Source: Spirochaetales bacterium Spiro_02 (GTDB lineage: Bacteria > Spirochaetota > Spirochaetia > Sphaerochaetales > Sphaerochaetaceae). Taken from it: a stretch of 64,000 nucleotides of DNA. A program made the translations under genes and the position numbers. Below are positions 1 through 64,000 of this stretch, one piece after another; the first letter of the stretch is position 1, and each line of letters starts with the position of its first letter. The notes under the pieces were generated by a model. It saw only the letters and a list, made by a program, of their open reading frames with translations. It searched no databases and was not told the origin of the DNA. The stretch is from the NCBI GenBank assembly GCA_001604275.1, contig LVBD01000068.1:1-64000 (forward strand), written 5' to 3'.

Positions 1-52
1 CCCACGCCGATGGTACTGCGGTTCGCCGCGGGAGAGTAGGTCGCCGCCGGGC
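1..52 (+). rRNA. 5S ribosomal RNA, 3' part (cut by the window edge)
   Basis: The first ~52 bases match the 3' third of a bacterial 5S rRNA: the CCGATGGTACTGC block, a short GC-rich hairpin, the GGGAGAGTAGGTCGCCGCC block and the final GGGC. The 5' part lies outside the window. Being followed 10 bases later by a tRNA and a terminator, it is the end of an rRNA operon. The exact 3' end is uncertain by one or two bases. Confidence 0.9.
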
Positions 53-62
53 CTTTTCTTTT

Positions 63-134
63 GCGAGAGTAGCTCAGTGGTAGAGCTCCACCTTGCCAAG
101 GTGGATGTCGCGGGTTCAAGTCCCGTCTCTCGCT
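63..134 (+). tRNA. tRNA-Gly (anticodon GCC)
   Basis: The acceptor arm GCGAGAG (63-69) pairs with CTCTCGC (127-133), leaving U134 as discriminator base as expected for tRNA-Gly. The anticodon stem CCACC/GGTGG encloses TTGCCAA, giving anticodon GCC. The T arm reads CGGG-TTCAAGT-CCCG. The 3' CCA is not encoded. It sits directly after the 5S rRNA and is probably cotranscribed with it. Confidence 0.96.
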
Positions 135-140
135 CGATCC

Positions 141-176
141 AGCACCTGTCGGTTTGTTTCGACAGGTGCTTTTTTT
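141..176 (+). terminator. Rho-independent terminator of the 5S-tRNA-Gly transcript
   Basis: A perfect 11-bp stem, AGCACCTGTCG (141-151) with CGACAGGTGCT (160-170), has an 8-base loop and is followed by a run of seven T (170-176). This closes the rRNA/tRNA transcript. About 70 bases without visible features separate it from the convergent end of ptsI. Confidence 0.95.
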
Positions 177-247
177 ACCTTCGCAGGGGACTTGACTCCT
201 AATCAAATGCCAGGTGCGTGCCCTGAATCCTGTTTCATATCCATGAT

Positions 248-1894
248 CTAGGACTTTGATCCTGTAGCTATTCTGCTTCGGAGCCTGAGAATATTCGAAG
301 GCGCTACAGATAGTTCATCGATGCCGATATCTATGAAGAAGTCGATAAGGGACTCGTCGGCACCGAGCTCACCGCAGATTCCGGCCCAGATTCCTGCACG
401 ATGCGCATTCTCCACCGTCATGCGGATCAAGCGAAGAATCGCCTCATGATGCGTATCGCAGAATTCTTCAAGCATATTGTTCTGACGGTCCACAGCCAGG
501 GTATATTGAGTCAGATCATTCGTACCGATGCTGAAGAAATCTACATGTCGTGCAAGTTCGTCGCTGATCAATGCCGCTGCCGGCGTCTCGATCATGATGC
601 CGAAGGGAACATTATCGGAGAATCGGACATGTTCCGAAGCAAGGTTCTCCCGGACCTGCCTTGCGATCTCTTTCGCCGCGATGACATCATCGAGACTGTT
701 GACCATGGGAATCATGATCGACACATCTCCGATACTCGCCGCACGATAGATGGCTCGCAACTGTGTCTCGAAGACAGCGGGGCGTTTCAGCGCTAGCCGG
801 ATTCCTCGAAGCCCGAGCGCCGGATTCTGCTCTTCTTCCAGTCCTAGATATGGAACCTGTTTGTCGGCTCCGATATCGATGGTACGGATAATGATTGGTT
901 TTCCTTCCATGAACCTGATGACTTTCCTGTACGCATTGAACTGGGTCTCTTCGTCGGGAGCGCTCCCACAGCACTTGAGGAACAGGAACTCGCTGCGGAG
1001 CAGGCCGATTCCTTCCGCATCGTTGTCGACGGCATAACGGGCGTCTTCCACTGAGCCGATATTCGCGAATAAGCGGATCGTATGCCCCATACTTGTCTTC
1101 GTCGGTTTCCCGCGAAATCCTTCGAGCACCTTCTGTTCGTGTTCCATTTGTTCCATTTCTCTGCGATAGGTCGCAACGACGCTTTCTTCGGGATCTATGA
1201 GCAACTGCCCCGAGGTACCGTCCACGATGACAAGCTTTCCGTCGAACTCCATCCGCAATGCAGGACCAAGTCCTACGATAGCCGGTATGCCGACGGTTCT
1301 CGCAAAAATCGCGGTATGCGATGTGATCGAACCATCTCGAGTGACGAACGCCGGAACTTGTGACCGTTCGAAGCGAGCTGTCTGGCTCGGTGAAAAATCG
1401 TCCGCGGCGAGAATCCGCGGTGTATCCGTTTCCGAGCCATCCTTGGTCCCGAATCCAAGATTCCTGATAATCTGCCGTGAGACATCCAGCACGTCGTTCG
1501 CACGACCGCTCATGTATTCATCATCCATGGAACTGAATATGGAAGCGAATTCGTCGCCCGTTTCCTGTACCGCATATTCAGCGCAGACATGCTCGTCCGC
1601 AATCTTTGCCGTCAATGAACTCTGGAAATCTTCGTCCTCGATCATCATCGCATGGATTTCGAACAAGTATGCAGCGTCATCGCCAAGTTTTCCTCGTAAA
1701 GTCTCGGAGCGATTCTGGAGTTGACGGACCGTCTCGTCGCATGCGATCCTCACCCGTTCCAGTTCCTTCGGGACATCTTCGATCGTTATCCGATCGACGC
1801 GAACAAAATCGTCGGCGAAACGAATATGACCGATGGCGATCCCAGGGCTCGCCCCTCGTCCGTGCAGTACAATCCGCCCAGCGTCATCCACCAT
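248..1894 (-). CDS. ptsI: Phosphotransferase system Enzyme I
   Basis: Enzyme I (548 aa, near the usual ~570) takes phosphate from phosphoenolpyruvate and passes it to HPr, energising PTS sugar uptake in the cytoplasm. The swivelling phosphohistidine domain is recognisable from the GSITSHTAIFARTVGIPAIVG motif near residue 190, where the His is the phosphorylated residue. The C-terminal PEP-binding TIM barrel carries DFFSIGTNDLTQYTLAVDR and the GICGE motif with the active-site Cys. The start at 1894 has an AAAGGAGGT ribosome site. It is the last gene of a seven-gene minus-strand operon that also supplies HPr, EIIA, EIICB and a regulator, so this Enzyme I may be dedicated to that sugar or may serve the whole cell. 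No other ptsI is in the window. Confidence 0.96.
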   Translation of the reverse strand: MVDDAGRIVLHGRGASPGIAIGHIRFADDFVRVDRITIEDVPKELERVRIACDETVRQLQNRSETLRGKLGDDAAYLFEIHAMMIEDEDFQSSLTAKIADEHVCAEYAVQETGDEFASIFSSMDDEYMSGRANDVLDVSRQIIRNLGFGTKDGSETDTPRILAADDFSPSQTARFERSQVPAFVTRDGSITSHTAIFARTVGIPAIVGLGPALRMEFDGKLVIVDGTSGQLLIDPEESVVATYRREMEQMEHEQKVLEGFRGKPTKTSMGHTIRLFANIGSVEDARYAVDNDAEGIGLLRSEFLFLKCCGSAPDEETQFNAYRKVIRFMEGKPIIIRTIDIGADKQVPYLGLEEEQNPALGLRGIRLALKRPAVFETQLRAIYRAASIGDVSIMIPMVNSLDDVIAAKEIARQVRENLASEHVRFSDNVPFGIMIETPAAALISDELARHVDFFSIGTNDLTQYTLAVDRQNNMLEEFCDTHHEAILRLIRMTVENAHRAGIWAGICGELGADESLIDFFIDIGIDELSVAPSNILRLRSRIATGSKS

Positions 1895-1931
1895 GTCTGC
1901 CTACCTCCTTTCTCTTGCCATCGCGGACCAG

Positions 1932-3194
1932 TCATTCGACACCGAAATGCGTCAGCAGAATCCGTTCCGCCTGCGCGTTCCACAATCCATCATGCGTTTG
2001 GCACGAAGCATCCAGACGAGCGAACAATGGATCTTGGGGGGCAAGCGCCCGGAAGTCCGAAAGCGCCGTCAGAGGAAGATCGATCTGCGGATAGCTGAGG
2101 ATCTTTCCTGCGTGGATTTCAGGAAGCCTTGCGGTGACGTCGGCCACGGCATCCAGACCGCAGATGTGGGAAACCATGACCGAAGGGCGAATCTTTCGTG
2201 CCGCGGAAAGCCTGAGTGCTTCCTTCAGATCGTCTGTGTTGCCTCCGGTGCTTCCGATGATGTGCGTACTGCCGTAATGGCAGTTGTACAGGTTCATCGA
2301 AGCTTGGAAGTTCTTGTCTGTGGGACCTGCGAAGAAATTGAGGCATCCGTCGAACGCCAGAACGCTATCTCCTAGTTCCGCGAGCGGTCTGACAGGAGCA
2401 TAGACGAACACATCATCGTATCCATGGCCTTCGGTCAGATCCATCAGGAGCGTCCGCTGGTCCGCTGCGTCCTTCAGATTGACATATTGCAACGCGACGC
2501 CGTACGACGAGGCTTTCTCCGGAGATATGATATATTCGGCGCGGGACAGACGTCCCTGGTCGATATCCGCGACCACCAGTTTCGCCGGACGGTTGCCTCC
2601 AACCAAAGGATATTCGATTGCACCGAGCCCCATCGGACCCGCTCCGCCGAGTATCAGGACGTTGCCGCCTTCTTTGATCCCCATGCTATGGCGGTAATCG
2701 GACATGTTCGTATGATACATGCTATTGTATCCGCCTATGATGCAACTCATCGGTTCCCCAAGCGATGCGTCGAAATATGCATCCCCATCGTAATGGAGCA
2801 GACAACCAAGTTCCATCACCTCGGCGGGCATGATGCAATACGATGCCGACCCCCCGCAGAATTCATAGGAATACCCCGGGGACGCAAGGCTTCCCTTGTA
2901 GTTGAGCGCCGGCTGTTGAGCGAATTTTTCGCCGGGACGAAATTCATTACTCCATTTTTTTCCGACTTGCACGATGTCTCCTGCGAACTCGTGACCGATG
3001 ATGATCGGATTCGTATCGACGTTCTGCGGACAACGTTTGTGTTTTTTCCCCTGTTTGAGCAACTTGTACGTGGACATGCACAGGCTGTCGCTGACGATTC
3101 TTACTAGGATTTCGTCGTCCTTGATCGGTGGTAGCTCGAATTCTTCGAGCCTTAGGTCATCAGCACCATACAATCTGATCGCGCGAGTTTTCAT
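1932..3194 (-). CDS. yggP: YggP/SorE-like zinc-binding sugar-phosphate dehydrogenase
   Basis: A medium-chain zinc-dependent dehydrogenase (420 aa). It has the N-terminal catalytic domain with LCMSTYK and GHEFAGDIVQVG, a Rossmann nucleotide-binding segment with LGGAGPMGLGAIEY, and the long C-terminal block DGCLNFFAGPTDKNF then STGGNTDD. From memory these blocks align along the whole length with E. coli YggP, which sits beside the cryptic mannitol PTS genes cmtAB. They also resemble L-sorbose-1-phosphate reductase SorE. It lies between the fruK-like kinase and ptsI in a mannitol-type PTS operon lacking mtlD, so it probably oxidises the hexitol phosphate made by the PTS. The exact substrate and product are inferred. 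Ribosome site GGAAAGGAAGG lies before the ATG at 3194. Confidence 0.88.
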   Translation of the reverse strand: MKTRAIRLYGADDLRLEEFELPPIKDDEILVRIVSDSLCMSTYKLLKQGKKHKRCPQNVDTNPIIIGHEFAGDIVQVGKKWSNEFRPGEKFAQQPALNYKGSLASPGYSYEFCGGSASYCIMPAEVMELGCLLHYDGDAYFDASLGEPMSCIIGGYNSMYHTNMSDYRHSMGIKEGGNVLILGGAGPMGLGAIEYPLVGGNRPAKLVVADIDQGRLSRAEYIISPEKASSYGVALQYVNLKDAADQRTLLMDLTEGHGYDDVFVYAPVRPLAELGDSVLAFDGCLNFFAGPTDKNFQASMNLYNCHYGSTHIIGSTGGNTDDLKEALRLSAARKIRPSVMVSHICGLDAVADVTARLPEIHAGKILSYPQIDLPLTALSDFRALAPQDPLFARLDASCQTHDGLWNAQAERILLTHFGVE

Positions 3195-3224
3195 AATACC
3201 TTCCTTTCCTGCCTCGAGGGTGTT

Positions 3225-4157
3225 TCAGAACGGATTCAACGAGACTTGCCCCGCCAGCCGATGTACGAGCTCGGCCGATGGGGGAGCTGTGCCGACCGTC
3301 ATTACGGCGGCGGCGGATGACGCTATCGACAATGCGCATGTCGATTCAATGGACATGCCATGTGAAAAACCGTATGCGAGCGCCCCTACCATGCAATCCC
3401 CGGCGCCTACCGGCGATTGTACTGGAACCTGGAGCGCAGGGGCGAACAGCGAGACCTTCTTTGCAACGAAAAGCGCTCCTTCTTCGCCAAGCGATAGCGC
3501 GACGAACCCGACACCTTCTTGAACAAGCGTAGCGCACATCTGCTTCAGATCGGAAAGATTCGATTTTTCAGGCGCATCGAACAGCTGGGTCAGTTCATAT
3601 CGGTTGGGCTTGATGAACTGAGGGGAGCTTTTCAGCGCCAGCTTCAACGGCAGTCCATCGGCGTCGACGAAGACAGAACCTCCCGCTTGCTTGAGCGTTG
3701 CGCACAGATTTCCGTACGTGTCGTTTCCGAGCCCGAGTGGAAGGCTTCCTGAAAGGACGAAAAGCGTATCGTTCCGGCAATAGGAGAGCAATGTATCGAC
3801 AAGAAACGCATAGGACCGTTTGGAAACTTTGAAGCCAGGTTCGTTGAGTTCCGTAAGCCGACCGCTGGAATCGACCACTTTCAGATTCGTTCTGGTCGTC
3901 GCTCCGGCAATCCTGACGAAATTATGCGGAACATGCAGCTTGTCCATGCCGGCCGTCAGCGGGTCATGCCCATCGCCTCCGTTGAACCCTGTCGCAAGCA
4001 CGTCCCCCCCAAGGGCGGAAATCATCGCTGCTACGTTGATTCCTTTTCCGCCTGCGTTCGTTGACATGTCATGCAGCCGATTCAAAGCGTTGGGGACTAG
4101 TCTGTCGACATGCCCCGTTTTGTCGATCGCTGGATTCATCGTTACGGTGACTATCAT
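3225..4157 (-). CDS. fruK: 1-phosphofructokinase family kinase (FruK/LacC type)
   Basis: A PfkB-superfamily sugar-phosphate kinase (310 aa) of the 1-phosphofructokinase/tagatose-6-phosphate kinase branch. Diagnostic motifs are MNPAIDKT at the N-terminus, AGGKGINVAAMISALGG, the TELNEPG segment and the C-terminal nucleotide and catalytic motif SPVGAGDCMVGA. It would phosphorylate fructose-1-phosphate to fructose-1,6-bisphosphate, or tagatose-6-phosphate if it is of the LacC type. The ATG at 4157 overlaps the TGA of mtlF (ATGA), which implies translational coupling. The reading frame stays open upstream as far as 4523, but that part is antisense-like noise inside mtlF. The position between EIIA and a zinc dehydrogenase suggests it acts on the ketose phosphate made by that dehydrogenase. 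Confidence 0.9.
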   Translation of the reverse strand: MIVTVTMNPAIDKTGHVDRLVPNALNRLHDMSTNAGGKGINVAAMISALGGDVLATGFNGGDGHDPLTAGMDKLHVPHNFVRIAGATTRTNLKVVDSSGRLTELNEPGFKVSKRSYAFLVDTLLSYCRNDTLFVLSGSLPLGLGNDTYGNLCATLKQAGGSVFVDADGLPLKLALKSSPQFIKPNRYELTQLFDAPEKSNLSDLKQMCATLVQEGVGFVALSLGEEGALFVAKKVSLFAPALQVPVQSPVGAGDCMVGALAYGFSHGMSIESTCALSIASSAAAVMTVGTAPPSAELVHRLAGQVSLNPF

Positions 4158-4615
4158 GGCGAAGTTTCTCCTTTGTCGTAAAATACTGCGCGGATGGTTT
4201 CCATATCCCCATGCTCGACAAGATGCAGGACATCCTCTTCTGTTTCGAGGTTGTCGACGACATTCCCCAGAATGTCGAGATGCGCTTCGCCGATGGCGGC
4301 GATTCCTATCACCAAGTGAACGACAGTTCCGTTCCATGAAATGCCTTCTGGATAGGTGACTACGACGATGCCGGTCGACTTGATATATTGCTTGTAATCG
4401 TTCGTGCCATGGGGAATCGCGATATGGTTCCCGATAGCGGTACTCAACTCTCGGTCCCGTGCCAGCATGCCTTCGACATACCGTTCCGTCACATACCCTC
4501 CATCGACAAGCATTCTGCCGCATCTTCGGATCGCATCTTCATACGGTTCCGCAGGCTGTCCGAGTACGATGTTCTCCTCTCTCAGAATATTCGCATGCTC
4601 TGTGCTCCGGCTCAT
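4154..4615 (-). CDS. mtlF: PTS mannitol-type EIIA component
   Basis: A separate EIIA domain of the mannitol/fructose family (153 aa). It accepts phosphate from HPr on the His in the IAIPHGTND motif (about residue 70) and passes it to EIIB of the permease. The length is that of free-standing MtlF proteins. It is encoded right after mtlR and before fruK, with an AAGGAG ribosome site about 11 bases upstream of the ATG. The permease in this operon has only IIC and IIB domains, so this protein completes the phosphorelay. Confidence 0.93.
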   Translation of the reverse strand: MSRSTEHANILREENIVLGQPAEPYEDAIRRCGRMLVDGGYVTERYVEGMLARDRELSTAIGNHIAIPHGTNDYKQYIKSTGIVVVTYPEGISWNGTVVHLVIGIAAIGEAHLDILGNVVDNLETEEDVLHLVEHGDMETIRAVFYDKGETSP

Positions 4616-4623
4616 CGGTCACA

Positions 4624-6672
4624 TTACTCCTTCGGTTTGATTTTTTCTTTGCAGTACGTATCTAGATATTCCATGATAGCTGACTCAAGATGTTCCAGGA
4701 CGACCGCTTTGTCTCCCTGCTGGACTGCGAGGAGGAATTGGGGGTCGTCGATCAGGCTCCCGCTCAACATGCCGATGATTTTCTGAATGCCGTTCGGCGA
4801 TTTCTCCGGGACCAGTGCAAGCAGGCAGCTTTTTGCGCCTTGTAGTTCGGACTGGATGAACGTCCCCGACTGCGGGAGCAACAAGGACAGGACCGGCAGT
4901 TCGACTCCTTTCGTCCTAGCATGGAGCAGGACGATCTTCAGTTCAGGGACCACTTGAGTGGAGATCGCTTCTCGCTTCATGAGATCGAGATAGATGGTAT
5001 TCCCGCTCGTCGGCTGTGCACCGAACCGGTAGCCGGCGAATTTCGCAAGATCTTCCACCGTACAGTCGGAATCCACCGATACGGCCTTGAAATTGTCGAG
5101 CAAGCCTTTCGCATGTTGCAAAAGCGAAATCATTTCGTCGAGTTTCGTCGGTATGGACAAGCCGCCTCCGATCGTGACGCTGCGCGACCTTCTGGGCGAG
5201 AATGCATAGGTCGAAATCGCTTCTCGGATTTTTCTGTAGTCCTCGTCCGTCAGCAATGCGTTCACTTGGACGACGGGCCAGTCTGTATTTTCCAAAGGAA
5301 CGGAGGAAACGAGGATGTCGCAGGAGTTCCACGAAGGACAATCATTCCAGTCGCAGATGACGATCTCGAGTTCCCCTCTATAGCGTTTGCGCATCTGGGA
5401 TGCGATCATGTAGGAAACCCCGACTCCTGCCGCACAGACGACTCCTGTGCGTAGCACGCGCTTGCGGCTGTCCTGTTCTTCGACGTTTGCAAGAGATGCG
5501 CAGAAATGTGCTGCGATAAACGATATTTCACTATCTGGAATGACGACGTGCCGTTGTTCCTCAAGGACTGAGACTGCTTCTCGCGTCTTTTCATATACGT
5601 CTGGATACAGCTCGGCGAGCTTCCCTTCCAACGGATCGGGGAGGTACATCCGTTGTTCCAGACGAGGGAGCGCTGCCCAAAGATGCAACGTCAGTCCTTG
5701 AACCAGCATCTCGTCAAGCTTCAGCCGGGGAGAGTTCGTATGGTCGAAGCGTTCGATCATCTGGAAGACGATCGATTGGAGCTTGAGATCAGGACCAGCT
5801 TCCCCGATCTTGACGGGATCGCGTTGCTTCGATCTGCTTGTGGTCAGCTGGAACGCGAGGGCGTTCCGCTCCCTTTGAGAAAAGATGATTGGGAAATAGG
5901 CTTCCAGTTCATCTGCGACAAGTTCCGCGAGAGGTCTTGAAAAGCCTTTGACAATGGGGCCTTCCGTCGCAAGCTGATGCCCGTTGAGCAGTCGGTCTAC
6001 GGTGACCATCAGAAATATCCGCATCATTTCCTCGGATTCCGATGTCATCCAGTTCATTGAAGGAGCGAAGGCGTGTTCCCAGACTTCCCTGATATGTTGT
6101 TCAATCTCCATGGAAGGATAGCCGAATCGCTGGGCATACGTACCGTCGAATAGGGAAAATTCTATCAACTGGGAAATCAATGTGATCCTGATCGCCGATT
6201 CGTCGCCTTCGATTGTCACGCCGAGCCCTGGTTTCCGGACAAGCGATATTCCGTGTTCGGCGAGTACTGGCTCGATATCGTCGAAGTCGTTGCTGACGGT
6301 CGCTTCGCTGACCTTGAGAATATCGGCATAGTACGCCAGTTTCTGGATTCCAGCGGCGTTGAGCAGTTCGATCAGCAGACAAACGCCGCGTTCATGCTTG
6401 TTCCTTTGGAATGTAGCGTTCGTGCGCAGGGACTGGGCAAAAATGTCCCTGTCCCTATCGTCTCCGGCAAGTGCGATTCCTTTCCGAGGAATCGATGCAA
6501 GCCGGAGTCCGTACGGCTCCAGCAGCTTGTCTATCGATTCAAGTTCCCGAAATACGGTCCTCCGACTGCTCCCCAACGAAGATGCGAGGTCGTCGACGCG
6601 AACAGGCTGGTCGGAGGCAAGAAGAATTTCCAGAAGGCGAGTCAACCGTGGAGAGATTATCGGTGAAGACAT
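4624..6672 (-). CDS. mtlR: MtlR-type PTS-regulated transcriptional activator
   Basis: A multidomain regulator (682 aa) of the MtlR/LicR group. An N-terminal DeoR-like helix-turn-helix (roughly residues 1-60, with SSRRTVFRELE) and a second HTH region are followed by two PTS regulation domains. Next come an EIIB-like domain with the Cys-containing loop VVCAAGVGVSYM and a C-terminal EIIA-like domain around LKIVLLHAR. Such proteins activate mannitol or hexitol operons when phosphorylated by HPr on a PRD and not by the EIIB partner. The ATG at 6672 is preferred over one at 6696 because a G-rich ribosome site precedes it. It lies between HPr and EIIA inside the operon it presumably controls. Confidence 0.9.
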   Translation of the reverse strand: MSSPIISPRLTRLLEILLASDQPVRVDDLASSLGSSRRTVFRELESIDKLLEPYGLRLASIPRKGIALAGDDRDRDIFAQSLRTNATFQRNKHERGVCLLIELLNAAGIQKLAYYADILKVSEATVSNDFDDIEPVLAEHGISLVRKPGLGVTIEGDESAIRITLISQLIEFSLFDGTYAQRFGYPSMEIEQHIREVWEHAFAPSMNWMTSESEEMMRIFLMVTVDRLLNGHQLATEGPIVKGFSRPLAELVADELEAYFPIIFSQRERNALAFQLTTSRSKQRDPVKIGEAGPDLKLQSIVFQMIERFDHTNSPRLKLDEMLVQGLTLHLWAALPRLEQRMYLPDPLEGKLAELYPDVYEKTREAVSVLEEQRHVVIPDSEISFIAAHFCASLANVEEQDSRKRVLRTGVVCAAGVGVSYMIASQMRKRYRGELEIVICDWNDCPSWNSCDILVSSVPLENTDWPVVQVNALLTDEDYRKIREAISTYAFSPRRSRSVTIGGGLSIPTKLDEMISLLQHAKGLLDNFKAVSVDSDCTVEDLAKFAGYRFGAQPTSGNTIYLDLMKREAISTQVVPELKIVLLHARTKGVELPVLSLLLPQSGTFIQSELQGAKSCLLALVPEKSPNGIQKIIGMLSGSLIDDPQFLLAVQQGDKAVVLEHLESAIMEYLDTYCKEKIKPKE

Positions 6673-6749
6673 AGCGACCCCCGCGCATACGCGCATCGAA
6701 CGTGCGGACAGTCATATGGCATGAATGCGAAGGTGGTCGCCGTCATCGA

Positions 6750-7007
6750 TTACAGTTCCTTGGACAGAATGTCCTTCGCAGCGTCAATCGCCTGGCTAGC
6801 ATCGTCGCCTTCGGCGCTGACGACAATTGTTTCTCCGCATTTGACACGAAGTCCCATCAATGCGAACAGCTTCTTGCCATCCACAATTTTGTCACCTCTC
6901 GTAACGTGGATAGCGCTCTCGAACTGTTTCATGCATTGTACGAAAAGCCCTGCAGGCCGGGCGTGAATCCCGGCGCTGTCAGTGATAGTATACCTGAATT
7001 CCTGCAT
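6750..7007 (-). CDS. ptsH: HPr-like phosphocarrier protein
   Basis: An HPr protein (85 aa, normal size) relaying phosphate from Enzyme I to EIIA. The active-site His15 lies in AGIHARPAG at the standard position. Position 46, where HPr of Gram-positive bacteria and many others has the regulatory serine, is lysine here (DGKKLFALMG), so regulation by HPr kinase at this site is not possible. It sits 15 bases downstream of the EIICB gene, inside the hexitol operon. This suggests a phosphocarrier dedicated to this PTS, though it might also be the only HPr of the cell. Confidence 0.93.
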   Translation of the reverse strand: MQEFRYTITDSAGIHARPAGLFVQCMKQFESAIHVTRGDKIVDGKKLFALMGLRVKCGETIVVSAEGDDASQAIDAAKDILSKEL

Positions 7008-7022
7008 GGCATGGTCCTTGAA

Positions 7023-8420
7023 TCACTGTTCTTCGCTGAAACCAGAGCGAAGATCTTCGACAATCCGGTCGTATTCCGGTGCATTGAGGAAATCCGTAAT
7101 TACGACAAACTTTGCATGACGGTTCTTTTCCGCCGCTCGTTCACGGAGCTCATGATGCACGACGATGACGTCGGCATCGTCAGGAATCTCGTTGACCGAG
7201 GCATGCAGGACCGCTACGTTCGTGATGCCTGCGTTCAGCAGTTTCTTCTTCAATCGCGTCGCCCCCATGGCGCTCGATCCCATTCCTGCGTCACATGCGA
7301 AAACGATTTTCTGTACCGGTCCGCCATGGACTGTGCCAGTGGTCGGTTCGCCCTTGGATTCCCTCTTCATCGCCTTGACTTCCGCCTTCGCGGTTTCCAG
7401 CGACGCCTCTTCCTTGCCGAACGCCTTGAGCAGGACGACCGAAAGCAGGAAGGTCGCGACCGCTCCGACCAGGATCCCCATGATGTTCGCGAAGTATGCT
7501 CCATGGGGCGTCATGATCAATTCCGCGAAAATGCTTCCGGGCGATGCCGCGGCGATCAGTCCCCCGCCCAGGATGGACAGCGTCAGCACGCCCATGAAAC
7601 CTCCGCCGATCATCGCGACGATCAGAATCGGGTTCATCAATACATACGGGAAATAGATTTCGTGGATTCCTCCCAGGAAGTGGATGATGATCGCCCCCGG
7701 TGCGCTGTTCTTCGCTTCTCCTTTTCCTACTAGGGAATAGGCGAGCAGCAACCCCAATCCGGGACCAGGATTCGATTCGATCATGAAGAAGATGGACTTG
7801 CCGGTTTCCGCGGCTTGCTGGGCGCCAAGCGGCGTGAATATGCCATGGTTGATGGCGTTGTTGAGGAACAGGACTTTCCCAGGTTCGACAAGGATCGAAG
7901 TCAGCGGCAGCAGGTTGTGCTTGACGAGCCAGCCGACGCCGGCGCTGAGGATCGCGTTGAGTCCTGCCACCAGAGGCGCGATGCCGAGGAAGCAGAGTAT
8001 CGCAAGCAACGCTCCGACGATTCCTGCCGAAAAATTGTTCACCAGCATCTCGAAGCCTTCCTTGATATGGCCCTCCAGCGCCCTGTCCACTTTCTTGATG
8101 ACCCATCCTCCTAGCGGGCCTGCGATCATGGCTCCCATGAACATGGTGATATCGGCGCCGAGAATCACGCCCATCGTCGCGATCGCTCCAACGACTCCGC
8201 CTCGGATTCCCCCGCTGACCATCTTGCCTCCGGTATAACCAATCAGCAGCGGCAGCAGATAGGTAAGCATTGGACCGACCATGCTTCCGAGGCGTTCGTT
8301 CGGCGTCCAACCTGTCGAAATGAAGAATGCGGCGATCAAACCCCAGGCGATGAAAGCGCCGATATTCGGCATTACCATCCCGCTCAGGAACCGCCCGACT
8401 TTCTGTACACCCTTTTTCAT
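7023..8420 (-). CDS. mtlA: PTS mannitol-type permease EIICB
   Basis: A membrane permease (465 aa) with an N-terminal IIC domain (about residues 10-335, several hydrophobic helices) and a C-terminal IIB domain (about 375-465). IIC motifs typical of mannitol permeases are FLNNAINHG, GPGLGLLLAY and GGIHEIYFPYVLMNP. IIB has the phosphocysteine loop ACDAGMGSSAMGAT. It transports and phosphorylates a hexitol, most likely mannitol, although the exact sugar cannot be read from sequence. It lacks the fused IIA domain of E. coli MtlA, supplied here by MtlF. The ATG at 8420 follows a GAGGAGG ribosome site. First gene of the seven-gene operon. Confidence 0.94.
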   Translation of the reverse strand: MKKGVQKVGRFLSGMVMPNIGAFIAWGLIAAFFISTGWTPNERLGSMVGPMLTYLLPLLIGYTGGKMVSGGIRGGVVGAIATMGVILGADITMFMGAMIAGPLGGWVIKKVDRALEGHIKEGFEMLVNNFSAGIVGALLAILCFLGIAPLVAGLNAILSAGVGWLVKHNLLPLTSILVEPGKVLFLNNAINHGIFTPLGAQQAAETGKSIFFMIESNPGPGLGLLLAYSLVGKGEAKNSAPGAIIIHFLGGIHEIYFPYVLMNPILIVAMIGGGFMGVLTLSILGGGLIAAASPGSIFAELIMTPHGAYFANIMGILVGAVATFLLSVVLLKAFGKEEASLETAKAEVKAMKRESKGEPTTGTVHGGPVQKIVFACDAGMGSSAMGATRLKKKLLNAGITNVAVLHASVNEIPDDADVIVVHHELRERAAEKNRHAKFVVITDFLNAPEYDRIVEDLRSGFSEEQ

Positions 8421-8431
8421 ACAAAACCTCC

Positions 8432-8461
8432 TCAACCTTGCTTGTTGTGCGGCAGTCGCAT
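8432..8461 (-). CDS. Candidate 9-residue leader peptide upstream of mtlA
   Basis: A tiny reading frame, MRLPHNKQG then TGA, has its own GGAGG ribosome site seven bases before its ATG. Its stop codon runs directly into the GAGGAGG ribosome site of mtlA, so ribosomes ending here would sit on the mtlA start region. This could couple translation or act as a leader peptide. It is short enough to be chance. Confidence 0.35.
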   Translation of the reverse strand: MRLPHNKQG

Positions 8462-8653
8462 GAAAACCTCCGTCAGCGACCGCCGTCCTCCACGTACTAC
8501 TATAGGAGCATCTTTCGATGGCAACAACAATAAGATATATAAATCTGGCACAGGCAAACCATGACTGATTTAAATTGCAGCCTGCGGGGAGGAAGCAGTT
8601 CATCTCGGTCTATGGCGCTTCGTTATGGTTTCGGTCGTACGCAAGCTGGAACA

Positions 8654-8668
8654 TTGCAATCGTTTTCA
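8654..8668 (+). promoter_or_regulatory. LacI-family operator upstream of iolB
   Basis: TTGCAATCGTTTTCA differs by one base from the site at 20527-20541. It is a CG-centred imperfect palindrome typical of LacI/PurR/CcpA-family operators and lies just upstream of the iolB -35 element. Confidence 0.7.
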
Positions 8669-8677
8669 TACATTTTG

Positions 8678-8706
8678 TTGACAGTAGGCATATCTAGTTT
8701 TAGACT
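8678..8706 (+). promoter_or_regulatory. Predicted sigma-70 promoter of iolB
   Basis: TTGACA at 8678-8683, a 17-base spacer and TAGACT at 8701-8706 form a good -35 and a fair -10. Transcription would start about 55 bases before the iolB ATG. The LacI-type operator ends ten bases upstream of the -35 box. Confidence 0.55.
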
Positions 8707-8768
8707 ATATTCGAAAAGAAAAGGCATGGTAGCTTTTTTACTGAATGATCGTTGAGGAGCAATGCAGT

Positions 8769-9551
8769 ATGGTTGGTTCGGTCTATAATCCTCCATTTAC
8801 ACAGGATGGTCGCAAGACGCTCGTTTCGCGGAAGGAAATTCATCCCGACATGCTGATGGACATCAATGTCCACCAGCTGAAGCGTGGTGAAGTCAGAACG
8901 TTTCGTCGAGCAGGGGATGAGATGGCGCTGCTGCTGATCCAAGGCGACGTGACGTTCCGGTGGAACGGACAATCCGTGCGGGCGGTCCGTAAGGATTTCT
9001 TCAACGAGCGGCCTTGGTGTCTCCATGTTCCGAAAGACATGGAAATCATGGTCGAGGCTTCCGGACCGACTGAGTTGCTGGAACAGGCCACGGACAACGC
9101 AAGTTCTTTCTCTCCTTGCATGTATACTCCGGCGGATTGCGAGGACGTGGTAAGCGGCGCCGGATTGTACGGTGGGGAAGCCGTACGTACTGTCCGGACG
9201 ATCTTTGATCACGGAACCGCACCATACTCGAATTTCGTCTGCGGTGAAGTGTTGCATTCTCCCGGGCAGTGGTCGAGCTATATACCGCATCATCATCCGC
9301 AGCCTGAGGTCTATTACTATCGGTTCGACAAGCCGCAGGGGTTCGGAGCCGCGTTCGTCGGCGACGATGCCTTTAAGATCACCGATGGGGCCGTCAGTGC
9401 GATCACTCCGGGAAAGACGCACCCGCAGGCATGTGCTCCCGGCTACAGGATGTATTATGTCTGGATGATCAGGCATCTGCCCGGCGATCCATGGGATCGC
9501 ACACGGATCGATGACCCGGCCCATATATGGTTGCTTTCGGAGGGGAAGTAA
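8769..9551 (+). CDS. iolB: 5-deoxy-glucuronate isomerase
   Basis: IolB (260 aa) converts 5-deoxy-D-glucuronate to 2-deoxy-5-keto-D-gluconate in myo-inositol catabolism. The double cupin fold of the KduI/IolB family is recognisable from the metal-binding segment SYIPHHHPQPEVYYYRF followed by the later PGKTHPQACAPGYRMYYVW. The ATG at 8769 is chosen because GGAG lies about nine bases upstream. An in-frame ATG at 8745 would overlap that ribosome site. It is the first gene of the plus-strand arm of the inositol region. The substrate is made by IolD on the opposite arm. Confidence 0.94.
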   Translation: MVGSVYNPPFTQDGRKTLVSRKEIHPDMLMDINVHQLKRGEVRTFRRAGDEMALLLIQGDVTFRWNGQSVRAVRKDFFNERPWCLHVPKDMEIMVEASGPTELLEQATDNASSFSPCMYTPADCEDVVSGAGLYGGEAVRTVRTIFDHGTAPYSNFVCGEVLHSPGQWSSYIPHHHPQPEVYYYRFDKPQGFGAAFVGDDAFKITDGAVSAITPGKTHPQACAPGYRMYYVWMIRHLPGDPWDRTRIDDPAHIWLLSEGK

Positions 9552-9650
9552 GATTCTCAGGATGCTCGTCATCCCTGCGTGAATGACACGATGGGAATAG
9601 TGATGGCATGTTATTTGCTTTTCATGCGTCTTGTTTTTGGTCGGATATTA

Positions 9651-9666
9651 TTGCAAACGTTCCCAT
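9651..9666 (+). promoter_or_regulatory. LacI-family operator upstream of the EEP hydrolase gene
   Basis: TTGCAAACGTTCCCAT shares its first eleven bases with the operator before iolG. It is the only clear signal in the 215-base gap between iolB and the next gene. It suggests that the hydrolase and the kinase behind it are controlled by the same regulator. Confidence 0.65.
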
Positions 9667-9734
9667 GTATTAGCTGAAGCTGGGAAGAAAAAGCAGTGGT
9701 GGAAAGCCAGTCTTTCACTACAAAGATATTACAT

Positions 9735-9769
9735 AAGGAGGTCGAGACGTCTACTCGACAGTTTTCATG
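9735..9769 (+). promoter_or_regulatory. Ribosome site separated from its start codon by a hairpin
   Basis: The AAGGAG ribosome site (9735-9740) is about 26 bases from the ATG at 9767, too far for normal initiation, and no in-frame start codon lies between. The gap is filled by a perfect inverted repeat, GTCGAG (9741-9746) and CTCGAC (9754-9759). Folding it would bring the ribosome site to about seven bases from the ATG. Confidence 0.6.
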
Positions 9770-10825
9770 GAACCGATAGCGTCCCGTTCGATCCTCAACC
9801 GGTTTTCCGAACGTCTGGCCACCGAACCTCAACAGACGATCATTGAAGAAATCAAGCAGTTTTCGGAGGCAACGATTCATGCGGTCGCACAGCACGATGG
9901 TGGATGTGACGAAACCGACGCATTGCGAATCCTAGTCTTCAACATGGAGCGGGGCGTACATCTACAGGAAACAATCGATTTCCTCAAATATGTTCCGGAC
10001 TCCCGGCCGTTCGATGTAATTCTTGCCAATGAGTTGGATGATGGCTGCGAACGATCTGAAAATCGTGATGTAGCTCAGGAGATCGCCTGCGCATTGCACA
10101 TGGACTATGTATTCGGACTGGAATTCTTGGAACTGGTCGGGGACGGAAACGATAAAGGCTACCACGGCAATGCGGTTTTTTCACGTTGGCCGATTCTTTG
10201 GGCGAAGACGATCAGACTGCCTGAGCAGTACAACTGGTATTTCGACCGACAGCGCCGCATCGGCGGACGGAATGCCGTTCTGGCGAAGCTCGATATCGGC
10301 GAAAACGAGATCGGAGTAGCCTCGATCCATCTGGAAAACCGGACCACCGGGGTAGGGCGATCGCTCCAGATGCGTACAGTCCTCGATGCGGTTGAAAGGT
10401 ATTTCGGCGACCTACCGGTGGTTTTGGGCGGGGACTTCAATACGAATGGATTTGACGGAAGCGACATTGAGGAAATTTGTGCTTTGATCGACTCTCCGCA
10501 AGCATTCGCAGACAGGTCGCGCCAGCTGGAACGGTATGAACCTTTGCTCGGCCTCTGTTCCGACCGGGGCTATCTACGTTGCGGACCTTCGACTGATAGC
10601 CAACAGTACACACGGCGCAAGACGATTCCGAAAGGCGGTTTCATGCCGTTGCGTTTGGATTGGCTGTTTTCCCGGGGTTTTACAGTGGATTCGTACAGGA
10701 TCGCATCGACGTTGACCGAAGACTGCAAGTTCGCTCCGGAAGGAAGTGCTCTTGCACAGTTTAAAAAATCGGAATTGAGCGACCATAACGCAGTTTGGGC
10801 TCGATACAAGATACACAGCGCATAG
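9767..10825 (+). CDS. Endonuclease/exonuclease/phosphatase (EEP) family hydrolase
   Basis: A soluble protein (352 aa) of the EEP fold shared by DNase I-like nucleases, inositol polyphosphate 5-phosphatases and sphingomyelinases. All catalytic motifs are present in order: VFNMERG, ANELDDG (metal-binding Glu), YHGNAVFSR, SIHLENR (His), GGDFNTNG, LRLDWLFSRG and the terminal LSDHNAVWARY. No signal peptide is seen. It lies between iolB and a PfkB kinase and has its own LacI-type operator, so an inositol-phosphate or phosphoinositide-type phosphoester is a plausible substrate. The fold alone does not prove that. The only start in reach is the ATG at 9767, preceded by a hairpin-spaced ribosome site. 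Confidence 0.85.
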   Translation: MEPIASRSILNRFSERLATEPQQTIIEEIKQFSEATIHAVAQHDGGCDETDALRILVFNMERGVHLQETIDFLKYVPDSRPFDVILANELDDGCERSENRDVAQEIACALHMDYVFGLEFLELVGDGNDKGYHGNAVFSRWPILWAKTIRLPEQYNWYFDRQRRIGGRNAVLAKLDIGENEIGVASIHLENRTTGVGRSLQMRTVLDAVERYFGDLPVVLGGDFNTNGFDGSDIEEICALIDSPQAFADRSRQLERYEPLLGLCSDRGYLRCGPSTDSQQYTRRKTIPKGGFMPLRLDWLFSRGFTVDSYRIASTLTEDCKFAPEGSALAQFKKSELSDHNAVWARYKIHSA

Positions 10826-10846
10826 GGGAAATGCATGGAGGGTGAC

Positions 10847-11728
10847 ATGGGCAAGTTTGATCTCTGTATCCTGGGGCAACCGTCTTTGGATATTAATGTC
10901 GATTTCGGTGGCGATGTGGAACGTCGGGTAGGTGGGGCCGTCGTATATTCCGCATATGCGGCGTCTTCTGTCGGTTATTCCGTCGCGGTTCTTCCGAAAA
11001 TGAATCGGAACGAAATCGACATCGATAGAGTCTTCGCGGGAAGCTCCGGCATCACGATATTTCCGCTGGACAGTCCTCATAGCACTTCGATCGAGAATAT
11101 CTATCATTCTGCGGATCGTGAGAAACGGACCTGCAGAGCGATCGGGAGAATCGCCCCGTATCGTGTAGAAGAGATTCCTGATATCGATGCTCCAGTCTAT
11201 CATATCGCAGGCTTGATGCAAGGTGATCTGGGCAATGAAATCATAGCATTCGCATCTCGCAAAGCAGCGGCCGCAGTAGATGTTCAGTGTCTGCTCCGGT
11301 GTGTAGAAGGCGATTCCATGGTTTTTCATGATTGGAAGGAGAAAAAGGAATTCCTTCCGATGATCTCATTCCTCAAGACCGATGCTGCGGAAGCCGAAAT
11401 CATGACAGGAATGACGGATCGAACGGAAGCGGCGAAGCAACTGTATGATTGGGGAGCGAAGGAAGTGATGATCACCCACAACAGCGAGGCGCTGGTATAC
11501 GACGGAAGAACGATCCATACTTCGCCGCTGAAACCCAGGAATCTGCGCGGGAGAACCGGCCGAGGCGATACGATCTTCGCCACGTATCTGTGCGAACGAC
11601 TGACTTCCGATATTCCTGCTGCGTTGGAATTCTCCGCTGCGCTTGTTTCTCTGAAAATGGAGACTCCCGGACCGTTCAGAGGAACCAGAGCTGATGTCCA
11701 AGCATATGTATCGGAGTTCTATCGCTAG
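10847..11728 (+). CDS. PfkB-family carbohydrate kinase, substrate unknown
   Basis: A ribokinase/PfkB-superfamily kinase (293 aa). It shows the N-terminal LCILGQPSLDINVDFGG strand-turn and VGGAVVYSAYAAS. The C-terminal catalytic motif is GRTGRGDTIFATY, where the Asp is the catalytic base and the usual GAGD reads GRGD. It follows the EEP hydrolase closely in the inositol region. Normal inositol pathways need a PfkB-type kinase (IolC) for 2-deoxy-5-keto-D-gluconate. This protein is shorter than and poorly similar to Bacillus IolC as remembered, so it may be a replacement for it or an inositol or polyol kinase. The ATG at 10847 follows GGAGGG; an upstream in-frame ATG at 10835 is also possible. 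Confidence 0.82.
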   Translation: MGKFDLCILGQPSLDINVDFGGDVERRVGGAVVYSAYAASSVGYSVAVLPKMNRNEIDIDRVFAGSSGITIFPLDSPHSTSIENIYHSADREKRTCRAIGRIAPYRVEEIPDIDAPVYHIAGLMQGDLGNEIIAFASRKAAAAVDVQCLLRCVEGDSMVFHDWKEKKEFLPMISFLKTDAAEAEIMTGMTDRTEAAKQLYDWGAKEVMITHNSEALVYDGRTIHTSPLKPRNLRGRTGRGDTIFATYLCERLTSDIPAALEFSAALVSLKMETPGPFRGTRADVQAYVSEFYR

Positions 11729-11762
11729 GTTGGCTCGTGAGTTTCTAGGAATTGTCGTCTCT

Positions 11763-11791
11763 TTGTTGTATAGTATGGAGAATACTATTGT
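11763..11791 (+). promoter_or_regulatory. Predicted lacI-type gene promoter with internal palindrome
   Basis: TTGTTG (11763-11768), a 17-base spacer and TATTGT (11786-11791) form a promoter. Filling the spacer and reaching into the -10 box is a perfect 7-bp inverted repeat, ATAGTAT and ATACTAT (11770-11776, 11782-11788). It differs from the TTGCAAACG operators, so it may bind another protein or be used for autoregulation. Confidence 0.5.
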
Positions 11792-11806
11792 GTGGGAGTT
11801 TTGCGT

Positions 11807-12799
11807 ATGATCAGCATCAGGGATATCGCGAAACGTGTCGGCATGTCCTCATCGACTGTCTCTCGTGTAGTCAACGGAAAGTCGAATGTCAACGATGAGA
11901 CGCGTGAGAAGATCCTGAAAGTCATTGAAGAATCCGGATATGTCCCCAATCGAGCCGCGCAGAACATGGTGATGAAGCGGAGCTTCACGATAGGAATCGT
12001 CATTCCTGCTATGTTCAACATGTTTCAACGACAATTGTTTTCCGTGATGGAGCGGGGACTGGAACTCTTCGGATACCGGACATTCTTCTTTTTCGTTGAG
12101 CCGAATGAGGCGAGCGAAGAAGCTTGCATCCGCGGAATGCAGGCGGAGAATCTCGATGGCGCCATCATCCTTCAGGATATTCAGGACGCTAGATTCTGCG
12201 AATATCTCCGTCGCAGCCGACTTCCCGTTGTATTCTCGACGATCGAATGCGAAGACTTTCCAACGGTTCATATCGACGATGAACGGGCGGCGATCGATGC
12301 CGTAGCCCATCTTGTCGAATTGGGGCATAGGGATATCGTCATGATCAGCAGCGGCGGTTTTACGTTCGGAAACATGAGAATGAAAGGATTCCTGCAGGCG
12401 CTCCGGTCTGCAGGGTTGCCGGCTGAAGAGGATCGCGTGCTATATACGGAGAGCTATACCGCCGAAGCCGGCATGCAGGGAATGAAGGAACTGCTCAGAA
12501 GAAGGAATGGTTTTTCCGCTGTATATGCAGCGACCGACGAGCTCGCCATCGGGGCGATGCGGGCTCTTGCCGATGCCGGAATCAGGGTTCCGGAAGATGT
12601 TTCCGTGATCGGGCTCGACGACATCGAGATATCAAGCTACATGATTCCCAGATTGACGACGATCCAGCAGCCATTGGATGAACTGGGAGAGAGGACTGTA
12701 TCGATGCTCCAGCAGTATATAGATGAAGACTATAGCGACGAAAAACGTATCATTCTTCCGCATCGGCTGGTTGTCAGGGATTCGACTGCATCTCGTTGA
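11807..12799 (+). CDS. LacI-family transcriptional regulator, probable inositol regulator
   Basis: A LacI-family repressor (330 aa). Residues 1-50 hold the DNA-binding helix-turn-helix and hinge helix (ISIRDIAKRVGMSSSTVSRVVNG). The rest is a periplasmic-binding-protein-like effector domain with VYAATDELAIGAMRAL and VSVIGLDDIEISSYMIPRLTTIQQP. The ATG at 11807 with GGGAG eight bases upstream is preferred to a GTG at 11792. The window holds four CG-centred operators of the LacI class before inositol genes and the sugar transporter, and this is the only LacI-family gene present. It is therefore the likely regulator, with inositol or an early metabolite as inducer. A run of eight T follows the stop codon. 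Confidence 0.93.
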   Translation: MISIRDIAKRVGMSSSTVSRVVNGKSNVNDETREKILKVIEESGYVPNRAAQNMVMKRSFTIGIVIPAMFNMFQRQLFSVMERGLELFGYRTFFFFVEPNEASEEACIRGMQAENLDGAIILQDIQDARFCEYLRRSRLPVVFSTIECEDFPTVHIDDERAAIDAVAHLVELGHRDIVMISSGGFTFGNMRMKGFLQALRSAGLPAEEDRVLYTESYTAEAGMQGMKELLRRRNGFSAVYAATDELAIGAMRALADAGIRVPEDVSVIGLDDIEISSYMIPRLTTIQQPLDELGERTVSMLQQYIDEDYSDEKRIILPHRLVVRDSTASR

Positions 12800-12813
12800 T
12801 TTTTTTTCATGCG

Positions 12814-14103
12814 TCATGCATCGGGAGATGTGGGGATTGTCACGCATCCGTCGGGTAGCACGATGACAGTCGGCCGCGCGATTCCTTGCCGATCCGCCAG
12901 CGCTTTCGCAAAGCGAAATGCATCATCCAATGTTTTCTGCTTTTCGATGAACATCGATGAAAGAACCTCGTCGGATAGTTCCGAGACGGCTACGATCGTC
13001 GCCCGTTGTGCGACTTCCGCCATCTTCGCGGCCTTGTGGAATCCAAGTAGGTATTCCTTCCTGATTCTGGCCAACGCATCCGACGGGCTGTCCGCCTGTG
13101 CAAGTAGTCTAGCGTAGGTCGTGTCGCCGATGCCGTCTCTGCAGGAGGAAACGAGGATTAGCGTTCCACCGTCTTTCAATGCCAACGCTCCGTTATCGAT
13201 CGCTTTTTGTGATTGATATAGGTCGATATCCATCGGGAATTTCGCTACGGACACGACGATATCGGCTCGAGCAGGAATCGATACGCAGAAAATCCTTCGG
13301 GCATATGCCACTGCCTGCGAAAAAGAGGCCACCAGATCGCCGCTAGTCGCCGCTGCAACCTTCTGCTCCTTGTCGAGGACCGTCATCAAGGCGAATACCG
13401 GAACGTCGATATAGCGCAAGGCGTCCATCATATCCTCATGCACGGGGTTTCCTTCCAGCGCAAGCGATCTGGCGCGGGGAGAGAGCGCCTGCCGATGGTT
13501 CGCCTCGATCGTCGAAAAACCTGCGATACCAGGCAGGAACGCCTTTCTCCCCCCCGTGAATCCAGCGAAGTAATGCGGTTCCACGCTCCCTGTGACAATG
13601 ATACGATCCACTTCGAATACATGCTTGTTCAAAGTGATCGGTGTACCGTTTCTTGTCGTTCCCAGCGTCGCCAATTGTGCGGGATCTCGGGAATCGTGAT
13701 ACGTGCAATGCGGACGGAGTTGCCGATACATGGGGCCGAGTATCTGTTCGTACTCGGCTTCCGTCGGTGCTCGATGTGCTCCTGTCGCCACCAGCAGGAT
13801 AATGTCGTGGAGTGCGACATATCGTTCGCAGACCGGAAGCAACGCAGAAAGCATAGCGGACGTCGGAGTAGGGCGAGTAGCGTCGTTGATGATGATGAGA
13901 ATTCGGCTGGCACCGTTGAGAAATTCGTCCAACGAAAGCGCATCGCACATGGTTCCTACGCATGGCTGCGACAATGCAAGGTTCAGCGTGTCCGTAACGG
14001 AACCGGCGCATTCGAATGGGTTCGGTTCAGCGACGGCGAGCAACTGTTCGTCCGGTATTTCAAGCGACAGACGTTCCGAAAGATATGGAATCTCAAGTTT
14101 CAT
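12814..14103 (-). CDS. larA: LarA-family nickel-pincer 2-hydroxyacid racemase/epimerase
   Basis: A protein (429 aa) of the lactate racemase LarA family. It carries DATRPTP (residues 74-80), TGAHR (His110), and EPHYFAGFTGGRKAFLPG with His177 and Lys187. His203 lies in EANHRQ. These match the catalytic histidines, the cofactor-linked lysine and the nickel-ligand histidine of characterised LarA. It would interconvert 2-hydroxyacid stereoisomers using the nickel-pincer nucleotide, whose synthesis genes larBCE are not in the window. Last gene of the minus-strand inositol arm, so its substrate may not be lactate. The ATG at 14103 follows GGAG. Confidence 0.88.
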   Translation of the reverse strand: MKLEIPYLSERLSLEIPDEQLLAVAEPNPFECAGSVTDTLNLALSQPCVGTMCDALSLDEFLNGASRILIIINDATRPTPTSAMLSALLPVCERYVALHDIILLVATGAHRAPTEAEYEQILGPMYRQLRPHCTYHDSRDPAQLATLGTTRNGTPITLNKHVFEVDRIIVTGSVEPHYFAGFTGGRKAFLPGIAGFSTIEANHRQALSPRARSLALEGNPVHEDMMDALRYIDVPVFALMTVLDKEQKVAAATSGDLVASFSQAVAYARRIFCVSIPARADIVVSVAKFPMDIDLYQSQKAIDNGALALKDGGTLILVSSCRDGIGDTTYARLLAQADSPSDALARIRKEYLLGFHKAAKMAEVAQRATIVAVSELSDEVLSSMFIEKQKTLDDAFRFAKALADRQGIARPTVIVLPDGCVTIPTSPDA

Positions 14104-14129
14104 ATCCACTCCATGTTGTGTGACAAGGT

Positions 14130-14146
14130 TCCCGGAATATCCGGGA
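14130..14146 (-). other. Small intercistronic hairpin between pgk and larA
   Basis: A perfect 7-bp inverted repeat, TCCCGGA-ATA-TCCGGGA, lies in the 56-base gap between the phosphoglycerate kinase and LarA genes. It has no T run, so it may stabilise the upstream mRNA rather than terminate it. Confidence 0.45.
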
Positions 14147-14159
14147 GCCTCGGTAAGAC

Positions 14160-15458
14160 TTAGGTATCCCGCTTTCCGACAGGAACCTGAAGATCGTGTT
14201 CGAATGCCCGTTCCATTGCTTCAATAAGCGGTAGCTTCTTTCCAGCAAGGAATCTCACCATCGCTCCTCCGGCGGTACAGACATACGAATACTTCGAAAG
14301 ATCGGTGAACTTCGTCGCCGCGTTGATCGTATCTCCTCCGCCGACGACAGTGTACCCGGGGGCGTTCGCGATCGCATTCCATATTTCTCGTGTGCCATCC
14401 GCCCAGCGCTCGTCCTCGTACATTCCCGCGGGACCATTGACGAAGATGGACCCGGCTGCCGATATCCGCTCCTTGAACAGTTCTATCGTTCCATGTCCGA
14501 TATCCGGATACAACGTCGTATCCGAAAAAACGGTAGGGAGATCTGCCACTTCGACTTCCGCCCGCTTTCCGTCCTGTTCATAGGCAAGATCGATCGGAAG
14601 CAGATATCTGTCTCCCCATTTCGTCAGCAGATCCTTGGCTTCGGGAAGGAACGCAAGCAGATCCCTGTCGGAGAGCAAGTGTTCCTCGCGCTTTCCGATA
14701 GCGACGCCGCGGGCGAGCAGCATGAGGATTCCCGTCAGACCGCCGGGAAGAATCAAATCGGCCGCACCGTCTTCAAGAACTTTCCGCATCATGCCGAAAG
14801 CATCGGATATCTTCGCACCGCCCAGGACGAATATACAGGGACGTCGTGGGTGATCCATGACTGATTTCAATGCTGTGTATTCCTGTACCAATTGCAACCC
14901 GCCGGCTGTCGGCAGCAGTTCCTGGAACGCAACCATCGATGGCGCGTTCCGATGCGCGGCGGCGAAAGCATCGTTGACATAGATATCCGCCAGCGGTGCG
15001 AGCGATCGAACCAGCCATGTATCGAGCATCTGCCGGGGAGTCAGTTTCACCTCTTTCTCGAAACTTGAAACTTCTTCCGTAAGATACCGCAGATTTCCGA
15101 GAACAATGGCTTCTCCGTTCCGAAGTTCCTTGACCCGGCGTCGAGCTTCAGGACCGCAGACATCGTCGACATACGACACGTTCCGACCTGTCATGGACGC
15201 GAGCAACCGCGCGTGTTCCTCCAACGGCATCAAGTTCTGGTAGTCCAGAGTATCACCTTGGTGGGCGATGATCGCAACCTTCGCACCTGCGTCGAGCAAC
15301 TTGAGCAACGTCGGAACCGTCTTCTCGATCCTGTTCGTATTCACGATATGTTTCGTGTGAATATCGATCGGTGAATTGATGTCAGGTCTGAAGATGACTG
15401 TCCTGCCGAAGAAATCGAACGCATCCAACCCCCGAATCTTTATGCGTGCTCCTTCCAT
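14160..15458 (-). CDS. pgk: Phosphoglycerate kinase, archaeal type
   Basis: A complete phosphoglycerate kinase (432 aa) that looks archaeal rather than bacterial. Archaeal-style blocks are TVIFRPDINSPID, VAIIAHQGDTLD with LEEHARLLA, and LAPLADIYVNDAFAAAHRNAPS. The C-terminal blocks are VLGGAKISDAF, IFVNGPAGMYE, VVGGGDTINAA and the AGGAMVRFLAGKKLPLIEAM tail. Bacterial enzymes have VRVDFNVP and SHLGRP at the first two sites. It would make ATP and a phosphoglycerate, or a related acid, from an acyl phosphate. It overlaps the archaeal-type GAPDH gene by 19 bases, implying coupled expression and sequential reactions. The start at 15458 gives the normal N-terminus; reading further upstream yields only sequence antisense in character. 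Confidence 0.92.
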   Translation of the reverse strand: MEGARIKIRGLDAFDFFGRTVIFRPDINSPIDIHTKHIVNTNRIEKTVPTLLKLLDAGAKVAIIAHQGDTLDYQNLMPLEEHARLLASMTGRNVSYVDDVCGPEARRRVKELRNGEAIVLGNLRYLTEEVSSFEKEVKLTPRQMLDTWLVRSLAPLADIYVNDAFAAAHRNAPSMVAFQELLPTAGGLQLVQEYTALKSVMDHPRRPCIFVLGGAKISDAFGMMRKVLEDGAADLILPGGLTGILMLLARGVAIGKREEHLLSDRDLLAFLPEAKDLLTKWGDRYLLPIDLAYEQDGKRAEVEVADLPTVFSDTTLYPDIGHGTIELFKERISAAGSIFVNGPAGMYEDERWADGTREIWNAIANAPGYTVVGGGDTINAATKFTDLSKYSYVCTAGGAMVRFLAGKKLPLIEAMERAFEHDLQVPVGKRDT

Positions 15459-16477
15459 TTCCCTATCCCCAGATATTTGTTCGTCAGAGACGTTGCTTCG
15501 ATCCTGTCGGTTTGCATCTGCATCGCCGCCCGTATCGCATCCATGTTCTCGGGTATGACCACGGCTTCCTGAGGAATGTTGATGGCGAACATCAAGTCTT
15601 TGCCGCTCTTGACCACCGAGTCGCTCCATAATGCGATCTCGTACATGTCCCCGCGTGGATTGCCCAGATCGCGGGCATACCGGAACAGGCTGGCATTGCC
15701 TAGGAACCCTTCTGCGAGCGATACGATCCTGATCCGCGGATGCTCACCGAAATACGCAAGCGCCTCTTCTGTCGACAGTTCCTGCTTCGTCGTCATTACG
15801 ATCGTGATAATATGTCCGTGCGTAACCGGAGTATGGACGAGGATTCCGGTTGCGTCCACATGTGGCATGATCGTCATCAAGTCAAGGGCCTGATGGCTTG
15901 GAGCATGTTCGATCTGCAACGCATTGGTAAGCCCGCGGTGGTAGTCTCCGGGATCCGCGACACGCCTGATGATCGTGATGGCGACTTTCTCCACGCCGAC
16001 TTTCCTGTCGATGCAATCCACAGCCCTGATCAGACCCGTCGTATTGCATGAAGTCAGCTTCAGGAACTGGGCTCCGAGGCCTTTTTCATAATTCGCGTAC
16101 CCATGGAAGAAAACATCCGCGACACTATTCTTTTCTCCGCCTTGGAAGATTGCTTTCTTATCATACGTTGCATACAATTCCTTGTTTCTGGCGCCTACTC
16201 CGGCACTGGTGGCGTCAAGCATGATATCGACTTTCTGCACCAGATCTTCCAACGTTCCTGAAACCGGGATGCCCGCATCAGCGAGATCCTTTCGTTTCTC
16301 CGGGAGAGCTGTATACAGATCGTACGGCATACCGCGTTCCTTCAACGCACGGACGGAAAGGGTAGGGGCTACATCGGCGACACCGACCAGTTCCATGTCT
16401 CCCTGAAGCGCCACTCCGTCGGCAAGACGCTGACCGATGACTCCATACCCCGCTACGCCAACTTTCACTTTTTTCAT
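15440..16477 (-). CDS. gap: Type II (archaeal-type) glyceraldehyde-3-phosphate dehydrogenase
   Basis: A phosphorylating GAPDH (345 aa) of the archaeal class II type. It has an N-terminal Rossmann fold (VGVAGYGVIGQRLADG, residues 6-21) and the catalytic Cys144 in LTSCNTTGLIRAVD, the archaeal signature in place of the bacterial SCTTNC. Later come PSHQALDLMTIMPHVD and THGHIITIVM. It would oxidise glyceraldehyde-3-phosphate, or a related aldehyde phosphate, to the acyl phosphate used by the neighbouring kinase. It sits between iolE and the archaeal-type pgk in the inositol operon. Ribosome site GGAGGAGAAGG precedes the ATG at 16477. Its presence here suggests horizontal acquisition of the pair and a role beyond ordinary glycolysis. 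The latter is inference. Confidence 0.93.
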   Translation of the reverse strand: MKKVKVGVAGYGVIGQRLADGVALQGDMELVGVADVAPTLSVRALKERGMPYDLYTALPEKRKDLADAGIPVSGTLEDLVQKVDIMLDATSAGVGARNKELYATYDKKAIFQGGEKNSVADVFFHGYANYEKGLGAQFLKLTSCNTTGLIRAVDCIDRKVGVEKVAITIIRRVADPGDYHRGLTNALQIEHAPSHQALDLMTIMPHVDATGILVHTPVTHGHIITIVMTTKQELSTEEALAYFGEHPRIRIVSLAEGFLGNASLFRYARDLGNPRGDMYEIALWSDSVVKSGKDLMFAINIPQEAVVIPENMDAIRAAMQMQTDRIEATSLTNKYLGIGKWKEHA

Positions 16478-16507
16478 GATGACCTTCTCCTCCTTGTAGG
16501 ATATCCG

Positions 16508-17398
16508 CTAGATTCCTGCGGTTTCCCTGATGTATGCACGAGCTTTCATGGCATATTCCAGCGGATTCGCTTTGGCCGGATCCTGTTCCGCTTCTACGAC
16601 CCACCAGCCCTCATAACCGGCTTTCTTCAGTTCGTCGAAAATCGGCCGGAAGTCAATGCATCCATCGCCGGGAACCGTAAATACGCCTTCCTTGACCGCT
16701 TTGAGGAACGACCATCTGCCGGCGACGGCCTTTTCCCTGATCACAGGACGCATGTCCTTCAGATGCACATGTCGTATGCGTGGCATCCACTTCTTGAGCA
16801 CCCTGATGTGATCTTCGCCTGAAAAGACCAGATGTCCGGTGTCGTACAGGAGGCCGAGCAACTCGCTGTCGGTGTTTTCCATCAGTCGATCGATCTCAGC
16901 TTCGGTCTGCACTCCGGTGCCCATATGATGGTGATATGTCAGCTTCATTCCTTTTTCGGCGGCACGCTCGCCCAGCCGGTTCAGTCCTTCGCACAATCGT
17001 TTCCATTCCGCATCGGTGAACGACGGCTTTGCTTCGAACACTGGAAGATCCTGGCGTCCTTGAATGGAGTGCCCCTGTTCCGCGGCGCCGATCACTCGAG
17101 CTCCTACAGCATGAAGAAAATCGCGATGCTTGATGAATTGTGCTTCGACCTCCTCATACGGTCGCGTCGTCAGATACGAACTGAACCATGCGTTGCAGAT
17201 CGTCAGTCCACGCAACGCAAGCGCCTTGTTCAGGACCGCGGGATCTTTCGGATATTTGTTGCCGACCTCGCTGCCTTTGAATCCTGCCAAAGCCATTTCA
17301 CTGACACATTGTTCGAACGGAATCTCACCTCCGAGTTCCGGGAGATCGTCGTTCGTCCAACCGATAGGAGCTATCGCGAGTCTGATCGTTTCTTTCAT
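16508..17398 (-). CDS. iolE: Inosose dehydratase
   Basis: IolE (296 aa) dehydrates 2-keto-myo-inositol to a trihydroxycyclohexane-1,2-dione, the second step of myo-inositol breakdown. It is a xylose-isomerase-like TIM barrel with the family signature [20 protein letters not shown] at the N-terminus, then [37 protein letters not shown] and the C-terminal [10 protein letters not shown], which together supply the metal ligands. The ATG at 17398 is about nine bases after AAGGA; an ATG at 17407 overlaps that site. It follows iolD directly and precedes the type II GAPDH gene. Confidence 0.95.
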
Positions 17399-17416
17399 TA
17401 TTTCCATCCTTCCGAC

Positions 17417-19276
17417 TTAGAATTGCCTGGCTTTGGACACTTCCTCGGCCATGCTCTTCGCAGCATCCTCGACTTGTTTGTTCGTCGATACCTGCGCGGT
17501 TCCGACACGCCACCATGATTCATAGCCCTGGGTCATGGACTTGGGGCTGGTCTTGACATCGATTACGACCGGACCGCGTTCTTCAAGCGCTTGGCGTACG
17601 GCGGCGCCGAGCTCATTGATCGTTGTCGCTCGCAGTCCTTTCGCCCCCCAGCTTTCGGCGTTCTTCGCATAATCCACTACGACGGACCGTCCATCAAGCC
17701 GGCCACTCGAGGAATCCCGATGCTTCCATTCGTTTCCGAAATGGACGATTCCCTGGCTGTGCTGAAGATTATCGATGCACTGGAATCCAGCGTTGTCCAA
17801 TACGATGACAATGATCTTCTTCTCTTCCTGAACAGCTGTCAGCAGTTCCGTATGAAGCATCGTATATGCGCCGTCACCGACGATCGCAACGACATCCCGT
17901 CCGGGGCAGGCGAGCTTCGAGCCAAGCGAAGCGGCGATTTCATACCCCATGCAGGAAAAACCATATTCCATGTGGTATGTTCCCGTCACTCGGGTCCGCC
18001 ATACCCGCTGCATGTCGCTAGGAATCGAACCGGAACCTGATACGACTATCGCATCTTCAGGAAGCAACCTGTCGTTGAGTTCTCCCAATACGCGTACCTG
18101 GGACAGCGCGACGGAATCTTCTTCGGCATAGAGCCTGTCCACTTCCGCGTCCCATTCGGCTTTCGCTTTCGCGATTTCATCTCCCCAGGACGACTTGTAG
18201 CCAGAGGCGGACTCGCAGAGAGCCTTGAGCATGAGCTTCGCGTCCGCGATGATCGGTTCCGCATTCATCTTGTATGCATCGAACGGTGCGATGTTGATTC
18301 CGACGATCCGGGCTTTCGGATTCTGGAACAGCCATTTCGAACATGTCGTAAAGTCTCCGAGCCGAGTACCTACTGCCAGAATCAGATCGGCTTCTTTCGC
18401 AAGCTTGTTCGCAGCGAGACTCCCTGTATTGCCGATCCCGGACAGATTGAACGGGTTATCCCATCGGACGGTCCCTTTCCCCGCCTGGGTCTCGCCGAAC
18501 GGAATATGGTATTTGGCGCAGAATTCCTCAAGCTCCTTTCCCGCATCGGAATATCGCACGCCGCCGCCGCAGATGACATATGGCCTTTCAGCCTGCCTGA
18601 GCATTGAGACCGTCCGATCGATCTGCCCCGAAGTAGGGATGCGCCGTTCGATATGGTGCACTCGTTTTCCAAAGAACTCTTCGGGATAGTCGTATGCTTC
18701 TCCCTGGACATCCTGGGGAAGCGCTACTGTCACGGCACCGGTCTCGGCGGGATCGGTAAGTACTCTGAACGCATTGATCATCGCTGTCATCAACTGCTCG
18801 GGTCGGTTCACTCGATCCCAATACTTGCTGACTGCGCGGAATGCATCGTTTGCCGTGCACGTATAGTCCGTAGGAATCTCGACTTGCTGAAGGACCGGAT
18901 CCGGTTGCCTGCAAGCGAACGCATCGCCTGGAAGAAACAGGACCGGAATCCTATTGACGGTAGCAGTTCCAGCGGCGGTGACCATGTTCAAAGCGCCAGG
19001 GCCGATGGAACTCGTCACCGCCATCATTTTCCGTCGATCGTTCTGCTTCGCATACCCGATCGCGGCATGGGCTCCACCCTGTTCGTTCTTCGCTTGGTAG
19101 AAACGAAGCGAATGCCCCTCGGCGGCTAGCGCTTCGCCTAGTCCGACGACAACTCCGTGCCCGAAAATTCCAAAGACTCCTGTGACGAATTTCGTTTCCT
19201 CTCCGTCAACTTCAAGATACTGATTGTCCAGAAAACGAACCAAAGCCTGTGCCATGGTCAGGCGTATTGTTCCCAT
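17417..19276 (-). CDS. iolD: 3D-(3,5/4)-trihydroxycyclohexane-1,2-dione hydrolase
   Basis: IolD (619 aa) is a thiamine-diphosphate enzyme that opens the ring of the IolE product to give 5-deoxy-glucuronate. It has the three domains of the acetolactate-synthase fold. The N-terminal domain has GIFGHGVVVGLGEAL and the catalytic-Glu segment YQAKNEQGGAHAAIGYAK. The middle domain has LILAVGTRLGDFTT. The C-terminal domain has the ThDP motif VAIVGDGAYTMLHTELLTAVQEE with the following VLDNAGFQCIDN. The ATG at 19276 has GAGGGA about seven bases upstream. It lies 167 bases after iolG and upstream of iolE in the same transcript. A strong hairpin occupies the iolG-iolD gap. Confidence 0.96.
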   Translation of the reverse strand: MGTIRLTMAQALVRFLDNQYLEVDGEETKFVTGVFGIFGHGVVVGLGEALAAEGHSLRFYQAKNEQGGAHAAIGYAKQNDRRKMMAVTSSIGPGALNMVTAAGTATVNRIPVLFLPGDAFACRQPDPVLQQVEIPTDYTCTANDAFRAVSKYWDRVNRPEQLMTAMINAFRVLTDPAETGAVTVALPQDVQGEAYDYPEEFFGKRVHHIERRIPTSGQIDRTVSMLRQAERPYVICGGGVRYSDAGKELEEFCAKYHIPFGETQAGKGTVRWDNPFNLSGIGNTGSLAANKLAKEADLILAVGTRLGDFTTCSKWLFQNPKARIVGINIAPFDAYKMNAEPIIADAKLMLKALCESASGYKSSWGDEIAKAKAEWDAEVDRLYAEEDSVALSQVRVLGELNDRLLPEDAIVVSGSGSIPSDMQRVWRTRVTGTYHMEYGFSCMGYEIAASLGSKLACPGRDVVAIVGDGAYTMLHTELLTAVQEEKKIIVIVLDNAGFQCIDNLQHSQGIVHFGNEWKHRDSSSGRLDGRSVVVDYAKNAESWGAKGLRATTINELGAAVRQALEERGPVVIDVKTSPKSMTQGYESWWRVGTAQVSTNKQVEDAAKSMAEEVSKARQF

Positions 19277-19389
19277 CTTCACTCCCTCTTAACATTCCCT
19301 TCAATGAAACGCCGCAAAGAAAACGTCGGACGAACAGAATCGACGACTCCTTTCCCGGCTCTTGTCACTCATGCCATATCGTATGTCGT

Positions 19390-19434
19390 GGCGGGCGATG
19401 GGGGCTTGCAATCGAGGAGCTCCATTCGCCCGCC
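19390..19434 (-). other. Intercistronic stem-loop between iolG and iolD
   Basis: GGCGGGCGA (19390-19398) pairs with TCGCCCGCC (19426-19434), with a further TGG/CCA after a one-base bulge. The repeat is GC-rich and not followed by a T run on either strand, so an mRNA-stabilising or partial attenuating role within the operon is more likely than termination. Confidence 0.5.
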
Positions 19435-19443
19435 TTGGAGAAA

Positions 19444-20475
19444 TCATTTGTGCGATGAACGGATTTCTTCGATCGTTACGGGTCGCTTCTCCTTCAGCGA
19501 TCTGGTTGCGGCAAGCGCCGCATACATGTTCTCCAGCCCATCCTCGCCGGTTACCGCCGGAGCTGTACCTTTCGCGATGCAATCGATGAACGATACCATT
19601 TCGTCGATGAACGCTTTTTTATATCGTTCGAGGAAAAAGTACAGTGGTTTTTCGCCGGTCACGCCGTCCTGTCCGAACATCCTGACGGTATTGGGGAGGT
19701 CATTGTCTGCCATCGCCGCGCCTTTCGAGCCGAAGACTTCGACGCGCTGGTCGTAGCCGTAGATCGCTTTCCTGGAATTGTCGATGACGCCGACGGCTCC
19801 GTTCGCGAACTTGAGTGTGACGATCGCCGTATCGACATCGCCCGCCTTTCCGATCTCAGGATCTACGAGAACCGAACCGACGGCATAGACTTCGGTGATT
19901 TCCGATCCGGCCTGGAATCTCGCCATGTCGAAGTCATGGATCATCATGTCGAGGAAGATTCCTCCTGACACCGCGACATAGGAAGCCGGCGGCGGGGCAG
20001 GGTCCCTGGAGGTGATCTTGACGATCTGGACCGCTCCGATGTCTCCGTCGATCGCATGCTGGCGGATCCTGCCGAAATTATGGTCGAACCGACGGTTGAA
20101 GCCGATCTGGAGCTTCACGTTCGCATCTTTTGCCGCCTTGAGCGCCGCTTTGACCTTTGCGACGGACAGGTCGATCGGTTTCTCACAGAAGATATGCTTG
20201 CCGGCCTGCGCCGCCATGATGACGAAATCGGCATGCGTATCGGTCGAGCTACAGATGACGACCGCGTCGATCGACGGATCTTTCATCATCTGCTTCGGAT
20301 CCTTCATGGTCGTTTCGATGCCGAGTCCATGCGCCCATGCTTCCATCTGCGGGTTCATGTTCACATCCGCCAAGGCGACTATTTTCGCCTGCGGTATCTG
20401 ATACGATATGTTCTCCGCATGGATCTTTCCAATTCTGCCGGCACCGATAATGCCGAGCCGTATAGAATCAGCCAT
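19444..20475 (-). CDS. iolG: myo-Inositol 2-dehydrogenase
   Basis: IolG (343 aa) oxidises myo-inositol to 2-keto-myo-inositol with NAD. It belongs to the Gfo/Idh/MocA family. The N-terminal Rossmann motif is RLGIIGAGRIGKIHAEN, the catalytic-lysine motif FCEKPIDLS lies near residue 97, then IGFNRRFDHNF. The substrate-site segment GGIFLDMMIHDFDMARF contains the conserved Asp and His. The ATG at 20475 follows AAGGAGGAGG. It is transcribed from a well-formed promoter overlapped downstream by a LacI-type operator. First enzyme of the minus-strand inositol arm and downstream of the transporter genes on the same strand. Confidence 0.95.
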   Translation of the reverse strand: MADSIRLGIIGAGRIGKIHAENISYQIPQAKIVALADVNMNPQMEAWAHGLGIETTMKDPKQMMKDPSIDAVVICSSTDTHADFVIMAAQAGKHIFCEKPIDLSVAKVKAALKAAKDANVKLQIGFNRRFDHNFGRIRQHAIDGDIGAVQIVKITSRDPAPPPASYVAVSGGIFLDMMIHDFDMARFQAGSEITEVYAVGSVLVDPEIGKAGDVDTAIVTLKFANGAVGVIDNSRKAIYGYDQRVEVFGSKGAAMADNDLPNTVRMFGQDGVTGEKPLYFFLERYKKAFIDEMVSFIDCIAKGTAPAVTGEDGLENMYAALAATRSLKEKRPVTIEEIRSSHK

Positions 20476-20526
20476 TGTATCCTCCTCCTTGTGAAAGGCC
20501 TCCTGAGTCTTCTCTTGCAACATTTG

Positions 20527-20541
20527 TTGCAAACGTTTTCA
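20527..20541 (-). promoter_or_regulatory. LacI-family operator in the iolG promoter
   Basis: TTGCAAACGTTTTCA, read on the plus strand, lies directly downstream of the predicted -10 box, over the first transcribed bases. This position is classic for repression. It is flanked by an outer inverted repeat CATTTG (20521-20526) and CAAATG (20547-20552). Confidence 0.75.
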
Positions 20542-20549
20542 CATTGCAA

Positions 20550-20578
20550 ATGATACTGCTTTATCGATATCTTGTAAA
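20550..20578 (-). promoter_or_regulatory. Predicted sigma-70 promoter of iolG
   Basis: On the minus strand TTTACA (20578-20573), a 17-base spacer and TATCAT (20555-20550) form a well-spaced promoter. Transcription would begin near 20543, inside or next to the LacI-type operator and about 70 bases before the iolG start. Confidence 0.65.
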
Positions 20579-20611
20579 GATGAAAAATGGCTGCCGTGAC
20601 AAGGGAGGGAC

Positions 20612-20647
20612 GGCAGACGGACATAATGGGATATCTGTCCGCCTGCC
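20612..20647 (-). other. Stem-loop after the sugar transporter genes
   Basis: On the minus-strand RNA a 12-bp stem with one G-U pair (20612-20623 with 20636-20647) forms about 50 bases after the permease stop codon. It lacks a T run. It probably protects or partly ends the transporter mRNA before the separate iolG promoter. Confidence 0.5.
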
Positions 20648-20697
20648 ACCACGTTTGCAGATGCGAGGTACGCTACTGGGCGTGCGTTCCGACCGGT

Positions 20698-21711
20698 TCA
20701 GACCGCTGCCGACTTCCTCGCCTGGGCTTCCATCTTGTTCCGAAGCACATCGATCGCGACAGCGAGAATGATGACCAGACCGATGATGATGTACTGTATG
20801 TCGTTGGATGCGCTCATCAGGTTCAGTCCGTTTCTGATGACACCCATCAGCAACGCGCCGATCATCGTCCCCCAGATGGTGCCTTTTCCACCGGTGAAGG
20901 ACGCACCGCCGATGATGCAGGCTGCGATCGCGTCCGTATCATACGAGATTCCCGCATTAGCGTTCGCCGATGCCAGCCGTCCCACGAGCAGGACTCCGGC
21001 CAAGCCGCACATGAACCCTGAAAGGGAGTATACGAATGTCAGCACTCGCTTGGAAGGGATGCCGGAAAGCCTGGACGCCTCGGGGTTTCCACCCACGCAA
21101 TAGATCTGTCTGCCAAGGGCGGTCCTGGTGAGAAATATATGGAACAGCGCGAACACGATCAGGACAAGCAGGAAGCTGACGGGGAACCCCGCGCCACGTC
21201 CGTCGAAATTCCCGATCGTATATTTACCGAACCACATCAGAGAGTCAACACCCTTGTTGGTGAAGCCGATCGTCTTCGAACCGGTAATGACCAGCGCGAT
21301 GCCGAGCAGCACGTTCTTCATGCCGAGCGTGGAGACGAACGGGTGGGGGAGGTCCAGCCTGGTGAGCAGCGTTCCGTTTATGAATCCGGCGAGGGTGCTG
21401 ATTCCGATTCCCGCAAGCGCGAGGACCACCGGATTGGTGATTCCGAATTTCTGGACCAGGACGCCGATCAGGCAGGCCGCGAGCACTGAATTCGAACCTA
21501 CCGACAGATCGATGCCGGCTGTGATCAAACATACGAGCATGCCGGAGGCGATCAGACAATTGATCGATACCTGCTTCAGGATGTTCATCTGGTTGCTGAT
21601 TCGAAGGAATTTGTCGGGAACGATGATCGCGAATATCGCAAACAAGATCACCAGCGCGATCAATACGGTGAGCTTCTGTACAAGCTCTTTTGCCTTGCTC
21701 TTCTTTTTCAT
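20698..21711 (-). CDS. Sugar ABC transporter permease (RbsC type)
   Basis: An inner-membrane permease (337 aa) of the ribose/xylose/inositol CUT2 family with about eight to ten hydrophobic helices. Family motifs are ITAGIDLSVGSNSVLAACLIG, ALAGIGISTLAGFINGTLL, RQIYCVGGNPEASRLSGI and AACIIGGASFTGGKGTIWGTMIGALLMGVIRNGLNLM. Only one permease gene is present, so it probably forms a homodimer. It follows the ATPase gene almost without a gap. The association with iolGDE and shared operators points to myo-inositol as substrate, although homologues carry several sugars. Confidence 0.93.
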   Translation of the reverse strand: MKKKSKAKELVQKLTVLIALVILFAIFAIIVPDKFLRISNQMNILKQVSINCLIASGMLVCLITAGIDLSVGSNSVLAACLIGVLVQKFGITNPVVLALAGIGISTLAGFINGTLLTRLDLPHPFVSTLGMKNVLLGIALVITGSKTIGFTNKGVDSLMWFGKYTIGNFDGRGAGFPVSFLLVLIVFALFHIFLTRTALGRQIYCVGGNPEASRLSGIPSKRVLTFVYSLSGFMCGLAGVLLVGRLASANANAGISYDTDAIAACIIGGASFTGGKGTIWGTMIGALLMGVIRNGLNLMSASNDIQYIIIGLVIILAVAIDVLRNKMEAQARKSAAV

Positions 21712-21713
21712 AA

Positions 21714-23216
21714 TTACTCCAGCCTTCCTCCCCAGGCAGCTTTCATGATGCTTTCAGAATTGAAATGCTCGGAATCACGGTCGATGGTCGCCATGACTTT
21801 TCCCCCGCGCATGACCACTACGCGGTCGCTCATGGCAAGGATTTCCGGCAGTTCCGACGAGACCATGATGACGCATTTCCCAGCGCCTACCAGTTCGTTC
21901 ATGATCCGATAGACTTCGATCTTCGCCCCGACGTCGATTCCTCTGGTAGGCTCATCGAAGATGAAGATGTCCGCATCCGTATTGACCCATTTCCCGATGA
22001 CGACTTTCTGTTGGTTTCCGCCGGACAGCTGGGCGGTAACCTCGCTGAGAGAAGGAGTCTTGATCCGCAACGACGTCACATTGTCCCGTCCCGTCTCCTC
22101 GATCCGCATTTTGTTGAGGAATGGTCCACGGGAAAACTCCTTCATGCTCGCCAGCACGAGATTCGTCCTGACGTCTTCGGAAAGGATCAGTCCTTGCCCT
22201 TTCCTGTCTTCCGTCAGGAACGCGATCCTGTTCTTGATCGCGTGCTTCGGCGACTTGAAGTCCACCTTCTCGCCTTTGATGTAGATTTCTCCGCCATCGA
22301 GTCTGTCGGCGCCGAATATCGCACGCATTGTCTCAGTTCTTCCGGCTCCGACCAGTCCGGCGAAGCCTGTGATCTGGCCTGCATGGGCCTTGAAGCTGAC
22401 ATCCCTGAGCACCCCTGCGATGTTGAGGCTCCGGACTTCCAACCAGACGTCGCCCTTTGCACCGAACTCTTTCGGATACAGGTTGTCCAGTGTACGGCCG
22501 ACCATCGCGTTGATCAGGTCGTCTTCGGTCAGTTCGGACGTGTCTTTCGTCAGAATATGCTCTCCGTCACGCATGACGGTACATCGGTCGCATATTTCGA
22601 AAATCTCGTCCAGCTTATGGGATACGAACAGGATCGCGACACCTTTCGACTTCAGCCGCTTGATCGCTTCCATCAATTGCTCGATCTCGTCCTTACCCAA
22701 GGACGAAGTCGGTTCGTCCATGATGATCAGCTTTGCGTCGATGGAAATCGCTTTCGCAATCTCGACCATCTGTTGCTGTCCGACTCCGAGCTTGCCGGCT
22801 TCCATGCGAACGTCGATCTCCGGATGTCCGAGCGACTCAAGGGCTTCCGCAGCTTGCCGGTGCATTCTGTCATAGTCGAGCAGCACGCCTTTGCCGATCG
22901 TCCTCCCCATGAATATGTTGTCGGTCACCGACAACTGCTTCACGATATTCAGTTCCTGATATACGCAGGCAATCCCGGCCTCCCGCGACTGGACGGGATT
23001 ATGGAACGCAACCTTCTTTCCTTCGACAAAAATATCGCCTTCTTCCGGTTTGTGGACGCCTGTAAGCACTTTGATCAACGTGGATTTGCCTGCACCGTTT
23101 TCACCGATCAGGCCATGGATCTCCCCGGGGAGAATCCCGATCGACATGTTCTTCAGGGCGACGACGCCAGGAAAGCGCTTCGTGATATTCCTGAGTTCTA
23201 CTACATACTCGCTCAT
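21714..23216 (-). CDS. Sugar ABC transporter ATPase (RbsA type, two nucleotide-binding domains)
   Basis: The ATPase (500 aa) has two fused ATP-binding cassettes, as usual for CUT2 sugar importers. The first has Walker A IGENGAGKSTLIKVL, signature GVGQQQMVEIAKA and Walker B LIIMDEPTSSL. The second has a degenerate P-loop (GFAGLVGAGRTETMRAIFG), signature LSGGNQQKVVIGKWV and IFIFDEPTRGIDVGAK. An intact first site and degenerate second P-loop are normal for this family. The ATG at 23216 with TGAGG upstream gives the standard N-terminus. It lies between the binding-protein and permease genes. Confidence 0.95.
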   Translation of the reverse strand: MSEYVVELRNITKRFPGVVALKNMSIGILPGEIHGLIGENGAGKSTLIKVLTGVHKPEEGDIFVEGKKVAFHNPVQSREAGIACVYQELNIVKQLSVTDNIFMGRTIGKGVLLDYDRMHRQAAEALESLGHPEIDVRMEAGKLGVGQQQMVEIAKAISIDAKLIIMDEPTSSLGKDEIEQLMEAIKRLKSKGVAILFVSHKLDEIFEICDRCTVMRDGEHILTKDTSELTEDDLINAMVGRTLDNLYPKEFGAKGDVWLEVRSLNIAGVLRDVSFKAHAGQITGFAGLVGAGRTETMRAIFGADRLDGGEIYIKGEKVDFKSPKHAIKNRIAFLTEDRKGQGLILSEDVRTNLVLASMKEFSRGPFLNKMRIEETGRDNVTSLRIKTPSLSEVTAQLSGGNQQKVVIGKWVNTDADIFIFDEPTRGIDVGAKIEVYRIMNELVGAGKCVIMVSSELPEILAMSDRVVVMRGGKVMATIDRDSEHFNSESIMKAAWGGRLE

Positions 23217-23281
23217 GCGAATCGCCTCATCGACTGTTCGGACGAACTGCGCCTGAACTGAGCGCCCACTCGTCCAGAAAT

Positions 23282-23318
23282 GCCGGAACCTGGCGGACAC
23301 ATTCTGTCAGGTTCCGGC
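23282..23318 (-). other. Intercistronic hairpin between binding-protein and ATPase genes
   Basis: GCCGGAACCTG (23282-23292) and CAGGTTCCGGC (23308-23318) form a perfect 11-bp stem with a 15-base loop in the 145-base gap after the binding-protein gene. No T run follows. Such structures often protect the upstream message so that the binding protein is made in excess over the membrane parts. Confidence 0.65.
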
Positions 23319-23361
23319 GACTTGCTGTGTCACATAGCGGCAGGGAATGCCGCTGATGAGA

Positions 23362-24348
23362 TCATTTCTTACCCAGCATCGATGCAAGGCTGTCAAGATA
23401 CGCCTGACCGTTCTCCTTTGTCACGACCTGCACCGGGGCGTTGATGACGGCTTCGACGGCCTGTCCTTGTATCGCCTGATACGCCGCTTCTACTGCCTGG
23501 TATCCCATTGCGTATGGCTGTTGCGCGACCGATGCGGCGATATCGCCGGAAAGTACCAGCTCGACAGCGGACTTGTTCCCATCGAAACCAACGATGACGA
23601 TACCCGTGATCCCTGCCGACTGGCAGGCGTTCAAGGCGCCGATCGCAGTGTCGTCGTTATGGCAGAGGACAAGATCGATCTTGTCGGGGTAGGAATTCAG
23701 AAGATCCTCCATGACTTTCGTCGCTCCGTCGGTAGTGTTCTGACCGGACAGCGAGGCGAGGATGTTGATTCCGCTTTCGGCGCAGGCGGCGCTATAGCCT
23801 TCACGACGCATGTTCGATGTACTGTCGCCTTCCTGACCATAGATGATGACTGCATTGGCGCCTTTGCCCACTTGCTTTGCGGCCCATAGGCCACCCTGCT
23901 TCGCCGCATCTACGTTCGAAGTGCCGACGAAACTGGTCTGACCCGCGATCCCGACGTTCGTATCGACGGAGAGGACGGGGATCTTTGCGTCGATGGCCGA
24001 CTGCAAAGCCGCGCTCGCCGCGGAGGCGTCGTTCGGAGCGACGACAATGGCGTCGCATCCCGCCCCGAGCTGCTGCTCGATCATGGCGACCTGGCCTTCT
24101 ATATCGCTTTCCGAACCGGGCCCCACGACATGCACGATGATTCCCAGATCCTTTGCCGCTGCGTCGCAGCCTGCCTTGACATAGTTCCAATATTCGGATG
24201 CCAATGTCTTGAGAACGACGGCCACTTCGATGTCCGAAGCGCCTTTCGCGGAAGTCTTGGATTCGCTCCCTCCCTGGGCGAACAAGCTTCCGGATGCCAG
24301 TAGTACGGCCAATAGCACGATCGCAATCCTAGAAACAGACTTCTTCAT
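23362..24348 (-). CDS. Periplasmic sugar-binding protein of the ABC transporter
   Basis: A type I periplasmic binding protein (328 aa) of the ribose/inositol group. Residues 1-25 form a signal peptide ending in SLFA before QGGSES, with no lipobox Cys, so it should be a soluble periplasmic protein. Family motifs are LASEYWNYVKAGCDAAAKDLG, IVVAPNDASAASAALQSAIDAKIPVLSVDTNV, CHNDDTAIGALNA and IVIVGFDGNKSAVELV. The ATG at 24348 is preceded by AAGGAGG. It is first in the transporter operon and directly behind a promoter with a LacI-type operator, so it is probably induced together with the inositol enzymes. Confidence 0.94.
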   Translation of the reverse strand: MKKSVSRIAIVLLAVLLASGSLFAQGGSESKTSAKGASDIEVAVVLKTLASEYWNYVKAGCDAAAKDLGIIVHVVGPGSESDIEGQVAMIEQQLGAGCDAIVVAPNDASAASAALQSAIDAKIPVLSVDTNVGIAGQTSFVGTSNVDAAKQGGLWAAKQVGKGANAVIIYGQEGDSTSNMRREGYSAACAESGINILASLSGQNTTDGATKVMEDLLNSYPDKIDLVLCHNDDTAIGALNACQSAGITGIVIVGFDGNKSAVELVLSGDIAASVAQQPYAMGYQAVEAAYQAIQGQAVEAVINAPVQVVTKENGQAYLDSLASMLGKK

Positions 24349-24366
24349 ATTTTCGTTTCCTCCTTT

Positions 24367-24381
24367 TGAAAACGTTTGCAA
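24367..24381 (-). promoter_or_regulatory. LacI-family operator in the transporter promoter
   Basis: TGAAAACGTTTGCAA on the plus strand is the exact reverse complement of the site before iolG. It lies just downstream of the predicted -10 box and about 18 bases before the binding-protein start. Confidence 0.75.
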
Positions 24382-24385
24382 TCAT

Positions 24386-24414
24386 ATCGTAGCTGATGAT
24401 TTCCGATTTGTAAA
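24386..24414 (-). promoter_or_regulatory. Predicted sigma-70 promoter of the transporter operon
   Basis: On the minus strand TTTACA (24414-24409), a 17-base spacer and TACGAT (24391-24386) form a promoter. The start point would lie at the edge of the adjoining LacI-type operator. The layout is the same as at iolG. Confidence 0.65.
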
Positions 24415-24529
24415 CAAAAAATGTATTTCGTTGCATGATTCAAAATTATCATCATTATTCTCATCAATCATCAAAATAAATATCGCCTTTTAGTATAAAA
24501 TTCTGTATTATTGGTAGAGGAGATATTCG

Positions 24530-24787
24530 ATGAAACATATTCAATATATTTATTTGACCATGTGTCCACATTGCTGGAAAGCGAACAGACTGATCAAAAA
24601 GGCACGGCAGGAATTCCCTGAGCTGCAGGCGGTCAAGATCGAGAAATTGAACTGGCTGAAGCATCGGGATCTTTCTTCCAGATATGGATTCCATCTGGTT
24701 CCGACGTTCATCGTAGACGGAGAGAAAGTCCATGAAGGCGCTGTGGATTCTCCGACCATCGAACGAGTGCTGAGGTCCGCATTGTAG
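24530..24787 (+). CDS. Small thioredoxin/glutaredoxin-like protein with CPHC motif
   Basis: An 85-residue thioredoxin-fold protein. The redox motif Cys12-Pro-His-Cys15 follows the first strand (IQYIYLT). The cis-proline segment LVPTFIVDGEKVHEG is typical of thioredoxins and glutaredoxins. The CPHC motif is that of DsbA-like and some glutaredoxin-like proteins. No signal peptide is visible, so it should act in the cytoplasm. A GAGGAG ribosome site precedes the ATG. It stands alone between the inositol transporter (divergent) and the next gene; its partner is unknown. Confidence 0.85.
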   Translation: MKHIQYIYLTMCPHCWKANRLIKKARQEFPELQAVKIEKLNWLKHRDLSSRYGFHLVPTFIVDGEKVHEGAVDSPTIERVLRSAL

Positions 24788-24873
24788 CGCGGCTATCCGC
24801 AGGGAAGGTATTGTTTCTTGCCCTTTTCTCCTGTATCCTGTGCATGTATCATATGCAGGGGGGGAGGAAACCC

Positions 24874-25908
24874 GTGGCCTTGATCCGATTCTACAAACCT
24901 ACGTTGCGCCGAAAGGACATGGATGCCGTGCTCCAGACAATGGTCGATGAGCGCATCGGCCCCGGAGAACGGAAGAAAGAGTTCCTCCGCCAGTTCCAGA
25001 CATTCATCGGCATCTCGGGAGGAGGCATCGCGCTGAGAAGCTATGTGGATGCGTTGAAAGCCTCCCTGCGGCTCGCCGGGGTCGGGGAAGGGAGCCTGAT
25101 TGCCGCGTCGGTTCTTTCTCCGACCGTATATGCAGGCGTCGCATCCGAGCTTGGCGCCACGCTGTTGCTCGGCGATATCGATCCGAATACCGGTTGCCTT
25201 GCCCAGGAACAGGCGAGGAACCTCGTCTCGCAAGGCGCCTGCGCCATATTGTTGCATGAGCCGTCCGGCATGATTCCCTATCAGGCCGATTTCTCGTCGC
25301 TTGGCGTAACGGTCGTCGAGGATGTTTCGCAAAGTCTAGGAAGCACCTATGGCGACCGGCATGCGGGAATGTGGGGCGATATCGTCGTCTGCGCTTTCGA
25401 GGAGGACGGGGTGGTCTCCACGGCGGGAGGAGCGGCGATCGTATTTTCCGATTCGTCCTATAGGCAGCCGCTCAACGAACTGTTCGGAGCGACCAGATCG
25501 TATCAGGAACTTCCAGACATGAATGCCGCGCTTGGAATCGTCCAGATTTCGACGATCGAGTCCCAGCTGGACAGGAGGAGAGAACTCCATAAGCTGTTCC
25601 GACAGTCGTTGCTGAAGACGCCGCACAAACTCTTCGGAATCGGGAACATCGACTTCGAGCCGAACGGATATCGGTTTTCCGTCGTTCTCGATTCAAAAGT
25701 GGAGGAAGTGGCGAAGTTCGCCGCGAAGTACCAGGTTTCTTCGGTGAAAACGTTCGAAGACTGCGTAGGTGTTCCATTCCAGGACAGGTTCGACCTGTTT
25801 CCATCGGCAATTCCATGCATCATGCGGGGGCTTTCGTTCCCCCTCTATCCATTTCTTTCGAGTACAGACGTCGAGATGCTCATGAAAGTGATTTCGCATC
25901 TGCCATGA
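24874..25908 (+). CDS. DegT/DnrJ/EryC1-family protein lacking the PLP lysine
   Basis: A 344-residue protein with the fold of PLP-dependent sugar aminotransferases (DegT/DnrJ/EryC1/StrS). Visible are the N-terminal RFYKPTLRRKDMDAVLQ, the ring-binding VVEDVSQSLGSTYGDRHAGMWGDIVV with Asp150, and the following glycine-rich turn. Where active members have Ser-Phe-x-x-x-Lys before TTGEGG, this one reads CAFEEDGVVSTAGG (173-186), so the Schiff-base lysine is replaced by Asp or Gly. It may be a non-catalytic or dehydratase-like relative. The GTG at 24874 is chosen because GGGGAGG lies eight bases upstream. It is followed at once by NAD kinase and recN. Confidence 0.85.
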   Translation: MALIRFYKPTLRRKDMDAVLQTMVDERIGPGERKKEFLRQFQTFIGISGGGIALRSYVDALKASLRLAGVGEGSLIAASVLSPTVYAGVASELGATLLLGDIDPNTGCLAQEQARNLVSQGACAILLHEPSGMIPYQADFSSLGVTVVEDVSQSLGSTYGDRHAGMWGDIVVCAFEEDGVVSTAGGAAIVFSDSSYRQPLNELFGATRSYQELPDMNAALGIVQISTIESQLDRRRELHKLFRQSLLKTPHKLFGIGNIDFEPNGYRFSVVLDSKVEEVAKFAAKYQVSSVKTFEDCVGVPFQDRFDLFPSAIPCIMRGLSFPLYPFLSSTDVEMLMKVISHLP

Positions 25909-25926
25909 GGCTGCGGTGGAGTGAAT

Positions 25927-26787
25927 ATGGGAACTAGAGAAGTGAAAAAAGTCCTGGTCATAGCGAACAGCAAAAAGGCCGCCGCCCCTTCGCTGGTCGA
26001 ATCCATGCAAGGGTACTTCGCTGGACACGGTATCCAGTGCTACGTACGGCAGACCGACGGCGACGATAGTCCGATCGACGTCGCCTCCGATACGGATCTT
26101 GTCATTACCCTCGGCGGAGATGGCACCGTGCTGTATTGCGCACGGTATCTTCAGGATCTCGGGATTCCGATCCTTGCCGTGAACCTGGGTACCTTCGGAT
26201 ATATCACCGAAGTGTCGGTCGACGAATGGAAGGAAGCGTTCGAGCAATACGTAGCCGGGCAAATCCACATCTCGAGACGCTTGATGATTCGTGTCTCGGT
26301 ATATCGCGATGGGAAGAAGATATGGCAGGCGCACGGGCTCAATGAAATGGTCGTCACGTCCAGCGGTATTTCAAAGGTCGTCAATCTTGATCTGACGGTG
26401 AACCAGACCCATGCTGGTTTTTTTCGCGCTGACGGGATGATCATCGCCACTCCGACGGGATCCACCGGGTATAGCCTTGCCGCGGGCGGGCCGATTCTTG
26501 ATGCCGACTTGTCGGCTCTGATCGTTACTCCGGTCTGCCCGTTCACCCTGTCGAATCGCCCATTGGTCGTCAACGGAGAATCTCAGTTGATGATAGAAAT
26601 CCCCCATGGACAACGGACGGGGCTGGTGCTGACCGTAGACGGACAGCAACTCTGCCCGCTCGATGAGGGGGATCGGATCGTAGTGGAGAAGTCTCGTAGC
26701 AGGGCGCTGCTGATCACCAGCGGCAGACGAAACTATATCGACGTCATCAGAGAGAAACTGAACTGGTCAGGAGGCATGCATGCTTGA
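25927..26787 (+). CDS. nadK: NAD kinase
   Basis: NAD kinase (286 aa) phosphorylates NAD to NADP in the cytoplasm. The GGDGT motif (LVITLGGDGTVLYCAR) has the catalytic Asp, followed by NLGTFGYITE, the LNEMVV turn, and the second conserved site ATPTGSTGYSLAAGGPI. The ATG at 25927 is favoured over a GTG at 25921 because of ribosome-site spacing. The last codons overlap the start of recN by eight bases, so the two are translationally coupled, an arrangement common in bacteria. Confidence 0.96.
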   Translation: MGTREVKKVLVIANSKKAAAPSLVESMQGYFAGHGIQCYVRQTDGDDSPIDVASDTDLVITLGGDGTVLYCARYLQDLGIPILAVNLGTFGYITEVSVDEWKEAFEQYVAGQIHISRRLMIRVSVYRDGKKIWQAHGLNEMVVTSSGISKVVNLDLTVNQTHAGFFRADGMIIATPTGSTGYSLAAGGPILDADLSALIVTPVCPFTLSNRPLVVNGESQLMIEIPHGQRTGLVLTVDGQQLCPLDEGDRIVVEKSRSRALLITSGRRNYIDVIREKLNWSGGMHA

Positions 26788-28444
26788 GCAGTTGCAGATT
26801 CAGAATTTCGCATTGATCGAAAAGTTGCGAATCGAATTCGGCGACGGTTTCAATGTGATCACAGGAGAGACTGGAGCCGGCAAATCCATCATCCTCGGCG
26901 CGATGAACCTGTTGCTCGGCGAAAAGGCCGACGGACAGGTCGTCAGGAGCGGATGCGACGAGACAGTGGTCTCGGCGGTGTTCCGTCTGGAGGATGGACA
27001 TCCTCTGTCCGGATGGTTCGCTGAACGGGGCGTGGAGATTGAAGACGGGGCGCTGTTGCTCCGTCGTACCGTCAAGGCGAATGGCCGCGGCATGATCTAT
27101 GTCCAAGGAGAGCCGATGACTCGAGCCGATTTGAAATCCATCGGCGATGCGTTGATCGATATGAGCGGACAACACGACCACCAGTCGTTGCTTTCGCGCG
27201 AGCGCCAGAGGAAAGTTCTGGACTCGTTCGGCGATTGCCATGATGCGTTGCGTGGCTATATCGAAGCATATGAAGCCCATGAGGCATTGCTCCGTGAGCG
27301 GAAGCAACTGTCCGAACGTATCGAGTCGGGAGAACGCGAAGCGGATTATCTCCGTTTCGCGATGGACGAAATACGGAAAGTGGACCCCAAGCCGGGAGAG
27401 GACGACTCCTTGCGTGACGAAATACAGGTCATTACCCAGTTCGAGCATATCCACGAGAATCTTTCCTTTGCGCAGGACTCGTTGAAGGGCAGCGGAGTAG
27501 GAGACGGCGCCCTTCCATCCCTGCATGTCGCCGCCGTTTCGCTGTCGAAAGCGGCGAAAGGCGATCCCGGCCTTGCCGCCTATACAGCTCGGCTCGAAAG
27601 TCTTCGGATCGAATGCGAGGATATATCGGAAAGTCTGCGCGACTATCTGGACGGCATGACGTATTCCCAGGAACGATTGGATCAGTTGCAGGAGCGTGCC
27701 GCGCAAATTCAGCGGTTGAAAAAAAAGTACGGTCCTACGCTTGACGATGTGCTTGAGTTCGCTGCGCGCACCAAACGGACATTGGATCATTCGGAGCAGG
27801 ATGCTTTGGAGCTCGAGGACCTGCATCGCCGGATAGCGGCCGCCGAACTCGCCTTGTCCGACCGCGGCGCACGGTTGTCCGCTAGGCGCAAGGATGCCGC
27901 GAAAGCGTTATCGAATCGTATCGAAAGCCATTTGAAGCGATTGGGCATGCCATCGGTCGTTTTCTCGATAGCTGTCGAGCCGCAGGATTTCGGGCCTGCG
28001 GGGGCGGATCAGATTGAATTCAAGATTTCCGCCAATCTCGGAGAACCATCGCGTCCGATCAGGGAAATCGCATCTGGCGGAGAGCTTTCCAGAATCATGC
28101 TTTCGATCAAGACGGTCCTCGCTGAAAACGACGATGTCGGGACAATGGTATTCGACGAAGTAGATGCAGGTATCGGAGGAGTTGTGGCGAACGCTGTGGG
28201 GGAACAACTGCAGGAGCTCGCTGCAAAACGGCAAGTAATCGTCATTACGCACCTTGCTTCCATCGCAGCCCGCGCTGACGACCAGTTCGTCGTTACGAAA
28301 GACACCGAAGACGGACGGACTTTCTCACGGATCACCGCGGTGGAGGGCGACGACAGGGTACAAGAAATTGCGCGCATGCTCAGCGGCGATGCGCGCAGTG
28401 AAATTTCGCTCGACCATGCCAGGAAGCTTCTGGAGCTCAGCTGA
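26780..28444 (+). CDS. recN: DNA repair protein RecN
   Basis: RecN (554 aa) is an SMC-like ATPase helping repair double-strand breaks. The N-terminal half-domain starts LEQLQIQNFALIEKL and has Walker A VITGETGAGKSIILGAMNLL. A long coiled-coil region spans roughly residues 150-360. The C-terminal half-domain has the ABC signature IREIASGGELSRIMLSIK, Walker B TMVFDEVDAGIGG and the ITHLASIAA switch. Length and layout are normal. It overlaps the NAD kinase gene and ends eight bases from the convergent GH57 gene. Confidence 0.97.
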   Translation: MLEQLQIQNFALIEKLRIEFGDGFNVITGETGAGKSIILGAMNLLLGEKADGQVVRSGCDETVVSAVFRLEDGHPLSGWFAERGVEIEDGALLLRRTVKANGRGMIYVQGEPMTRADLKSIGDALIDMSGQHDHQSLLSRERQRKVLDSFGDCHDALRGYIEAYEAHEALLRERKQLSERIESGEREADYLRFAMDEIRKVDPKPGEDDSLRDEIQVITQFEHIHENLSFAQDSLKGSGVGDGALPSLHVAAVSLSKAAKGDPGLAAYTARLESLRIECEDISESLRDYLDGMTYSQERLDQLQERAAQIQRLKKKYGPTLDDVLEFAARTKRTLDHSEQDALELEDLHRRIAAAELALSDRGARLSARRKDAAKALSNRIESHLKRLGMPSVVFSIAVEPQDFGPAGADQIEFKISANLGEPSRPIREIASGGELSRIMLSIKTVLAENDDVGTMVFDEVDAGIGGVVANAVGEQLQELAAKRQVIVITHLASIAARADDQFVVTKDTEDGRTFSRITAVEGDDRVQEIARMLSGDARSEISLDHARKLLELS

Positions 28445-28452
28445 GGGGAAGG

Positions 28453-30798
28453 CTAGCGGCTTTCCAGGATCGAGTGTTCGAAATTCAACGCGTCGCACAG
28501 CTTTAGCATCAATGTCGCGGACAGCTCCTGTGCTTTCGGCTGGAGGAATCGGAAGACTTGTGTCTGCAATTGGGTGATATCCGGTTGGATTCCTTGCGCC
28601 CTAGCTACTTCCAGTAGGTCGATCAGGTACGTCCCGGCTTCGTAATCCAGCCCCTTGTCCCTGATCTTCTCGGCGACGCGGTCGCACTCGGCGCTGAATA
28701 TCCTGTTGACCGATTCGATCTCCGCCGGTCTTCCTTTTTTCTGGATGAACTCGATCAGTTGTCCGATGCTTTCCCGTTTCTGGGACCAAGGAAGCGTGTT
28801 CGGAGTTACGAACAGACTTTTAATCGCCCTCAGACACGTGCCGATGTTCTCGATGTACAGCGTTTCCATCGGCAGGTATCTACTGTTTTTCATCAGCATC
28901 GAATAGTTGTTGATGTCTTTTGCGATCGCCACCAAGTCGTTGTCCGTCACTTTGCTGAGAGATCTGTCGATCCATGAATAGATCATATCGAGCATCCGCA
29001 ACGGGATGTCCACGTTCGTGACCGAATACTTTCCGATGCAGGTGCCGGTATGGTCATGGACTCCTATGAACAAATGAAGTTCGGAAGGGATATGTCCGTC
29101 TGACAATACGGTGCATGAATATCCGCTGAGGGATATCCTATCGAGAAAATCGACGACGGTCGTATCCGATCCCCGGAGCTCGATCGTGTTCAATCGATAT
29201 CGGCCGTACAGACTCTTGAATTCTTCGGGACGGGCGATCCGTCTGTTGAGCGTAAAGAAGAGTGCGGCTTCCACTTCGCCTGGAAATCCTTGCATTTCCT
29301 GTTTCGCGATAGTCATCCCGGAGCCTTCCGACCGTTTGTTGCTTTTTGCTTTCGTCAGATCGTTAAGAAACGGGGTCAGCAGATCTTCCGAGGTGAATTT
29401 TTGATACAGATCGATAGTATAGAGAGCGTATTTTATGTTCTGACGTGGTTCGATTCCGGAAATGTCGCTGAAGAACCATCCGCAGCTGGTGAACGAGAAG
29501 TGCTTGTTCTTGATTCCTTCGAGCAGACAGGCCAGTGCATCGTCCTCGTTCCCATCGAATTCAAAGTCGGCGTGCAGTTCCTCCAAGAATCGTTCCAAGG
29601 ATTGTTTTCCGCAGATCGCGGGGCCGTATAGCTCCAGCAATCTGTCGGCCGTGAGCGAACCGTTGAATATCCGAGCCACCTCATGATCGAAGATCGCATC
29701 GATTTTCGCAGCAAGCGTCCGAAGCGAGTCTCGCAACGGGGTCCTCCAAGCCTGATTCCACCCATCTTCTCCTCCCGTATGGCAGCCGCAGTCCTTCCAC
29801 CAACGGGAGACACCATGGGAGCAGGACCAGGAAGTTCCAAGTCCGGCCTCCCCTGCGTGCAACTTAGCATGCAGAACCGCCGGATGCGCTTCCAGATAGG
29901 TTGCGTAATTCGTGAGTTCGAAGTCGTTCCTGGCATTGACTTTCTGTATAAGCGCAGCAAGCGCCATGTCGCCGAACGGCTCATGGTGCCCGTATATCTC
30001 GCCGTCCGTAGCCGCATGAATCAACGGCTGACCGTCGGTCCGCTTGATCGACAGCAACGTCGAATATAAAGCGTCGGCATCTCGCAGTGCATGTCCGAAG
30101 CTGATGCCTTCCGCCAAGCCGGGGTGATAGAAGAACGCCGCGATCTCCCGACCTGTCCTTCCGGTCAAGCGATATGGTTTTCCGTACGGAGCCGGTTTCC
30201 CGCCGAGATCGTTCCAAACGTTGGGAGCCGTCTCCACTTGCGCAGCCTGCCAAGGAGAGAGTATGACGAACTGTATGCCGGCTTCGGCGAGCAAGTCCAC
30301 GACGGTATCGTTGATCGCAGCCTCGGGCAGCCACATGCCTTCCGGACTCCGTCCGAACCGGTACATGAAGTCCTCGATACCCCAGAGTATCTGCAGTCTC
30401 GCGTCCTTCGGGGAATCGAGGGGGAGGATCGTATGGTTGAACGCCTGTGCCATCGCATTGCCGTGACCCAGTCGGGTTTGGCTCTCCCTATCGGCCAGAA
30501 CGACCTGTTCGTGGATGTCGGGATGCATCTCCGCTATCCATGAAAGAAGCGTCGGTCCGAAATTAAATGAGATGTACGAGAAGTTATTGGTGATCGACTC
30601 GACGCGGCGATATGGGGAAAGATATCGGGAATGCGCGTTCGTGCTATAACAATCGGCGAAAATACGTTCGTTCCAGTCTTCGTATGGCCTTGCGGAGACT
30701 TGCTTGGGAATGATCCCTGTCATGGGGTTCTCCCTGGGAGGTTGATAGAAATGACCGTGGAGAATCACGGAACATGTGTCCTGCTTGCTATTGTCCAT
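28453..30798 (-). CDS. GH57-family glycoside hydrolase with DUF3536 region
   Basis: A large protein (781 aa) with an N-terminal GH57 TIM-barrel-like domain and a C-terminal DUF3536-type region. Motifs are VILHGHFYQPPRENP at the start, HSRYLSPYRRVESITNN, and SPEGMWLPEAAIND, where the Glu corresponds to the GH57 nucleophile. The GEIYGHHEPFGDMALA segment is also typical. GH57 members act on alpha-glucans such as glycogen or starch. No signal peptide is present. The ATG at 30798 has GGGGG upstream and is preferred to an ATG at 30861. It is divergent from the DUF4912/branching-enzyme pair, which suggests a shared role in storage polysaccharide metabolism. Confidence 0.88.
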   Translation of the reverse strand: MDNSKQDTCSVILHGHFYQPPRENPMTGIIPKQVSARPYEDWNERIFADCYSTNAHSRYLSPYRRVESITNNFSYISFNFGPTLLSWIAEMHPDIHEQVVLADRESQTRLGHGNAMAQAFNHTILPLDSPKDARLQILWGIEDFMYRFGRSPEGMWLPEAAINDTVVDLLAEAGIQFVILSPWQAAQVETAPNVWNDLGGKPAPYGKPYRLTGRTGREIAAFFYHPGLAEGISFGHALRDADALYSTLLSIKRTDGQPLIHAATDGEIYGHHEPFGDMALAALIQKVNARNDFELTNYATYLEAHPAVLHAKLHAGEAGLGTSWSCSHGVSRWWKDCGCHTGGEDGWNQAWRTPLRDSLRTLAAKIDAIFDHEVARIFNGSLTADRLLELYGPAICGKQSLERFLEELHADFEFDGNEDDALACLLEGIKNKHFSFTSCGWFFSDISGIEPRQNIKYALYTIDLYQKFTSEDLLTPFLNDLTKAKSNKRSEGSGMTIAKQEMQGFPGEVEAALFFTLNRRIARPEEFKSLYGRYRLNTIELRGSDTTVVDFLDRISLSGYSCTVLSDGHIPSELHLFIGVHDHTGTCIGKYSVTNVDIPLRMLDMIYSWIDRSLSKVTDNDLVAIAKDINNYSMLMKNSRYLPMETLYIENIGTCLRAIKSLFVTPNTLPWSQKRESIGQLIEFIQKKGRPAEIESVNRIFSAECDRVAEKIRDKGLDYEAGTYLIDLLEVARAQGIQPDITQLQTQVFRFLQPKAQELSATLMLKLCDALNFEHSILESR

Positions 30799-31111
30799 GC
30801 CCCCTACGATACCACAAACACGGGTATTTTTGATACTGAAAACGTAAAAATCGCTTGGCATTCGTGTCCGTGGAACTGGTTGCGCCGCAGACGGTTCCTA
30901 GCTTCTGTTGACTAAAGAACTTCTTTTCTCTACGATAACGGATAACATATCGTTTGTATTTTGGCAACCTCGGACTGCAACAGTGTCGAGACTCCACGGA
31001 AGGTGCCGGGACAACGGAGGAAAGAGTGGCCTGCAAGGATTCCTATCTGAATATTCCGGTTCTTGTTCTCAACGGTTCTACCGGCTTTGCTGGGGGAAAG
31101 GGGGCCGGACA
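30799..31111. other. Intergenic region between divergent glycogen-type genes
   Basis: 313 bases without a credible gene. It holds a good plus-strand promoter (30908-30936) giving a leader of about 170 bases before the DUF4912 gene. No riboswitch motif or clear minus-strand promoter was recognised. Confidence 0.5.
30908..30936 (+). promoter_or_regulatory. Predicted sigma-70 promoter of the DUF4912/branching-enzyme operon
   Basis: TTGACT (30908-30913), a 17-base spacer and TACGAT (30931-30936). The -10 box is the same as in the predicted sugar-transporter promoter, which supports it as a local consensus. The first gene starts at 31112. Confidence 0.65.
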
Positions 31112-31837
31112 ATGATACTTATCAAGATTGATGCGCTTACTACTACCGAACTGCAATATATCGCCCAGCAAGAGGGTATGGAGAACTGGGAATCCCTGGA
31201 ACGGGACGAACTGATCGAGGCCCTTGAGGATCTGTACGATGAACAGGAATTCGAAGATCGCCCGGATCGTGATTCGAAAGTGAACCGGAACCGGTTCTGC
31301 AACAGCTTGACGGATTTTCGCGGCAAGGACGACATTCAGTTGGAATTACCGGGCGTCGAAGAGCTTCCTGCGGTATATGCGGAGACCTCGATCCACCTCC
31401 TGTTGCGTGATCCGTATTGGGCGTATGCGTTCTGGAGTATCTCCCCGATCGACAGGAGTCGCATTGAGGAAGAGGGCGGTATCAAGGATCTGTTGCTTCG
31501 GGTTTCCATGCGGCGCAGTGCCGCGGATGATGAATTCTTTGACATTTCGGTAGGTTTCGATGATACCGACTGGAATATCAATCTGCCGGAAATGGGGTGC
31601 GAATATTCGGTTTCGTTATGTAAGATGGATCATGAAGGAGGCCTCGAGGAGTTGTGTGAATCGAAAACGGTTCGCACGCCGAAGTGCTATTGGACGGATC
31701 ACCTCGACCAGCTGCGCGAGGAACCTGCGTTGTTCAAGCTGTATTTCTCATCATTGGTCACGAAAGGCGGCATCATCGTTGATAATCCCACTGTACAAGA
31801 AATCGCTGCGTCCCTGTCCAGCGTAGCGAGGAGCTGA
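31112..31837 (+). CDS. DUF4912 family protein with Rho-N-like N-terminus
   Basis: A cytoplasmic protein (241 aa) of unknown biochemical function. Residues 1-45 (LTTTELQYIAQQEGMENWESLERDELIEALEDL) resemble the Rho N-terminal/SAP-type helical motif that binds nucleic acids in other proteins. Residues 90-235 carry the DUF4912 domain (IHLLLRDPYWAYAFWSIS and later YSVSLCKMD). It starts two bases-scale upstream of the GH57 branching enzyme on the same strand, and DUF4912 genes are known to accompany GH57 genes. The role could be regulatory or structural in glycogen metabolism. Ribosome site GGGGGAAAGGGGG lies before the ATG at 31112. Confidence 0.82.
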   Translation: MILIKIDALTTTELQYIAQQEGMENWESLERDELIEALEDLYDEQEFEDRPDRDSKVNRNRFCNSLTDFRGKDDIQLELPGVEELPAVYAETSIHLLLRDPYWAYAFWSISPIDRSRIEEEGGIKDLLLRVSMRRSAADDEFFDISVGFDDTDWNINLPEMGCEYSVSLCKMDHEGGLEELCESKTVRTPKCYWTDHLDQLREEPALFKLYFSSLVTKGGIIVDNPTVQEIAASLSSVARS

Positions 31838-31839
31838 CC

Positions 31840-33447
31840 ATGGCGAAAAACAGACTGAGCTTGATACTTCATGCGCATCTTCCGTTTGTGCGGCACATCG
31901 AATATCCGCGGTTCCTAGAGGAAGACTGGCTGTACGAATCGTTGTCGGAGACCTATCTGCCGATGTTGCGGATGTTGCGGCGTTTAAGGTCGGAAGGCTA
32001 TTGTTTCCGACTTACGTTCAGCATGTCTCCGACACTTTGTGCGATGCTCGCCGATCCGGCGCTTCAGGAGCGGTTCATCAAGTATCTGGAACTGCACAAG
32101 GATCTCGGCGAGAAAGAAATGGAACGATGTTCGAAAGAGCAGCTCGAGTGCATGCCGCTGGCGAAGATGTACTATGACCTGACACTGAAGAATCTTTCTG
32201 ATTTCTGCGATCTGTACCATAACAATGTCCTCGAGGGGTTCCGTGATCTGGAGGATAGCGGCCATATTGATTTGATCACGACGGCCGCCACCCATGCGTA
32301 TCTTCCGCTGTATTGCGACTATCCTACGGCGATCAAGGCGCAAGTCGAAGTCGCCGTGCAATCCCATATCCGTCATTTCAAGAAGTCTCCGAAAGGATTC
32401 TGGCTTCCCGAGTGCGGGTATTTCCCAGGGCTGGAAGAATACCTTCGCAAGCAGGAAATCGATTGGTTCCAGGTTTCCGCCCATAGCATGCTCGTCGCTT
32501 CCGAACCTGTCAGGATGGGGGACTATGCCCCCGTACGTTGTCCCGATGGCGTCGCTGCGTTCCCTCGGGATTACCATCTGACCAGCCTCGTATGGTCGAA
32601 CACCGAAGGATATCCGTGCGACGGAAACTATCGGGAGTTTTATCGGGACATCGGATATGATCTTCCGATGGAATATGTTCGTCCCTATATCCATGAACCG
32701 GAAGTGCGTGTTTTTACTGGGTATAAGTATTGGGCGATCACCGGACCTACGAATGAGAAGCGTCTGTATCGGCCGGAACTCGCTGCCGGGAAAGTCCAGG
32801 AACATGCCGATAATTTCCTTTATCGGATCAGGATGAAGAACAGTGCGCTGGATCGGTCCCTACGTGACGGGGCTCCGTTCTATACGCTTGGCTTCGATGC
32901 AGAGCTCTTCGGCCACTGGTGGTTCGAAGGAATCGACTGGCTGGAAGCCGTGATCCGAAGAGCTTCAGATGCCGATGACCTGTTCTTGACGACGCCATCG
33001 GATTATCTCGCTACTTTTCCAGAGTTGCAGACTGTCCAGCCGGGCTATTCCAGTTGGGGGCAGGGGGGATATTCCTCCGTCTGGCTTGATGGTTCCAACG
33101 CATGGATCTATCGGCATATCCACAAGGCGATAGAGCGGATGGAGGAACTCGCCGTCCGGTTCCCGGAACAGCAGTCCCTCAAGCAGCGATTTCTGAATCA
33201 GGCCTCGAGGGAGGTTCTCCTTTCGATGGCGAGCGACTGGCCGTTCATCCTGCATAACAAGACTTCGGTCGGATATGCGGACAAACGGTTGCGCGACCAC
33301 TTGAGGAATTTCAATCTCGTGTATGAGAACATGTGTAAGAATGCCGTGAATACGGAATGGCTCGTAAAAGCGGAAAAGCGTGACAATATCTTCCCCGACA
33401 TGGATTACAATATCTTCAACCCATCCTACAACGGCGGGCAGGAATAG
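31840..33447 (+). CDS. GH57 1,4-alpha-glucan branching enzyme
   Basis: A GH57 branching enzyme (535 aa) of the DUF1957-containing type. The N-terminal barrel begins SLILHAHLPFVRH. The predicted nucleophile is Glu191 in GFWLPECGYFPGLEEYL, and the acid/base is Asp353 in GFDAELFGHWWFEG. A C-terminal helical domain contains the conserved QPGYSSWGQGGYSSVWLDG and the segment SDWPFILHNKTSVGYADKR. It would introduce alpha-1,6 branches into glycogen in the cytoplasm. It lies two bases after the DUF4912 gene, so they form one transcript that ends at a strong terminator. Confidence 0.92.
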   Translation: MAKNRLSLILHAHLPFVRHIEYPRFLEEDWLYESLSETYLPMLRMLRRLRSEGYCFRLTFSMSPTLCAMLADPALQERFIKYLELHKDLGEKEMERCSKEQLECMPLAKMYYDLTLKNLSDFCDLYHNNVLEGFRDLEDSGHIDLITTAATHAYLPLYCDYPTAIKAQVEVAVQSHIRHFKKSPKGFWLPECGYFPGLEEYLRKQEIDWFQVSAHSMLVASEPVRMGDYAPVRCPDGVAAFPRDYHLTSLVWSNTEGYPCDGNYREFYRDIGYDLPMEYVRPYIHEPEVRVFTGYKYWAITGPTNEKRLYRPELAAGKVQEHADNFLYRIRMKNSALDRSLRDGAPFYTLGFDAELFGHWWFEGIDWLEAVIRRASDADDLFLTTPSDYLATFPELQTVQPGYSSWGQGGYSSVWLDGSNAWIYRHIHKAIERMEELAVRFPEQQSLKQRFLNQASREVLLSMASDWPFILHNKTSVGYADKRLRDHLRNFNLVYENMCKNAVNTEWLVKAEKRDNIFPDMDYNIFNPSYNGGQE

Positions 33448-33481
33448 ACCCGCGATCCATATCGTCCCATCACTCCCAACG

Positions 33482-33518
33482 AACTTCGTCGGATGTAGCT
33501 CCTGACGAAGTTTTTTTT
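33482..33518 (+). terminator. Rho-independent terminator after the branching-enzyme gene
   Basis: AACTTCGTC (33482-33490) pairs with GACGAAGTT (33504-33512), followed by a run of T to 33518. It closes the DUF4912/GH57 transcript and separates it from the division cluster. Confidence 0.93.
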
Positions 33519-33670
33519 ATTTCCGCACAAGAACTGTTTATACCGAATCTGCTTTGCACGACGCCATGGGAACATCATGGTCCGATCTTTTGATGCGTCT
33601 TCGAAAGAGATCCGTCCCGTTGCTCGCTACGGGTGACAAAACAATACGTAATTCTTAAGCTGGTTTACGT
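33519..33670. other. Intergenic stretch upstream of the mraZ promoter
   Basis: About 150 bases between the terminator and the mraZ promoter with no gene and no recognised signal. Confidence 0.4.
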
Positions 33671-33700
33671 TTGTTAAGTAGAACGCGTAAAACTTATATA
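33671..33700 (+). promoter_or_regulatory. Predicted promoter of the division/cell-wall cluster
   Basis: TTGTTA (33671-33676), an 18-base spacer and TATATA (33695-33700) lie in an AT-rich stretch ahead of the mraZ repeats. Transcription would start near 33707, giving a leader of about 115 bases. Confidence 0.5.
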
Positions 33701-33740
33701 AACTTCATATCAATTTGATTACATTGAGAATTGAGGTCAA

Positions 33741-33817
33741 GTGGGAGAGAGTATATCTTTTGTGGTAGAAAGTGGTAGGAATTTTCAATACTGATTATTC
33801 CGATAGTGGAGAGTGGC
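33741..33817 (+). promoter_or_regulatory. Predicted MraZ-binding repeat cluster
   Basis: Five GTGG cores occur in 77 bases (33741, 33762, 33772, 33806, 33813). The central pair, GTGGTAGAAAGTGGTAGG, is spaced exactly ten bases, and the first core is 21 bases before it, so three lie on one DNA face. MraZ proteins are known to bind repeated TGGG/GTGG-type boxes upstream of their own operon. The last two cores overlap the mraZ ribosome site. Confidence 0.6.
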
Positions 33818-33821
33818 GAAT

Positions 33822-34283
33822 ATGCTGACCGGCGAATACCGCAATACGATCGATGACAAGGGGAGGATTCTCATCCCGTCCCGTCTCAGGGCATCCCTGG
33901 ATGGTGATTCGTTGATCGTCACGCGGGGGGTGGAGCAATGCCTTTGGCTGATGCTCCCGGCGCATTTCGACGTGCTTCGCAAACGGATCATGGATGGACC
34001 GGGCGCAATGTTCGACAAGCGCCTGAGGCTGCTCCAGCGCAGAATCATCGCTCCGGCGCAGGAATGCGAGATCGACAAGTCCGGGAGAATCAACATCCCC
34101 CCGACGCTTCGTGATTCAGCAGCACTCGTCTTGAAAGAGGAAAGCGTCATGCTGGGTGTCTACGAATATCTTGAAATCTGGAATCCATCCGTATACGAAC
34201 GATACATGGCGGAAAGCGACGCGGATTTCGACGAGGCATCGCAGGCATTAAGCGAAGATTTGAAATTCGAGGGGAGGCTGTAG
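33822..34283 (+). CDS. mraZ: Transcriptional regulator MraZ
   Basis: MraZ (153 aa) is the ring-forming, AbrB/SpoVT-like repressor of the division and cell-wall cluster. Two tandem swapped-hairpin domains are visible: residues 1-60 with LTGEYRNTIDDKGRILIPSRLR, and residues 75-130 with CEIDKSGRINIPPTLRDSA. The ATG at 33822 is about ten bases after GGAG and gives the usual N-terminus; a GTG at 33813 is less likely. First gene of the cluster and directly behind repeated GTGG boxes it probably binds. Confidence 0.95.
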   Translation: MLTGEYRNTIDDKGRILIPSRLRASLDGDSLIVTRGVEQCLWLMLPAHFDVLRKRIMDGPGAMFDKRLRLLQRRIIAPAQECEIDKSGRINIPPTLRDSAALVLKEESVMLGVYEYLEIWNPSVYERYMAESDADFDEASQALSEDLKFEGRL

Positions 34284-34286
34284 GCC

Positions 34287-35219
34287 ATGGAATTCGTACA
34301 TTATTCCGTATTGCAGAAAGAAGTCCTCTCGTTGCTCGTCCCGCCGGATCGTCAGGCCTTGATGATCGACTGCACGCTGGGCGAAGGCGGACATAGCAAG
34401 CTGTTCCTTGAAACATATCCTCTGCTGAACGTCATCGGTCTTGATCGCGACAGCGAGATCATCGAGAAAGCGAAGCGTCGTCTCGCGCCGTTCGGCGATA
34501 GATTCCAGGCGATCAATATTTGGTTCGATGAGTTTTTCTCCACATACGACGGACCGAGACCTGATCTGGTGTTGTTCGATCTAGGTATTTCCGTGTTCCA
34601 TTACGAAGAATCGGGAAGGGGGTTCTCCTTCCGTAAAAGCGAAGAGCTGGACATGCGTCTCGACAAAACGGCTCCGATGCGGGTCGAGGACATTGTCAAC
34701 GGGTACCAGGAGGATCGGCTCGCCGACGTGATATACCAATTCGGAGAAGAGCGGTATTCGAGGCGCATCGCGGCGGCGATCTGTTCCTATAGTAAATCGA
34801 AACGGATCACTCGGAGCGACGAATTGGCTGAGATCATCTACAAAGCCGTTCCTCCCGCATATAGATATGGGAGGATCCATCCGGCTACGAAAACGTTCCA
34901 GGCGCTACGGATAGAAGTAAACCGCGAACTGGATCGGATCGAGCCGGCGCTACGCAAGGCGATCGATCTGACGAATCCTGGCGGACGAATAGGCGTTGTC
35001 AGTTTTCATTCCCTTGAGGATCGGAAAGTGAAATGGTTGTTCAAACGGGCCGCCGAAGGTTCCGTGCCGCAACCGGGAGAAGCGCAACGAACGGACGACG
35101 GCAAGCCGAAGGTGCGGATACTTACCAAGAAGCCTGTCGTCCCGACGACGGAGGAATGCGGACTCAATCCGCCTTCAAGAAGCGCGAAGCTTCGCGTAGT
35201 TGAGAAACTGGAGGACTGA
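34287..35219 (+). CDS. rsmH: 16S rRNA (cytosine-1402-N4)-methyltransferase
   Basis: RsmH/MraW (310 aa) methylates C1402 of 16S rRNA. It starts with HYSVLQKEVLSLLVP and the AdoMet-binding motif DCTLGEGGHSKLFLE. Later come DLVLFDLGIS, GRGFSFRKSEELDMRLDK, RIHPATKTFQALRIEVNREL and GGRIGVVSFHSLEDRKVK, all in the usual order. It begins three bases after mraZ and has a GAGGGGAGG ribosome site. Length is normal. Confidence 0.97.
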   Translation: MEFVHYSVLQKEVLSLLVPPDRQALMIDCTLGEGGHSKLFLETYPLLNVIGLDRDSEIIEKAKRRLAPFGDRFQAINIWFDEFFSTYDGPRPDLVLFDLGISVFHYEESGRGFSFRKSEELDMRLDKTAPMRVEDIVNGYQEDRLADVIYQFGEERYSRRIAAAICSYSKSKRITRSDELAEIIYKAVPPAYRYGRIHPATKTFQALRIEVNRELDRIEPALRKAIDLTNPGGRIGVVSFHSLEDRKVKWLFKRAAEGSVPQPGEAQRTDDGKPKVRILTKKPVVPTTEECGLNPPSRSAKLRVVEKLED

Positions 35220-35221
35220 AG

Positions 35222-35551
35222 ATGCGTATCATGGAAAATAAGGTCAGGACACAGTCGCTTTCTAAGGGCGAGCGGATCGCGCTCCTGTTCATGCTTGTAT
35301 TCATACAAGTGAGCGTCTTTGTTCCTGTATGGCAGGCCGGCGAGAACCGTTCGGTAGCCATGGCGCTCCAGAAAAGTTCACGGAACGTCACGCTGCTGGA
35401 GGAAGAAAAGCGTGTGCTCCAGTCGCAGATCGCTCAAGCGCAGATGCCTGAATATCTGATCGACTCCGCCGTCGCCCAGGATATCTATTTCCAACAGATC
35501 GCTCCGGAAGGAGTTGTGCGCGTGGCGTCGTCGGGAGGAGGTTCTCAATGA
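35222..35551 (+). CDS. ftsL: FtsL-like small division membrane protein
   Basis: A 109-residue single-pass membrane protein at the position always occupied by ftsL. A short basic N-terminus is followed by a transmembrane helix (about residues 20-37, IALLFMLVFIQVSVFVPVW) and then a helical, heptad-rich segment (about 48-75, VTLLEEEKRVLQSQIAQAQ) as in FtsL/DivIC. FtsL proteins diverge strongly, so identity rests on size, topology and gene order. It overlaps murF by four bases and has a GGAGG ribosome site. Confidence 0.75.
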   Translation: MRIMENKVRTQSLSKGERIALLFMLVFIQVSVFVPVWQAGENRSVAMALQKSSRNVTLLEEEKRVLQSQIAQAQMPEYLIDSAVAQDIYFQQIAPEGVVRVASSGGGSQ

Positions 35552-36954
35552 CTGGCAATCCTAGCGGTTCGTTCGTCTATTCCATCCGCCGGGCCGCTTC
35601 CATGGCCGGTGGATTTGTCTATCTTGGGAAGGATCGCGCCAGAAAAGCAAGGACGATTACTTCGGTTTCGATCGACTCCAGGACATGCGTGCCGGGCTCC
35701 TTGTTCGTAGCGCTGCGAGGAGAGCGAAGCGACGGGCACGATTTTGTCGCTCAGGCCGTGCATAACGGGGCTCGAGCGGTCATCGTAGAAACAGGGAAAG
35801 TCGCCCGAGCGGCGCATGCGCTCGAAGGACAATGCGCCGCTATCATCGCAGTCAACGATACGCTGAAAGGCCTTCAGGCGTTTGCCGCTGCGCATGTGGC
35901 GCAATATCCGCATGTGACGAAGGTCGGCGTTACAGGAAGTTGCGGCAAGACTACGACAAAAGAACTGGTCGGATCCATCCTTTCCTGCATGGGGGAGACG
36001 GTCCGGACTCCGGGGAACCTGAATTCAGAAATCGGCCTTCCTCTGAGCGTGCTTCAAGTCGGTCCGACCACCGAATTCGGCGTATTCGAAATGGGTGTGG
36101 ACCATATCGGTGAAATGGATGCGATGCTTGATGTCTGGCGCCCGGACTATGGAATCCTGACGAATATCGGCATTTCCCATGTCGGAAAGATGGGAACTAT
36201 CGAGAATATCGCCAGAGAAAAGAGCAAGCTGTTCCATCCAGGAGTGCGCAAGGGATTCGTCGACGAATCGTGTGAATGGATACCGTGGATGGAACGCGAA
36301 AGAAACTGCTCGTTGCGAAAGTTCGGGCCGGCATCCACGCATGGGTTCGGCGGTGCAGAGGACCTTGGTCTGGATGGTTGGAACATTTCCTATCAGGGGA
36401 ACAAGATGCATCTGCGTTGCGTCGGAGAGCATTCCTTGCTGGACGCTTTAGCCGCCATCGATGTCGCACGTGAGATCGGCGCCTCGGCTAGTCAGATCAA
36501 GGACGGAATCGAACGTATGGAGCCCGTGGTGGGAAGGAGCGAGGTGATCAGCGGCGATGTGACGATCATCGGAGACTACTACAACGCGAGTGTTGATTCT
36601 ACCGGACGGATCCTCGACTATCTTGGCGGCGTTCGATGGCAGGGTGGAAAGAAAGTTGTCCTCGGATCGATGAAGGAACTCGGTGAACTATCCGCCTGCG
36701 CCCATGAATCGATCGGCCGGAAGATCCTTGCTATCAATCCGCAAAGCACATTCCTGTTCGGCAATGAGATGGAAAGCGCATGGAAACTTTTGCGACAGCG
36801 TGGGTACAGCGAGAAGTTGTTCTTCACCGACGATTTCGACGAATTGGAAAACGCGGTCCAGCACGATGTCAGCAAGGGGGATCTGTTTCTGCTGAAAGGG
36901 TCCCGCTCCATGGCCATGGAGCGTTTGGTTCCGGTGATCCGGTCGATTGGTTGA
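35548..36954 (+). CDS. murF: UDP-MurNAc-tripeptide-D-alanyl-D-alanine ligase
   Basis: MurF (468 aa) adds the D-Ala-D-Ala dipeptide to the peptidoglycan precursor in the cytoplasm. The N-terminal substrate domain has VSIDSRTCVPGSLFVALRGERSDGHDF. The central ATPase domain has VGVTGSCGKTTTKELV and NLNSEIGLPLSVL with FEMGVDHIGEM. The C-terminal domain has IGDYYNASVDSTGRILDYL. murE, murD and murC, which normally accompany it, are not in this cluster. It overlaps ftsL (ATGA) with a strong GGGAGGAGG ribosome site. Confidence 0.95.
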   Translation: MTGNPSGSFVYSIRRAASMAGGFVYLGKDRARKARTITSVSIDSRTCVPGSLFVALRGERSDGHDFVAQAVHNGARAVIVETGKVARAAHALEGQCAAIIAVNDTLKGLQAFAAAHVAQYPHVTKVGVTGSCGKTTTKELVGSILSCMGETVRTPGNLNSEIGLPLSVLQVGPTTEFGVFEMGVDHIGEMDAMLDVWRPDYGILTNIGISHVGKMGTIENIAREKSKLFHPGVRKGFVDESCEWIPWMERERNCSLRKFGPASTHGFGGAEDLGLDGWNISYQGNKMHLRCVGEHSLLDALAAIDVAREIGASASQIKDGIERMEPVVGRSEVISGDVTIIGDYYNASVDSTGRILDYLGGVRWQGGKKVVLGSMKELGELSACAHESIGRKILAINPQSTFLFGNEMESAWKLLRQRGYSEKLFFTDDFDELENAVQHDVSKGDLFLLKGSRSMAMERLVPVIRSIG

Positions 36955-36982
36955 ATTCATTCGAGGATATTAGGAGGTTCCC

Positions 36983-38041
36983 GTGTTCTTTCTATTCACG
37001 ATCCACTCATATATGATTCAGATTCTCAGGGTGTTTTGCGCTTCTCTTGTCAGTGGATGGATCACGTTCTTCGCCGGCCGTTTTCTGATCGGATATCTGA
37101 CTCGGAAAAGAGCACAGGTTCCGATCAAGCCGGAACTGGCGCAGGAACAGGCGGGAAAGGCTGGAACCCCTTCGATGGGAGGAATTTCGTTTCTAGTCGG
37201 CATTACGATCTCCGTGTTGCTGCTCGGCGACATTACCGACGAATATACATGGATTCCGCTTGTCGGAATGTGGTTGTTCGGCATCGTGGGAATGATCGAC
37301 GATCTGCTGAAAATCAAGCGGCAGAACAGTGATGGGTTGAAAAGCGGACAGAAACTTGCCATGCAGGTGTTGTGCGCCGCAACGGTGATCAGCCTGATGA
37401 CGCTGTTCAGCGATCTGCAGGAAACCCTGGTGACTATTCCGTGGAATCCAGCGAAATCGATCGACATCGGCGGTTGGTACCGGCTGGCGGCCTTGGTGTA
37501 CATGCTCTACTTCGTCAATGCAGTGAACATTACCGACGGACTGGATGGTTTGGCTGCTGGAAATGCATTTCCTGTTGTACTGATGATTACGGTCGTGAGC
37601 GCGATATTCGGTTATGGAATCTACGGCGACTATATCCAGCCTACCGTCGCCGCCGGGGGAGTGGACCTTGCGATCGTCGGCGCCGCGGTTCTCGGATCGT
37701 TGCTTGCGTTCCTCTGGTTCAATACGAAACCTGCGCAGATGTTCATGGGCGACTGCGGCAGCCATGCCATCGGCGCACTGATTGCTATCAGCGCATTGCT
37801 GCTGAAGATCGAACTGGTGGTTCTTGTTGCATCCGGCGTGTTTCTCATCGAGTTCGCCACATCCTTCATCCAGATTCTTGCAATCAGAACAAAGGGGAAA
37901 AAAGTGTTTCCGATCGCGCCGTTGCATCATGTCTATGAACGGAAGGGACTGTCTGAGAACAAGATAGTCGATCGATTCAGAATCGTCGGATATCTGTGTG
38001 TCGTGATCGCTTCGATTCTGTTCCTGGTGAAATATATATAG
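36983..38041 (+). CDS. mraY: Phospho-MurNAc-pentapeptide transferase
   Basis: MraY (352 aa, about ten transmembrane helices) attaches the MurNAc-pentapeptide to undecaprenyl phosphate, giving lipid I. Motifs are KAGTPSMGG (59-67), MIDDLLK with Asp106-Asp107, VNITDGLDGLAAG (181-193), and FMGDCGSHAIG with Asp257. The histidine motif reads PLHHVYERKG, so the third His of the usual HHH is Val317. In the GDTGSLALG-type segment SHAIG is also unusual. The GTG at 36983 is chosen because AGGAGG lies six bases upstream; an ATG at 37013 lacks such a site. Confidence 0.94.
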   Translation: MFFLFTIHSYMIQILRVFCASLVSGWITFFAGRFLIGYLTRKRAQVPIKPELAQEQAGKAGTPSMGGISFLVGITISVLLLGDITDEYTWIPLVGMWLFGIVGMIDDLLKIKRQNSDGLKSGQKLAMQVLCAATVISLMTLFSDLQETLVTIPWNPAKSIDIGGWYRLAALVYMLYFVNAVNITDGLDGLAAGNAFPVVLMITVVSAIFGYGIYGDYIQPTVAAGGVDLAIVGAAVLGSLLAFLWFNTKPAQMFMGDCGSHAIGALIAISALLLKIELVVLVASGVFLIEFATSFIQILAIRTKGKKVFPIAPLHHVYERKGLSENKIVDRFRIVGYLCVVIASILFLVKYI

Positions 38042-38099
38042 AAAATGACGACATAAGGCGGCGATATCGTCATAAAACGAACAAAAGGTAGGCATCTCG

Positions 38100-39431
38100 A
38101 TGTTGGAGAACGGCAGACAGTATGATGACTGGAAGTATTCGGGTGAAGACCGCCCTGACGGCCGCAGACCGTCTGTGGCAGGCTTCGATCCGGCAGTCGG
38201 AGGAGGTTTGAGCGCCTTTACCTTCCTCTGTGTCGTCATTACGCTGACCGGAGCCGGGCTTGTGATGATGTACAGCGCATCCTATAACGAAGCGCTTTCC
38301 CTTGGTTTGCCGCATCATTATTTTTTTATCCGTCAGTCCTTGTTCGTATTGCTCTCTCTTGCATGTTCGGTCGTCATCAGGTTCATCCCGATTTCCTGGA
38401 TCAGGAAATCTTCCCCCCTGTTGCTTGCCGGATGCCTGCTGCTGATGCTGATGACCTTGTTTACCCCGTTCGGACAGACTAGGATGGGTGCCAGAAGATG
38501 GCTGAGCATTGGACCTCTGCCATCGTTCCAGCCGTCGGAACTTGTCAAGCTTTCGTTGATTATCTTCCTCTCCGGATGGTTTTCTTCCGAAAAAAGCGAA
38601 CGGTCGAACCTCAGGAAGCTCGTGACGCCCGCACTCGTAGTGCTTGTGTTCGCCGCTTTGATTCTCCTTCAGCGGGATTATTCCACCACGATCGTCTACC
38701 TCGGAGTCTGTCTGTCGCTGTTCATTGTCGGTGGTGTTTCGTTTGGCTGGATGGCGCTGTTCATTGCATTTCTCGCCGTGCCCGGAATTTTGGCGCTGTT
38801 CATCGCTCCCTACCGAGTCAAACGCCTGGTTGCGTTCCTATTCAGTGACTTGGATCCTTCTGGAATCAATTGGCAGGTCACCAATGCCCGAAAGGCGATA
38901 GCCGCGGGTGGATGGACAGGCGTAGGACTGGGCAACGGCGTGTACAAGCTAGGATCGATTCCCGAAGTGCAAAGCGATTTCATTTTCGCTTCGATGGCGG
39001 AAGAGACCGGCTTTCTCGGGATAGCGATAGTCTTCGTGCTATTTTTTCTCTTTGCATTGTTGGGATATCGGACATGGCAGAGAATGTTGGATCGGAATCG
39101 ATTTCTTGCGTACCTTGCGTTCGGTATCACGACGATGATCGTTGGACAAGCGTTGGTGAACATAGCTGTGGTTACCGGTGTGCTTCCACCGACAGGAATC
39201 CCGTTGCCGTTCTTTTCCCAGGGCGGAACGAATCTATTCGTCGTTCTGTGCGAATGCGCGCTGCTGTATCGGATCATGCTGATCGCAGGGGGACGGATCG
39301 CTGTGGATGGGCGCAAGAAAGCCGAGGCGCCCCCTCCGTCCAATCTGGCCCGGCAGTCATTGGTTGCGGAGCTACCGCCGTCTGAAGACGCATACGATTT
39401 CCCGGAAGGGATGCCGCGCTATGAGCAGTAG
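38100..39431 (+). CDS. ftsW: Lipid II polymerase/division protein FtsW
   Basis: A SEDS-family membrane protein (443 aa, about ten helices) that polymerises lipid II at the septum. A ~38-residue soluble N-terminus leads into the first helix with GLVMMYSAS. Diagnostic SEDS motifs are QTRMGARRWLSIGPLPSFQPSELVKL, LLQRDYSTT (with the catalytic-region Asp), VTNARKAIAAGGWTGVGLGNGVYKLGSIPEVQSDFIFA and PTGIPLPFFSQGGTN. Gene order makes it FtsW rather than RodA. Its partner transpeptidase is not encoded here; the class B PBP at 49768 is a candidate. It overlaps ftsQ by 11 bases. Confidence 0.94.
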   Translation: MLENGRQYDDWKYSGEDRPDGRRPSVAGFDPAVGGGLSAFTFLCVVITLTGAGLVMMYSASYNEALSLGLPHHYFFIRQSLFVLLSLACSVVIRFIPISWIRKSSPLLLAGCLLLMLMTLFTPFGQTRMGARRWLSIGPLPSFQPSELVKLSLIIFLSGWFSSEKSERSNLRKLVTPALVVLVFAALILLQRDYSTTIVYLGVCLSLFIVGGVSFGWMALFIAFLAVPGILALFIAPYRVKRLVAFLFSDLDPSGINWQVTNARKAIAAGGWTGVGLGNGVYKLGSIPEVQSDFIFASMAEETGFLGIAIVFVLFFLFALLGYRTWQRMLDRNRFLAYLAFGITTMIVGQALVNIAVVTGVLPPTGIPLPFFSQGGTNLFVVLCECALLYRIMLIAGGRIAVDGRKKAEAPPPSNLARQSLVAELPPSEDAYDFPEGMPRYEQ

Positions 39432-40224
39432 GCGTCAGCTCCGTTCGGGAATTCCCGCATCCGTCAAAATACTGCTCCTGCTCGCTCTTGTCTTCATTCT
39501 GTTGGCCTGGTATTCGCTCCGATTCATACCGCAGTTCGATATACAGCAGGTGGACATCAAGGTGACGGGTGGAACCGGACAGGTTCCGCTGGGAGCCAAC
39601 AGGATCGCAGGTCCTTTGAAAGGGCTTTCACAGTTCGAATTGCGACGTTCCGAACTCGAGAAACGGTTCGAGCAACTCGCGGTGGTCCAAAGCGCGAAAG
39701 TCACTCGGAAACTTCCCGACACTCTGACGGTGGATATTGTTCTCGTGGCGCCTCAGGCGCTGGTTGCGGCGGTCGATGACTCTGGAAGCCTTCTTGCGAC
39801 ATATTTGGTCAAACATGAACGGCTGATCGAGCTTCCCGCAGAAGACAGATCCGTCTATGGCGATACGGTATCTACCGTCGAAGTTCCCCAAGAATATGCG
39901 ACGTTGCTGAAACGGTATGGACTTGATGAAGGAATCAAGACGGTCCTGTCTCTTGTCGCAGATCTTAGGGAAGCCGATGAAACTCGCAATACCTTGATAA
40001 CGAAGATAAAATACGATAATAATAGTAGTAACAACTTTGGGCGCATGGTATTGGAACTTCCGCGCCACAACGCGAGGCTTTGGGTTCGAGAACCGGTTTC
40101 CGCGCAGTTGGTCGTGAAATCGATCGCTTTGATCGAGCAATCCGCAGAAAATGAACCGCTACGGTTTCTTGATCAGGAGCCGAAACGGTTCGATCTGTAT
40201 GCGGATGCCTTGGTAAAGCGATGA
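39421..40224 (+). CDS. ftsQ: Division protein FtsQ/DivIB
   Basis: A bitopic protein (267 aa) with a short basic N-terminus, one transmembrane helix (about residues 15-35, ASVKILLLLALVFILLAWYSL) and a periplasmic part. A POTRA-like segment begins FDIQQVDIKVTGG and continues with LEKRFEQLAVVQSAKVTRKLPDTLTVDIVLVAPQA, typical for FtsQ/DivIB. Primary sequence is poorly conserved in the family, so position between ftsW and ftsA is important evidence. The ATG overlaps the end of ftsW. Confidence 0.88.
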   Translation: MSSRRQLRSGIPASVKILLLLALVFILLAWYSLRFIPQFDIQQVDIKVTGGTGQVPLGANRIAGPLKGLSQFELRRSELEKRFEQLAVVQSAKVTRKLPDTLTVDIVLVAPQALVAAVDDSGSLLATYLVKHERLIELPAEDRSVYGDTVSTVEVPQEYATLLKRYGLDEGIKTVLSLVADLREADETRNTLITKIKYDNNSSNNFGRMVLELPRHNARLWVREPVSAQLVVKSIALIEQSAENEPLRFLDQEPKRFDLYADALVKR

Positions 40225-40254
40225 GCGTCAGAGTTGTGATCTGGAGGTAGCCAA

Positions 40255-41505
40255 GTGGCTGGAGATAAGGTCTTGATGGGGCTGGATATCGGCAGTTCCT
40301 GGGTAAGGGCTGTCATAGGTTCGGTATCCCGCGATGGGCAGCTGATGATAGACAGCATCTGCGAACGTCCCAGCGAAGGGGTCCGAAGCGGAGCCATCGT
40401 CAACATCGAACAGACGTTGAAAACCATCACTTCCGTAGTGACCGAAGCGGAGCTCCAGGCTGGTTCCGAGGTCCAGCAGGTGATTATCGGCGTCGGTGGC
40501 GATCATATCGAAGGCATCCCAAGTCAAGGCGTCGTGGGAATCAACGCGAAGGACCAGGAAATCAAGCGAGAGGATATTTTCCGTTCGTTGGAGGTGGCCC
40601 GTGCCTTCGACCTGCCCATGGACAGAGAGATCCTCCATACGTTGGTCCAGGATTTCCGTGTGGATGGACGGGACGGAATCAAGGATCCCGTGGACATGCT
40701 CGGACACCGGCTGGAAAGCCGGGTTCTAGTCGTGACAGGTTCTTCTTCGATTTGTCAGAATGAGCGGAAATGTCTTCAGCGGGCAGGCTTGCAGGTCCAG
40801 AGGATGATTCTGCAGCAGCTTGCCGATGCGGAAGTCGTCCTCAGCGTGGAAGAAAAGGAGATGGGTACCATCCTGATCAATATCGGCGGCGGCGTGACGA
40901 ACATGATCGCATACTCCAATGGAGCTCCGTGCTATGCCGGCGGCGTCAATCTTGGCGGAGCGAATGTCACCAGCGACATCGCCTATATCCTGAACAAGCC
41001 GAAGACGATCGCGGAACAGGTGAAATGCGAGCATGGATGCTGCCACATTCCTTCCGTCGCCAACGATGATATGATTCTGATTCCGCAGGTCGGCGGTCTG
41101 CCGTCGATCAAGATGCCGAAAAAGGAGCTGAGCAAGATCATCGAACCTCGCATGGCGGAAATATTCTCGATGCTGCAGGTTGAGCTTGAGAAGAAACAGG
41201 TTCGCGGTTCGTTTGGCGGAGGTGTCGTTCTTGTCGGCGGAGGCGCGCTGCTCAGCGGTGCGACGGAGCTGGCGAGCGAAATTTTCCGGCTCCCAGCGCG
41301 CATCGGTTTCCCGGAGGCTCTACCGGGGTTGGATCGATCGTATATCAATCCGCGTTACAGCACGGTTCTTGGTTTGTTGAAAAGCGAGGCAAAGAAATAC
41401 AAGGATGTATCCGGAAATCCTGCTTCAGGCCGCCGGGAAGGGAAGGATTCACGCCAAGGTGGTGTCGGAAAGAAGATCAAAGGTTTCTTCCGAACGTTGT
41501 TCTAG
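40255..41505 (+). CDS. ftsA: Cell division protein FtsA
   Basis: FtsA (416 aa) is the actin-like protein that ties FtsZ to the membrane. The phosphate-1 motif is LMGLDIGSSWVRAVIG. The SHS2 (1C) domain follows with IEGIPSQGVVGI. Phosphate-2 and adenosine regions are TILINIGGGVTNMIAYSNG and GGGVVLVGGGALLSGATELASEIF. The C-terminal KKIKGFFRTLF is an amphipathic membrane-targeting helix as expected. The GTG start at 40255 has CTGGAGG about nine bases upstream. ftsZ follows within 70 bases. Confidence 0.96.
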   Translation: MAGDKVLMGLDIGSSWVRAVIGSVSRDGQLMIDSICERPSEGVRSGAIVNIEQTLKTITSVVTEAELQAGSEVQQVIIGVGGDHIEGIPSQGVVGINAKDQEIKREDIFRSLEVARAFDLPMDREILHTLVQDFRVDGRDGIKDPVDMLGHRLESRVLVVTGSSSICQNERKCLQRAGLQVQRMILQQLADAEVVLSVEEKEMGTILINIGGGVTNMIAYSNGAPCYAGGVNLGGANVTSDIAYILNKPKTIAEQVKCEHGCCHIPSVANDDMILIPQVGGLPSIKMPKKELSKIIEPRMAEIFSMLQVELEKKQVRGSFGGGVVLVGGGALLSGATELASEIFRLPARIGFPEALPGLDRSYINPRYSTVLGLLKSEAKKYKDVSGNPASGRREGKDSRQGGVGKKIKGFFRTLF

Positions 41506-41573
41506 ACTGGCCTGTTGCCAATGCCACGATGAAAATATGAGCCGAAATTGTGAATCGGCGAAGGATGAATAGC

Positions 41574-42815
41574 ATGGATTTAGGGATGATTGAAGATCTG
41601 CTGCAGGATGAACAAACCCCGCCGACCGATATCAAGGTGATTGGTGTCGGCGGTGCCGGCGGTAACGCCGTGAACCGCATGATCGCCAGCGGGCTCAAGA
41701 AAGTCACATTCGTGGCGATGAATACCGATGTACAGGCCCTCCAGCGCTCCAACGCCCAAGTTCGTCTTCCGATAGGCAGGGAGCTTACCGGCGGCCTTGG
41801 CGCGGGCGGCGTTCCCGATATCGGGGAAAAAGCGGCTGTGGAGTCAAAAGATGAGATCCGCAATCTGCTCGAAGGTACCGATATGGTATTTATTACCGCC
41901 GGTATGGGTGGCGGGACCGGGACCGGTGCCGCGGCGGTCGTGGCCGAAGTCGCCAAGTCCGTCAATGCGCTGACCGTAGCGGTCGTCACCACCCCGTTCG
42001 CTTTCGAAGGAAAGAAGAAACTCCAGCTCGCCCAGGTCGGAATCGAAAAACTGCGTAAGCAAGTCGATACGCTGATTCTGATTCCCAATCAATATTTGCT
42101 GAAAGTCGTGGAGAACAATACGCCGATCAAGCAGGCGTTTCTGATGGCCGACGAGGTTCTGTATCAAGGTGTCCAGGGAATCAGCGAGCTGATCACGGAG
42201 CCGGGGGAGATCAATATCGACTTCGCTGACGTGCGGACAGTCATGAAAGGGCGCGGAGATGCGCTGATGGGGATCGGTTTCGGAGAAGGCTCGAATCGTG
42301 CCGTCGATGCAGCTCGGGCGGCGATTAGCAATCCCTTGTTGGAAAATGCCTCTATCGATGGGGCGAAGAGTGTTCTTGTCAATCTCTCAGGCGGTGACAA
42401 TCTTACTTTGCAGGAGTATCAGGATGTCGTCGAAATCATCACCGCGAATTGTGCGGAGGATGCATTGATCATCGCGGGGCAGGCTTTCAATCCGGAACTC
42501 GGAGACAGGATCAAAGTCACGGTCGTCGCGACAGGATTCGAACGTAAGGAAGATGTCGTCGGTGCCGAAACTGAGTCCGACATGCCCCGGAGACGCTTCG
42601 AAGCTGCGGTTTCAGAGCAGAAACCGGTTTCTTCTCCTGTATCGGATTCGGCGACACATACGAAACCTGACCGTCCGGCGACGCCCGATCCAGAGGTCAT
42701 TACCGTGAACCGATGGCAGGACCTTCAGCAACAGCTTGGCAAGAAGCAGCCGGGCAACGATTATTCGTTCCCCGCTGTCCTGCGATACTCCCGCAACGAG
42801 GACGAGGACAACTGA
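41574..42815 (+). CDS. ftsZ: Cell division protein FtsZ
   Basis: FtsZ (413 aa) is the tubulin-like GTPase that forms the division ring. It has [29 protein letters not shown], the tubulin signature [19 protein letters not shown], and the T7 synergy loop [14 protein letters not shown]. After an acidic, proline-rich linker (about residues 330-395) the C-terminus reads [12 protein letters not shown], which does not closely match the usual D-IPAFLR-type peptide that binds FtsA. The ATG at 41574 is placed by an AAGGA site; ATG 41565 and GTG 41550 lie upstream in frame. Confidence 0.97.
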
Positions 42816-42820
42816 TACGA

Positions 42821-43768
42821 ATGTCGCAGGTAAAAATTCCTTCGGAAGAGTTGACTGACGAGTACCATGATTTTCTGACGTTCGAGCGGAGGCTGTCACC
42901 ATCTACTGTAGACGTGTATTGCCGTGAAGCGACATTGTACACTCGGTTTCTCGATATCCAGGGAATCTCACCGATGGATGTGGAAGCGTCGGAAATCGTC
43001 CGGTATTTGACCGAACGTTCGCGGGACGGTAGATTATGTGCACGAACCCAAGCCAGGAATATGACCGCGTTGAAAAGTTTCCATCGCTTTCTCATCGACC
43101 GCAAATTCCGTTCGGACAATCCAGTGGAATTGCTCGACCCGCCGAAACTTCCGGCATCGTTGCCTCGGGCGGCGGGATATGACGAGGTTGATGCATTGTT
43201 GTCGGTGATCGACGCAGACGACCCGAGCGGCCTCGGGATGCGTGATCTTGCCATGTTCGAGCTGATCTATTCCTGCGGCTTGCGGGTCAGCGAGGCGAAT
43301 GCTTTGAACATCGGCGACTATTTTCCCCAGGAAGGATTGCTCAGAGTGATCGGGAAACGGGACAAGCAACGAATCGTTCCTGTAGGGGATGTCGCACAGG
43401 AATATCTTGCCCGATACCTCGAGTCCGTTCGCCCGAAGTTGCTCGGAGCGAGGTTTCGTGAGCAGACGCTTTTCGTCGGTCGTCGCGGAAGGCCGCTGAC
43501 CAGAGCATTGATTTGGAAACGATTCAAGCGATACTGTGAACTTGCCGGAGTGGATGCGAAGGTACATACCCTCAGACATAGTTTCGCTACCCATCTGCTT
43601 CGCGGCGGGGCGGATCTTCGTAGTGTCCAGGAATTGCTCGGCCATAGCGATATCGGTACGACGCAAATATACACCCATGTCGATACCGATGACCTGTATG
43701 CCGCGTTCAAGGAGCATCATCCTGATGAACTGCGATCCGCCAGGTCCGATGAGAAAGGAAACGATTGA
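42821..43768 (+). CDS. Tyrosine recombinase, XerC/XerD family (first copy)
   Basis: A Xer-type tyrosine recombinase (315 aa). The N-terminal SAM-like core-binding domain covers about residues 10-100. The catalytic domain has Arg in [14 protein letters not shown], Lys in [40 protein letters not shown] with the His-x-x-Arg and His, and the nucleophile in TTQIYTHVD. Such pairs resolve chromosome dimers at dif. It starts six bases after ftsZ and is probably cotranscribed. A second Xer gene lies 1.8 kb downstream. Size and setting argue against a phage integrase. Confidence 0.93.
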
Positions 43769-43770
43769 CC

Positions 43771-44529
43771 ATGACCCATACGCTTCTGTTCCTCTGTCCG
43801 CTGATCATGATCGCCGGAATGGTCGATTCAATCGCAGGCGGTGGAGGATTGATTTCTCTTGCCGCATATTATGCGGCCGGACTTCCGCCTCATCTGGCAC
43901 TGGGGAACAACAAGTTCTCATCCTTGTGGGGGACTGCTGTCGCCTGCTGGCGATATATTCGTTCGGGACATGTCCGCTGGAGCCTTGCGTTGTCGTCGGC
44001 AGTCGGAGCGCTGGTCGGTTCGGCCCTCGGCGCACGGCTGTCGCTGTTCATGGACGAACGGTTTCTGCGAATATTGTTGTTGGTCGTGGTCCCGGCGCTC
44101 GCGGTGTTCATTCTCTGGAAACCCGATTTCGGAACAAGGCGGAAGGACATGTCCCTGTCCATGACAGTGATTCTTGCGATAGCCAGCGGATTCGTTACCG
44201 GAGGATACGACGGGTTTTTCGGTCCTGGAGCAGGCATGTTCATGACCTTTGCGTTTACCGCTGTGCTCGGGCTGGATATCGTCACTGCGAGCGGCAATGC
44301 CCGGATCGTCAATCTGTCGTCGAATCTGGCAGCGTTGGTGACATTCATTTTGCATGGAAATGTTGATTTTTCAATCGGCGTACCGTGCGCGATATTCGGT
44401 ATCATCGGGAACTACATCGGTTCCGGACTAGCCATCAAGGGCGGAGGAAAAGTGATCCGGCCTGTAATGGCGGGCGTTCTTGTCCTGCTGCTGTTGAAAA
44501 TTGTCTCGGATATGTTCCATTTATTCTGA
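43771..44529 (+). CDS. TauE/SafE family membrane permease
   Basis: A membrane protein (252 aa, about seven to eight helices) of the TauE/SafE (TSUP) family, whose members export or import sulfur-containing anions and other small acids. The duplicated family motif is visible in AGMVDSIAGGGGLISLAAYYAAGLPPHLALGNNKFSS and GFVTGGYDGFFGPGAGMFMTFAF with LDIVTASGNARIVNL. The substrate cannot be inferred, and the neighbours (Xer, dprA) give no metabolic hint. ATG at 43771; a TTG at 43765 overlapping the upstream stop is an alternative. Confidence 0.88.
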   Translation: MTHTLLFLCPLIMIAGMVDSIAGGGGLISLAAYYAAGLPPHLALGNNKFSSLWGTAVACWRYIRSGHVRWSLALSSAVGALVGSALGARLSLFMDERFLRILLLVVVPALAVFILWKPDFGTRRKDMSLSMTVILAIASGFVTGGYDGFFGPGAGMFMTFAFTAVLGLDIVTASGNARIVNLSSNLAALVTFILHGNVDFSIGVPCAIFGIIGNYIGSGLAIKGGGKVIRPVMAGVLVLLLLKIVSDMFHLF

Positions 44530-44562
44530 ATCATCCGCCGATTGTTTCTCTATTGGTCCGGC

Positions 44563-45600
44563 ATGGATGAAGTTGAACGAAAGCTCTGGATATCTTGTCT
44601 CCCCGGTCTTTGCGGAATGCAGAAACTTGCCGTGTCCTTGTGCAATGTCTCTGTCGACGATCTGCGATCCTTCACGAGGAATTCGTATGTCAGGTTCTTG
44701 ATCGACAACGGGATCATGCCGGCTCGGTCGGACAGTCAGATCGACTATGATCCGGTGGCACTGACAAGGCATGCGGCCGAATTGATCGATTGGCTGGAAC
44801 GTGACGGGCATCAGGTCATGTTCCTCGGCGACGATCGGTATCCTTTCCTGCTGGCGATCGGCGACGATCCCCCCTACCGGTTGAGTTGCATCGGCAACCT
44901 GCCGGAGGCCCCCACGGTTTCCGTCGCCGGCACGCGAACTCCGACGGGAATTGCGGCGCATGAAGCGTTCCGATTCGGTCTCAGTGCCGCTTTGAACAGT
45001 ACTTCGATCATTACCGCGTTGTCTGAAGGTTGTGACCAGGCTTGCGCGCAAGGCGTGGTCGACGGCGGCGGGCAAGTGCTGACGATCCTCCCGTGCGGTC
45101 TAGGAGGTCACCAGTATCCGAATTGCCGAAAGCTGAGGGAAAGAATCCTGTGCTGCAACGGCGGAGAGATCAGTCCGTATCTTCCCGCTGAGCCGCCGTT
45201 GCGCTGGCGGTTCCATCAGCGCAACTCGATTCTTGCATCATATTCCCAGGCTTTTGTCGCATTTCAAGGGGGCGTGGCATCGGGAGCGTTGCTGTGCGTA
45301 GACATCGCGCTTCGACTCGGGCGGGACGTTTTCATCCACCGATGCGGCACTACGGCCGCCACCGTCTCGAAGGGAACGCTCCATCTTGTCGAAGAAGGGG
45401 CACCGGTAGTCGACGGCTATGAGGATTTCGCAGGGAAGATGGATATTCCATACCGGTGTTCGGTATGGGTAAAGAAGCTAGCGGACAATGAGATTCCAGC
45501 CGGCCGGCTACGAATCGCTCGCATGAGCGACTCGTTGTACCGCTATAGGGATGCATGGTATAGTCCTTGCCATGAACAGAGTCGAGGATGCTGTACCTGA
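44563..45600 (+). CDS. dprA: DNA-processing protein DprA (Smf)
   Basis: DprA (345 aa) binds incoming single-stranded DNA and loads RecA during transformation. It may have housekeeping roles in non-competent bacteria. The Rossmann-like core is recognisable from VSVAGTRTPTGIAAHEAF, TALSEGCDQACAQGVVDGGGQVLTILPCGLG, and the segment WRFHQRNSILASYSQAFVAFQGGVASGALLCVDIALRLGRDVF. These match SR-x-P/G-ID-x-x-AH, PxN-x-LF-x-RNRI and Gxx-SG-T motifs in divergent form. An N-terminal helical domain covers roughly residues 1-110. The start is uncertain (ATG 44563 or TTG 44542). It overlaps the second Xer gene. Confidence 0.85.
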   Translation: MDEVERKLWISCLPGLCGMQKLAVSLCNVSVDDLRSFTRNSYVRFLIDNGIMPARSDSQIDYDPVALTRHAAELIDWLERDGHQVMFLGDDRYPFLLAIGDDPPYRLSCIGNLPEAPTVSVAGTRTPTGIAAHEAFRFGLSAALNSTSIITALSEGCDQACAQGVVDGGGQVLTILPCGLGGHQYPNCRKLRERILCCNGGEISPYLPAEPPLRWRFHQRNSILASYSQAFVAFQGGVASGALLCVDIALRLGRDVFIHRCGTTAATVSKGTLHLVEEGAPVVDGYEDFAGKMDIPYRCSVWVKKLADNEIPAGRLRIARMSDSLYRYRDAWYSPCHEQSRGCCT

Positions 45601-46540
45601 TACCGGCTATGTCGGAAGAACGGGTAATGAAACCGCCGTCGCGGAATATCTCGATTACTTGAGGACCGTAAGGAAATTGTCCGACAATACCGTGCTGTCG
45701 TACGGCAACGATCTGAAGAAACTGCTTGATTTCCTCGACGCACATTCCTATTCCATTTTCGAACTACCCGATTCGGCGGCGAGGAATTTCGTCAAGGATC
45801 TTTCAGAGAAGTCACCCGCATTGTCGCGCAGTAGTATCGACAGGACGCTCTGTGGAGTCAGAAATTTCTATCGATATGCATTCCGGTTGGCGTATTGCCC
45901 CAGCAATCCGTTCTCCGGGGTCGGCATGGGCCGCAAGCGCATCCGACTTCCCCAAGTGCTCAGCAAGGACGAGGTTCGGAAGATCGTCGAGCTCCCCTGG
46001 GATGATTTTCAGTCATTGCGCGATGTGACGATGTTCAACCTGTTCTATTCCACCGGTTGCAGGCTCAGCGAAATTATCGCTATGGATGAGACCGACATCG
46101 AGTGGTCAGAGGCTAGGATTCTCGTTACGGGAAAGGGTGCTAAGGACCGGTATGTATTTCTGACTCCACAAGCGTTATCTCTTCTCTCCAACTATGTCCC
46201 GAGAAAACGTGAACTACAGAAGCGGTACGGTATCGACGATGCCGATGATGTTCCCGCGTTACTTGTGAACCTTCGCGGAAAACGGTTGTCGGCTGGTGGC
46301 GTACATAGTATCTTTGAGACATACCAGATCAAGCTGGGGATGCAGAAACACTTCACGCCGCATGTTCTGCGGCATAGTTTTGCTACGCATCTGCTCGACA
46401 ATGATTCTGGTATCAGAGTCGTTCAGGAATTACTGGGACATTCCAGCCTTTCCACGACGCAGATTTATGCGCATGTATCAAACGAACGTCTGCGGAAGGT
46501 GTATCTGCATAGCCATCCGCACGGAAGGAAAGAAAAGTGA
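45572..46540 (+). CDS. Tyrosine recombinase, XerC/XerD family (second copy)
   Basis: A second Xer recombinase (322 aa) with N-terminal SAM-like domain ([34 protein letters not shown]). The catalytic set is Arg in [14 protein letters not shown], Lys in [41 protein letters not shown], and Tyr in TTQIYAHVS. It lies between dprA and hslV, the position of CodV/XerC in Treponema and Bacillus. It is probably the XerC or XerD partner of the copy after ftsZ. The start (ATG 45572 or 45551) overlaps the end of dprA, and no strong ribosome site distinguishes them. Confidence 0.93.
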
Positions 46541-47070
46541 GTTTTAGAGGAACTACGATCATTGCGGTACGGAAGAACGGGCATGTGGCAATAGCCGGAG
46601 ACGGACAGGTCACTGCAGGTGAGACCGTTATGAAGGGGAACGCAAGAAAGGTTCGGAGACTATATGACGGAAAAGTCATCATCGGATTCGCCGGCGCGAC
46701 CGCCGACGCATTTACATTGTTCGAATTATTCGAAAAGAAACTGAAACAATTCAACGGCGATCTGACCAGGGCTGCCGTCGATCTGGCCAAGGAATGGCGG
46801 ATCGACAGGAACCTGCGCAAGCTGGAAGCGATGATGCTGGTATCGGACGGTGCGAAAATCTTTCTGATCAGCGGAACCGGCGATGTTCTCGAGCCGGAAT
46901 ATGATGCGATCGGCATCGGCAGCGGCGGAAATTACGCACTTGCCGCTGCACGGGCGTATCTCGATTCCGGAATCGAACTGGAAGCTGCGGATATCGCTCG
47001 CAAGAGTCTTGAGATCGCTTCGTCGATCTGCATCTATACCAACGGATCGATCATCGTGGAGGAAATGTAA
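46537..47070 (+). CDS. hslV: ATP-dependent protease subunit HslV
   Basis: HslV (177 aa) is the proteasome-like peptidase of the HslUV complex. A short propeptide MSFRG precedes the Thr-Thr that becomes the catalytic N-terminal threonine after processing. [39 protein letters not shown] and [19 protein letters not shown] follow as in the family, with [17 protein letters not shown] near the end. The GTG start overlaps the stop of the upstream Xer gene (GTGA). hslU follows seven bases later. Confidence 0.97.
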
Positions 47071-47076
47071 CAAAAC

Positions 47077-48489
47077 ATGGACAGACAGAATACAATCAAA
47101 CTTGACGATATGGTGCCGTCCCAGATAGTCAAGGAACTGGATAAATATATCATTGGCCAGGATAAGGCGAAGCGGACGATCGCCGTGGCGCTTCGCAATC
47201 GAACAAGACGCAAGAGACTACCGGAAAACATTCGGGATGAAGTATCCCCGAAGAACATCATCATGATCGGTCCTACCGGAGTTGGAAAGACGGAGATCGC
47301 CAGAAGGATCGCCAAGCTTTCGAACGCACCGTTCATCAAGGTCGAAGCGACCAAATACACGGAAGTAGGATATGTCGGCCGCGACGTGGAGTCGATGATT
47401 CGCGATCTGATGAGCATCGCGGTCCAGATGGTGAAGCGGGAAATGGCGGAAGCACAGGAAGATGTCGTGAAACGACGGGTCGAGGATCGATTGCTCGATC
47501 TGCTGTTGCCTGATTTGAAAGAAATGCCGCCGGAACCTGCGCCCAATGCTTCCGGAACGACCGAGCTACAGGTGGCGAATGCGCCCGGTGCTTTCTCAGG
47601 TGCGGCGGAATCGACGCGTGAGAAGTTCCGCAAGATGCTTCAGGCAGGTGCGTTCGATGACAAGGAAGTGGAGATAACGGCTGCGGCACGTTCACAAGGC
47701 ATCGGCATTGAAATGATGGGAAGCGGCAATCTCGAGGATATCCAGGAAGCCATGAATAGTCTTGGAAGTATTTTCGGCAACAAGGCGAAGCGTCGCAAGG
47801 TGACGATCAAGCGTGCGAGGGATATTTTCACCGATGAGGAGATGGAGAAAAGCGTAGATCAGGATCGGGTCATCGATGAAGCAAAGGAGCGGACCGAGCA
47901 GATGGGGATCATCTTCATCGACGAAATCGATAAGATCGCCGGTACGAACGGTTCTGCGTCAGGGCCGGACGTTTCACGGCAGGGTGTGCAACGGGATATC
48001 CTGCCGATCGTGGAAGGGACGAAAGTTTCGACGAAATGGGGAATCATTGATACCACCCATATCCTGTTCATTGCCGCCGGTGCGTTCCATGTAGCGAAAC
48101 CCTCCGATTTGATTCCCGAACTACAGGGACGTTTCCCGCTGCGCACTGAGCTCGACGATCTGAAGACCAAGGACTTCTTCCGGATTCTGAAAGAACCTGA
48201 AAATGCTATCACGAAGCAGTACCACGAGTTGTTGAAGACCGAAGGAGTGGATGTCCGGTTCACCGATGAAGCGATCACCCGTATCAGCGAAATAGCATGG
48301 GAAGTCAACACTACGAGCGAGAACATCGGCGCGAGACGCTTGTATACGATTATGGAGATCCTGCTCGAGGAACTGTCGTACAGTGCGTCGGAACTCAGCG
48401 GTCAGACGATCACGATCACACCTGCGTATGTCGATCAGCGATTGAACGATGTCGTCAGCAATCAGGATCTGAGTCGGTATATTCTGTAG
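47077..48489 (+). CDS. hslU: ATP-dependent protease ATPase subunit HslU
   Basis: HslU (470 aa) is the AAA+ unfoldase that feeds substrates to HslV. It has PSQIVKELDKYIIGQDKAKRTIAVALRNR, Walker A IMIGPTGVGKTEIARRIAK, the EVGYVGRDVESMIRDL pore-loop region and an inserted I-domain of about residues 110-240. Walker B is GIIFIDEIDKIA, then PIVEGTKVSTKWGIIDTTHILFIAAGAFH. The C-terminus ends YIL, the tail that inserts into HslV. Two genes further is flhF rather than another protease gene. Confidence 0.98.
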   Translation: MDRQNTIKLDDMVPSQIVKELDKYIIGQDKAKRTIAVALRNRTRRKRLPENIRDEVSPKNIIMIGPTGVGKTEIARRIAKLSNAPFIKVEATKYTEVGYVGRDVESMIRDLMSIAVQMVKREMAEAQEDVVKRRVEDRLLDLLLPDLKEMPPEPAPNASGTTELQVANAPGAFSGAAESTREKFRKMLQAGAFDDKEVEITAAARSQGIGIEMMGSGNLEDIQEAMNSLGSIFGNKAKRRKVTIKRARDIFTDEEMEKSVDQDRVIDEAKERTEQMGIIFIDEIDKIAGTNGSASGPDVSRQGVQRDILPIVEGTKVSTKWGIIDTTHILFIAAGAFHVAKPSDLIPELQGRFPLRTELDDLKTKDFFRILKEPENAITKQYHELLKTEGVDVRFTDEAITRISEIAWEVNTTSENIGARRLYTIMEILLEELSYSASELSGQTITITPAYVDQRLNDVVSNQDLSRYIL

Positions 48490-48498
48490 GAGAGTAGC

Positions 48499-49686
48499 GT
48501 GAAGTACATCACGATCGTCGCTAGAAACTATGATGAAGCGGTTCGCAAAGGTCGCGCCCAATACGGCGATGAGCTGCGGATCCATAGTAGAAGGGATATC
48601 CCTGTCCGCGGTGGATTTCTATGGCTTGGCAAACGGACCAAGACGGAAATTACCTGCTATCTCGCCGAAGGCAAAGCTAAAGAAGCGGGGGCTGATCGCG
48701 AATTGTTACTCCACGAGTTCGAGCAGGAAGCAAAGACTCCCGCTCCTGATTCTTTGCAAGCCGATACTACGGAAAGCGCTTCCGTCGCATCGGCTGCCGA
48801 TTCCAAGGTTGCTGCGGCCCCTCAGGAACAAGGGAGCAGTTCTTTCGACACATTGTTGGAGCACGGAAGGGGACTTTTGGCAAGAAATGATTTTTCGGAA
48901 GCCTTCATCGATTCGGTGCTCGAGGCCGAACGCACTGAGTTGGAGACCGGTGATTCGCTGCCGACGCTTGGCGAGTTCGAACTGCAGATCGTGGATCGGA
49001 TCGTCGCAGCCGTGGATGTCGACCATTCAAGTCAGTTGCACCCGCCGAAAATCTTCATCCTGCTTGGTCCGACGGGAATCGGAAAAACTACGACGATCGC
49101 CAAGATCGCCGCATTGTACGGAACACTGCCTCCTGTCGAGTTTCGTCGCAAAGTCGCAATCATCACTCTGGACACATTCCGGATCGGTGCGATAGAACAG
49201 ATGTCATCGTTCGGCGAGGCTTTGGGGATTCCTGTTTTTTCGGCGCAGGGTGAGGATGAGTTCTATCGGTTGCTGGACGAACTGTCCGATTACGATCTGC
49301 TGTTGGTCGATACGATCGGGAAAAGTCCTCGCGACAAAGAACTCGCAGTCAAGATGAAGACATTGCTTTCCGTTCCGCCGAAAGAACATTCGAAGTGCTA
49401 TCTTGCGGTCAGTGCGTCGATGAAAAGCGCTGATATCGAGAAGGCTCTGGAACAATTCGGCCCGTTCGGAATCCAAAGCCTGATCGTCACGAAAGTCGAC
49501 GAAACCCAGACGATCGGAAACATTGTCAGCGTGAGCGCCGAGCACCGTCTGCCGATGCTGTTCCTGACCGACGGCCAGAAAGTTCCCAGGGATATCCATA
49601 AAGCATCAAGTGCGTATATTTTGAATCTGTTGCAAGGATTCGGTATGGATTTCGGTGCGTTATGGGAAAATCAGATCTCCCGGTAG
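48499..49686 (+). CDS. flhF: FlhF-type signal-recognition-particle-like GTPase
   Basis: An SRP-family GTPase (395 aa) most like FlhF, which positions flagella. A basic N-terminal B domain (YITIVARNYDEAVRKGRAQYGDELRIHSRRDI), a low-complexity acidic/Ala linker (about 75-115), an N domain, and the G domain follow. The G domain has ILLGPTGIGKTTTIAKIAALYG, TLDTFRIGAIEQMSSFGEALGIPV, LVDTIGKSPRD, VTKVDETQTIGN and TDGQKVPRDIHKAS. It begins ten bases after hslU. No flagellar gene accompanies it here, which is unusual; FlhF normally sits beside flhA and an FleN/MinD-like gene. Confidence 0.9.
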   Translation: MKYITIVARNYDEAVRKGRAQYGDELRIHSRRDIPVRGGFLWLGKRTKTEITCYLAEGKAKEAGADRELLLHEFEQEAKTPAPDSLQADTTESASVASAADSKVAAAPQEQGSSSFDTLLEHGRGLLARNDFSEAFIDSVLEAERTELETGDSLPTLGEFELQIVDRIVAAVDVDHSSQLHPPKIFILLGPTGIGKTTTIAKIAALYGTLPPVEFRRKVAIITLDTFRIGAIEQMSSFGEALGIPVFSAQGEDEFYRLLDELSDYDLLLVDTIGKSPRDKELAVKMKTLLSVPPKEHSKCYLAVSASMKSADIEKALEQFGPFGIQSLIVTKVDETQTIGNIVSVSAEHRLPMLFLTDGQKVPRDIHKASSAYILNLLQGFGMDFGALWENQISR

Positions 49687-49767
49687 CGATGGCGCATGTC
49701 TTGAAGATAGGTTCGAACGATCAGCCGTTGCAGACTTTCTCGGTCGGTTCCGAGTTCGGGAAGAGTC

Positions 49768-51435
49768 TTACTGGATGACAGTAGCTTTGACGCTGGTGAG
49801 CTTCCCTTGGGACGCCAACCCCTTGATGACGTTCGCGATTGCTGGCGCCGCGATATTGCTTCCCCAGATCGTATCCCCCTTCGGATGAGCCGCCGCCACG
49901 TAGATGATGTATCTTGGTTGTTGAGCAGGCACGATCGCAAGGGTGGAGGCAAGGACCGAACCGTCGGAATAGCTATTCGTTTCAGGATTGAGAATTTGTG
50001 CGGTACCGGTTTTTGCCGCGATCGTAAAGCCTTCGACCGAGGCATGGATCGCAGTACCTCCAGGTTCTGTCGCTGTGACCATGGCATCAAGGACTTCCGT
50101 TGCAACTTCAGGTGCGAGCACCCGTTCTGCTTCGGTTCGTTCGGAAGTCGCGACCACCGTACCGTCATGAGTAACAATTCTCCGAATGATGTTCGGTTTC
50201 AGGAGGGTTCCCTCGTTGGTAAACACCGTGGCGGCGGTCACCATCTGTAACGCATTCACACCAAGTTCTTGACCGAACGACAGCGTCGCCTTCGTGCGCC
50301 CGGACCAGTCGGACACTGCTGGCAGAGCCCCTGCGATGCTTCCTTGCAAGCCGATATCCCATCGCTGGCCGAAATGGAATTTCCGCAACATCTCATAGAA
50401 CCGCTGGTCGTCGGTCTGAAGCGCCCAATGGACGATTGCGCCGTTGCAGGAATACTTGATCATTCCCGCGCTGTCGATCTCGCCATGGGGAGAGACGCAG
50501 TTGATGGTCACATTCTGACCTCCGGGCATGCTGAACGTATAACTTCCATCGCAGAAAAACGGCTCGTCGAAATCAGCCTGCCCGATTTCCTTGCAGGCGG
50601 CAAGGGAAAAAATCTTGAAAACGGACCCCGGTTCATACATATAGCTGAGCAGTCTGTTCTGCCGTTGTTGAGCGTCGGAAAGATTGTATCTGTTGGGGTC
50701 ATACCACGGATAGGAAGACGAAGCTAGGATATCGCCCGACGTCGCATCCATCACGACAGCCATGATGTAGTCGGGATCGTGCTGGTCGGCGATATTCTGT
50801 ACCTGGAGATCCAGCAGATACTGGATGTCCAGGTCGAGCGTCAGATAGATGTCGTTGCCGTACGTCACTGTTTCTCCGAGGTTTGGATACGGCGACAATT
50901 CCTGATCATAAGCAAGTTCAATGCCTTCGATTCCTCTGTTGTCGGTATTGGTGAATCCTACCATCTGAACCCCATGAAAGGATGCCGGATAGCTGCGTCC
51001 ATAGTGCTTTTCAAGCAGAATCCCATTTTCGAGTTTCGCTTTCCGAATAGCTTCCCGCAGAGGATCAACCATAGCGTCCCCGATCTTCCTTTGAATCAAC
51101 GCATACGTGGTATAGCGCTCACATGTGGAAAGAATCTGCTCCGGGGCGAGTCCTACGTAGGGCGAGACAACTTCCGCGGCAAGCCTCAGGTTAGGAATGT
51201 TCTTCAGCAGGAATGCGCAGGACCAGTATGGTGTCTCCATTGCAAGTATCCGTCCGTTGCGATCGAAAATTGTTCCGCGCACCACCTGTGAAGCGATTTC
51301 AGGATTAATATATGCGACATCGTGTTCCTTCCCGTCCACGATGATGTAGGCGATGCGTGCCAGCAAGAGAATCTGCGCTATGAGTATCAGCAAGAGGAAG
51401 AAACGATAAAATCGGCGTTTTGGACTGGATACCAT
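49768..51435 (-). CDS. Class B penicillin-binding protein (FtsI/PBP2-like transpeptidase)
   Basis: A monofunctional transpeptidase (555 aa) that cross-links peptidoglycan. One N-terminal membrane anchor (about residues 9-33) precedes the pedestal domain (starting VVRGTIFDRNGRILAME). The transpeptidase domain has all three active-site motifs: Ser271-V-F-Lys274 in YEPGSVFKIFSLA, Ser329-C-Asn331, and Lys475-Thr-Gly in AAKTGTAQI. No C-terminal PASTA domain is present. ftsI is absent from the division cluster, and this gene is the only class B PBP in the window, so it may be the FtsW partner. No ribosome site precedes the ATG at 51435. The predicted promoter would give a near-leaderless message. 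Confidence 0.93.
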   Translation of the reverse strand: MVSSPKRRFYRFFLLLILIAQILLLARIAYIIVDGKEHDVAYINPEIASQVVRGTIFDRNGRILAMETPYWSCAFLLKNIPNLRLAAEVVSPYVGLAPEQILSTCERYTTYALIQRKIGDAMVDPLREAIRKAKLENGILLEKHYGRSYPASFHGVQMVGFTNTDNRGIEGIELAYDQELSPYPNLGETVTYGNDIYLTLDLDIQYLLDLQVQNIADQHDPDYIMAVVMDATSGDILASSSYPWYDPNRYNLSDAQQRQNRLLSYMYEPGSVFKIFSLAACKEIGQADFDEPFFCDGSYTFSMPGGQNVTINCVSPHGEIDSAGMIKYSCNGAIVHWALQTDDQRFYEMLRKFHFGQRWDIGLQGSIAGALPAVSDWSGRTKATLSFGQELGVNALQMVTAATVFTNEGTLLKPNIIRRIVTHDGTVVATSERTEAERVLAPEVATEVLDAMVTATEPGGTAIHASVEGFTIAAKTGTAQILNPETNSYSDGSVLASTLAIVPAQQPRYIIYVAAAHPKGDTIWGSNIAAPAIANVIKGLASQGKLTSVKATVIQ

Positions 51436-51473
51436 AATGATTTTATATTAGTATGTAGCCAAGGTAATGTCGA
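51419..51473. promoter_or_regulatory. Overlapping divergent promoters sharing one -10 region
   Basis: Minus strand: TCGACA (51473-51468), 17-base spacer, TAATAT (51450-51445), with the PBP ATG only nine bases beyond the -10 box. Plus strand: TTGGAC (51420-51425), 18-base spacer, TATATT (51444-51449), before the LysM gene. Both -10 boxes are the two strands of the same symmetric TATATTA sequence. Confidence 0.6.
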
Positions 51474-51474
51474 G

Positions 51475-52656
51475 ATGGGCAGAGAAAGCTATGATGATTT
51501 GACACCCGGTCCAAGTCGGAACGGAAGACCTCACAGAGGTGATGCTGGAAATAATTCCCGTCGACTGATTCTCGTCGTGGTCGTCGTCGGCGTATTGCTG
51601 TGCGCTGTCGCTGTCTTTTTGTGGCTTACGTTGTTTCCCGCCGAAACACAGTCTGTTACGCCGGTACCCGCTGCATCTGTTCCAACCGTTGCCCAGGAAC
51701 CTGTGTCCTCAGGTGCCGCGCAAGCAGCGGTACCTGAGGAAGGTGGGGATGTTTCCGCTGTTCCTCCCGTCGCACCCGTTCAATCCGAACCGGAACAGAA
51801 AACCGTCGGAGACACCGTTCCCGCGGCATCTCCGGTAGCGCAGGCGACGGACGCTACGAGCGGAACGACCGCACGGTCTCTCGATGCACAGAAGAAAACG
51901 CTCGGAAACGATGGTACTTCGATCCAGTATGCGGACCATCTGGTGGCTGAAGGCGAGACGCTCGCATCCATTGCGGAAGCATATGGGCTTCGTCCTCAGA
52001 CGATCATCAGCGTCAACAGAATCAAGAATATCGAAGCGATCGTCCCTGGAGGAACGCTCAGGATCCCTGATCGTGACGGTCAGCTGTATGTCGTCCAGGA
52101 AGGGGATATGCTCAGTACGATCAGTCGAAAATTCAGTCCGACCCTCGGCTGGAAGACCTTGCAGGAATTGAATGGATTGACAAGCGAGAATATCAAGGTC
52201 GGACAAGTCCTGTTCATACCTGACACGACTTCGACTTCCGTCGTTTCTCCGACGGTTTCCACTACCAGGTTCGTCCAGCCGACCACCGGGCGGATCGTCG
52301 GTCTCTATGGACAGTCGGTCATGGAACCGACTACCGGCGCATCGTTGATCCTCGACGGAATCAGAATCCAAGGAAAGATAGGTACTGCGGTCAAGGCTTC
52401 CGCGGCAGGTGTCGTCGTCGACGCTGGATATGAACCGCAAGGAAGGGGACGGTTCGTCCAGATCAGCCATGAGGGCGGATACAAGACGAGTTATGAGCAT
52501 CTTGAGAGCGTCGGCGTCAAAATCGGCGAACAAGTGCGTCAAGGCGATCCGATCGGAAGTATCGGAACCACTGGAACGGAATTCTCCGAACCGACATTGT
52601 TCTTCAAGATAGAGCAGGGCGGAATCGCGCTGGATCCCGCCGGATTCTTCCAGTAA
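51475..52656 (+). CDS. LysM protein with degenerate M23 (LytM) domain
   Basis: A membrane-anchored periplasmic protein (393 aa). One transmembrane helix (about 31-53) is followed by an Ala/Pro/Glu-rich linker (55-145), two LysM domains (about 153-198 and 203-249) and an M23/LytM fold (about 272-390). The zinc ligands of active endopeptidases are missing: the HxxxD site is Leu293/Arg297 and the HxH site is Thr374/Phe376; only His342 of YEHL remains. It resembles NlpD/EnvC-type regulators, which bind peptidoglycan and activate amidases. It is divergent from the class B PBP gene, suggesting joint action in cell-wall splitting or growth. ATG 51475, weak AAGG site. Confidence 0.88.
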   Translation: MGRESYDDLTPGPSRNGRPHRGDAGNNSRRLILVVVVVGVLLCAVAVFLWLTLFPAETQSVTPVPAASVPTVAQEPVSSGAAQAAVPEEGGDVSAVPPVAPVQSEPEQKTVGDTVPAASPVAQATDATSGTTARSLDAQKKTLGNDGTSIQYADHLVAEGETLASIAEAYGLRPQTIISVNRIKNIEAIVPGGTLRIPDRDGQLYVVQEGDMLSTISRKFSPTLGWKTLQELNGLTSENIKVGQVLFIPDTTSTSVVSPTVSTTRFVQPTTGRIVGLYGQSVMEPTTGASLILDGIRIQGKIGTAVKASAAGVVVDAGYEPQGRGRFVQISHEGGYKTSYEHLESVGVKIGEQVRQGDPIGSIGTTGTEFSEPTLFFKIEQGGIALDPAGFFQ

Positions 52657-52677
52657 TCTCAGAAAACCGAAGCGACG

Positions 52678-55455
52678 CTAGACGTTCGCTCCATGACAGT
52701 GCTTGTATTTCTTCCCGCTGCCGCAGGGACAGGGATCATTGCGTCCTACTTTGGGATATGTCCTGCGTATGGTCGCGTTCTCTGGTTGAGATGCGGCCTG
52801 CGTGGCTCCCGAGACGGCCTCTCCTCCGAACTGAGCGGTACCGCTGTGTCGTTCCACCGTCTTGACCGGTTGGCGTCGTCTTGCCGCATAGTTTTCATTC
52901 GCCGGTCGGATCTGGACGCGGACGATCGTACGCGCGACCGCATGCTTGATTTCGTCAAGCATTCTGTCGAATATCTCGAACCCCTCCACCTTGTATTCCA
53001 GCAGTGGGTTCTTTTGCGCATATGTCCTCAGGGAAACGGCGTCACGAAGTTCCTCAAGTTGCTCGAGATGGTTCTGCCACCGCATGTCGATCTGACGCAG
53101 ATAATTGAAGCGAAGGAAATCATTGAACGGTTTTTCTCCCGTCAATGCGACTTTCTCTCTGACTTCCGTCTCGATCTGGTCATTGAGCCGCCGCTTGATC
53201 TGTTCTGGCTCAATGTTCGAGATTTCCTCAGCGGTGATCGTCGGTTCCATGTGGAATTGCTCCATCATGGAATCCTGTATGTTCTGCCAAGGCTTTTCCT
53301 TCGTCGCTTTATCCGAAAAAATTCCATCGACGATTCCATCGATCATTTCCGAGCATGCCTGCAACGCCCTTGCTACGAGATCGGAATCGGTAAGTATCTG
53401 ATCCCGCTGGTCGTAGATGAAATTCCGCTGTTCATTGAGAACGTCATCATATTCCAGCAGATGTTTCCTGATTTCAAAGTTCCTCTCTTCCACGCGAACC
53501 TGGGCTTTCTCGATCGCCTTGCTGAGCATCGGATGCTCGATCGGTTCTCCTTCGCTCATTCCAACGCGGCCGAGCATGTTTTTCAGATTATCATTGGCGA
53601 ACAGACGCATCAGCGTATCATCGAGGGAGATATAGAATCTACTAGTTCCCGGATCTCCTTGTCTTCCGCTTCTCCCCCGCAACTGGTTATCTATACGCCG
53701 GGATTCATGCCGTTCCGTACCGAGGATATACAGCCCGCCCAGTTCCTTCACCTCTTCGTAGGCTTTCTTCCACTCAGGGTATACCATCTGTAGTGCCTGC
53801 TGGAATTCTTCGGGAGATGCGTCGGAGCCGCATAGTTTCCGCGCCCGGGCTTCAAGGGACCCTCCGAGCTTGATGTCGGTTCCTCGACCGGCCATGTTGG
53901 TTGCGATCGTGACCGCTCCTTTCGCACCAGCTTCCTCGATGATCAAAGCCTCTCTTGCGTGGTTCTTCGCATTGAGAACTTCGTGGCGGATTCCCTCCTT
54001 GCGCAGCAACGTGGACAACAGTTCCGACTTCTCGATGGAAACAGTACCGACGAGGATCGGTTGCCCGGTCGCATGGACACGAGCTATCTCTTCGCAAATC
54101 GCCTTGAGCTTGAAGGGTTCGCTGTAATAGACGACATCGTGCAAGTCTTTGCGTTGGATCGGTTTGTTTGTGGGGATGACGACGACGTCCAGCTGATAGA
54201 TTTTCTGGAACTCTGCGGCTTCCGTATCCGCGGTTCCGGTCATGCCGCTGATCTTGTCGTACATGCGGAAGAAATTCTGGAACGTGATGGTTGCCAAGGT
54301 CTTGTTCTGCCCGAGAATCTTGATGCGCTCCTTCGCTTCGATCGCCTGGTGCAGACCATCGCTATAGCGCCTTCCATGCAGTATTCTGCCAGTGAATTCA
54401 TCGACAATCTGTATCTGGTTGTCCGCTACGACATAGTCGACATCGAGATGGAACAGCTTGTGCGCTTTGACAGCCTGCGTGACATAATGCACATACTCGA
54501 AATTCTCGTCGTCGTAGAGGGAGCCTTCGATGATGCGATTCTTCTGAAGCAACTGCTCGATATGCTGGATACCTTGGGAGGTGAATGTAATCCGCTTCTG
54601 CTTCTCATCGATCTTGTAGTCGCCTTTTGGATCGAACGGCTGAGCGTTCCGGTCGAAACGGGCGAGGGGATCCTCTTCATAGTAGTCTCCGGTTTCCGGA
54701 TCTTTCTCGCATTCGACGAGGAACGGAGCGATCTTGTCCGCAGCCATGACCTGCTTGGAATCGTCCTCCGCCTGACCGCTGATGATCAGCGGAGTTCTTG
54801 CTTCGTCGATCAGGATCGAGTCGATTTCGTCGATGATGCAGTAGTGATGTTTCGGCTGGATTTTCTCGGCATAGGACCATTTCATGTTGTCGCGGAGATA
54901 GTCGAAACCGAATTCGTTGTTCGTACCATAGGTAATGTCGCATCCATATGCCAGTCTTCGCTGTTCATTGTCAAGGTTGGAAAGAATCACACCTACGGAC
55001 AGACCGAGGAAGCTGAACACCGGCCCCATCCAGCCGGCGTCACGACTGGCAAGATAGTCGTTGACTGTCACGATATGGACGCCAAGTCCTGTCAATGCGT
55101 TGAGATATGCGGCGGGAACACAGGTGAGGGTCTTTCCTTCCCCGGTCTTCATTTCCAGAATATTCCCTTCGTGGAGCACGACAGCGCCCATGATCTGCAC
55201 ATCGTAATGGCGTTCTCCAAGAACTCGGAACGCCGCTTCGCGAGCCAGCGCATAGGCTTCGGGAAGCAGGTCGTCCAAAGTCTCTCCGGCAGACAGCCGT
55301 TGTTTGAACACCTCGGTCTGCCGAGGGAACTCTTCATCTTTGAACGCTTTCGCCCACGGCTCCTTCTCGTTGACCTTCGCTACGATCGGATACAGATGCC
55401 GAAGATCCTTATCCTGTTTTGTGCCGAATAATTTCTGGAAAATCGATTTGCCCAT
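52678..55455 (-). CDS. secA: Preprotein translocase motor SecA
   Basis: SecA (925 aa) drives protein export through SecYEG. It starts [20 protein letters not shown]. Nucleotide-binding domain 1 has [30 protein letters not shown] and [23 protein letters not shown]. The preprotein cross-linking domain and [19 protein letters not shown] follow. NBD2 has [18 protein letters not shown] and [20 protein letters not shown]. The C-terminal zinc motif is [19 protein letters not shown], which binds SecB or ribosomes in other bacteria. The ATG at 55455 fits the family; the reading frame continues upstream to 55581 without homology. Convergent with the LysM gene. Confidence 0.97.
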
Positions 55456-55731
55456 TGGAAACGCCCTTATTCCTTCTGATGCGACGCGTGTCGCGGCATG
55501 CGGATTGACTCGCCGGAAATCGTAAGGAAAAACAAGGAAAACAGTCTTTTCCTCCTGTCCAGCAGAAGAAAGTATACTCAAAATCGAAGGAGATGCATAG
55601 CGTTTTGACCGATTGTAGGTATTATCAGCGACTCATTAATGAACAGTGTGGGGAAAGAGAGTTCCTGCCCTGCATGAAAGTAGTTCCTAGGATATACCCG
55701 ATATGGTATGATCTTCGTCAGAGGAGACGGT
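55456..55731. other. Intergenic region between secA and murG
   Basis: 276 bases with no credible gene. Divergent promoters for secA and murG must lie here. For murG a TATGAT -10 box (55707-55712) is visible, but its -35 (TTCCTA) is weak; nothing convincing was found for secA. Confidence 0.4.
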
Positions 55732-56850
55732 ATGAAGGTCTGCTATACTGGAGGAGGTACCGCCGGGCACATCATTCCCGCGCTTGCTGTGGCCGAAGAG
55801 CTCCGATTGGAACTTGATGCGGTCGGAGCGTCCTATGAAGCCTTCTGGATCGGGACGAAGGATCAGGCCGAGAAGGATATGGTCGAGAACGCAGGAATTC
55901 GTTTCCGCTCCATACCTACCGGTAAACTGCGAAGATATCTTTCCTGGAAGAACATAGCGGATGTCTTCAGAATCTTCGCAGGGATATGTAGGTCGGTCGC
56001 GATCCTGAAAAATGAGCGGCCCGATGTCCTGTTCTCGAAAGGAGGGTTCGCATCGGTTCCTCCTGTGATCGCGGCATGGTTGCTGAGGATCCCCTCCGTG
56101 ACGCATGAGTCGGACGTCTCGACCGGGCTTGCGAATCGGATCAACGCCCGTTTCGTCACGACAGTCTGTCTCTCCTGCGAGGATGCTGCGAAAAATGTGT
56201 CGCGCAAGCAGCGTTGGAAAACGGTAGTCACCGGGAATCCGGTTCGGAAAGAACTCTTGCGGGCGGATCCTGCGCATGGGCGGACGTTTCTTCATATCGA
56301 CTCCGACATGCCGCTGATCCTCGTGCTAGGAGGAAGCCAGGGCGCGTTGCAGATCAACGAACTGGTATGGGACTGTCTCGAGGCTTTGTGTGGAATGGCG
56401 TTCGTCGTCCATCAGACTGGAAGCAGAACGTGGAAACGGGTCGAACATGACCGATATCTTTGCATGCCGTTCCTGCACGATGAATTATACGATATCATCG
56501 CGGCATCGTCGCTGGTCATTTCCAGAGCGGGGGCCGGTACATTGGCTGAACTGGCCGCTTTGCGTCGGCCAATGCTCCTGTTGCCGCTGGGTACAGATGC
56601 TTCCAGGGGGGATCAGATTCTTAACGCCCGGAGGATGGAGGCGGTAGGCGCTGCGAAAGTACTGCTTCGCGGTGACGCCACGAAGCAGCGATTGCTTTCT
56701 GACGTGTGGACGATCATGTCGGATGCTTCGCTCAGGGAGAGGATGTCCGAAGCCTGTGCAAAGGTTTCGGTTCCCGATGCTGCGAAAAAAATCGCCTGCG
56801 AGATATCGTCCGCTTGCAAGTTGCCTCGAAATGAAGTAAGAGGTAATTGA
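55732..56850 (+). CDS. murG: UDP-GlcNAc:undecaprenyl-PP-MurNAc-pentapeptide GlcNAc transferase
   Basis: MurG (372 aa) makes lipid II from lipid I at the inner membrane face. It has two Rossmann-like domains of the GT-B fold. The N-terminal glycine-rich loop is CYTGGGTAGHIIPALAVAEEL. The acceptor-side segment is FSKGGFASVPPVIAAWLLRIPSVTHESDV. The second glycine-rich loop is ILVLGGSQGALQINELVW. The UDP-GlcNAc site is SRAGAGTLAELAALRRPMLLLPL with GDQILNARRMEAVGAA. The ATG at 55732 follows GAGGAGA. It heads a plus-strand series running to dinG, and lies apart from the mraZ-ftsZ cluster. Confidence 0.95.
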   Translation: MKVCYTGGGTAGHIIPALAVAEELRLELDAVGASYEAFWIGTKDQAEKDMVENAGIRFRSIPTGKLRRYLSWKNIADVFRIFAGICRSVAILKNERPDVLFSKGGFASVPPVIAAWLLRIPSVTHESDVSTGLANRINARFVTTVCLSCEDAAKNVSRKQRWKTVVTGNPVRKELLRADPAHGRTFLHIDSDMPLILVLGGSQGALQINELVWDCLEALCGMAFVVHQTGSRTWKRVEHDRYLCMPFLHDELYDIIAASSLVISRAGAGTLAELAALRRPMLLLPLGTDASRGDQILNARRMEAVGAAKVLLRGDATKQRLLSDVWTIMSDASLRERMSEACAKVSVPDAAKKIACEISSACKLPRNEVRGN

Positions 56851-56902
56851 CCGCTTTGTCATGCGGAAAGATTGCGCGACAGGCTGTTGACAAGGAGAGC
56901 GT

Positions 56903-57418
56903 ATGGATTGGGGAATAACGATCGGTTCTGTTTTCTTTAGTTCGATCGACATCATCGTGTTCGCATTGTGCATGTTCGGCGGTATCGGAGGAGCGATCAC
57001 CGGATTCGCCGATTCGTTCGCGAGTAGCGCTGGGTACATCATGGGCTTTTTCGTTTCGCTGATGTTCACAGGCCGGCTTTCCTCGCTCGTACAAGAAACG
57101 TTTCCAGGCTTCCCGCTTTTTCTTGCAGTCCTTGTAGTGTTCGTCCTGCTCTTTCTGGTCGGATACGGGCTTCTCAGACTGATCGGTAATTTTCTGGAGC
57201 ATGTCATGGAAAGCATCGGCATCGATGTCATCAACAAGCTGCTCGGTTTTTTCTGGGGCGTCATAGAAGCTGGAATCATCCTCAGCGTCATCATCTATCT
57301 GCTTGACCTACAGACCGTTTTCGATCTCTCCCAATGGTTCGACAAGAGCCAGATCGTCGTACGGCTCGTCAGGCCGCTTGTTCCCGAATCGATCGGCATC
57401 GTGTCAGGACTTGTGTGA
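56903..57418 (+). CDS. CvpA family membrane protein
   Basis: A small inner-membrane protein (171 aa, four predicted helices) of the CvpA family. It shows the N-terminal SIDIIVFALCMFGGIGGAITGFADSFASSAGYIMGFFVSL, then VVFVLLFLVGYGLLRLIG and INKLLGFFWGVIEAGIILSVIIYLL. CvpA proteins are linked to envelope homeostasis, with no defined reaction. Its TGA overlaps the ATG of holB (TGATG), implying coupling. In Treponema a similar protein sits between murG and the AtoS-like kinase (from memory). Confidence 0.85.
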   Translation: MDWGITIGSVFFSSIDIIVFALCMFGGIGGAITGFADSFASSAGYIMGFFVSLMFTGRLSSLVQETFPGFPLFLAVLVVFVLLFLVGYGLLRLIGNFLEHVMESIGIDVINKLLGFFWGVIEAGIILSVIIYLLDLQTVFDLSQWFDKSQIVVRLVRPLVPESIGIVSGLV

Positions 57419-58623
57419 TGTTCGAGGAATTGGCGACGACCCAGCCGGCTATGGCGCGACGTCTGGCAACAGAACTGAGCGACGGGACATTTGCGCAAGC
57501 GTCGCTGTTTGCAGGCTCCAGGTACTCGGGGAGGATGACAGCCGCGCTTGAAGCGGGGAGGATCCTGTCCTGCTCCAGTGAGGGACGGAAGGGACAAGAA
57601 CATTGTTCCTGTCCTTCCTGCAAGGCGTTCAGAACTTTGGAGAACACCAATCTTGTCATCGTCTCATCCCGAGACCATCAGAGCGTGATAGAAACTGGGA
57701 TGCAGAATTTTCAGCGATTGAGAAACGATTCGAGCCGTCTATTCCTGTCGCGAAGCGTCCGGACCATGCTGTTGCAGTATCATGGTGTCCTGATGGATCA
57801 GTCGGGTCAGAAGAACCAGACAGCCTACGATGCTGCGGCACAGGCCGGAGAACTGCTGCTCCAGCTGTCAAACCTTCCGTCCGATGCTTCGCAATCGGTT
57901 GTAGACAAACTTGTGAAGAACCTGCGTACCGTCCTCAAACCGTTGTTCGCAGCTTCGAAGCGGTCAGCATCCGTCTCGATCTCCCAAGTGAGGGCGATCC
58001 AGGACTGGTCCGACATGACATCAATGGACAATGCGCCGAAAATCGCCATCATCGAATCGATTGATCAAGCGACGGAAGGTGCGAGGAACAGCCTTCTGAA
58101 GATGCTTGAGGAACCGCAGCCGAACATCTGGTACATACTGCTTACAGAATATCCCGGACGTATCATGCAGACGATCCTGTCTCGAGTAAGGAAATACTTT
58201 TTTCCTGCGATCGACGAAGCGGGGCGTGCTCGATTGCTCCGCGATGTTTTTTTCGTGGATCCATCGCAGTTTGACACTCTTGAATCGTATTTTCTCTCGG
58301 GTGGTGGCGTGGATAGCGCACAGGCTTCCCGACTGGCTCGGCAGTTCCTCGACGGGGTTTCAGGAAAAACCAGGTATTCCTTGGAGGATCTGGCGGGCTT
58401 TGCGTCATGGGTGGACGAGACAGGACAGATCTCCTATGTATTCCGGCTGATTCTTCAGGAACTGGAGCAAGTCTATCTGCAGGAAAAAATCTCCAGCGAA
58501 AAAGCGAAGGGCGTTTCCGATATCATGGGAGAGACGCTCAACCAAGCCATGGTGTATAATCAGAACCATAGACTTGCGATCGAAGGGATGTATTATCGTC
58601 TCATGGAGAAATTCAATGAGTAA
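57418..58623 (+). CDS. holB: DNA polymerase III delta-prime subunit
   Basis: A clamp-loader subunit (401 aa) of the HolB/DnaX-like AAA+ family. A zinc-binding cysteine cluster (CSSEGRKGQEHCSCPSC, about residues 44-60) sits early. The Walker A region has degenerated to GSRYSGRMTAA, as expected for a delta-prime subunit that does not bind ATP. Sensor and arginine-finger regions are NAPKIAIIESIDQATEGARNSLLKMLEEPQPNIWYILLTEYPGRIMQTILSRV. An unusual insertion (residues 66-150) separates the cysteine cluster from the rest. It overlaps both neighbouring genes. Confidence 0.85.
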   Translation: MFEELATTQPAMARRLATELSDGTFAQASLFAGSRYSGRMTAALEAGRILSCSSEGRKGQEHCSCPSCKAFRTLENTNLVIVSSRDHQSVIETGMQNFQRLRNDSSRLFLSRSVRTMLLQYHGVLMDQSGQKNQTAYDAAAQAGELLLQLSNLPSDASQSVVDKLVKNLRTVLKPLFAASKRSASVSISQVRAIQDWSDMTSMDNAPKIAIIESIDQATEGARNSLLKMLEEPQPNIWYILLTEYPGRIMQTILSRVRKYFFPAIDEAGRARLLRDVFFVDPSQFDTLESYFLSGGGVDSAQASRLARQFLDGVSGKTRYSLEDLAGFASWVDETGQISYVFRLILQELEQVYLQEKISSEKAKGVSDIMGETLNQAMVYNQNHRLAIEGMYYRLMEKFNE

Positions 58624-59860
58624 GTTGATGAAGCGGGCGCTGGAGAAGATCGATCAGCTTGATCCTCGGCTTGTGGCAGGCATGATTCGCAAGCAGCTCG
58701 CCGAAACGGAACTATATGAAACCGTGCTGGATTCGCTACGGGACGGCATCATCTTGATCGATGCTTCCCACAGGCTTGTGTACGCCAACAGCGTGTCTAG
58801 GATGCTGATTCCTCTCCGTCGTGCTCGCGCCAGGGAAGATGAGCGGATCGATGACCTGATTACCGATCCCGATGTCGTGAACTATCTGCGCGAATGCTGG
58901 ACTCTCGGCGAGGAGCATACGGCAAGCAATGAATTCCATTTTCAACGTGGCGATACGACCCGGACGGTGACGATCACTCTTTCATCGTTCAAAAGTTCCG
59001 GTGAAGGGACGAAAAACGGTGGGGAAGTATATGAACTGATGCTGATTTCCGATATCACGGAACGCAAGCGGGCGGAATCACGATTACGACGGAGTGAAAG
59101 TCTTGCGTCGATGACGACGATGGCCGCCGGCGTAGCCCATGAAATCAAAAATCCGCTTGCGTCGATCGGAATCCATTTGCAACTGCTCAGGAAAGCCTTC
59201 GAGCGGAAAGGTCAGCTCTCTTTGGACGATGCGTCCCGATATATCGACGTGATAGACGAGGAAATCAATCGGTTGAACGGTATCGTAGTCGACTTCCTGT
59301 TCGCAGTCCGGCCTATGGACGTGCATCTTCGATTGCAGAACATCAATCGACTGCTTGAAGAACTCTGCGATTTCGTCAGTCCTGAATATGAATCCCACGG
59401 CATGTCCGTCGTACGAGATCTTGGATCGCTGCCAAAAGTCCAGCTGGACGAGAATCTGATGAAGCAGGCGTTGCTGAATATTCTGAACAATGCGTTGGCG
59501 GCCATGAAGTCCGGCGGCATCTTGACCGTTTCGACAAGACTTGACGGCAACCATGTGCTGATCAAGATATCAGATACCGGGCATGGTATTCCTGAAGATA
59601 CGCTTTCGAAGATTTTCGAACCGTATTTTACGACGAAGGCGACAGGTACCGGGCTAGGACTGACCGTCGTCTATAAAGTAATCAAGGAGCATGGAGGCGA
59701 TATATCTGTATCAAGCCAAGTCGATGTCGGAACCTGCTTTACGATCTCCCTTCCGGTTCCGAAGGGGGAGTGGCTCGCCCTGGAGAACAAGGAAGGAAGC
59801 AAGGACATCACGCTCAACGCGGAGGAGATAGATCATGAAGCGGACGATACTGATCGTTGA
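58616..59860 (+). CDS. PAS-domain sensor histidine kinase (NtrB/AtoS type)
   Basis: A soluble histidine kinase (414 aa) without transmembrane helices. A PAS domain (about residues 30-150; LDSLRDGIILIDASHRLVYANSVSRML) precedes the DHp domain with the phosphorylated His175 in MAAGVAHEIKNPLASI. The ATPase domain has NILNNALAAMKSGG (N box), ISDTGHGIPEDTLSKIFEPYFTTKATGTGLGL (G1/F/G2) and HGGDISVSS. The type fits kinases that pair with sigma-54 activators, and the next gene encodes one, 26 bases overlapping in reverse frame order at 59835. The signal is unknown. Confidence 0.93.
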   Translation: MSKLMKRALEKIDQLDPRLVAGMIRKQLAETELYETVLDSLRDGIILIDASHRLVYANSVSRMLIPLRRARAREDERIDDLITDPDVVNYLRECWTLGEEHTASNEFHFQRGDTTRTVTITLSSFKSSGEGTKNGGEVYELMLISDITERKRAESRLRRSESLASMTTMAAGVAHEIKNPLASIGIHLQLLRKAFERKGQLSLDDASRYIDVIDEEINRLNGIVVDFLFAVRPMDVHLRLQNINRLLEELCDFVSPEYESHGMSVVRDLGSLPKVQLDENLMKQALLNILNNALAAMKSGGILTVSTRLDGNHVLIKISDTGHGIPEDTLSKIFEPYFTTKATGTGLGLTVVYKVIKEHGGDISVSSQVDVGTCFTISLPVPKGEWLALENKEGSKDITLNAEEIDHEADDTDR

Positions 59861-61196
59861 TGATGAAAAGAATATTAGGGAAGGGCTTGCGATGGACCTG
59901 GAGCTTGAGGGGTATGATTGCGTGCTTGCTTCCGACGGCCTCGAGGCATGGAACATCATCAACAGACAACAGATCGACTTGGTCGTTTCCGATCTGCGGA
60001 TGCCGGGGCTTTCCGGCGAAGAATTGCTCAAGCGGATCAGCGGTTCATACCCGATGCTTCCGGTGGTGATCCTCACCGGACACGGTACGATAGAAAGCGC
60101 CGTGGATGCGATGCGCGATGGTGCCGTCGATTTCTTGACAAAACCGGTGAATCTCGACCGACTGAACATGCTGGTGAAACGTTCCCTAGCGAATCGGGAT
60201 CTGTACGACCAGCATCAGCAGTTGCAGGAGGAACTCGACCAACTCAAGAAGCGGACAAAATACGATAGGATCATCGGCAAAAGCCAGAAGATCGTTCGGC
60301 TGATGGAAGTCGTGCAGCAGATCGCCCCGACGAAGGCCTCTGTGCTGATTACCGGAGAAAGCGGCGTGGGCAAGGAATTGATCGCCGATGCGATCCACGA
60401 TCTGTCCAACCGTTCCGATGGACCATTCATCAAGGTCCATTGCGCCGCCTTGACTGAAAGCCTGCTGGAGAGCGAACTGTTCGGCCATGAAAAGGGTGCG
60501 TTCACCGGAGCGATATCCCAGAAGAAAGGTCGCTTCGAACTTGCGAACGGGGGCACGATCTTTCTCGATGAAATAGGGGAGATCGATGCGGCTACCCAGG
60601 TCAAGCTGCTTCGTGTGCTGCAGGAGAAGCAGTTCGAGCGGGTAGGAGGGGAAACGACGATCACCGTCGATGTCCGAGTCGTCAGCGCGACGAACAGGAA
60701 TCTCCAGGAAGAGATAGCCAAAGGCAATTTCAGAGAGGACCTGTACTATCGGCTGAATGTCGTGCAACTGGAAGTTCCTCCACTGAGAGAACGGAAGGAA
60801 GATATCGCGTTGCTGATGACCGATTTTCTCAGGACGTTCAGCGATGAGAACGGCAAGCAGATCGAAGGATTCAGCAATCGTGCGAGGAACGCACTGTACA
60901 AATATGACTGGCCGGGGAATATCAGGGAACTGAGGAACTGCATCGAAAGCGCAGTCGTCATGGCGCGAGGGAAACTGATAGAGCTCGAGGATCTTCCTCC
61001 CGCCGTCGCAGGGGCGGAAAGCGAAGCCCAGCTCAGTCTGCCTGTAGGCATCACGCTGGAACAAGCGGAAAAAGAACTGATCGTGAATACGATCGCCCAT
61101 TGCGGAGGAAACAAAACCAAGGCCGCGGAAGTACTCGGCATCGGGCGAAAAACGTTGCATCGGAAGCTCCAGGAATACAAAATTGAATCAGAATGA
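59835..61196 (+). CDS. NtrC-family sigma-54-dependent response regulator
   Basis: A three-domain activator (453 aa). The receiver domain (1-120) has the phosphoacceptor Asp53 in LVVSDLRMPGLSGEE and an acidic pair in VDDEKN. The AAA+ domain (about 140-370) has VLITGESGVGKELIA, the sigma-54-contacting loop GAFTGA in HEKGAFTGAISQKKGRFE, and GGTIFLDEIGE. A Fis-type helix-turn-helix (about 410-453, HCGGNKTKAAEVLGIGRKTLHRKL) ends the protein. It pairs with the upstream kinase, resembling AtoSC of Treponema. It implies that rpoN is present elsewhere. GGAGGAG ribosome site. Confidence 0.96.
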   Translation: MKRTILIVDDEKNIREGLAMDLELEGYDCVLASDGLEAWNIINRQQIDLVVSDLRMPGLSGEELLKRISGSYPMLPVVILTGHGTIESAVDAMRDGAVDFLTKPVNLDRLNMLVKRSLANRDLYDQHQQLQEELDQLKKRTKYDRIIGKSQKIVRLMEVVQQIAPTKASVLITGESGVGKELIADAIHDLSNRSDGPFIKVHCAALTESLLESELFGHEKGAFTGAISQKKGRFELANGGTIFLDEIGEIDAATQVKLLRVLQEKQFERVGGETTITVDVRVVSATNRNLQEEIAKGNFREDLYYRLNVVQLEVPPLRERKEDIALLMTDFLRTFSDENGKQIEGFSNRARNALYKYDWPGNIRELRNCIESAVVMARGKLIELEDLPPAVAGAESEAQLSLPVGITLEQAEKELIVNTIAHCGGNKTKAAEVLGIGRKTLHRKLQEYKIESE

Positions 61197-63285
61197 CATA
61201 TATGACACATTCGACGAGGGCGGAGTCCTCAGCAAGAACTTCGCTGCGTATGAATATCGCGAAGGTCAGATGCTGATGGCGGATCTTGTACGCCAGGCAT
61301 ACGAAACCCACGCCATAGCGGCGATCGAAGCGGGAACAGGAATCGGGAAATCGTTCGCATATCTCGTTCCTGCGCTGTTCCATGCTATAGAGGAACCTGA
61401 GGATCGGACCGTGATCGCCACCGCGACGATCAATTTGCAGAAACAGTTGTTCGAGAAGGACATTCCGCAGCTGTTCAAGGCTCTGGGAAAGAAATGCCAG
61501 GTAGCGCTGGTCGTCGGAAGGGGCAACTACCTTTGCCTCCATCGCCTCGAGGAACTTGTCTCATCCTCTTCATTGCTTGCTCAGGATCCTGCAAGTGAGA
61601 TCGGCAGACTCGTATCATGGGCTCGAAATACCGAAAGCGGGTTGCGTAGCGATATCGAATGGAGATTGACAGGAGAGCTCTGGCAGGATGTCTGCTGTGA
61701 TGCTGATTTTTGTCTCGGATACAAGTGTCCGTATATCAAGGAGTGCTTTCTGATGAAGGCGAGGAAGCGAGCGAGCGATGCCCGTATTCTCGTCAGCAAC
61801 CATCATCTGCTTTTTTCAGATGCAAGGATGCGACTGGACGACGATATGGATTTCGACGAAGAGGCGATCCTGCCGCCATACCACTGCCTAGTGATCGACG
61901 AGGCGCATAATATCGAAAAGAACGCCACAGATTTCTTCACTGGTACGTACAGCGGCCGCGAGATGCTCAGACAGATATCCTATCTCAGTCGAAGGCAGCG
62001 TGGCGCCAATAGGAATCTCATTGAAGAAATAGCTCCCTATTCGCTCGAACCAGGATTGGTTGATGCGATTCTTGACCAGCTCTCGCTTCTGGTCGAAAAG
62101 GTCGGGGATCTCGATACGTTCCTGCTCGCTTGGATGCAGTCGAAGCTCTCTACATCCATCTTGATCAAGACAGAGCATCAACGGCTGCTCGGAGATTTCT
62201 GTCGGCTCGCAAAAGAGACGGAAGCGGCGGCAGGCAGGCTCTGCGCAAGTTGTGTCAGACTTCTTGAACATAACAGCGCTCCCGACGAATTCGAAGGCCG
62301 ACTTCATGAACTGAGCGTCCATGCGCATAGAATCGATGCGGCGGCGGAAGTGCTCAGACAGTTCATCGATTTTTCCGCATGGGGCGATGACGTGCATTGG
62401 TTCAACGTGGAAACCTATGGGAAGGGGCATCAGAAAGTCGTCGAGGTGCTGATCAGTCCGCTGTCGATCGCTCCGAAGCTTCGGCAGTCGCTGTTCGAAA
62501 AGCTCCAGACGGTGGTCTGCACTTCCGCGACGCTCGATCTGAACGATGATTTCCAGTATTGGTCAAGTCGCGTGGGACTGCCGCTACAGAGCGACAGGAG
62601 CTATCTGAAGGCCACGTTCCTCTCGCCGTTCGACTACAAGCATCGGCTTCTGTTGCTCACGCCGCAAGACGCCCCCGTATTCACTGAGGCGCAAAGCGAT
62701 GCGTTCGTATCGTATGCAAGCGATGTCGTTGGCAGATCCATTCTCTCCGCAGGGGGCGGTTCGCTCGTGCTGTTCACGTCGTATCAAATGATGAAAGTCG
62801 TCAGGGATCTTGCGGCTCCAATGCTTGAACGGCAGGGGCTGACCTTGCTTACCCAAGGGGAAGCTGACAGGTTCCAGCTTCTGTCCCGGTTCAAGGAGGA
62901 TACCGACAGCGTTTTGTTCGCTACGGACAGCTTCTGGGAAGGGATCGACGCACCGGGGAACACGCTACGGATGGTGATCATCGTCAAGTTGCCGTTCCGA
63001 GTTCCGACGGATCCCGTCTTCAAGGCTCGTCAGGAACTTCTTGACGCACAGGGCGGCAGCGGCTTCTTTCATCTTGCGCTTCCGGAAGCGACCATGAAAT
63101 TGAAACAGGGATTCGGTCGACTGATGCGAAGCACCATGGATACCGGCGTCGTTCTGATCTTGGACAGCAGGGTGGTGCGAAAAGGCTATGGCATCTACAT
63201 GCTGAACGCTTTGCCGGAAAGTTACCATCCTGAAACGACAACTGAAGCGATTACCGACAAGATCGAGGCGTTCCTCTATAATTAG
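61183..63285 (+). CDS. dinG: DinG-family ATP-dependent DNA helicase
   Basis: An XPD/DinG-like superfamily 2 helicase (700 aa). It has YEYREGQMLMADLV (Q motif region), Walker A AAIEAGTGIGKSFAYLVPAL, and a set of cysteines likely to bind an iron-sulfur cluster (CCDADFCLGYKCPYIKECF). The DEAH box is CLVIDEAHNIE. Later motifs are VVCTSATLDLNDDF, SLVLFTSYQMM, DSFWEGIDAPGNTLRMVIIVKLPF and KQGFGRLMRSTMDTGVVLILDSRV (motif VI). The TTG start at 61183 overlaps the NtrC-type gene; no ATG lies early enough to keep the Q-motif region. Confidence 0.92.
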   Translation: MNQNDIYDTFDEGGVLSKNFAAYEYREGQMLMADLVRQAYETHAIAAIEAGTGIGKSFAYLVPALFHAIEEPEDRTVIATATINLQKQLFEKDIPQLFKALGKKCQVALVVGRGNYLCLHRLEELVSSSSLLAQDPASEIGRLVSWARNTESGLRSDIEWRLTGELWQDVCCDADFCLGYKCPYIKECFLMKARKRASDARILVSNHHLLFSDARMRLDDDMDFDEEAILPPYHCLVIDEAHNIEKNATDFFTGTYSGREMLRQISYLSRRQRGANRNLIEEIAPYSLEPGLVDAILDQLSLLVEKVGDLDTFLLAWMQSKLSTSILIKTEHQRLLGDFCRLAKETEAAAGRLCASCVRLLEHNSAPDEFEGRLHELSVHAHRIDAAAEVLRQFIDFSAWGDDVHWFNVETYGKGHQKVVEVLISPLSIAPKLRQSLFEKLQTVVCTSATLDLNDDFQYWSSRVGLPLQSDRSYLKATFLSPFDYKHRLLLLTPQDAPVFTEAQSDAFVSYASDVVGRSILSAGGGSLVLFTSYQMMKVVRDLAAPMLERQGLTLLTQGEADRFQLLSRFKEDTDSVLFATDSFWEGIDAPGNTLRMVIIVKLPFRVPTDPVFKARQELLDAQGGSGFFHLALPEATMKLKQGFGRLMRSTMDTGVVLILDSRVVRKGYGIYMLNALPESYHPETTTEAITDKIEAFLYN

Positions 63286-63400
63286 GATTCCATCTTCGGC
63301 CATATCATCATATATGAGAAGGGCCTTCCATCTTCCGAACGATTATCGCTCGCCGATGAAAGACCCTGTTCTCGGAGTGGCGTTTTGTTTCCGGGTGGAA

Positions 63401-63667
63401 TTATTCGATGACTGCCAGGATGTCCCCCATGGAAAGAATCAGATATTCGACGCCGTCGGCCTTTACGCTGGTGCCAGCATACTTGTCGTGCATGACTTTG
63501 TCACCGACCTTGACCTTGATCGCTTCGGTATCATCACCTACTGCGACGACTGTCGCGATCTGAGTTTTCTCCTGCGCGGTCTGAGGAATGAAAATTCCGC
63601 TTGCGGTCTTCTCCTGCACCTCTTCCATCTTCACCAGTACTCTGTCTGCCAAAGGTCTGATTTTCAT
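63401..63667 (-). CDS. groS: Co-chaperonin GroES
   Basis: GroES (88 aa) caps the GroEL folding chamber. It has KIRPLADRVLVKMEEVQEKTASGIFIPQTAQEKTQIATVVAVG, with the mobile loop around residues 16-32, and the C-terminal EYLILSMGDILAVIE. The ATG at 63667 has AAGGAG seven bases upstream; an ATG six bases earlier overlaps that site. No groEL follows: the gene points toward dinG and stands alone. No CIRCE heat-shock element (TTAGCACTC repeat) was found upstream. Confidence 0.97.
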   Translation of the reverse strand: MKIRPLADRVLVKMEEVQEKTASGIFIPQTAQEKTQIATVVAVGDDTEAIKVKVGDKVMHDKYAGTSVKADGVEYLILSMGDILAVIE

Positions 63668-63751
63668 ATCCATACTCCTTATGCAATATAATTGTTGATG
63701 ATGTGTGTGAATCCGAACGCATCGACGGATGCTAGTTCCGACTCCTGGTGT

Positions 63752-63780
63752 AATATAGTAAAATCCGCTTCCATTGGCAA
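63752..63780 (-). promoter_or_regulatory. Predicted sigma-70 promoter of groES
   Basis: On the minus strand TTGCCA (63780-63775), a 17-base spacer and TATATT (63757-63752). The leader would be about 78 bases. No heat-shock repeat overlaps it. Confidence 0.6.
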
Positions 63781-63816
63781 GTAAAATGTCTATTTCATGA
63801 CACATTGTCGGCAATG

Positions 63817-63888
63817 ATGTGAAAAAAAATCACACCTGTGAAAAAAATGTAAAAAACATTTGTCACATCTATCTCAAGTACGTATATT
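63817..63888 (+). promoter_or_regulatory. Predicted promoter and A-rich repeats before the last gene
   Basis: TTGTCA (63860-63865), a 17-base spacer and TATATT (63883-63888) form a strong promoter toward the window end. Just upstream are an AAATGT/ACATTT inverted repeat (63845-63861, overlapping the -35) and a GTGA...TCAC repeat around 63818-63834, separated by A runs. They could be a regulator site or an upstream A-tract element. Confidence 0.55.
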
Positions 63889-63934
63889 ACAGGCGTGACG
63901 ACAGAGAGGTCGTCTCCGACCGGGAGTATGGAGC

Positions 63935-64000
63935 ATGGCTACAAGTGCATTGACAGTATATTCAGACGAGCAGGCACGATGTCCGGGCAAGTCCCTGAAC
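63935..64000 (+). CDS. Start of an unidentified gene (cut by the window edge)
   Basis: An open frame from the ATG at 63935 runs to the window end (22 codons, beginning MATSALTVYSDEQARC). GGGAG lies eight bases upstream and a strong promoter precedes it, so it is probably a real gene. Too little is present to identify the product. An ATG at 63928 in another frame is less well placed. Confidence 0.5.
   Translation, partial: MATSALTVYSDEQARCPGKSLN

Follow-up and report, generated by a model that had tools for sequence, protein, structure and literature searches.

The window, the whole 64,000-nucleotide stretch that was analysed, carries seven minus-strand genes that run in one direction between positions 248 and 8420. 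In order, they encode EIICB, HPr, a PRD regulator, EIIA, a FruK-type kinase, a YggP/SorE-type zinc dehydrogenase, and PtsI (Table 1). The first ATG of the operon is that of EIICB, and the last gene, encoding PtsI, ends at 248. The intergenic gaps are 8-53 bases, and the kinase start at 4157 overlaps the EIIA stop (ATGA). Promoter and terminator scans gave results at chance level, and composition gave no sign of horizontal transfer (GC content 0.543 in the operon and 0.537 in the rest of the window). Every gene named in an earlier sequence-only reading of this DNA was found at the position given there. The HPr and PtsI genes are additions to the gene list of that reading.

Table 1. Coordinates of the operon genes and of the tRNA gene at the operon boundary
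Feature	Position	Strand	Basis
Mannitol-type PTS EIICB (MtlA family)	7023..8420	-	TIGR00851, PRK15083; ATG 8420
HPr phosphocarrier	6750..7007	-	PF00381, E 1e-26
PRD/Mga-type transcription regulator, MtlR position	4624..6696	-	PRD, Mga, and HTH_11 domains
EIIA, mannitol/fructose type	4154..4615	-	PF00359, E 2.8e-28
FruK-type kinase, predicted fructose-1-phosphate kinase	3225..4157	-	TIGR03168, FruK residues, tree
Zinc-dependent medium-chain dehydrogenase, YggP/SorE subfamily	1932..3194	-	Identity, conserved C39/H68/E69/E147, model
PtsI (enzyme I)	248..1894	-	TIGR01417, 532 bits (cut-off 341.7)
tRNA gene, operon boundary, not an operon member	63..134	+	RF00005, 71.4 bits

The EIICB protein passes the curated cut-offs of TIGR00851 (mannitol IIC; 517.5 bits versus 468.4) and PRK15083 (672 versus 589) and is 59% identical to E. 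coli MtlA across 474 aa. It belongs to the MtlA family of mannitol-type transporters, and D-mannitol import is predicted. EIIA is 38-40% identical to the EIIA parts of E. coli FruB and MtlA. HPr has the active-site His (GIHARPAG), with Lys at the usual Ser46. The "MtlR" of the operon, named by its position, is a PRD/Mga-type regulator unrelated to E. coli MtlR; its homologues hold the same place in operons with MtlD and in operons with the zinc dehydrogenase alike.

Use of mannitol, a polyol common in the diet and in plants, via the PTS is usually recognized by the presence of mtlD. The sequence-only reading had noted that no mtlD lies beside the EIICB, EIIA, and MtlR genes. This is correct, and a homology search of the entire host genome (2.6 Mb, 99.7% complete) also found no MtlD. 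MtlD is a member of PF08125, the long-chain polyol dehydrogenases, and is not "short-chain-like", as it had been labelled. The genome has only two members of this family: one is tagaturonate reductase, and the other is nearest to D-arabinitol 4-dehydrogenase/fructuronate reductase and falls far below every cut-off. With E. coli MtlD as the query, the tagaturonate reductase was the sole match, and a weak one. An MtlD encoded elsewhere in the genome was rejected on these results. A search of the genome for a fructose PTS EIIB found none, and a fructose PTS was therefore rejected as a source of fructose-1-phosphate in this host. One class II aldolase is present.

E. coli YggP shares 49% identity with the dehydrogenase and Klebsiella SorE shares 46%; the match of the dehydrogenase to the SorE/YggP subfamily covers 99-100% of the length at 46-50% identity. 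The zinc ligands C39, H68, E69, and E147 are invariant across the aligned dehydrogenases, and the structural model (pLDDT 90) has an MDR fold. A structure search with the dehydrogenase returned only general MDR alcohol/polyol dehydrogenases, which gave no clue to the substrate. From Asp210, past the second Rossmann strand, we infer that NAD is the likely cofactor. In the family tree the mannitol-operon dehydrogenases form a clade of their own (81 rows) apart from SorE and YggP. Identity with SorE proper (L-sorbose-1-phosphate reductase) was rejected because the protein does not group with SorE in the tree.

BLAST identity of the kinase was ∼33% to both FruK and LacC and failed to separate the two, so the tree and individual residues were used. 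The kinase passes TIGR03168 (FruK subfamily; 293.2 versus a cut-off of 216.4) and scores 285.7 against TIGR03828 (1-phosphofructokinase equivalog; cut-off 292), a model against which four relatives of the operon kinase score 291 to 339. It carries the FruK residues N90, K92, and N104, the full set of which is absent from LacC and Pfk-2. The same N/K/N set occurs in 61 of 62 main-group operon kinases, as it does in fructose-operon FruKs and the solved structures 2abq and 2jg5; the LacC structures 2jgv and 2awd have C or S/A/L in its place. Assignment as LacC (tagatose-6-phosphate kinase) was rejected by the LacC model score (149 bits, cut-off 409.6), the tree, and the residues. The latter two thus favor the FruK type over the tagatose-6-phosphate type, as the sequence-only reading had proposed. 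The operon kinases of Caproiciproducens and of genome G344 are nested among fructose-operon FruKs, and that of genome G166 lies beside Azospirillum FruK. The hypothesis that the kinase arose once, together with the operon, was rejected (one clade, AU p = 6e-71), and the phylogeny indicates that kinases entered the mannitol/zinc dehydrogenase operons several separate times. A Spirochaetia subgroup that includes Sediminispirochaeta smaragdinae has a divergent PfkB kinase with neither the FruK residues nor the Asp of the NPAxD motif, so that the case there is for replacement of MtlD and not for the fructose-1-phosphate step.

These assignments suggest a route for mannitol. EIICB and EIIA, phosphorylated via the operon's own HPr and PtsI, would import D-mannitol as mannitol-1-phosphate. 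The dehydrogenase would oxidize C2, adjoining the phosphorylated carbon, to give D-fructose-1-phosphate and NADH, and the kinase would convert this product to fructose-1,6-bisphosphate for cleavage by the class II aldolase, thereby bypassing fructose-6-phosphate. Mannitol is C2-symmetric, and mannitol-6-phosphate and mannitol-1-phosphate are the same compound. Glucitol-6-phosphate differs from mannitol-6-phosphate solely at the far C2, and L-sorbose-1-phosphate differs from D-fructose-1-phosphate solely at C5. The known SorE reaction applied to mannitol-1-phosphate would therefore yield fructose-1-phosphate. The action of SorE on sorbose-1-phosphate is backed by a knockout (PMC12817954). On this analogy the operon enzyme is a predicted mannitol-1-phosphate 2-dehydrogenase, with its product and regiochemistry predicted from those of SorE.

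A survey of 31 Spirochaetia EIICB loci found the zinc dehydrogenase alone in 16, MtlD alone in 10, both in 2, and neither in 3, two of which are on short contigs. A PfkB/FruK-family kinase accompanies 13 of the 16 zinc dehydrogenase operons, being absent from the locus in the other 3, versus 0 of the 10 MtlD operons (Fisher p = 1e-4). In the EIICB tree, related transporters differ in dehydrogenase type, with a minimum of 5 switches, and so the transported substrate has probably stayed unchanged. Independent tree contrasts for the kinase pairing all fall as predicted or are tied, their number (4-5) placing significance out of reach. Among named genomes, the 80 closest dehydrogenases come from Spirochaetota, Bacillota, Planctomycetota, Actinomycetota, and others; within contig reach, 65 have an EIICB neighbor, 60 have FruK, and none has MtlD. 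The co-occurrence of a yggP-like gene, a mannitol PTS, and fruK without mtlD, which the sequence-only reading had suggested surveying, is thus widespread. At 13 of the 65 EIICB-bearing loci the kinase was not found in the locus. MtlD homologues coexist with the operon in some genomes (G185, G204, G093, G288, F. orotica, and E. barkeri). A fructose PTS is present in 7 of 7 named genomes in which the operon lacks FruK and in 7 of 11 in which it has one (p = 0.12), a complementarity between kinase and fructose PTS that is no more than suggestive.

Reported phenotypes bear on the substrate. Treponema caldaria (G288) carries the operon with FruK and has been described as not utilizing mannitol (PMC3739177), which counts against a mannitol role. 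Lacrimispora saccharolytica WM1, which makes acid from mannitol and none from sorbitol (PMC11316579), has the locus EIICB-MtlR-EIIA-FruK-zinc dehydrogenase in a genome without MtlD; MtlD is absent from 20 of 21 Lacrimispora genomes searched, with one weak match in the remaining genome. S. smaragdinae uses mannitol but not sorbose (PMC3035371); it has the operon, and a genome search found no MtlD. Thus two organisms that have the operon and are reported to use mannitol lack MtlD, in keeping with the fructose-1-phosphate prediction. That prediction also draws support, at the level of sequence, from the replacement of MtlD, the absence of a fructose PTS, and the FruK-like kinase. We consider it quite likely that the locus is a portable mannitol PTS operon that dispenses with MtlD and leads from mannitol-1-phosphate through fructose-1-phosphate to fructose-1,6-bisphosphate, and we infer that flux would follow this route in vivo.

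It is unlikely that the operon serves a substrate other than mannitol, with galactitol, glucitol, or a pentitol imported and another ketose-1-phosphate, such as tagatose-1-phosphate, made and phosphorylated. FruK-like kinases of other bacteria can use tagatose-1-phosphate, the operon is present (L177) in Caproiciproducens galactitolivorans, whose name refers to its use of galactitol, and T. caldaria would be accommodated. Nevertheless, the EIICB passes the mannitol cut-offs and is interspersed in the tree among EIICBs from MtlD operons, and the phenotypes of L. saccharolytica (mannitol-positive, sorbitol-negative) and S. smaragdinae (mannitol used, sorbose not) point to mannitol. Glucitol-6-phosphate, moreover, would give sorbose-1-phosphate, from which we know of no route onward via FruK and fructose-1,6-bisphosphate aldolase.

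If the substrate is mannitol, the dehydrogenase could instead act like MtlD, oxidizing mannitol-1-phosphate at C5 to fructose-6-phosphate, with the kinase as a second 6-phosphofructokinase. GatD, which performs C5 chemistry on galactitol-1-phosphate, is in the same fold superfamily (29% identity, 223 aa), and the kinase family includes Pfk-2. We regard this as very unlikely, given that SorE, a characterized member of the subfamily, acts adjoining the phosphorylated carbon and that the kinases have FruK and not Pfk-2 residues and descend repeatedly from fructose-operon FruKs. Such a kinase is also absent from all 10 MtlD-only operons, whereas some would be expected to have one if both routes gave fructose-6-phosphate. 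Very little weight can be given to an accessory dehydrogenase, acting for example on glucitol or sorbose phosphates, with mannitol-1-phosphate oxidized by an unrelated and unrecognized enzyme whose gene lies elsewhere, or with mannitol entering by another transporter and being oxidized unphosphorylated. The absence of MtlD was judged by homology alone, and these genomes have other polyol dehydrogenases; against this, the zinc dehydrogenase occupies the place of MtlD in successive operons and is conserved beside a mannitol EIICB across several phyla.

The operon shares with the classical mtlA(F)-mtlR-mtlD system the EIICB/EIIA family, a PRD regulator, and a hexose phosphate product that enters glycolysis, but has the zinc dehydrogenase and FruK-type kinase where the classical operon has MtlD. 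It also has its own HPr and PtsI, unlike the classical operon, although several Spirochaetia MtlD operons have them too. The L-sorbose operon sorCDFBAME resembles it in SorE, which works between a ketose-1-phosphate and a hexitol-6-phosphate. However, SorE works reductively, alongside a mannose-family PTS and the SDR enzyme SorD, with fructose-6-phosphate as the product, whereas the present operon has a mannitol PTS and FruK, and the oxidative direction is proposed. Neither a mannose-family PTS nor an SDR dehydrogenase was found in the mannitol operon. In Haloarcula hispanica, mannitol and sorbitol utilization proceeds through fructose-1-phosphate and 1-phosphofructokinase to fructose-1,6-bisphosphate (PMC11519228). 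There, mannitol is imported by an ABC system and oxidized to free fructose before ketohexokinase acts, whereas here it would be phosphorylated at entry and oxidized as the phosphate.

In E. coli cmtBA-yggP-yggF, a mannitol-type EIIA and EIICB adjoin a dehydrogenase of the same subfamily. The role that the sequence-only reading had suggested for YggP has partial support: YggP forms a separate branch in the tree, and the operon has yggF, a fructose-1,6-bisphosphatase gene, and no kinase; use of fructose-1-phosphate would require FruK from fruBKA. A search of the open-access literature (subscription papers were outside its scope) found no description of such a mannitol route. The gene set recurs in many bacteria, some of them mannitol fermenters without MtlD, and the operon therefore very probably represents a second means of using mannitol that has so far gone undescribed. 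We think it likely that mannitol-1-phosphate 2-dehydrogenase and FruK form a second widespread bacterial route that replaces MtlD in whole groups, Lacrimispora and many termite-gut bacteria among them, with YggP/CmtAB as a remnant or variant. If so, annotation would call Lacrimispora-type organisms mannitol-negative, though at least one ferments mannitol, and YggP and CmtAB would gain a testable role. The route would clearly exemplify how exchanging one dehydrogenase for another can shift the entry to glycolysis beyond fructose-6-phosphate, and a substrate is suggested for a family of dehydrogenases whose annotation is sorbose-1-phosphate reductase or unknown. A rhamnulokinase-like gene (ketose-1-kinase family) adjoins 25 of 33 loci in which the zinc dehydrogenase is paired with SrlD, as expected if the whole dehydrogenase family handled ketose-1-phosphates.

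The source genome, a 2.61 Mb draft (99.7% complete) of the class Spirochaetia, carries its mannitol phosphotransferase genes in a run of seven. The intergenic gaps are 8-53 bases and the EIIA stop is overlapped by the kinase start, so a single operon is likely.

Coordinates of the operon and of related loci (L, surveyed loci; G000:C4, another contig of the source genome; the remainder in the window)
Feature	Location	Strand	Remarks
Seven-gene run	8420 to 248	minus	EIICB, HPr, PRD/Mga regulator, EIIA, FruK-type kinase, ZnDH (YggP/SorE-type zinc dehydrogenase), PtsI
Run with tRNA gene	63-8420		tRNA gene just past the PtsI end
HPr	6750-7007		Lys at the Ser46 position
Divergent genes	8745-12799	plus	KduI/IolB-like isomerase, endonuclease/phosphatase-like ORF, PfkB kinase, LacI regulator
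Second SorE-type dehydrogenase locus	L034:5062-13298 (G000:C4, about 39061-47297)		57% identical
SDR-paired ZnDH (the dehydrogenase of that locus)	G000:C4:40305-41555
Second EIICB-like gene	L194:3966-5306, L286:12733-14061, L287:2760-4103		35-37% identity; directly after mannitol EIICB
HAD phosphatase gene	L123:1521-2192		closes the kinase-less ZnDH operon of G185

The sequence-only reading had ZnDH and the kinase convert mannitol-1-phosphate via fructose-1-phosphate (F1P) to fructose-1,6-bisphosphate, with mtlD missing. The absence of mtlD was borne out genome-wide: a search for the MtlD C-terminal family reached two places, neither of them MtlD. One, a tagaturonate reductase, scored 669 bits against a cut-off of 359; the other is a polyol dehydrogenase that stayed far under all cut-offs and is closest to D-arabinitol 4-dehydrogenase and fructuronate reductase. 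When E. coli MtlD was searched against the whole genome, it weakly matched the tagaturonate reductase and nothing else. The genome encodes no fructose-specific EIIB by a search that was positive in 6 of 14 control genomes, so there is no fructose PTS for the operon FruK to work with. The genome also encodes one class II FBP aldolase and a second PtsI.

D-Mannitol is C2-symmetric, and oxidation of mannitol-1-phosphate at C5, as by MtlD, yields fructose-6-phosphate, while oxidation at C2 yields F1P. SorE interconverts L-sorbose-1-phosphate and D-glucitol-6-phosphate; L-sorbose-1-phosphate differs from F1P solely at C5, distant from the reacting carbon. Deletion of sorE in E. coli blocks growth on sorbose (PMC12817954). 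The catalytic residues Cys-39, His-68, Glu-69, and Glu-147 are invariant across ZnDH, YggP, and SorE, and Asp-210, which follows the second Rossmann strand, points to NAD as the probable cofactor. The AlphaFold model of ZnDH (pLDDT 90) is an ordinary medium-chain dehydrogenase, and structure comparison found no close solved relative.

FruK and tagatose-6-phosphate kinase (LacC) are inseparable here by BLAST identity but can be told apart by profile models, residues, and a tree. The operon kinase scored 293 bits with the FruK subfamily model (cut-off 216) and 286 bits against the 1-phosphofructokinase equivalog cut-off of 292. Asn-90, Lys-92, and Asn-104 occur in 14, 13, and 14 of 14 fructose-operon FruKs, and are kept in 61 of 62 main-group operon kinases and in the solved FruKs 2abq and 2jg5; these positions are Cys or Ser, Ala, and Leu in LacC (2jgv, 2awd) and Asn, His, and Val in Pfk-2. 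A LacC assignment was rejected, with 149 bits against a cut-off of 410 and differing residues.

A single clade of kinases adjoining mannitol-operon ZnDHs was also rejected (AU p = 6e-71). The Caproiciproducens and G344 kinases fall within fructose-operon FruKs from other Clostridia; the G166 kinase has an Azospirillum FruK as its neighbor on the tree. Caproiciproducens, with its kinase at a different operon position, is the firmest case of recruitment because the G344 kinase is beside the operon and divergently transcribed, and the G166 kinase is just upstream of EIICB. That F1P kinases were recruited to one dehydrogenase on separate occasions is expected if its product is F1P. One Spirochaetia subgroup has divergent PfkB kinases adjoining ZnDH in its mannitol operons (L071, L108, L113, L120, L122, L125, L127, and L128), which have lost the FruK residues and the NPAxD Asp and kept the catalytic Asp.

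The co-occurrence proposed for survey was recovered in GTDB species genomes: of the 80 loci with the nearest ZnDHs, 65 have EIICB, 60 have FruK, 52 have both, and none has MtlD, many misses being short contigs. The hosts, cultured strains among them, are termite-gut Treponema, Lachnospiraceae, other Clostridia, Planctomycetota, Actinomycetota, Elusimicrobiota, and "Deltaproteobacteria" MAGs. The ZnDH tree placed the window enzyme inside an 81-row clade of mannitol-operon enzymes; SorE clustered with ZnDHs adjoining a sorbitol-6-phosphate dehydrogenase-like SDR, and YggP was separate. A second, divergent EIICB-like gene is common to many Lachnospiraceae operons.

Lacrimispora saccharolytica DSM 2544 produces acid from mannitol and none from sorbitol (PMC11316579). 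We take it to be the same strain as WM1 (genome, PMC10115706), both being marked as type. The genome assigned to WM1 has the order EIICB-(second EIICB-like)-MtlR-EIIA-FruK-ZnDH, a kinase with FruK residues, and no MtlD homologue in its genome; 21 Lacrimispora genomes gave one MtlD match (E 1e-6). Sediminispirochaeta smaragdinae uses mannitol and not sorbose (PMC3035371); MtlD was not found in the genome assigned to it, whose single mannitol-type PTS operon has ZnDH and a divergent kinase. Treponema caldaria, however, is reported not to use mannitol (PMC3739177), although the genome assigned to it has the operon plus a distant MtlD homologue.

Among 297 Spirochaetia genomes, 31 have a mannitol-type EIICB, accompanied by MtlD alone at 10 loci, ZnDH alone at 16, both at 2, and neither at 3 (two on short contigs). 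Some of the genomes surveyed, in this class and outside it, combine the two routes. A PfkB/FruK-family kinase is present in 13 of 16 ZnDH operons versus 0 of 10 MtlD operons (Fisher p = 1e-4, weakened by relatedness to 4-5 independent contrasts on the tree, each as predicted or tied). At least five switches of dehydrogenase type separate near neighbors on the EIICB tree, as where L117 (MtlD) lies beside L111, L112, and L121 (ZnDH) and L114 (MtlD) beside L127 and L128. EIICBs this close probably carry the same sugar despite their different dehydrogenases. In G185, the HAD phosphatase might dephosphorylate the ketose phosphate in place of the kinase step.

Besides the operon ZnDH, the window genome has one SDR-paired copy, whose partners are an SDR resembling sorbitol-6-phosphate dehydrogenase, an FGGY kinase resembling rhamnulokinase, and an ABC transporter of the ribose type. 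This arrangement, which looks like a PTS-free pathway for a sorbose-type ketose, is common in the family, with the rhamnulokinase-like kinase adjacent in 25 of 33 SDR-paired loci. Since rhamnulokinases phosphorylate O1 of ketoses, this setting also fits a ZnDH family handling ketose-1-phosphates. For E. coli YggP, the suggested shared role stood only in part: YggP occupies a separate branch and yggP neighbors yggF (fructose-1,6-bisphosphatase) with no kinase. Extension of the route to YggP is for these reasons a hypothesis with about even chances.

In family f1, that of the window genome, EIICB occurs in this genome only within the class-wide sample; with the tRNA gene at the operon end, horizontal gain is possible, and GC content is not unusual. 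The Lys in HPr, shared by many of the closest operon HPrs, makes HPr-kinase control unlikely. Of the divergently transcribed genes, the isomerase scored well below the IolB equivalog cut-off, and the endonuclease/phosphatase-like ORF was assigned by reading alone.

Follow-up and report, generated by a model that had tools for sequence, protein, structure and literature searches.

A candidate transketolase-dependent inositol pathway built around GAPDH and phosphoglycerate kinase homologues in Spirochaetota and other bacteria

Introduction

Plant matter commonly contains inositol, as do guts, where it comes from phytate. In the classical myo-inositol pathway (IolG-E-D-B-C-J-A) it is converted to 2-deoxy-5-keto-D-gluconate (DKG), which is phosphorylated by IolC and cleaved by IolJ, and the products include DHAP and malonate semialdehyde. 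Sulfofructose, for its part, is cleaved in three ways. In the sulfoglycolytic transketolase (sulfo-TK) pathway, the transketolase SqwGH acts on a non-phosphorylated acidic ketose, with GAP as the acceptor (PMC12890257).

Ordinary phosphoglycerate kinase (PGK) binds the 3-phosphate of its substrate through His62, Arg65, Arg122, Arg170 and Lys219, while Asp23 and Asn25 hold the 2-hydroxyl. In the LarA family, the published malate-racemase signature is His/Lys (or Gln/Lys) at the equivalents of W358/T359, and tartrate is a further substrate of malate racemases. Neither transketolase nor malate nor iolC comes up in a 2025 review of gut inositol metabolism. The initial annotation of the locus described here suggested that it could be a module not yet described, and this agrees with the open-access literature, in which no paper on the route proposed below turned up when inositol was searched for together with transketolase, malate semialdehyde, malate racemase or type II GAPDH.

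The inositol gene cluster

The window analysed is a 64,000-nucleotide stretch of Spirochaetales bacterium Spiro_02 (contig LVBD01000068.1, positions 1 to 64,000). Its minus strand carries, in this order, iolG (inositol 2-dehydrogenase, 19444-20532; TIGR04380 484 bits, cut-off 355), iolD (trihydroxycyclohexane-1,2-dione hydrolase, 17417-19282; TIGR04377 920 bits, cut-off 715) and iolE (myo-inosose-2 dehydratase, 16508-17407; TIGR04379 430 bits, cut-off 290), then an overlapping GAPDH-PGK pair and a LarA gene. The type II GAPDH homologue (GAPII; 15440-16477, 345 aa) is a putative phosphorylating (R)-malate semialdehyde dehydrogenase, and the archaeal-like PGK homologue (PGKII; 14160-15458, with its ATG at 15458) a putative D-malyl-phosphate kinase; their reading frames overlap by 19 nt. 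The LarA homologue (12814-14109), with Lar_N and LarA_C domains and the malate-racemase signature GFHKAA, is a candidate D-malate racemase. All three genes lie on the minus strand, after iolE, at the place given by the initial annotation.

Also on the minus strand is a sugar ABC importer (20698-24381), named from its sequence and presumed to take up inositol, comprising a permease (20698-21711), an ATPase (21714-23300) and a binding protein (23362-24381). The plus strand carries a divergent iolB-like 5-deoxy-glucuronate isomerase gene (8745-9551), which matches the KduI/IolB Pfam family at 171 bits and TIGR04378 at 91.6 bits, under the cut-off of 205, and a LacI-family regulator (11792-12799) that presumably regulates the cluster.

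The GAPDH and PGK homologues

The GAPDH scored 415 bits against NF003251 (cut-off 185) and 310 bits against TIGR01546 (cut-off 233), and has the SCNTTG catalytic motif. The PGK matched PF00162 at 330 bits, and among solved structures it is closest to PGK of the archaeon Pyrococcus horikoshii (2cun, 264 bits; the next scored 193). Profiles, coordinates and nearest structure therefore bear out the earlier description of overlapping genes for an archaeal-type GAPDH and PGK. The pair shares its family, fold-level similarity and catalytic Cys motif with archaeal type II GAPDH and PGK, but differs in forming a separate bacterial clade, in its cofactor site and in the 3-phosphate site of the kinase. 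Lys35, the archaeal cofactor-site Lys, is Asp in 68 of 69 GAPII sequences. In PGKII (n=68), two of the five 3-phosphate ligands are lost, with Arg65 replaced by Asp (64/68) or Ser (4/68) and Lys219 by Ala (68/68); His62, Arg122, Arg170 and the other substrate residues are kept, and Asp23 and Asn25 are invariant. Since Pyrococcus PGK likewise lacks Arg65 and Lys219 (with Lys and Ser there), only Asp65 is distinctive.

More than 400 GAPII relatives were found, chiefly in Spirochaetota, Clostridia and Chloroflexota, and relatives in different phyla are 73-87% identical to the window protein. Bacterial GAPII forms its own well-supported branch in a tree that has long branches and only three archaeal rows. 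The initial annotation had suggested a transferred catabolic module: a conserved module is indeed present in other genomes, but the tree, beyond this separate bacterial clade, gives no support for a recent transfer from archaea.

A further difference from archaeal type II GAPDH and PGK as such is that the window genome also has an ordinary copy of each gene on contig C41, scoring 547 bits for pgk and 131 bits for gap. The possibility raised at the outset, that the window pair is the sole glycolytic gap and pgk of the genome, is thereby ruled out.

Conservation of the module and exclusion of IolC

The conserved gene order anticipated by the initial annotation was found in other genomes. GAPDH and PGK genes are adjacent or overlapping in all 76 related loci in which both were detected (median gap -3 bp, maximum 284 bp), so their pairing is more than chance. 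Of the 39 related loci that contain two or more iol genes, 38 have PGKII, 31 LarA, 25 transketolase and 13 malic enzyme, and none has IolC. The complete operon of Clostridium magnum reads malic enzyme-GAPII-PGKII-TktN-TktC-iolB-D-E-G-LarA, without iolC, and the module occurs in other cultured strains such as Sphaerochaeta halotolerans. A second, ordinary PGK is encoded in 23/23 module genomes. No iol genes lie within the sequence covered at 41 of 80 GAPII-PGKII loci.

The window genome encodes its transketolase and malic enzyme on other contigs, outside the operon. Its only transketolase is a split one (L086, contig C27); two further loci found by the transketolase domain (L085 and L087) were rejected, as their sequences look like 2-oxoacid dehydrogenase E1 proteins. 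Its malic enzyme is 75% identical to one from a module locus.

The best IolC score in the window genome was 201 bits, under the cut-off of 300. Two kinases were considered as IolC and rejected: the PfkB protein of the window (10835-11728) has no TIGR04382 match, and another kinase (L088) is below the cut-off and adjoins a gene read as KDPG aldolase. IolC exceeded its cut-off in just 3 of 50 module genomes. Among 29 iolD-positive Clostridia genomes, 13 have IolC, 13 have GAPII, none has both and three have neither (p = 1.1e-5, in a test that ignores genome relatedness). The substrate-level phosphorylation step proposed initially as an addition to the inositol operon is supported as a step; the pair, together with transketolase, appears to replace IolC and IolJ and not merely to add to them.

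LarA and malate

The His/Lys malate-racemase signature is present in 40 of 40 complete LarA proteins. By alignment, the window LarA shares its catalytic residues and this substrate signature with the malate racemase LarAH6/Mar2 (6d6z), but differs from it in scoring under the LarAH6 model cut-off (393 bits, cut-off 500) and in sitting in an inositol operon. The initial annotation suggested that LarA may set the stereochemistry of a hydroxyacid end product; its residues instead fit a malate racemase that would convert D-malate to L-malate. A PF01969 search of the window genome for the NPN cofactor gene LarC gave no match. At one locus (L065), a tartrate/D-malate dehydrogenase-family gene (TIGR02089, over the cut-off) directly follows TktN-TktC-GAPII-PGKII; homologues of this gene are present at two others (L033 and L079), and LarA was not seen at any of these three loci.

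A proposed route from inositol to pyruvate

The module genes probably belong to a transketolase-dependent inositol pathway that ends with the conversion of malate to pyruvate. We base this on gene content, the exclusion of IolC, the signature residues and the ordinary gap and pgk elsewhere in the genome, and infer from these all chemistry after IolB. Independent support comes from the LarA signature, from the two lost PGK ligands and from the tartrate/D-malate dehydrogenase-family gene at the three loci where LarA was not seen. IolG, IolE, IolD and IolB would convert myo-inositol to DKG as in the usual route. DKG, HOCH2-CO-CHOH-CHOH-CH2-COO(-), differs from D-xylulose-5-phosphate in carrying CH2-COO(-) where the latter has CH2-OPO3, and could serve directly as the ketose donor for transketolase, without IolC phosphorylation or IolJ cleavage. 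A two-carbon unit would pass to a sugar-phosphate acceptor, leaving (R)-malate semialdehyde, the carboxylate analogue of D-glyceraldehyde-3-phosphate. GAPII would then form D-malyl phosphate from this aldehyde, NAD+ and phosphate, PGKII would transfer the phosphate to ADP to give D-malate and ATP, LarA would yield L-malate, and malic enzyme pyruvate. The aldehyde phosphate first suggested as the substrate of the pair is thus probably its carboxylate analogue instead. Some observations weigh against this route. GAPII scores as an ordinary type II GAPDH with its catalytic residues kept, PGKII retains Arg122 and Arg170 at the phosphate site, and Pyrococcus PGK too lacks Arg65 and Lys219; LarC was not found in the window genome, whose operon has neither transketolase nor malic enzyme, and some GAPII-PGKII loci show no iol genes in the sequence covered.

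Uptake and the steps to DKG are common to this module and the classical pathway. Unlike the latter, the module has no IolC, DKG would presumably be split by transketolase without phosphorylation, and the products would be malate instead of malonate semialdehyde, with ATP gained at the acyl phosphate. The transketolase is split here as in the sulfo-TK pathway, where its action on a non-phosphorylated sulfosugar ketose sets a precedent; unlike in that pathway, the substrate would come from inositol, and the aldehyde would be oxidised through GAPDH and PGK homologues with a gain of ATP, not isomerised and cleaved again.

GAPII and PGKII might instead be inositol-induced glycolytic isozymes, oxidising glyceraldehyde-3-phosphate from DHAP or a pentose phosphate cycle and boosting lower glycolysis. 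The two proteins do fall in the type II GAPDH and PGK families with catalytic residues kept, and ordinary inositol catabolism produces DHAP. We nevertheless consider this unlikely, as it leaves unexplained that GAPII and IolC exclude each other, that LarA is of the malate-racemase type and accompanied by malic enzyme, that PGKII has Asp65, and that a second set of enzymes is retained despite an ordinary gap and pgk. It is quite improbable that the pair acts in several pathways on a related four-carbon aldehyde acid (e.g. of a tartrate or threonate series), with inositol as only one feeder. The pair does also occur beside genes for an IolO-like epimerase, an IolN-like hydrolase, an HpcH-type aldolase and an AGE-type isomerase, and both the substrate range of malate racemases and the name of TIGR02089 include tartrate; yet malic enzyme recurs in the module, and in iol operons, provided that DKG is the transketolase substrate, its structure means that the aldehyde must be malate semialdehyde. 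Cleavage of DKG by an unphosphorylated aldolase or transaldolase could also give malonate semialdehyde, which GAPII and PGKII would turn, through malonyl phosphate, into malonate plus ATP. This would involve a known classical product and let GAPII replace the semialdehyde dehydrogenase IolA, but is highly improbable. It accounts for neither the transketolase nor the malate-racemase-type LarA, the malic enzyme or the tartrate/D-malate dehydrogenase-type gene; none of the recurring neighbour genes was named as an aldolase; and the 2-hydroxyl that the invariant Asp23/Asn25 hold is absent from malonate semialdehyde.

Implications

Returning to the transketolase-dependent pathway, it seems reasonably probable that GAPDH gave rise to a phosphorylating (R)-malate semialdehyde dehydrogenase and PGK to a D-malyl-phosphate kinase, two activities of which no earlier account was found, and that these enzymes and transketolase make up an ATP-conserving inositol pathway widespread among anaerobes, with a transaldolase-type inositol route beside it, so that DKG, like sulfofructose, would be cleaved in three ways (kinase/aldolase, transketolase and transaldolase). 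If so, no DKG kinase would be needed and ATP would be gained at the acyl-phosphate step, so that many Spirochaetota, Clostridia and Chloroflexota would be expected to differ in energy yield and products (malate, pyruvate) from what is now predicted. The names GAPDH and PGK would be wrong for hundreds of genes, and glycolytic enzymes would have been reused on the carboxylate analogue of their own sugar phosphate.

Gene content and neighbourhood of the locus

The three genes at 12814-16477 of the window do encode the GAPDH, PGK and LarA recognised in the initial annotation: a type II GAPDH homologue (GAPII; 15440-16477, minus strand), an archaeal-like PGK homologue (PGKII; 14160-15458, minus strand) overlapping it by 19 nt, and LarA (12814-14109, minus strand). 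They extend a same-strand run of a sugar ABC importer, iolG, iolD and iolE. The plus strand of the locus carries a divergent iolB, followed by a gene of the endonuclease/exonuclease/phosphatase family and then a weak PfkB kinase (9767-11728), neither of which is conserved across the majority of related loci, and a LacI regulator.

In a single scan across bacterial and archaeal genomes, a relative of the GAPDH was encoded in 421 stretches; the best 80 of these show 73-88% identity and come chiefly from Spirochaetota, Clostridia and Chloroflexota, plus a few others (e.g. Atribacterota). The gene order, for which a search in other genomes had been advised, is kept for the pair, PGK adjoining GAPDH in 76 of the 76 loci with both detected (median gap -3 bp). 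Clustering of neighbour genes revealed what the window alone hides, with two recurring neighbours together making up a split transketolase (N half, TktN; C half, TktC) and another being a malic enzyme. In Clostridium magnum, a single operon holds, in this order, an importer, malic enzyme, GAPII, PGKII, TktN, TktC, iolB, iolD, iolE, iolG and LarA, and its gene list, as read, contains no IolC, aldolase or semialdehyde dehydrogenase.

A probable transketolase-type inositol route

The initial annotation had proposed substrate-level phosphorylation on glyceraldehyde-3-phosphate or another aldehyde phosphate. We revise the substrates: the GAPDH and PGK homologues probably work on malate semialdehyde and malyl phosphate, within an undescribed transketolase-type inositol pathway. 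Every step after IolB is predicted from established chemistry. The IolB product, 2-deoxy-5-keto-D-gluconate (DKG), presents the same D-threo ketose end as xylulose-5-phosphate, with CH2-COO(-) replacing CH2-OPO3. Transketolase chemistry on DKG would yield OHC-CHOH-CH2-COO(-), or (R)-malate semialdehyde. This analogue of D-glyceraldehyde-3-phosphate would be the substrate of the GAPDH-like enzyme, yielding D-malyl phosphate, from which the PGK-like enzyme would make D-malate and ATP. That the product would be the D isomer accounts for the presence of a racemase ahead of malic enzyme. Precedent for the DKG step comes from the sulfo-TK pathway, whose transketolase acts on a non-phosphorylated acidic ketose (PMC12890257).

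Several features fit this mechanism. The His/Lys pair tied to malate racemases in the LarA family (PMC11770544, PMC7583248) is present in all 40 complete members, window included. The PGKs (n = 68) keep Asp23, Asn25, Arg38, His62, Arg122 and Arg170, while Arg65 and Lys219, ligands of the 3-phosphate in PGKs of the ordinary kind (PMC7729029, PMC4106842), are replaced, the former by Asp (64/68) or Ser (4/68) and the latter by Ala (68/68). As the Pyrococcus PGK is also altered at both positions (Lys and Ser), what sets the present PGKs apart is the acidic Asp65. Residue 35 of GAPII is Asp in place of Lys, suggesting that the cofactor is NAD and not NADP. Three loci without LarA within the stretch examined (that of L033 stops shortly past iolG, and LarA may lie farther on) carry a member of the tartrate/D-malate dehydrogenase family, which includes D-malate dehydrogenase; at L065 this gene exceeds the TIGR02089 cut-off and directly follows TktN, TktC, GAPII and PGKII.

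Four PGKIIs (L059, L070, L078, L079) carry HQGSD where the rest have HQGDT, and possibly take a different substrate. At locus L113 (7776-9987; genome G049), a divergent GAPII homologue (42%) without the catalytic Cys of SCNTTG adjoins a PGKII that keeps HQGDT, with a split transketolase close by; this GAPII homologue is possibly an inactive or repurposed copy.

Relationship to IolC and to the rest of the genome

Classically, DKG is phosphorylated by IolC and then split by IolJ. Among 393 Clostridia genomes, 29 have iolD; 13 of these have IolC over the cut-off, 13 have type II GAPDH, none has both and three have neither (Fisher p = 1.1e-5, ignoring kinship of genomes). In the regions read around iolD and GAPII, IolC of the 13 IolC genomes sits with the iol genes and the module genes are absent, save one weak 35% TktN match; PGKII is present in 13/13 GAPII genomes, with transketolase, LarA or malic enzyme close to iolD or to GAPII. 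Only 3 of 50 genomes with the module have IolC over the cut-off. The corresponding regions of the three genomes with neither were also read. Two of these genomes were listed gene by gene (L128 and L117; the third is G162, L129), and the transaldolase and aldehyde dehydrogenase in their iol clusters (L128, 4673-8086; L117, 7862-13339) suggest a further variant, possibly a transaldolase-type inositol route.

The window genome, 99.7% complete with 2.61 Mb in 74 contigs, has no IolC over the cut-off (best match 201 bits vs 300); that best match adjoins a gene read as KDPG aldolase and was rejected as IolC. Ordinary gap and pgk, whose presence the initial annotation had asked about, lie together on contig C41. 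The sole transketolase is split and lies on C27, and 14 related iol loci likewise lack transketolase within the stretch examined. Malic enzyme is on C16, with 75% identity to the one adjoining LarA in L076. LarC (PF01969) was not found in this 99.7% complete genome, although LarA is encoded.

Origin and possible wider use of the pair

The initial annotation had considered a transferred archaeal-type block. In a tree with only three archaeal GAPDHs, the bacterial GAPDHs form one well-supported clade with phyla partly mixed inside, which speaks against recent transfer from archaea into the window genome.

Fewer than two iol genes were found in 41 of the 80 loci within the stretch examined. In eight Clostridia loci (L052, L054, L055, L056, L058, L063, L080, L083), unrelated genes flank GAPII-PGKII and no iol genes lie within ~19 kb; ordinary PGK is also present in those of these genomes tested. 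Others of the 41 hold different sugar genes beside the pair: an IolO-like epimerase (L059, 5671-6507), or an IolN-like hydrolase, HpcH-type aldolase and AGE-type isomerase (L084, 3379-8908). At L032 (7148-8764) the neighbour is a ribulokinase-family gene. All of these could mark additional routes that feed the step in question. With fewer than two iol genes in many loci and other sugar genes in some, the GAPII-PGKII pair may thus serve more than one upstream route.
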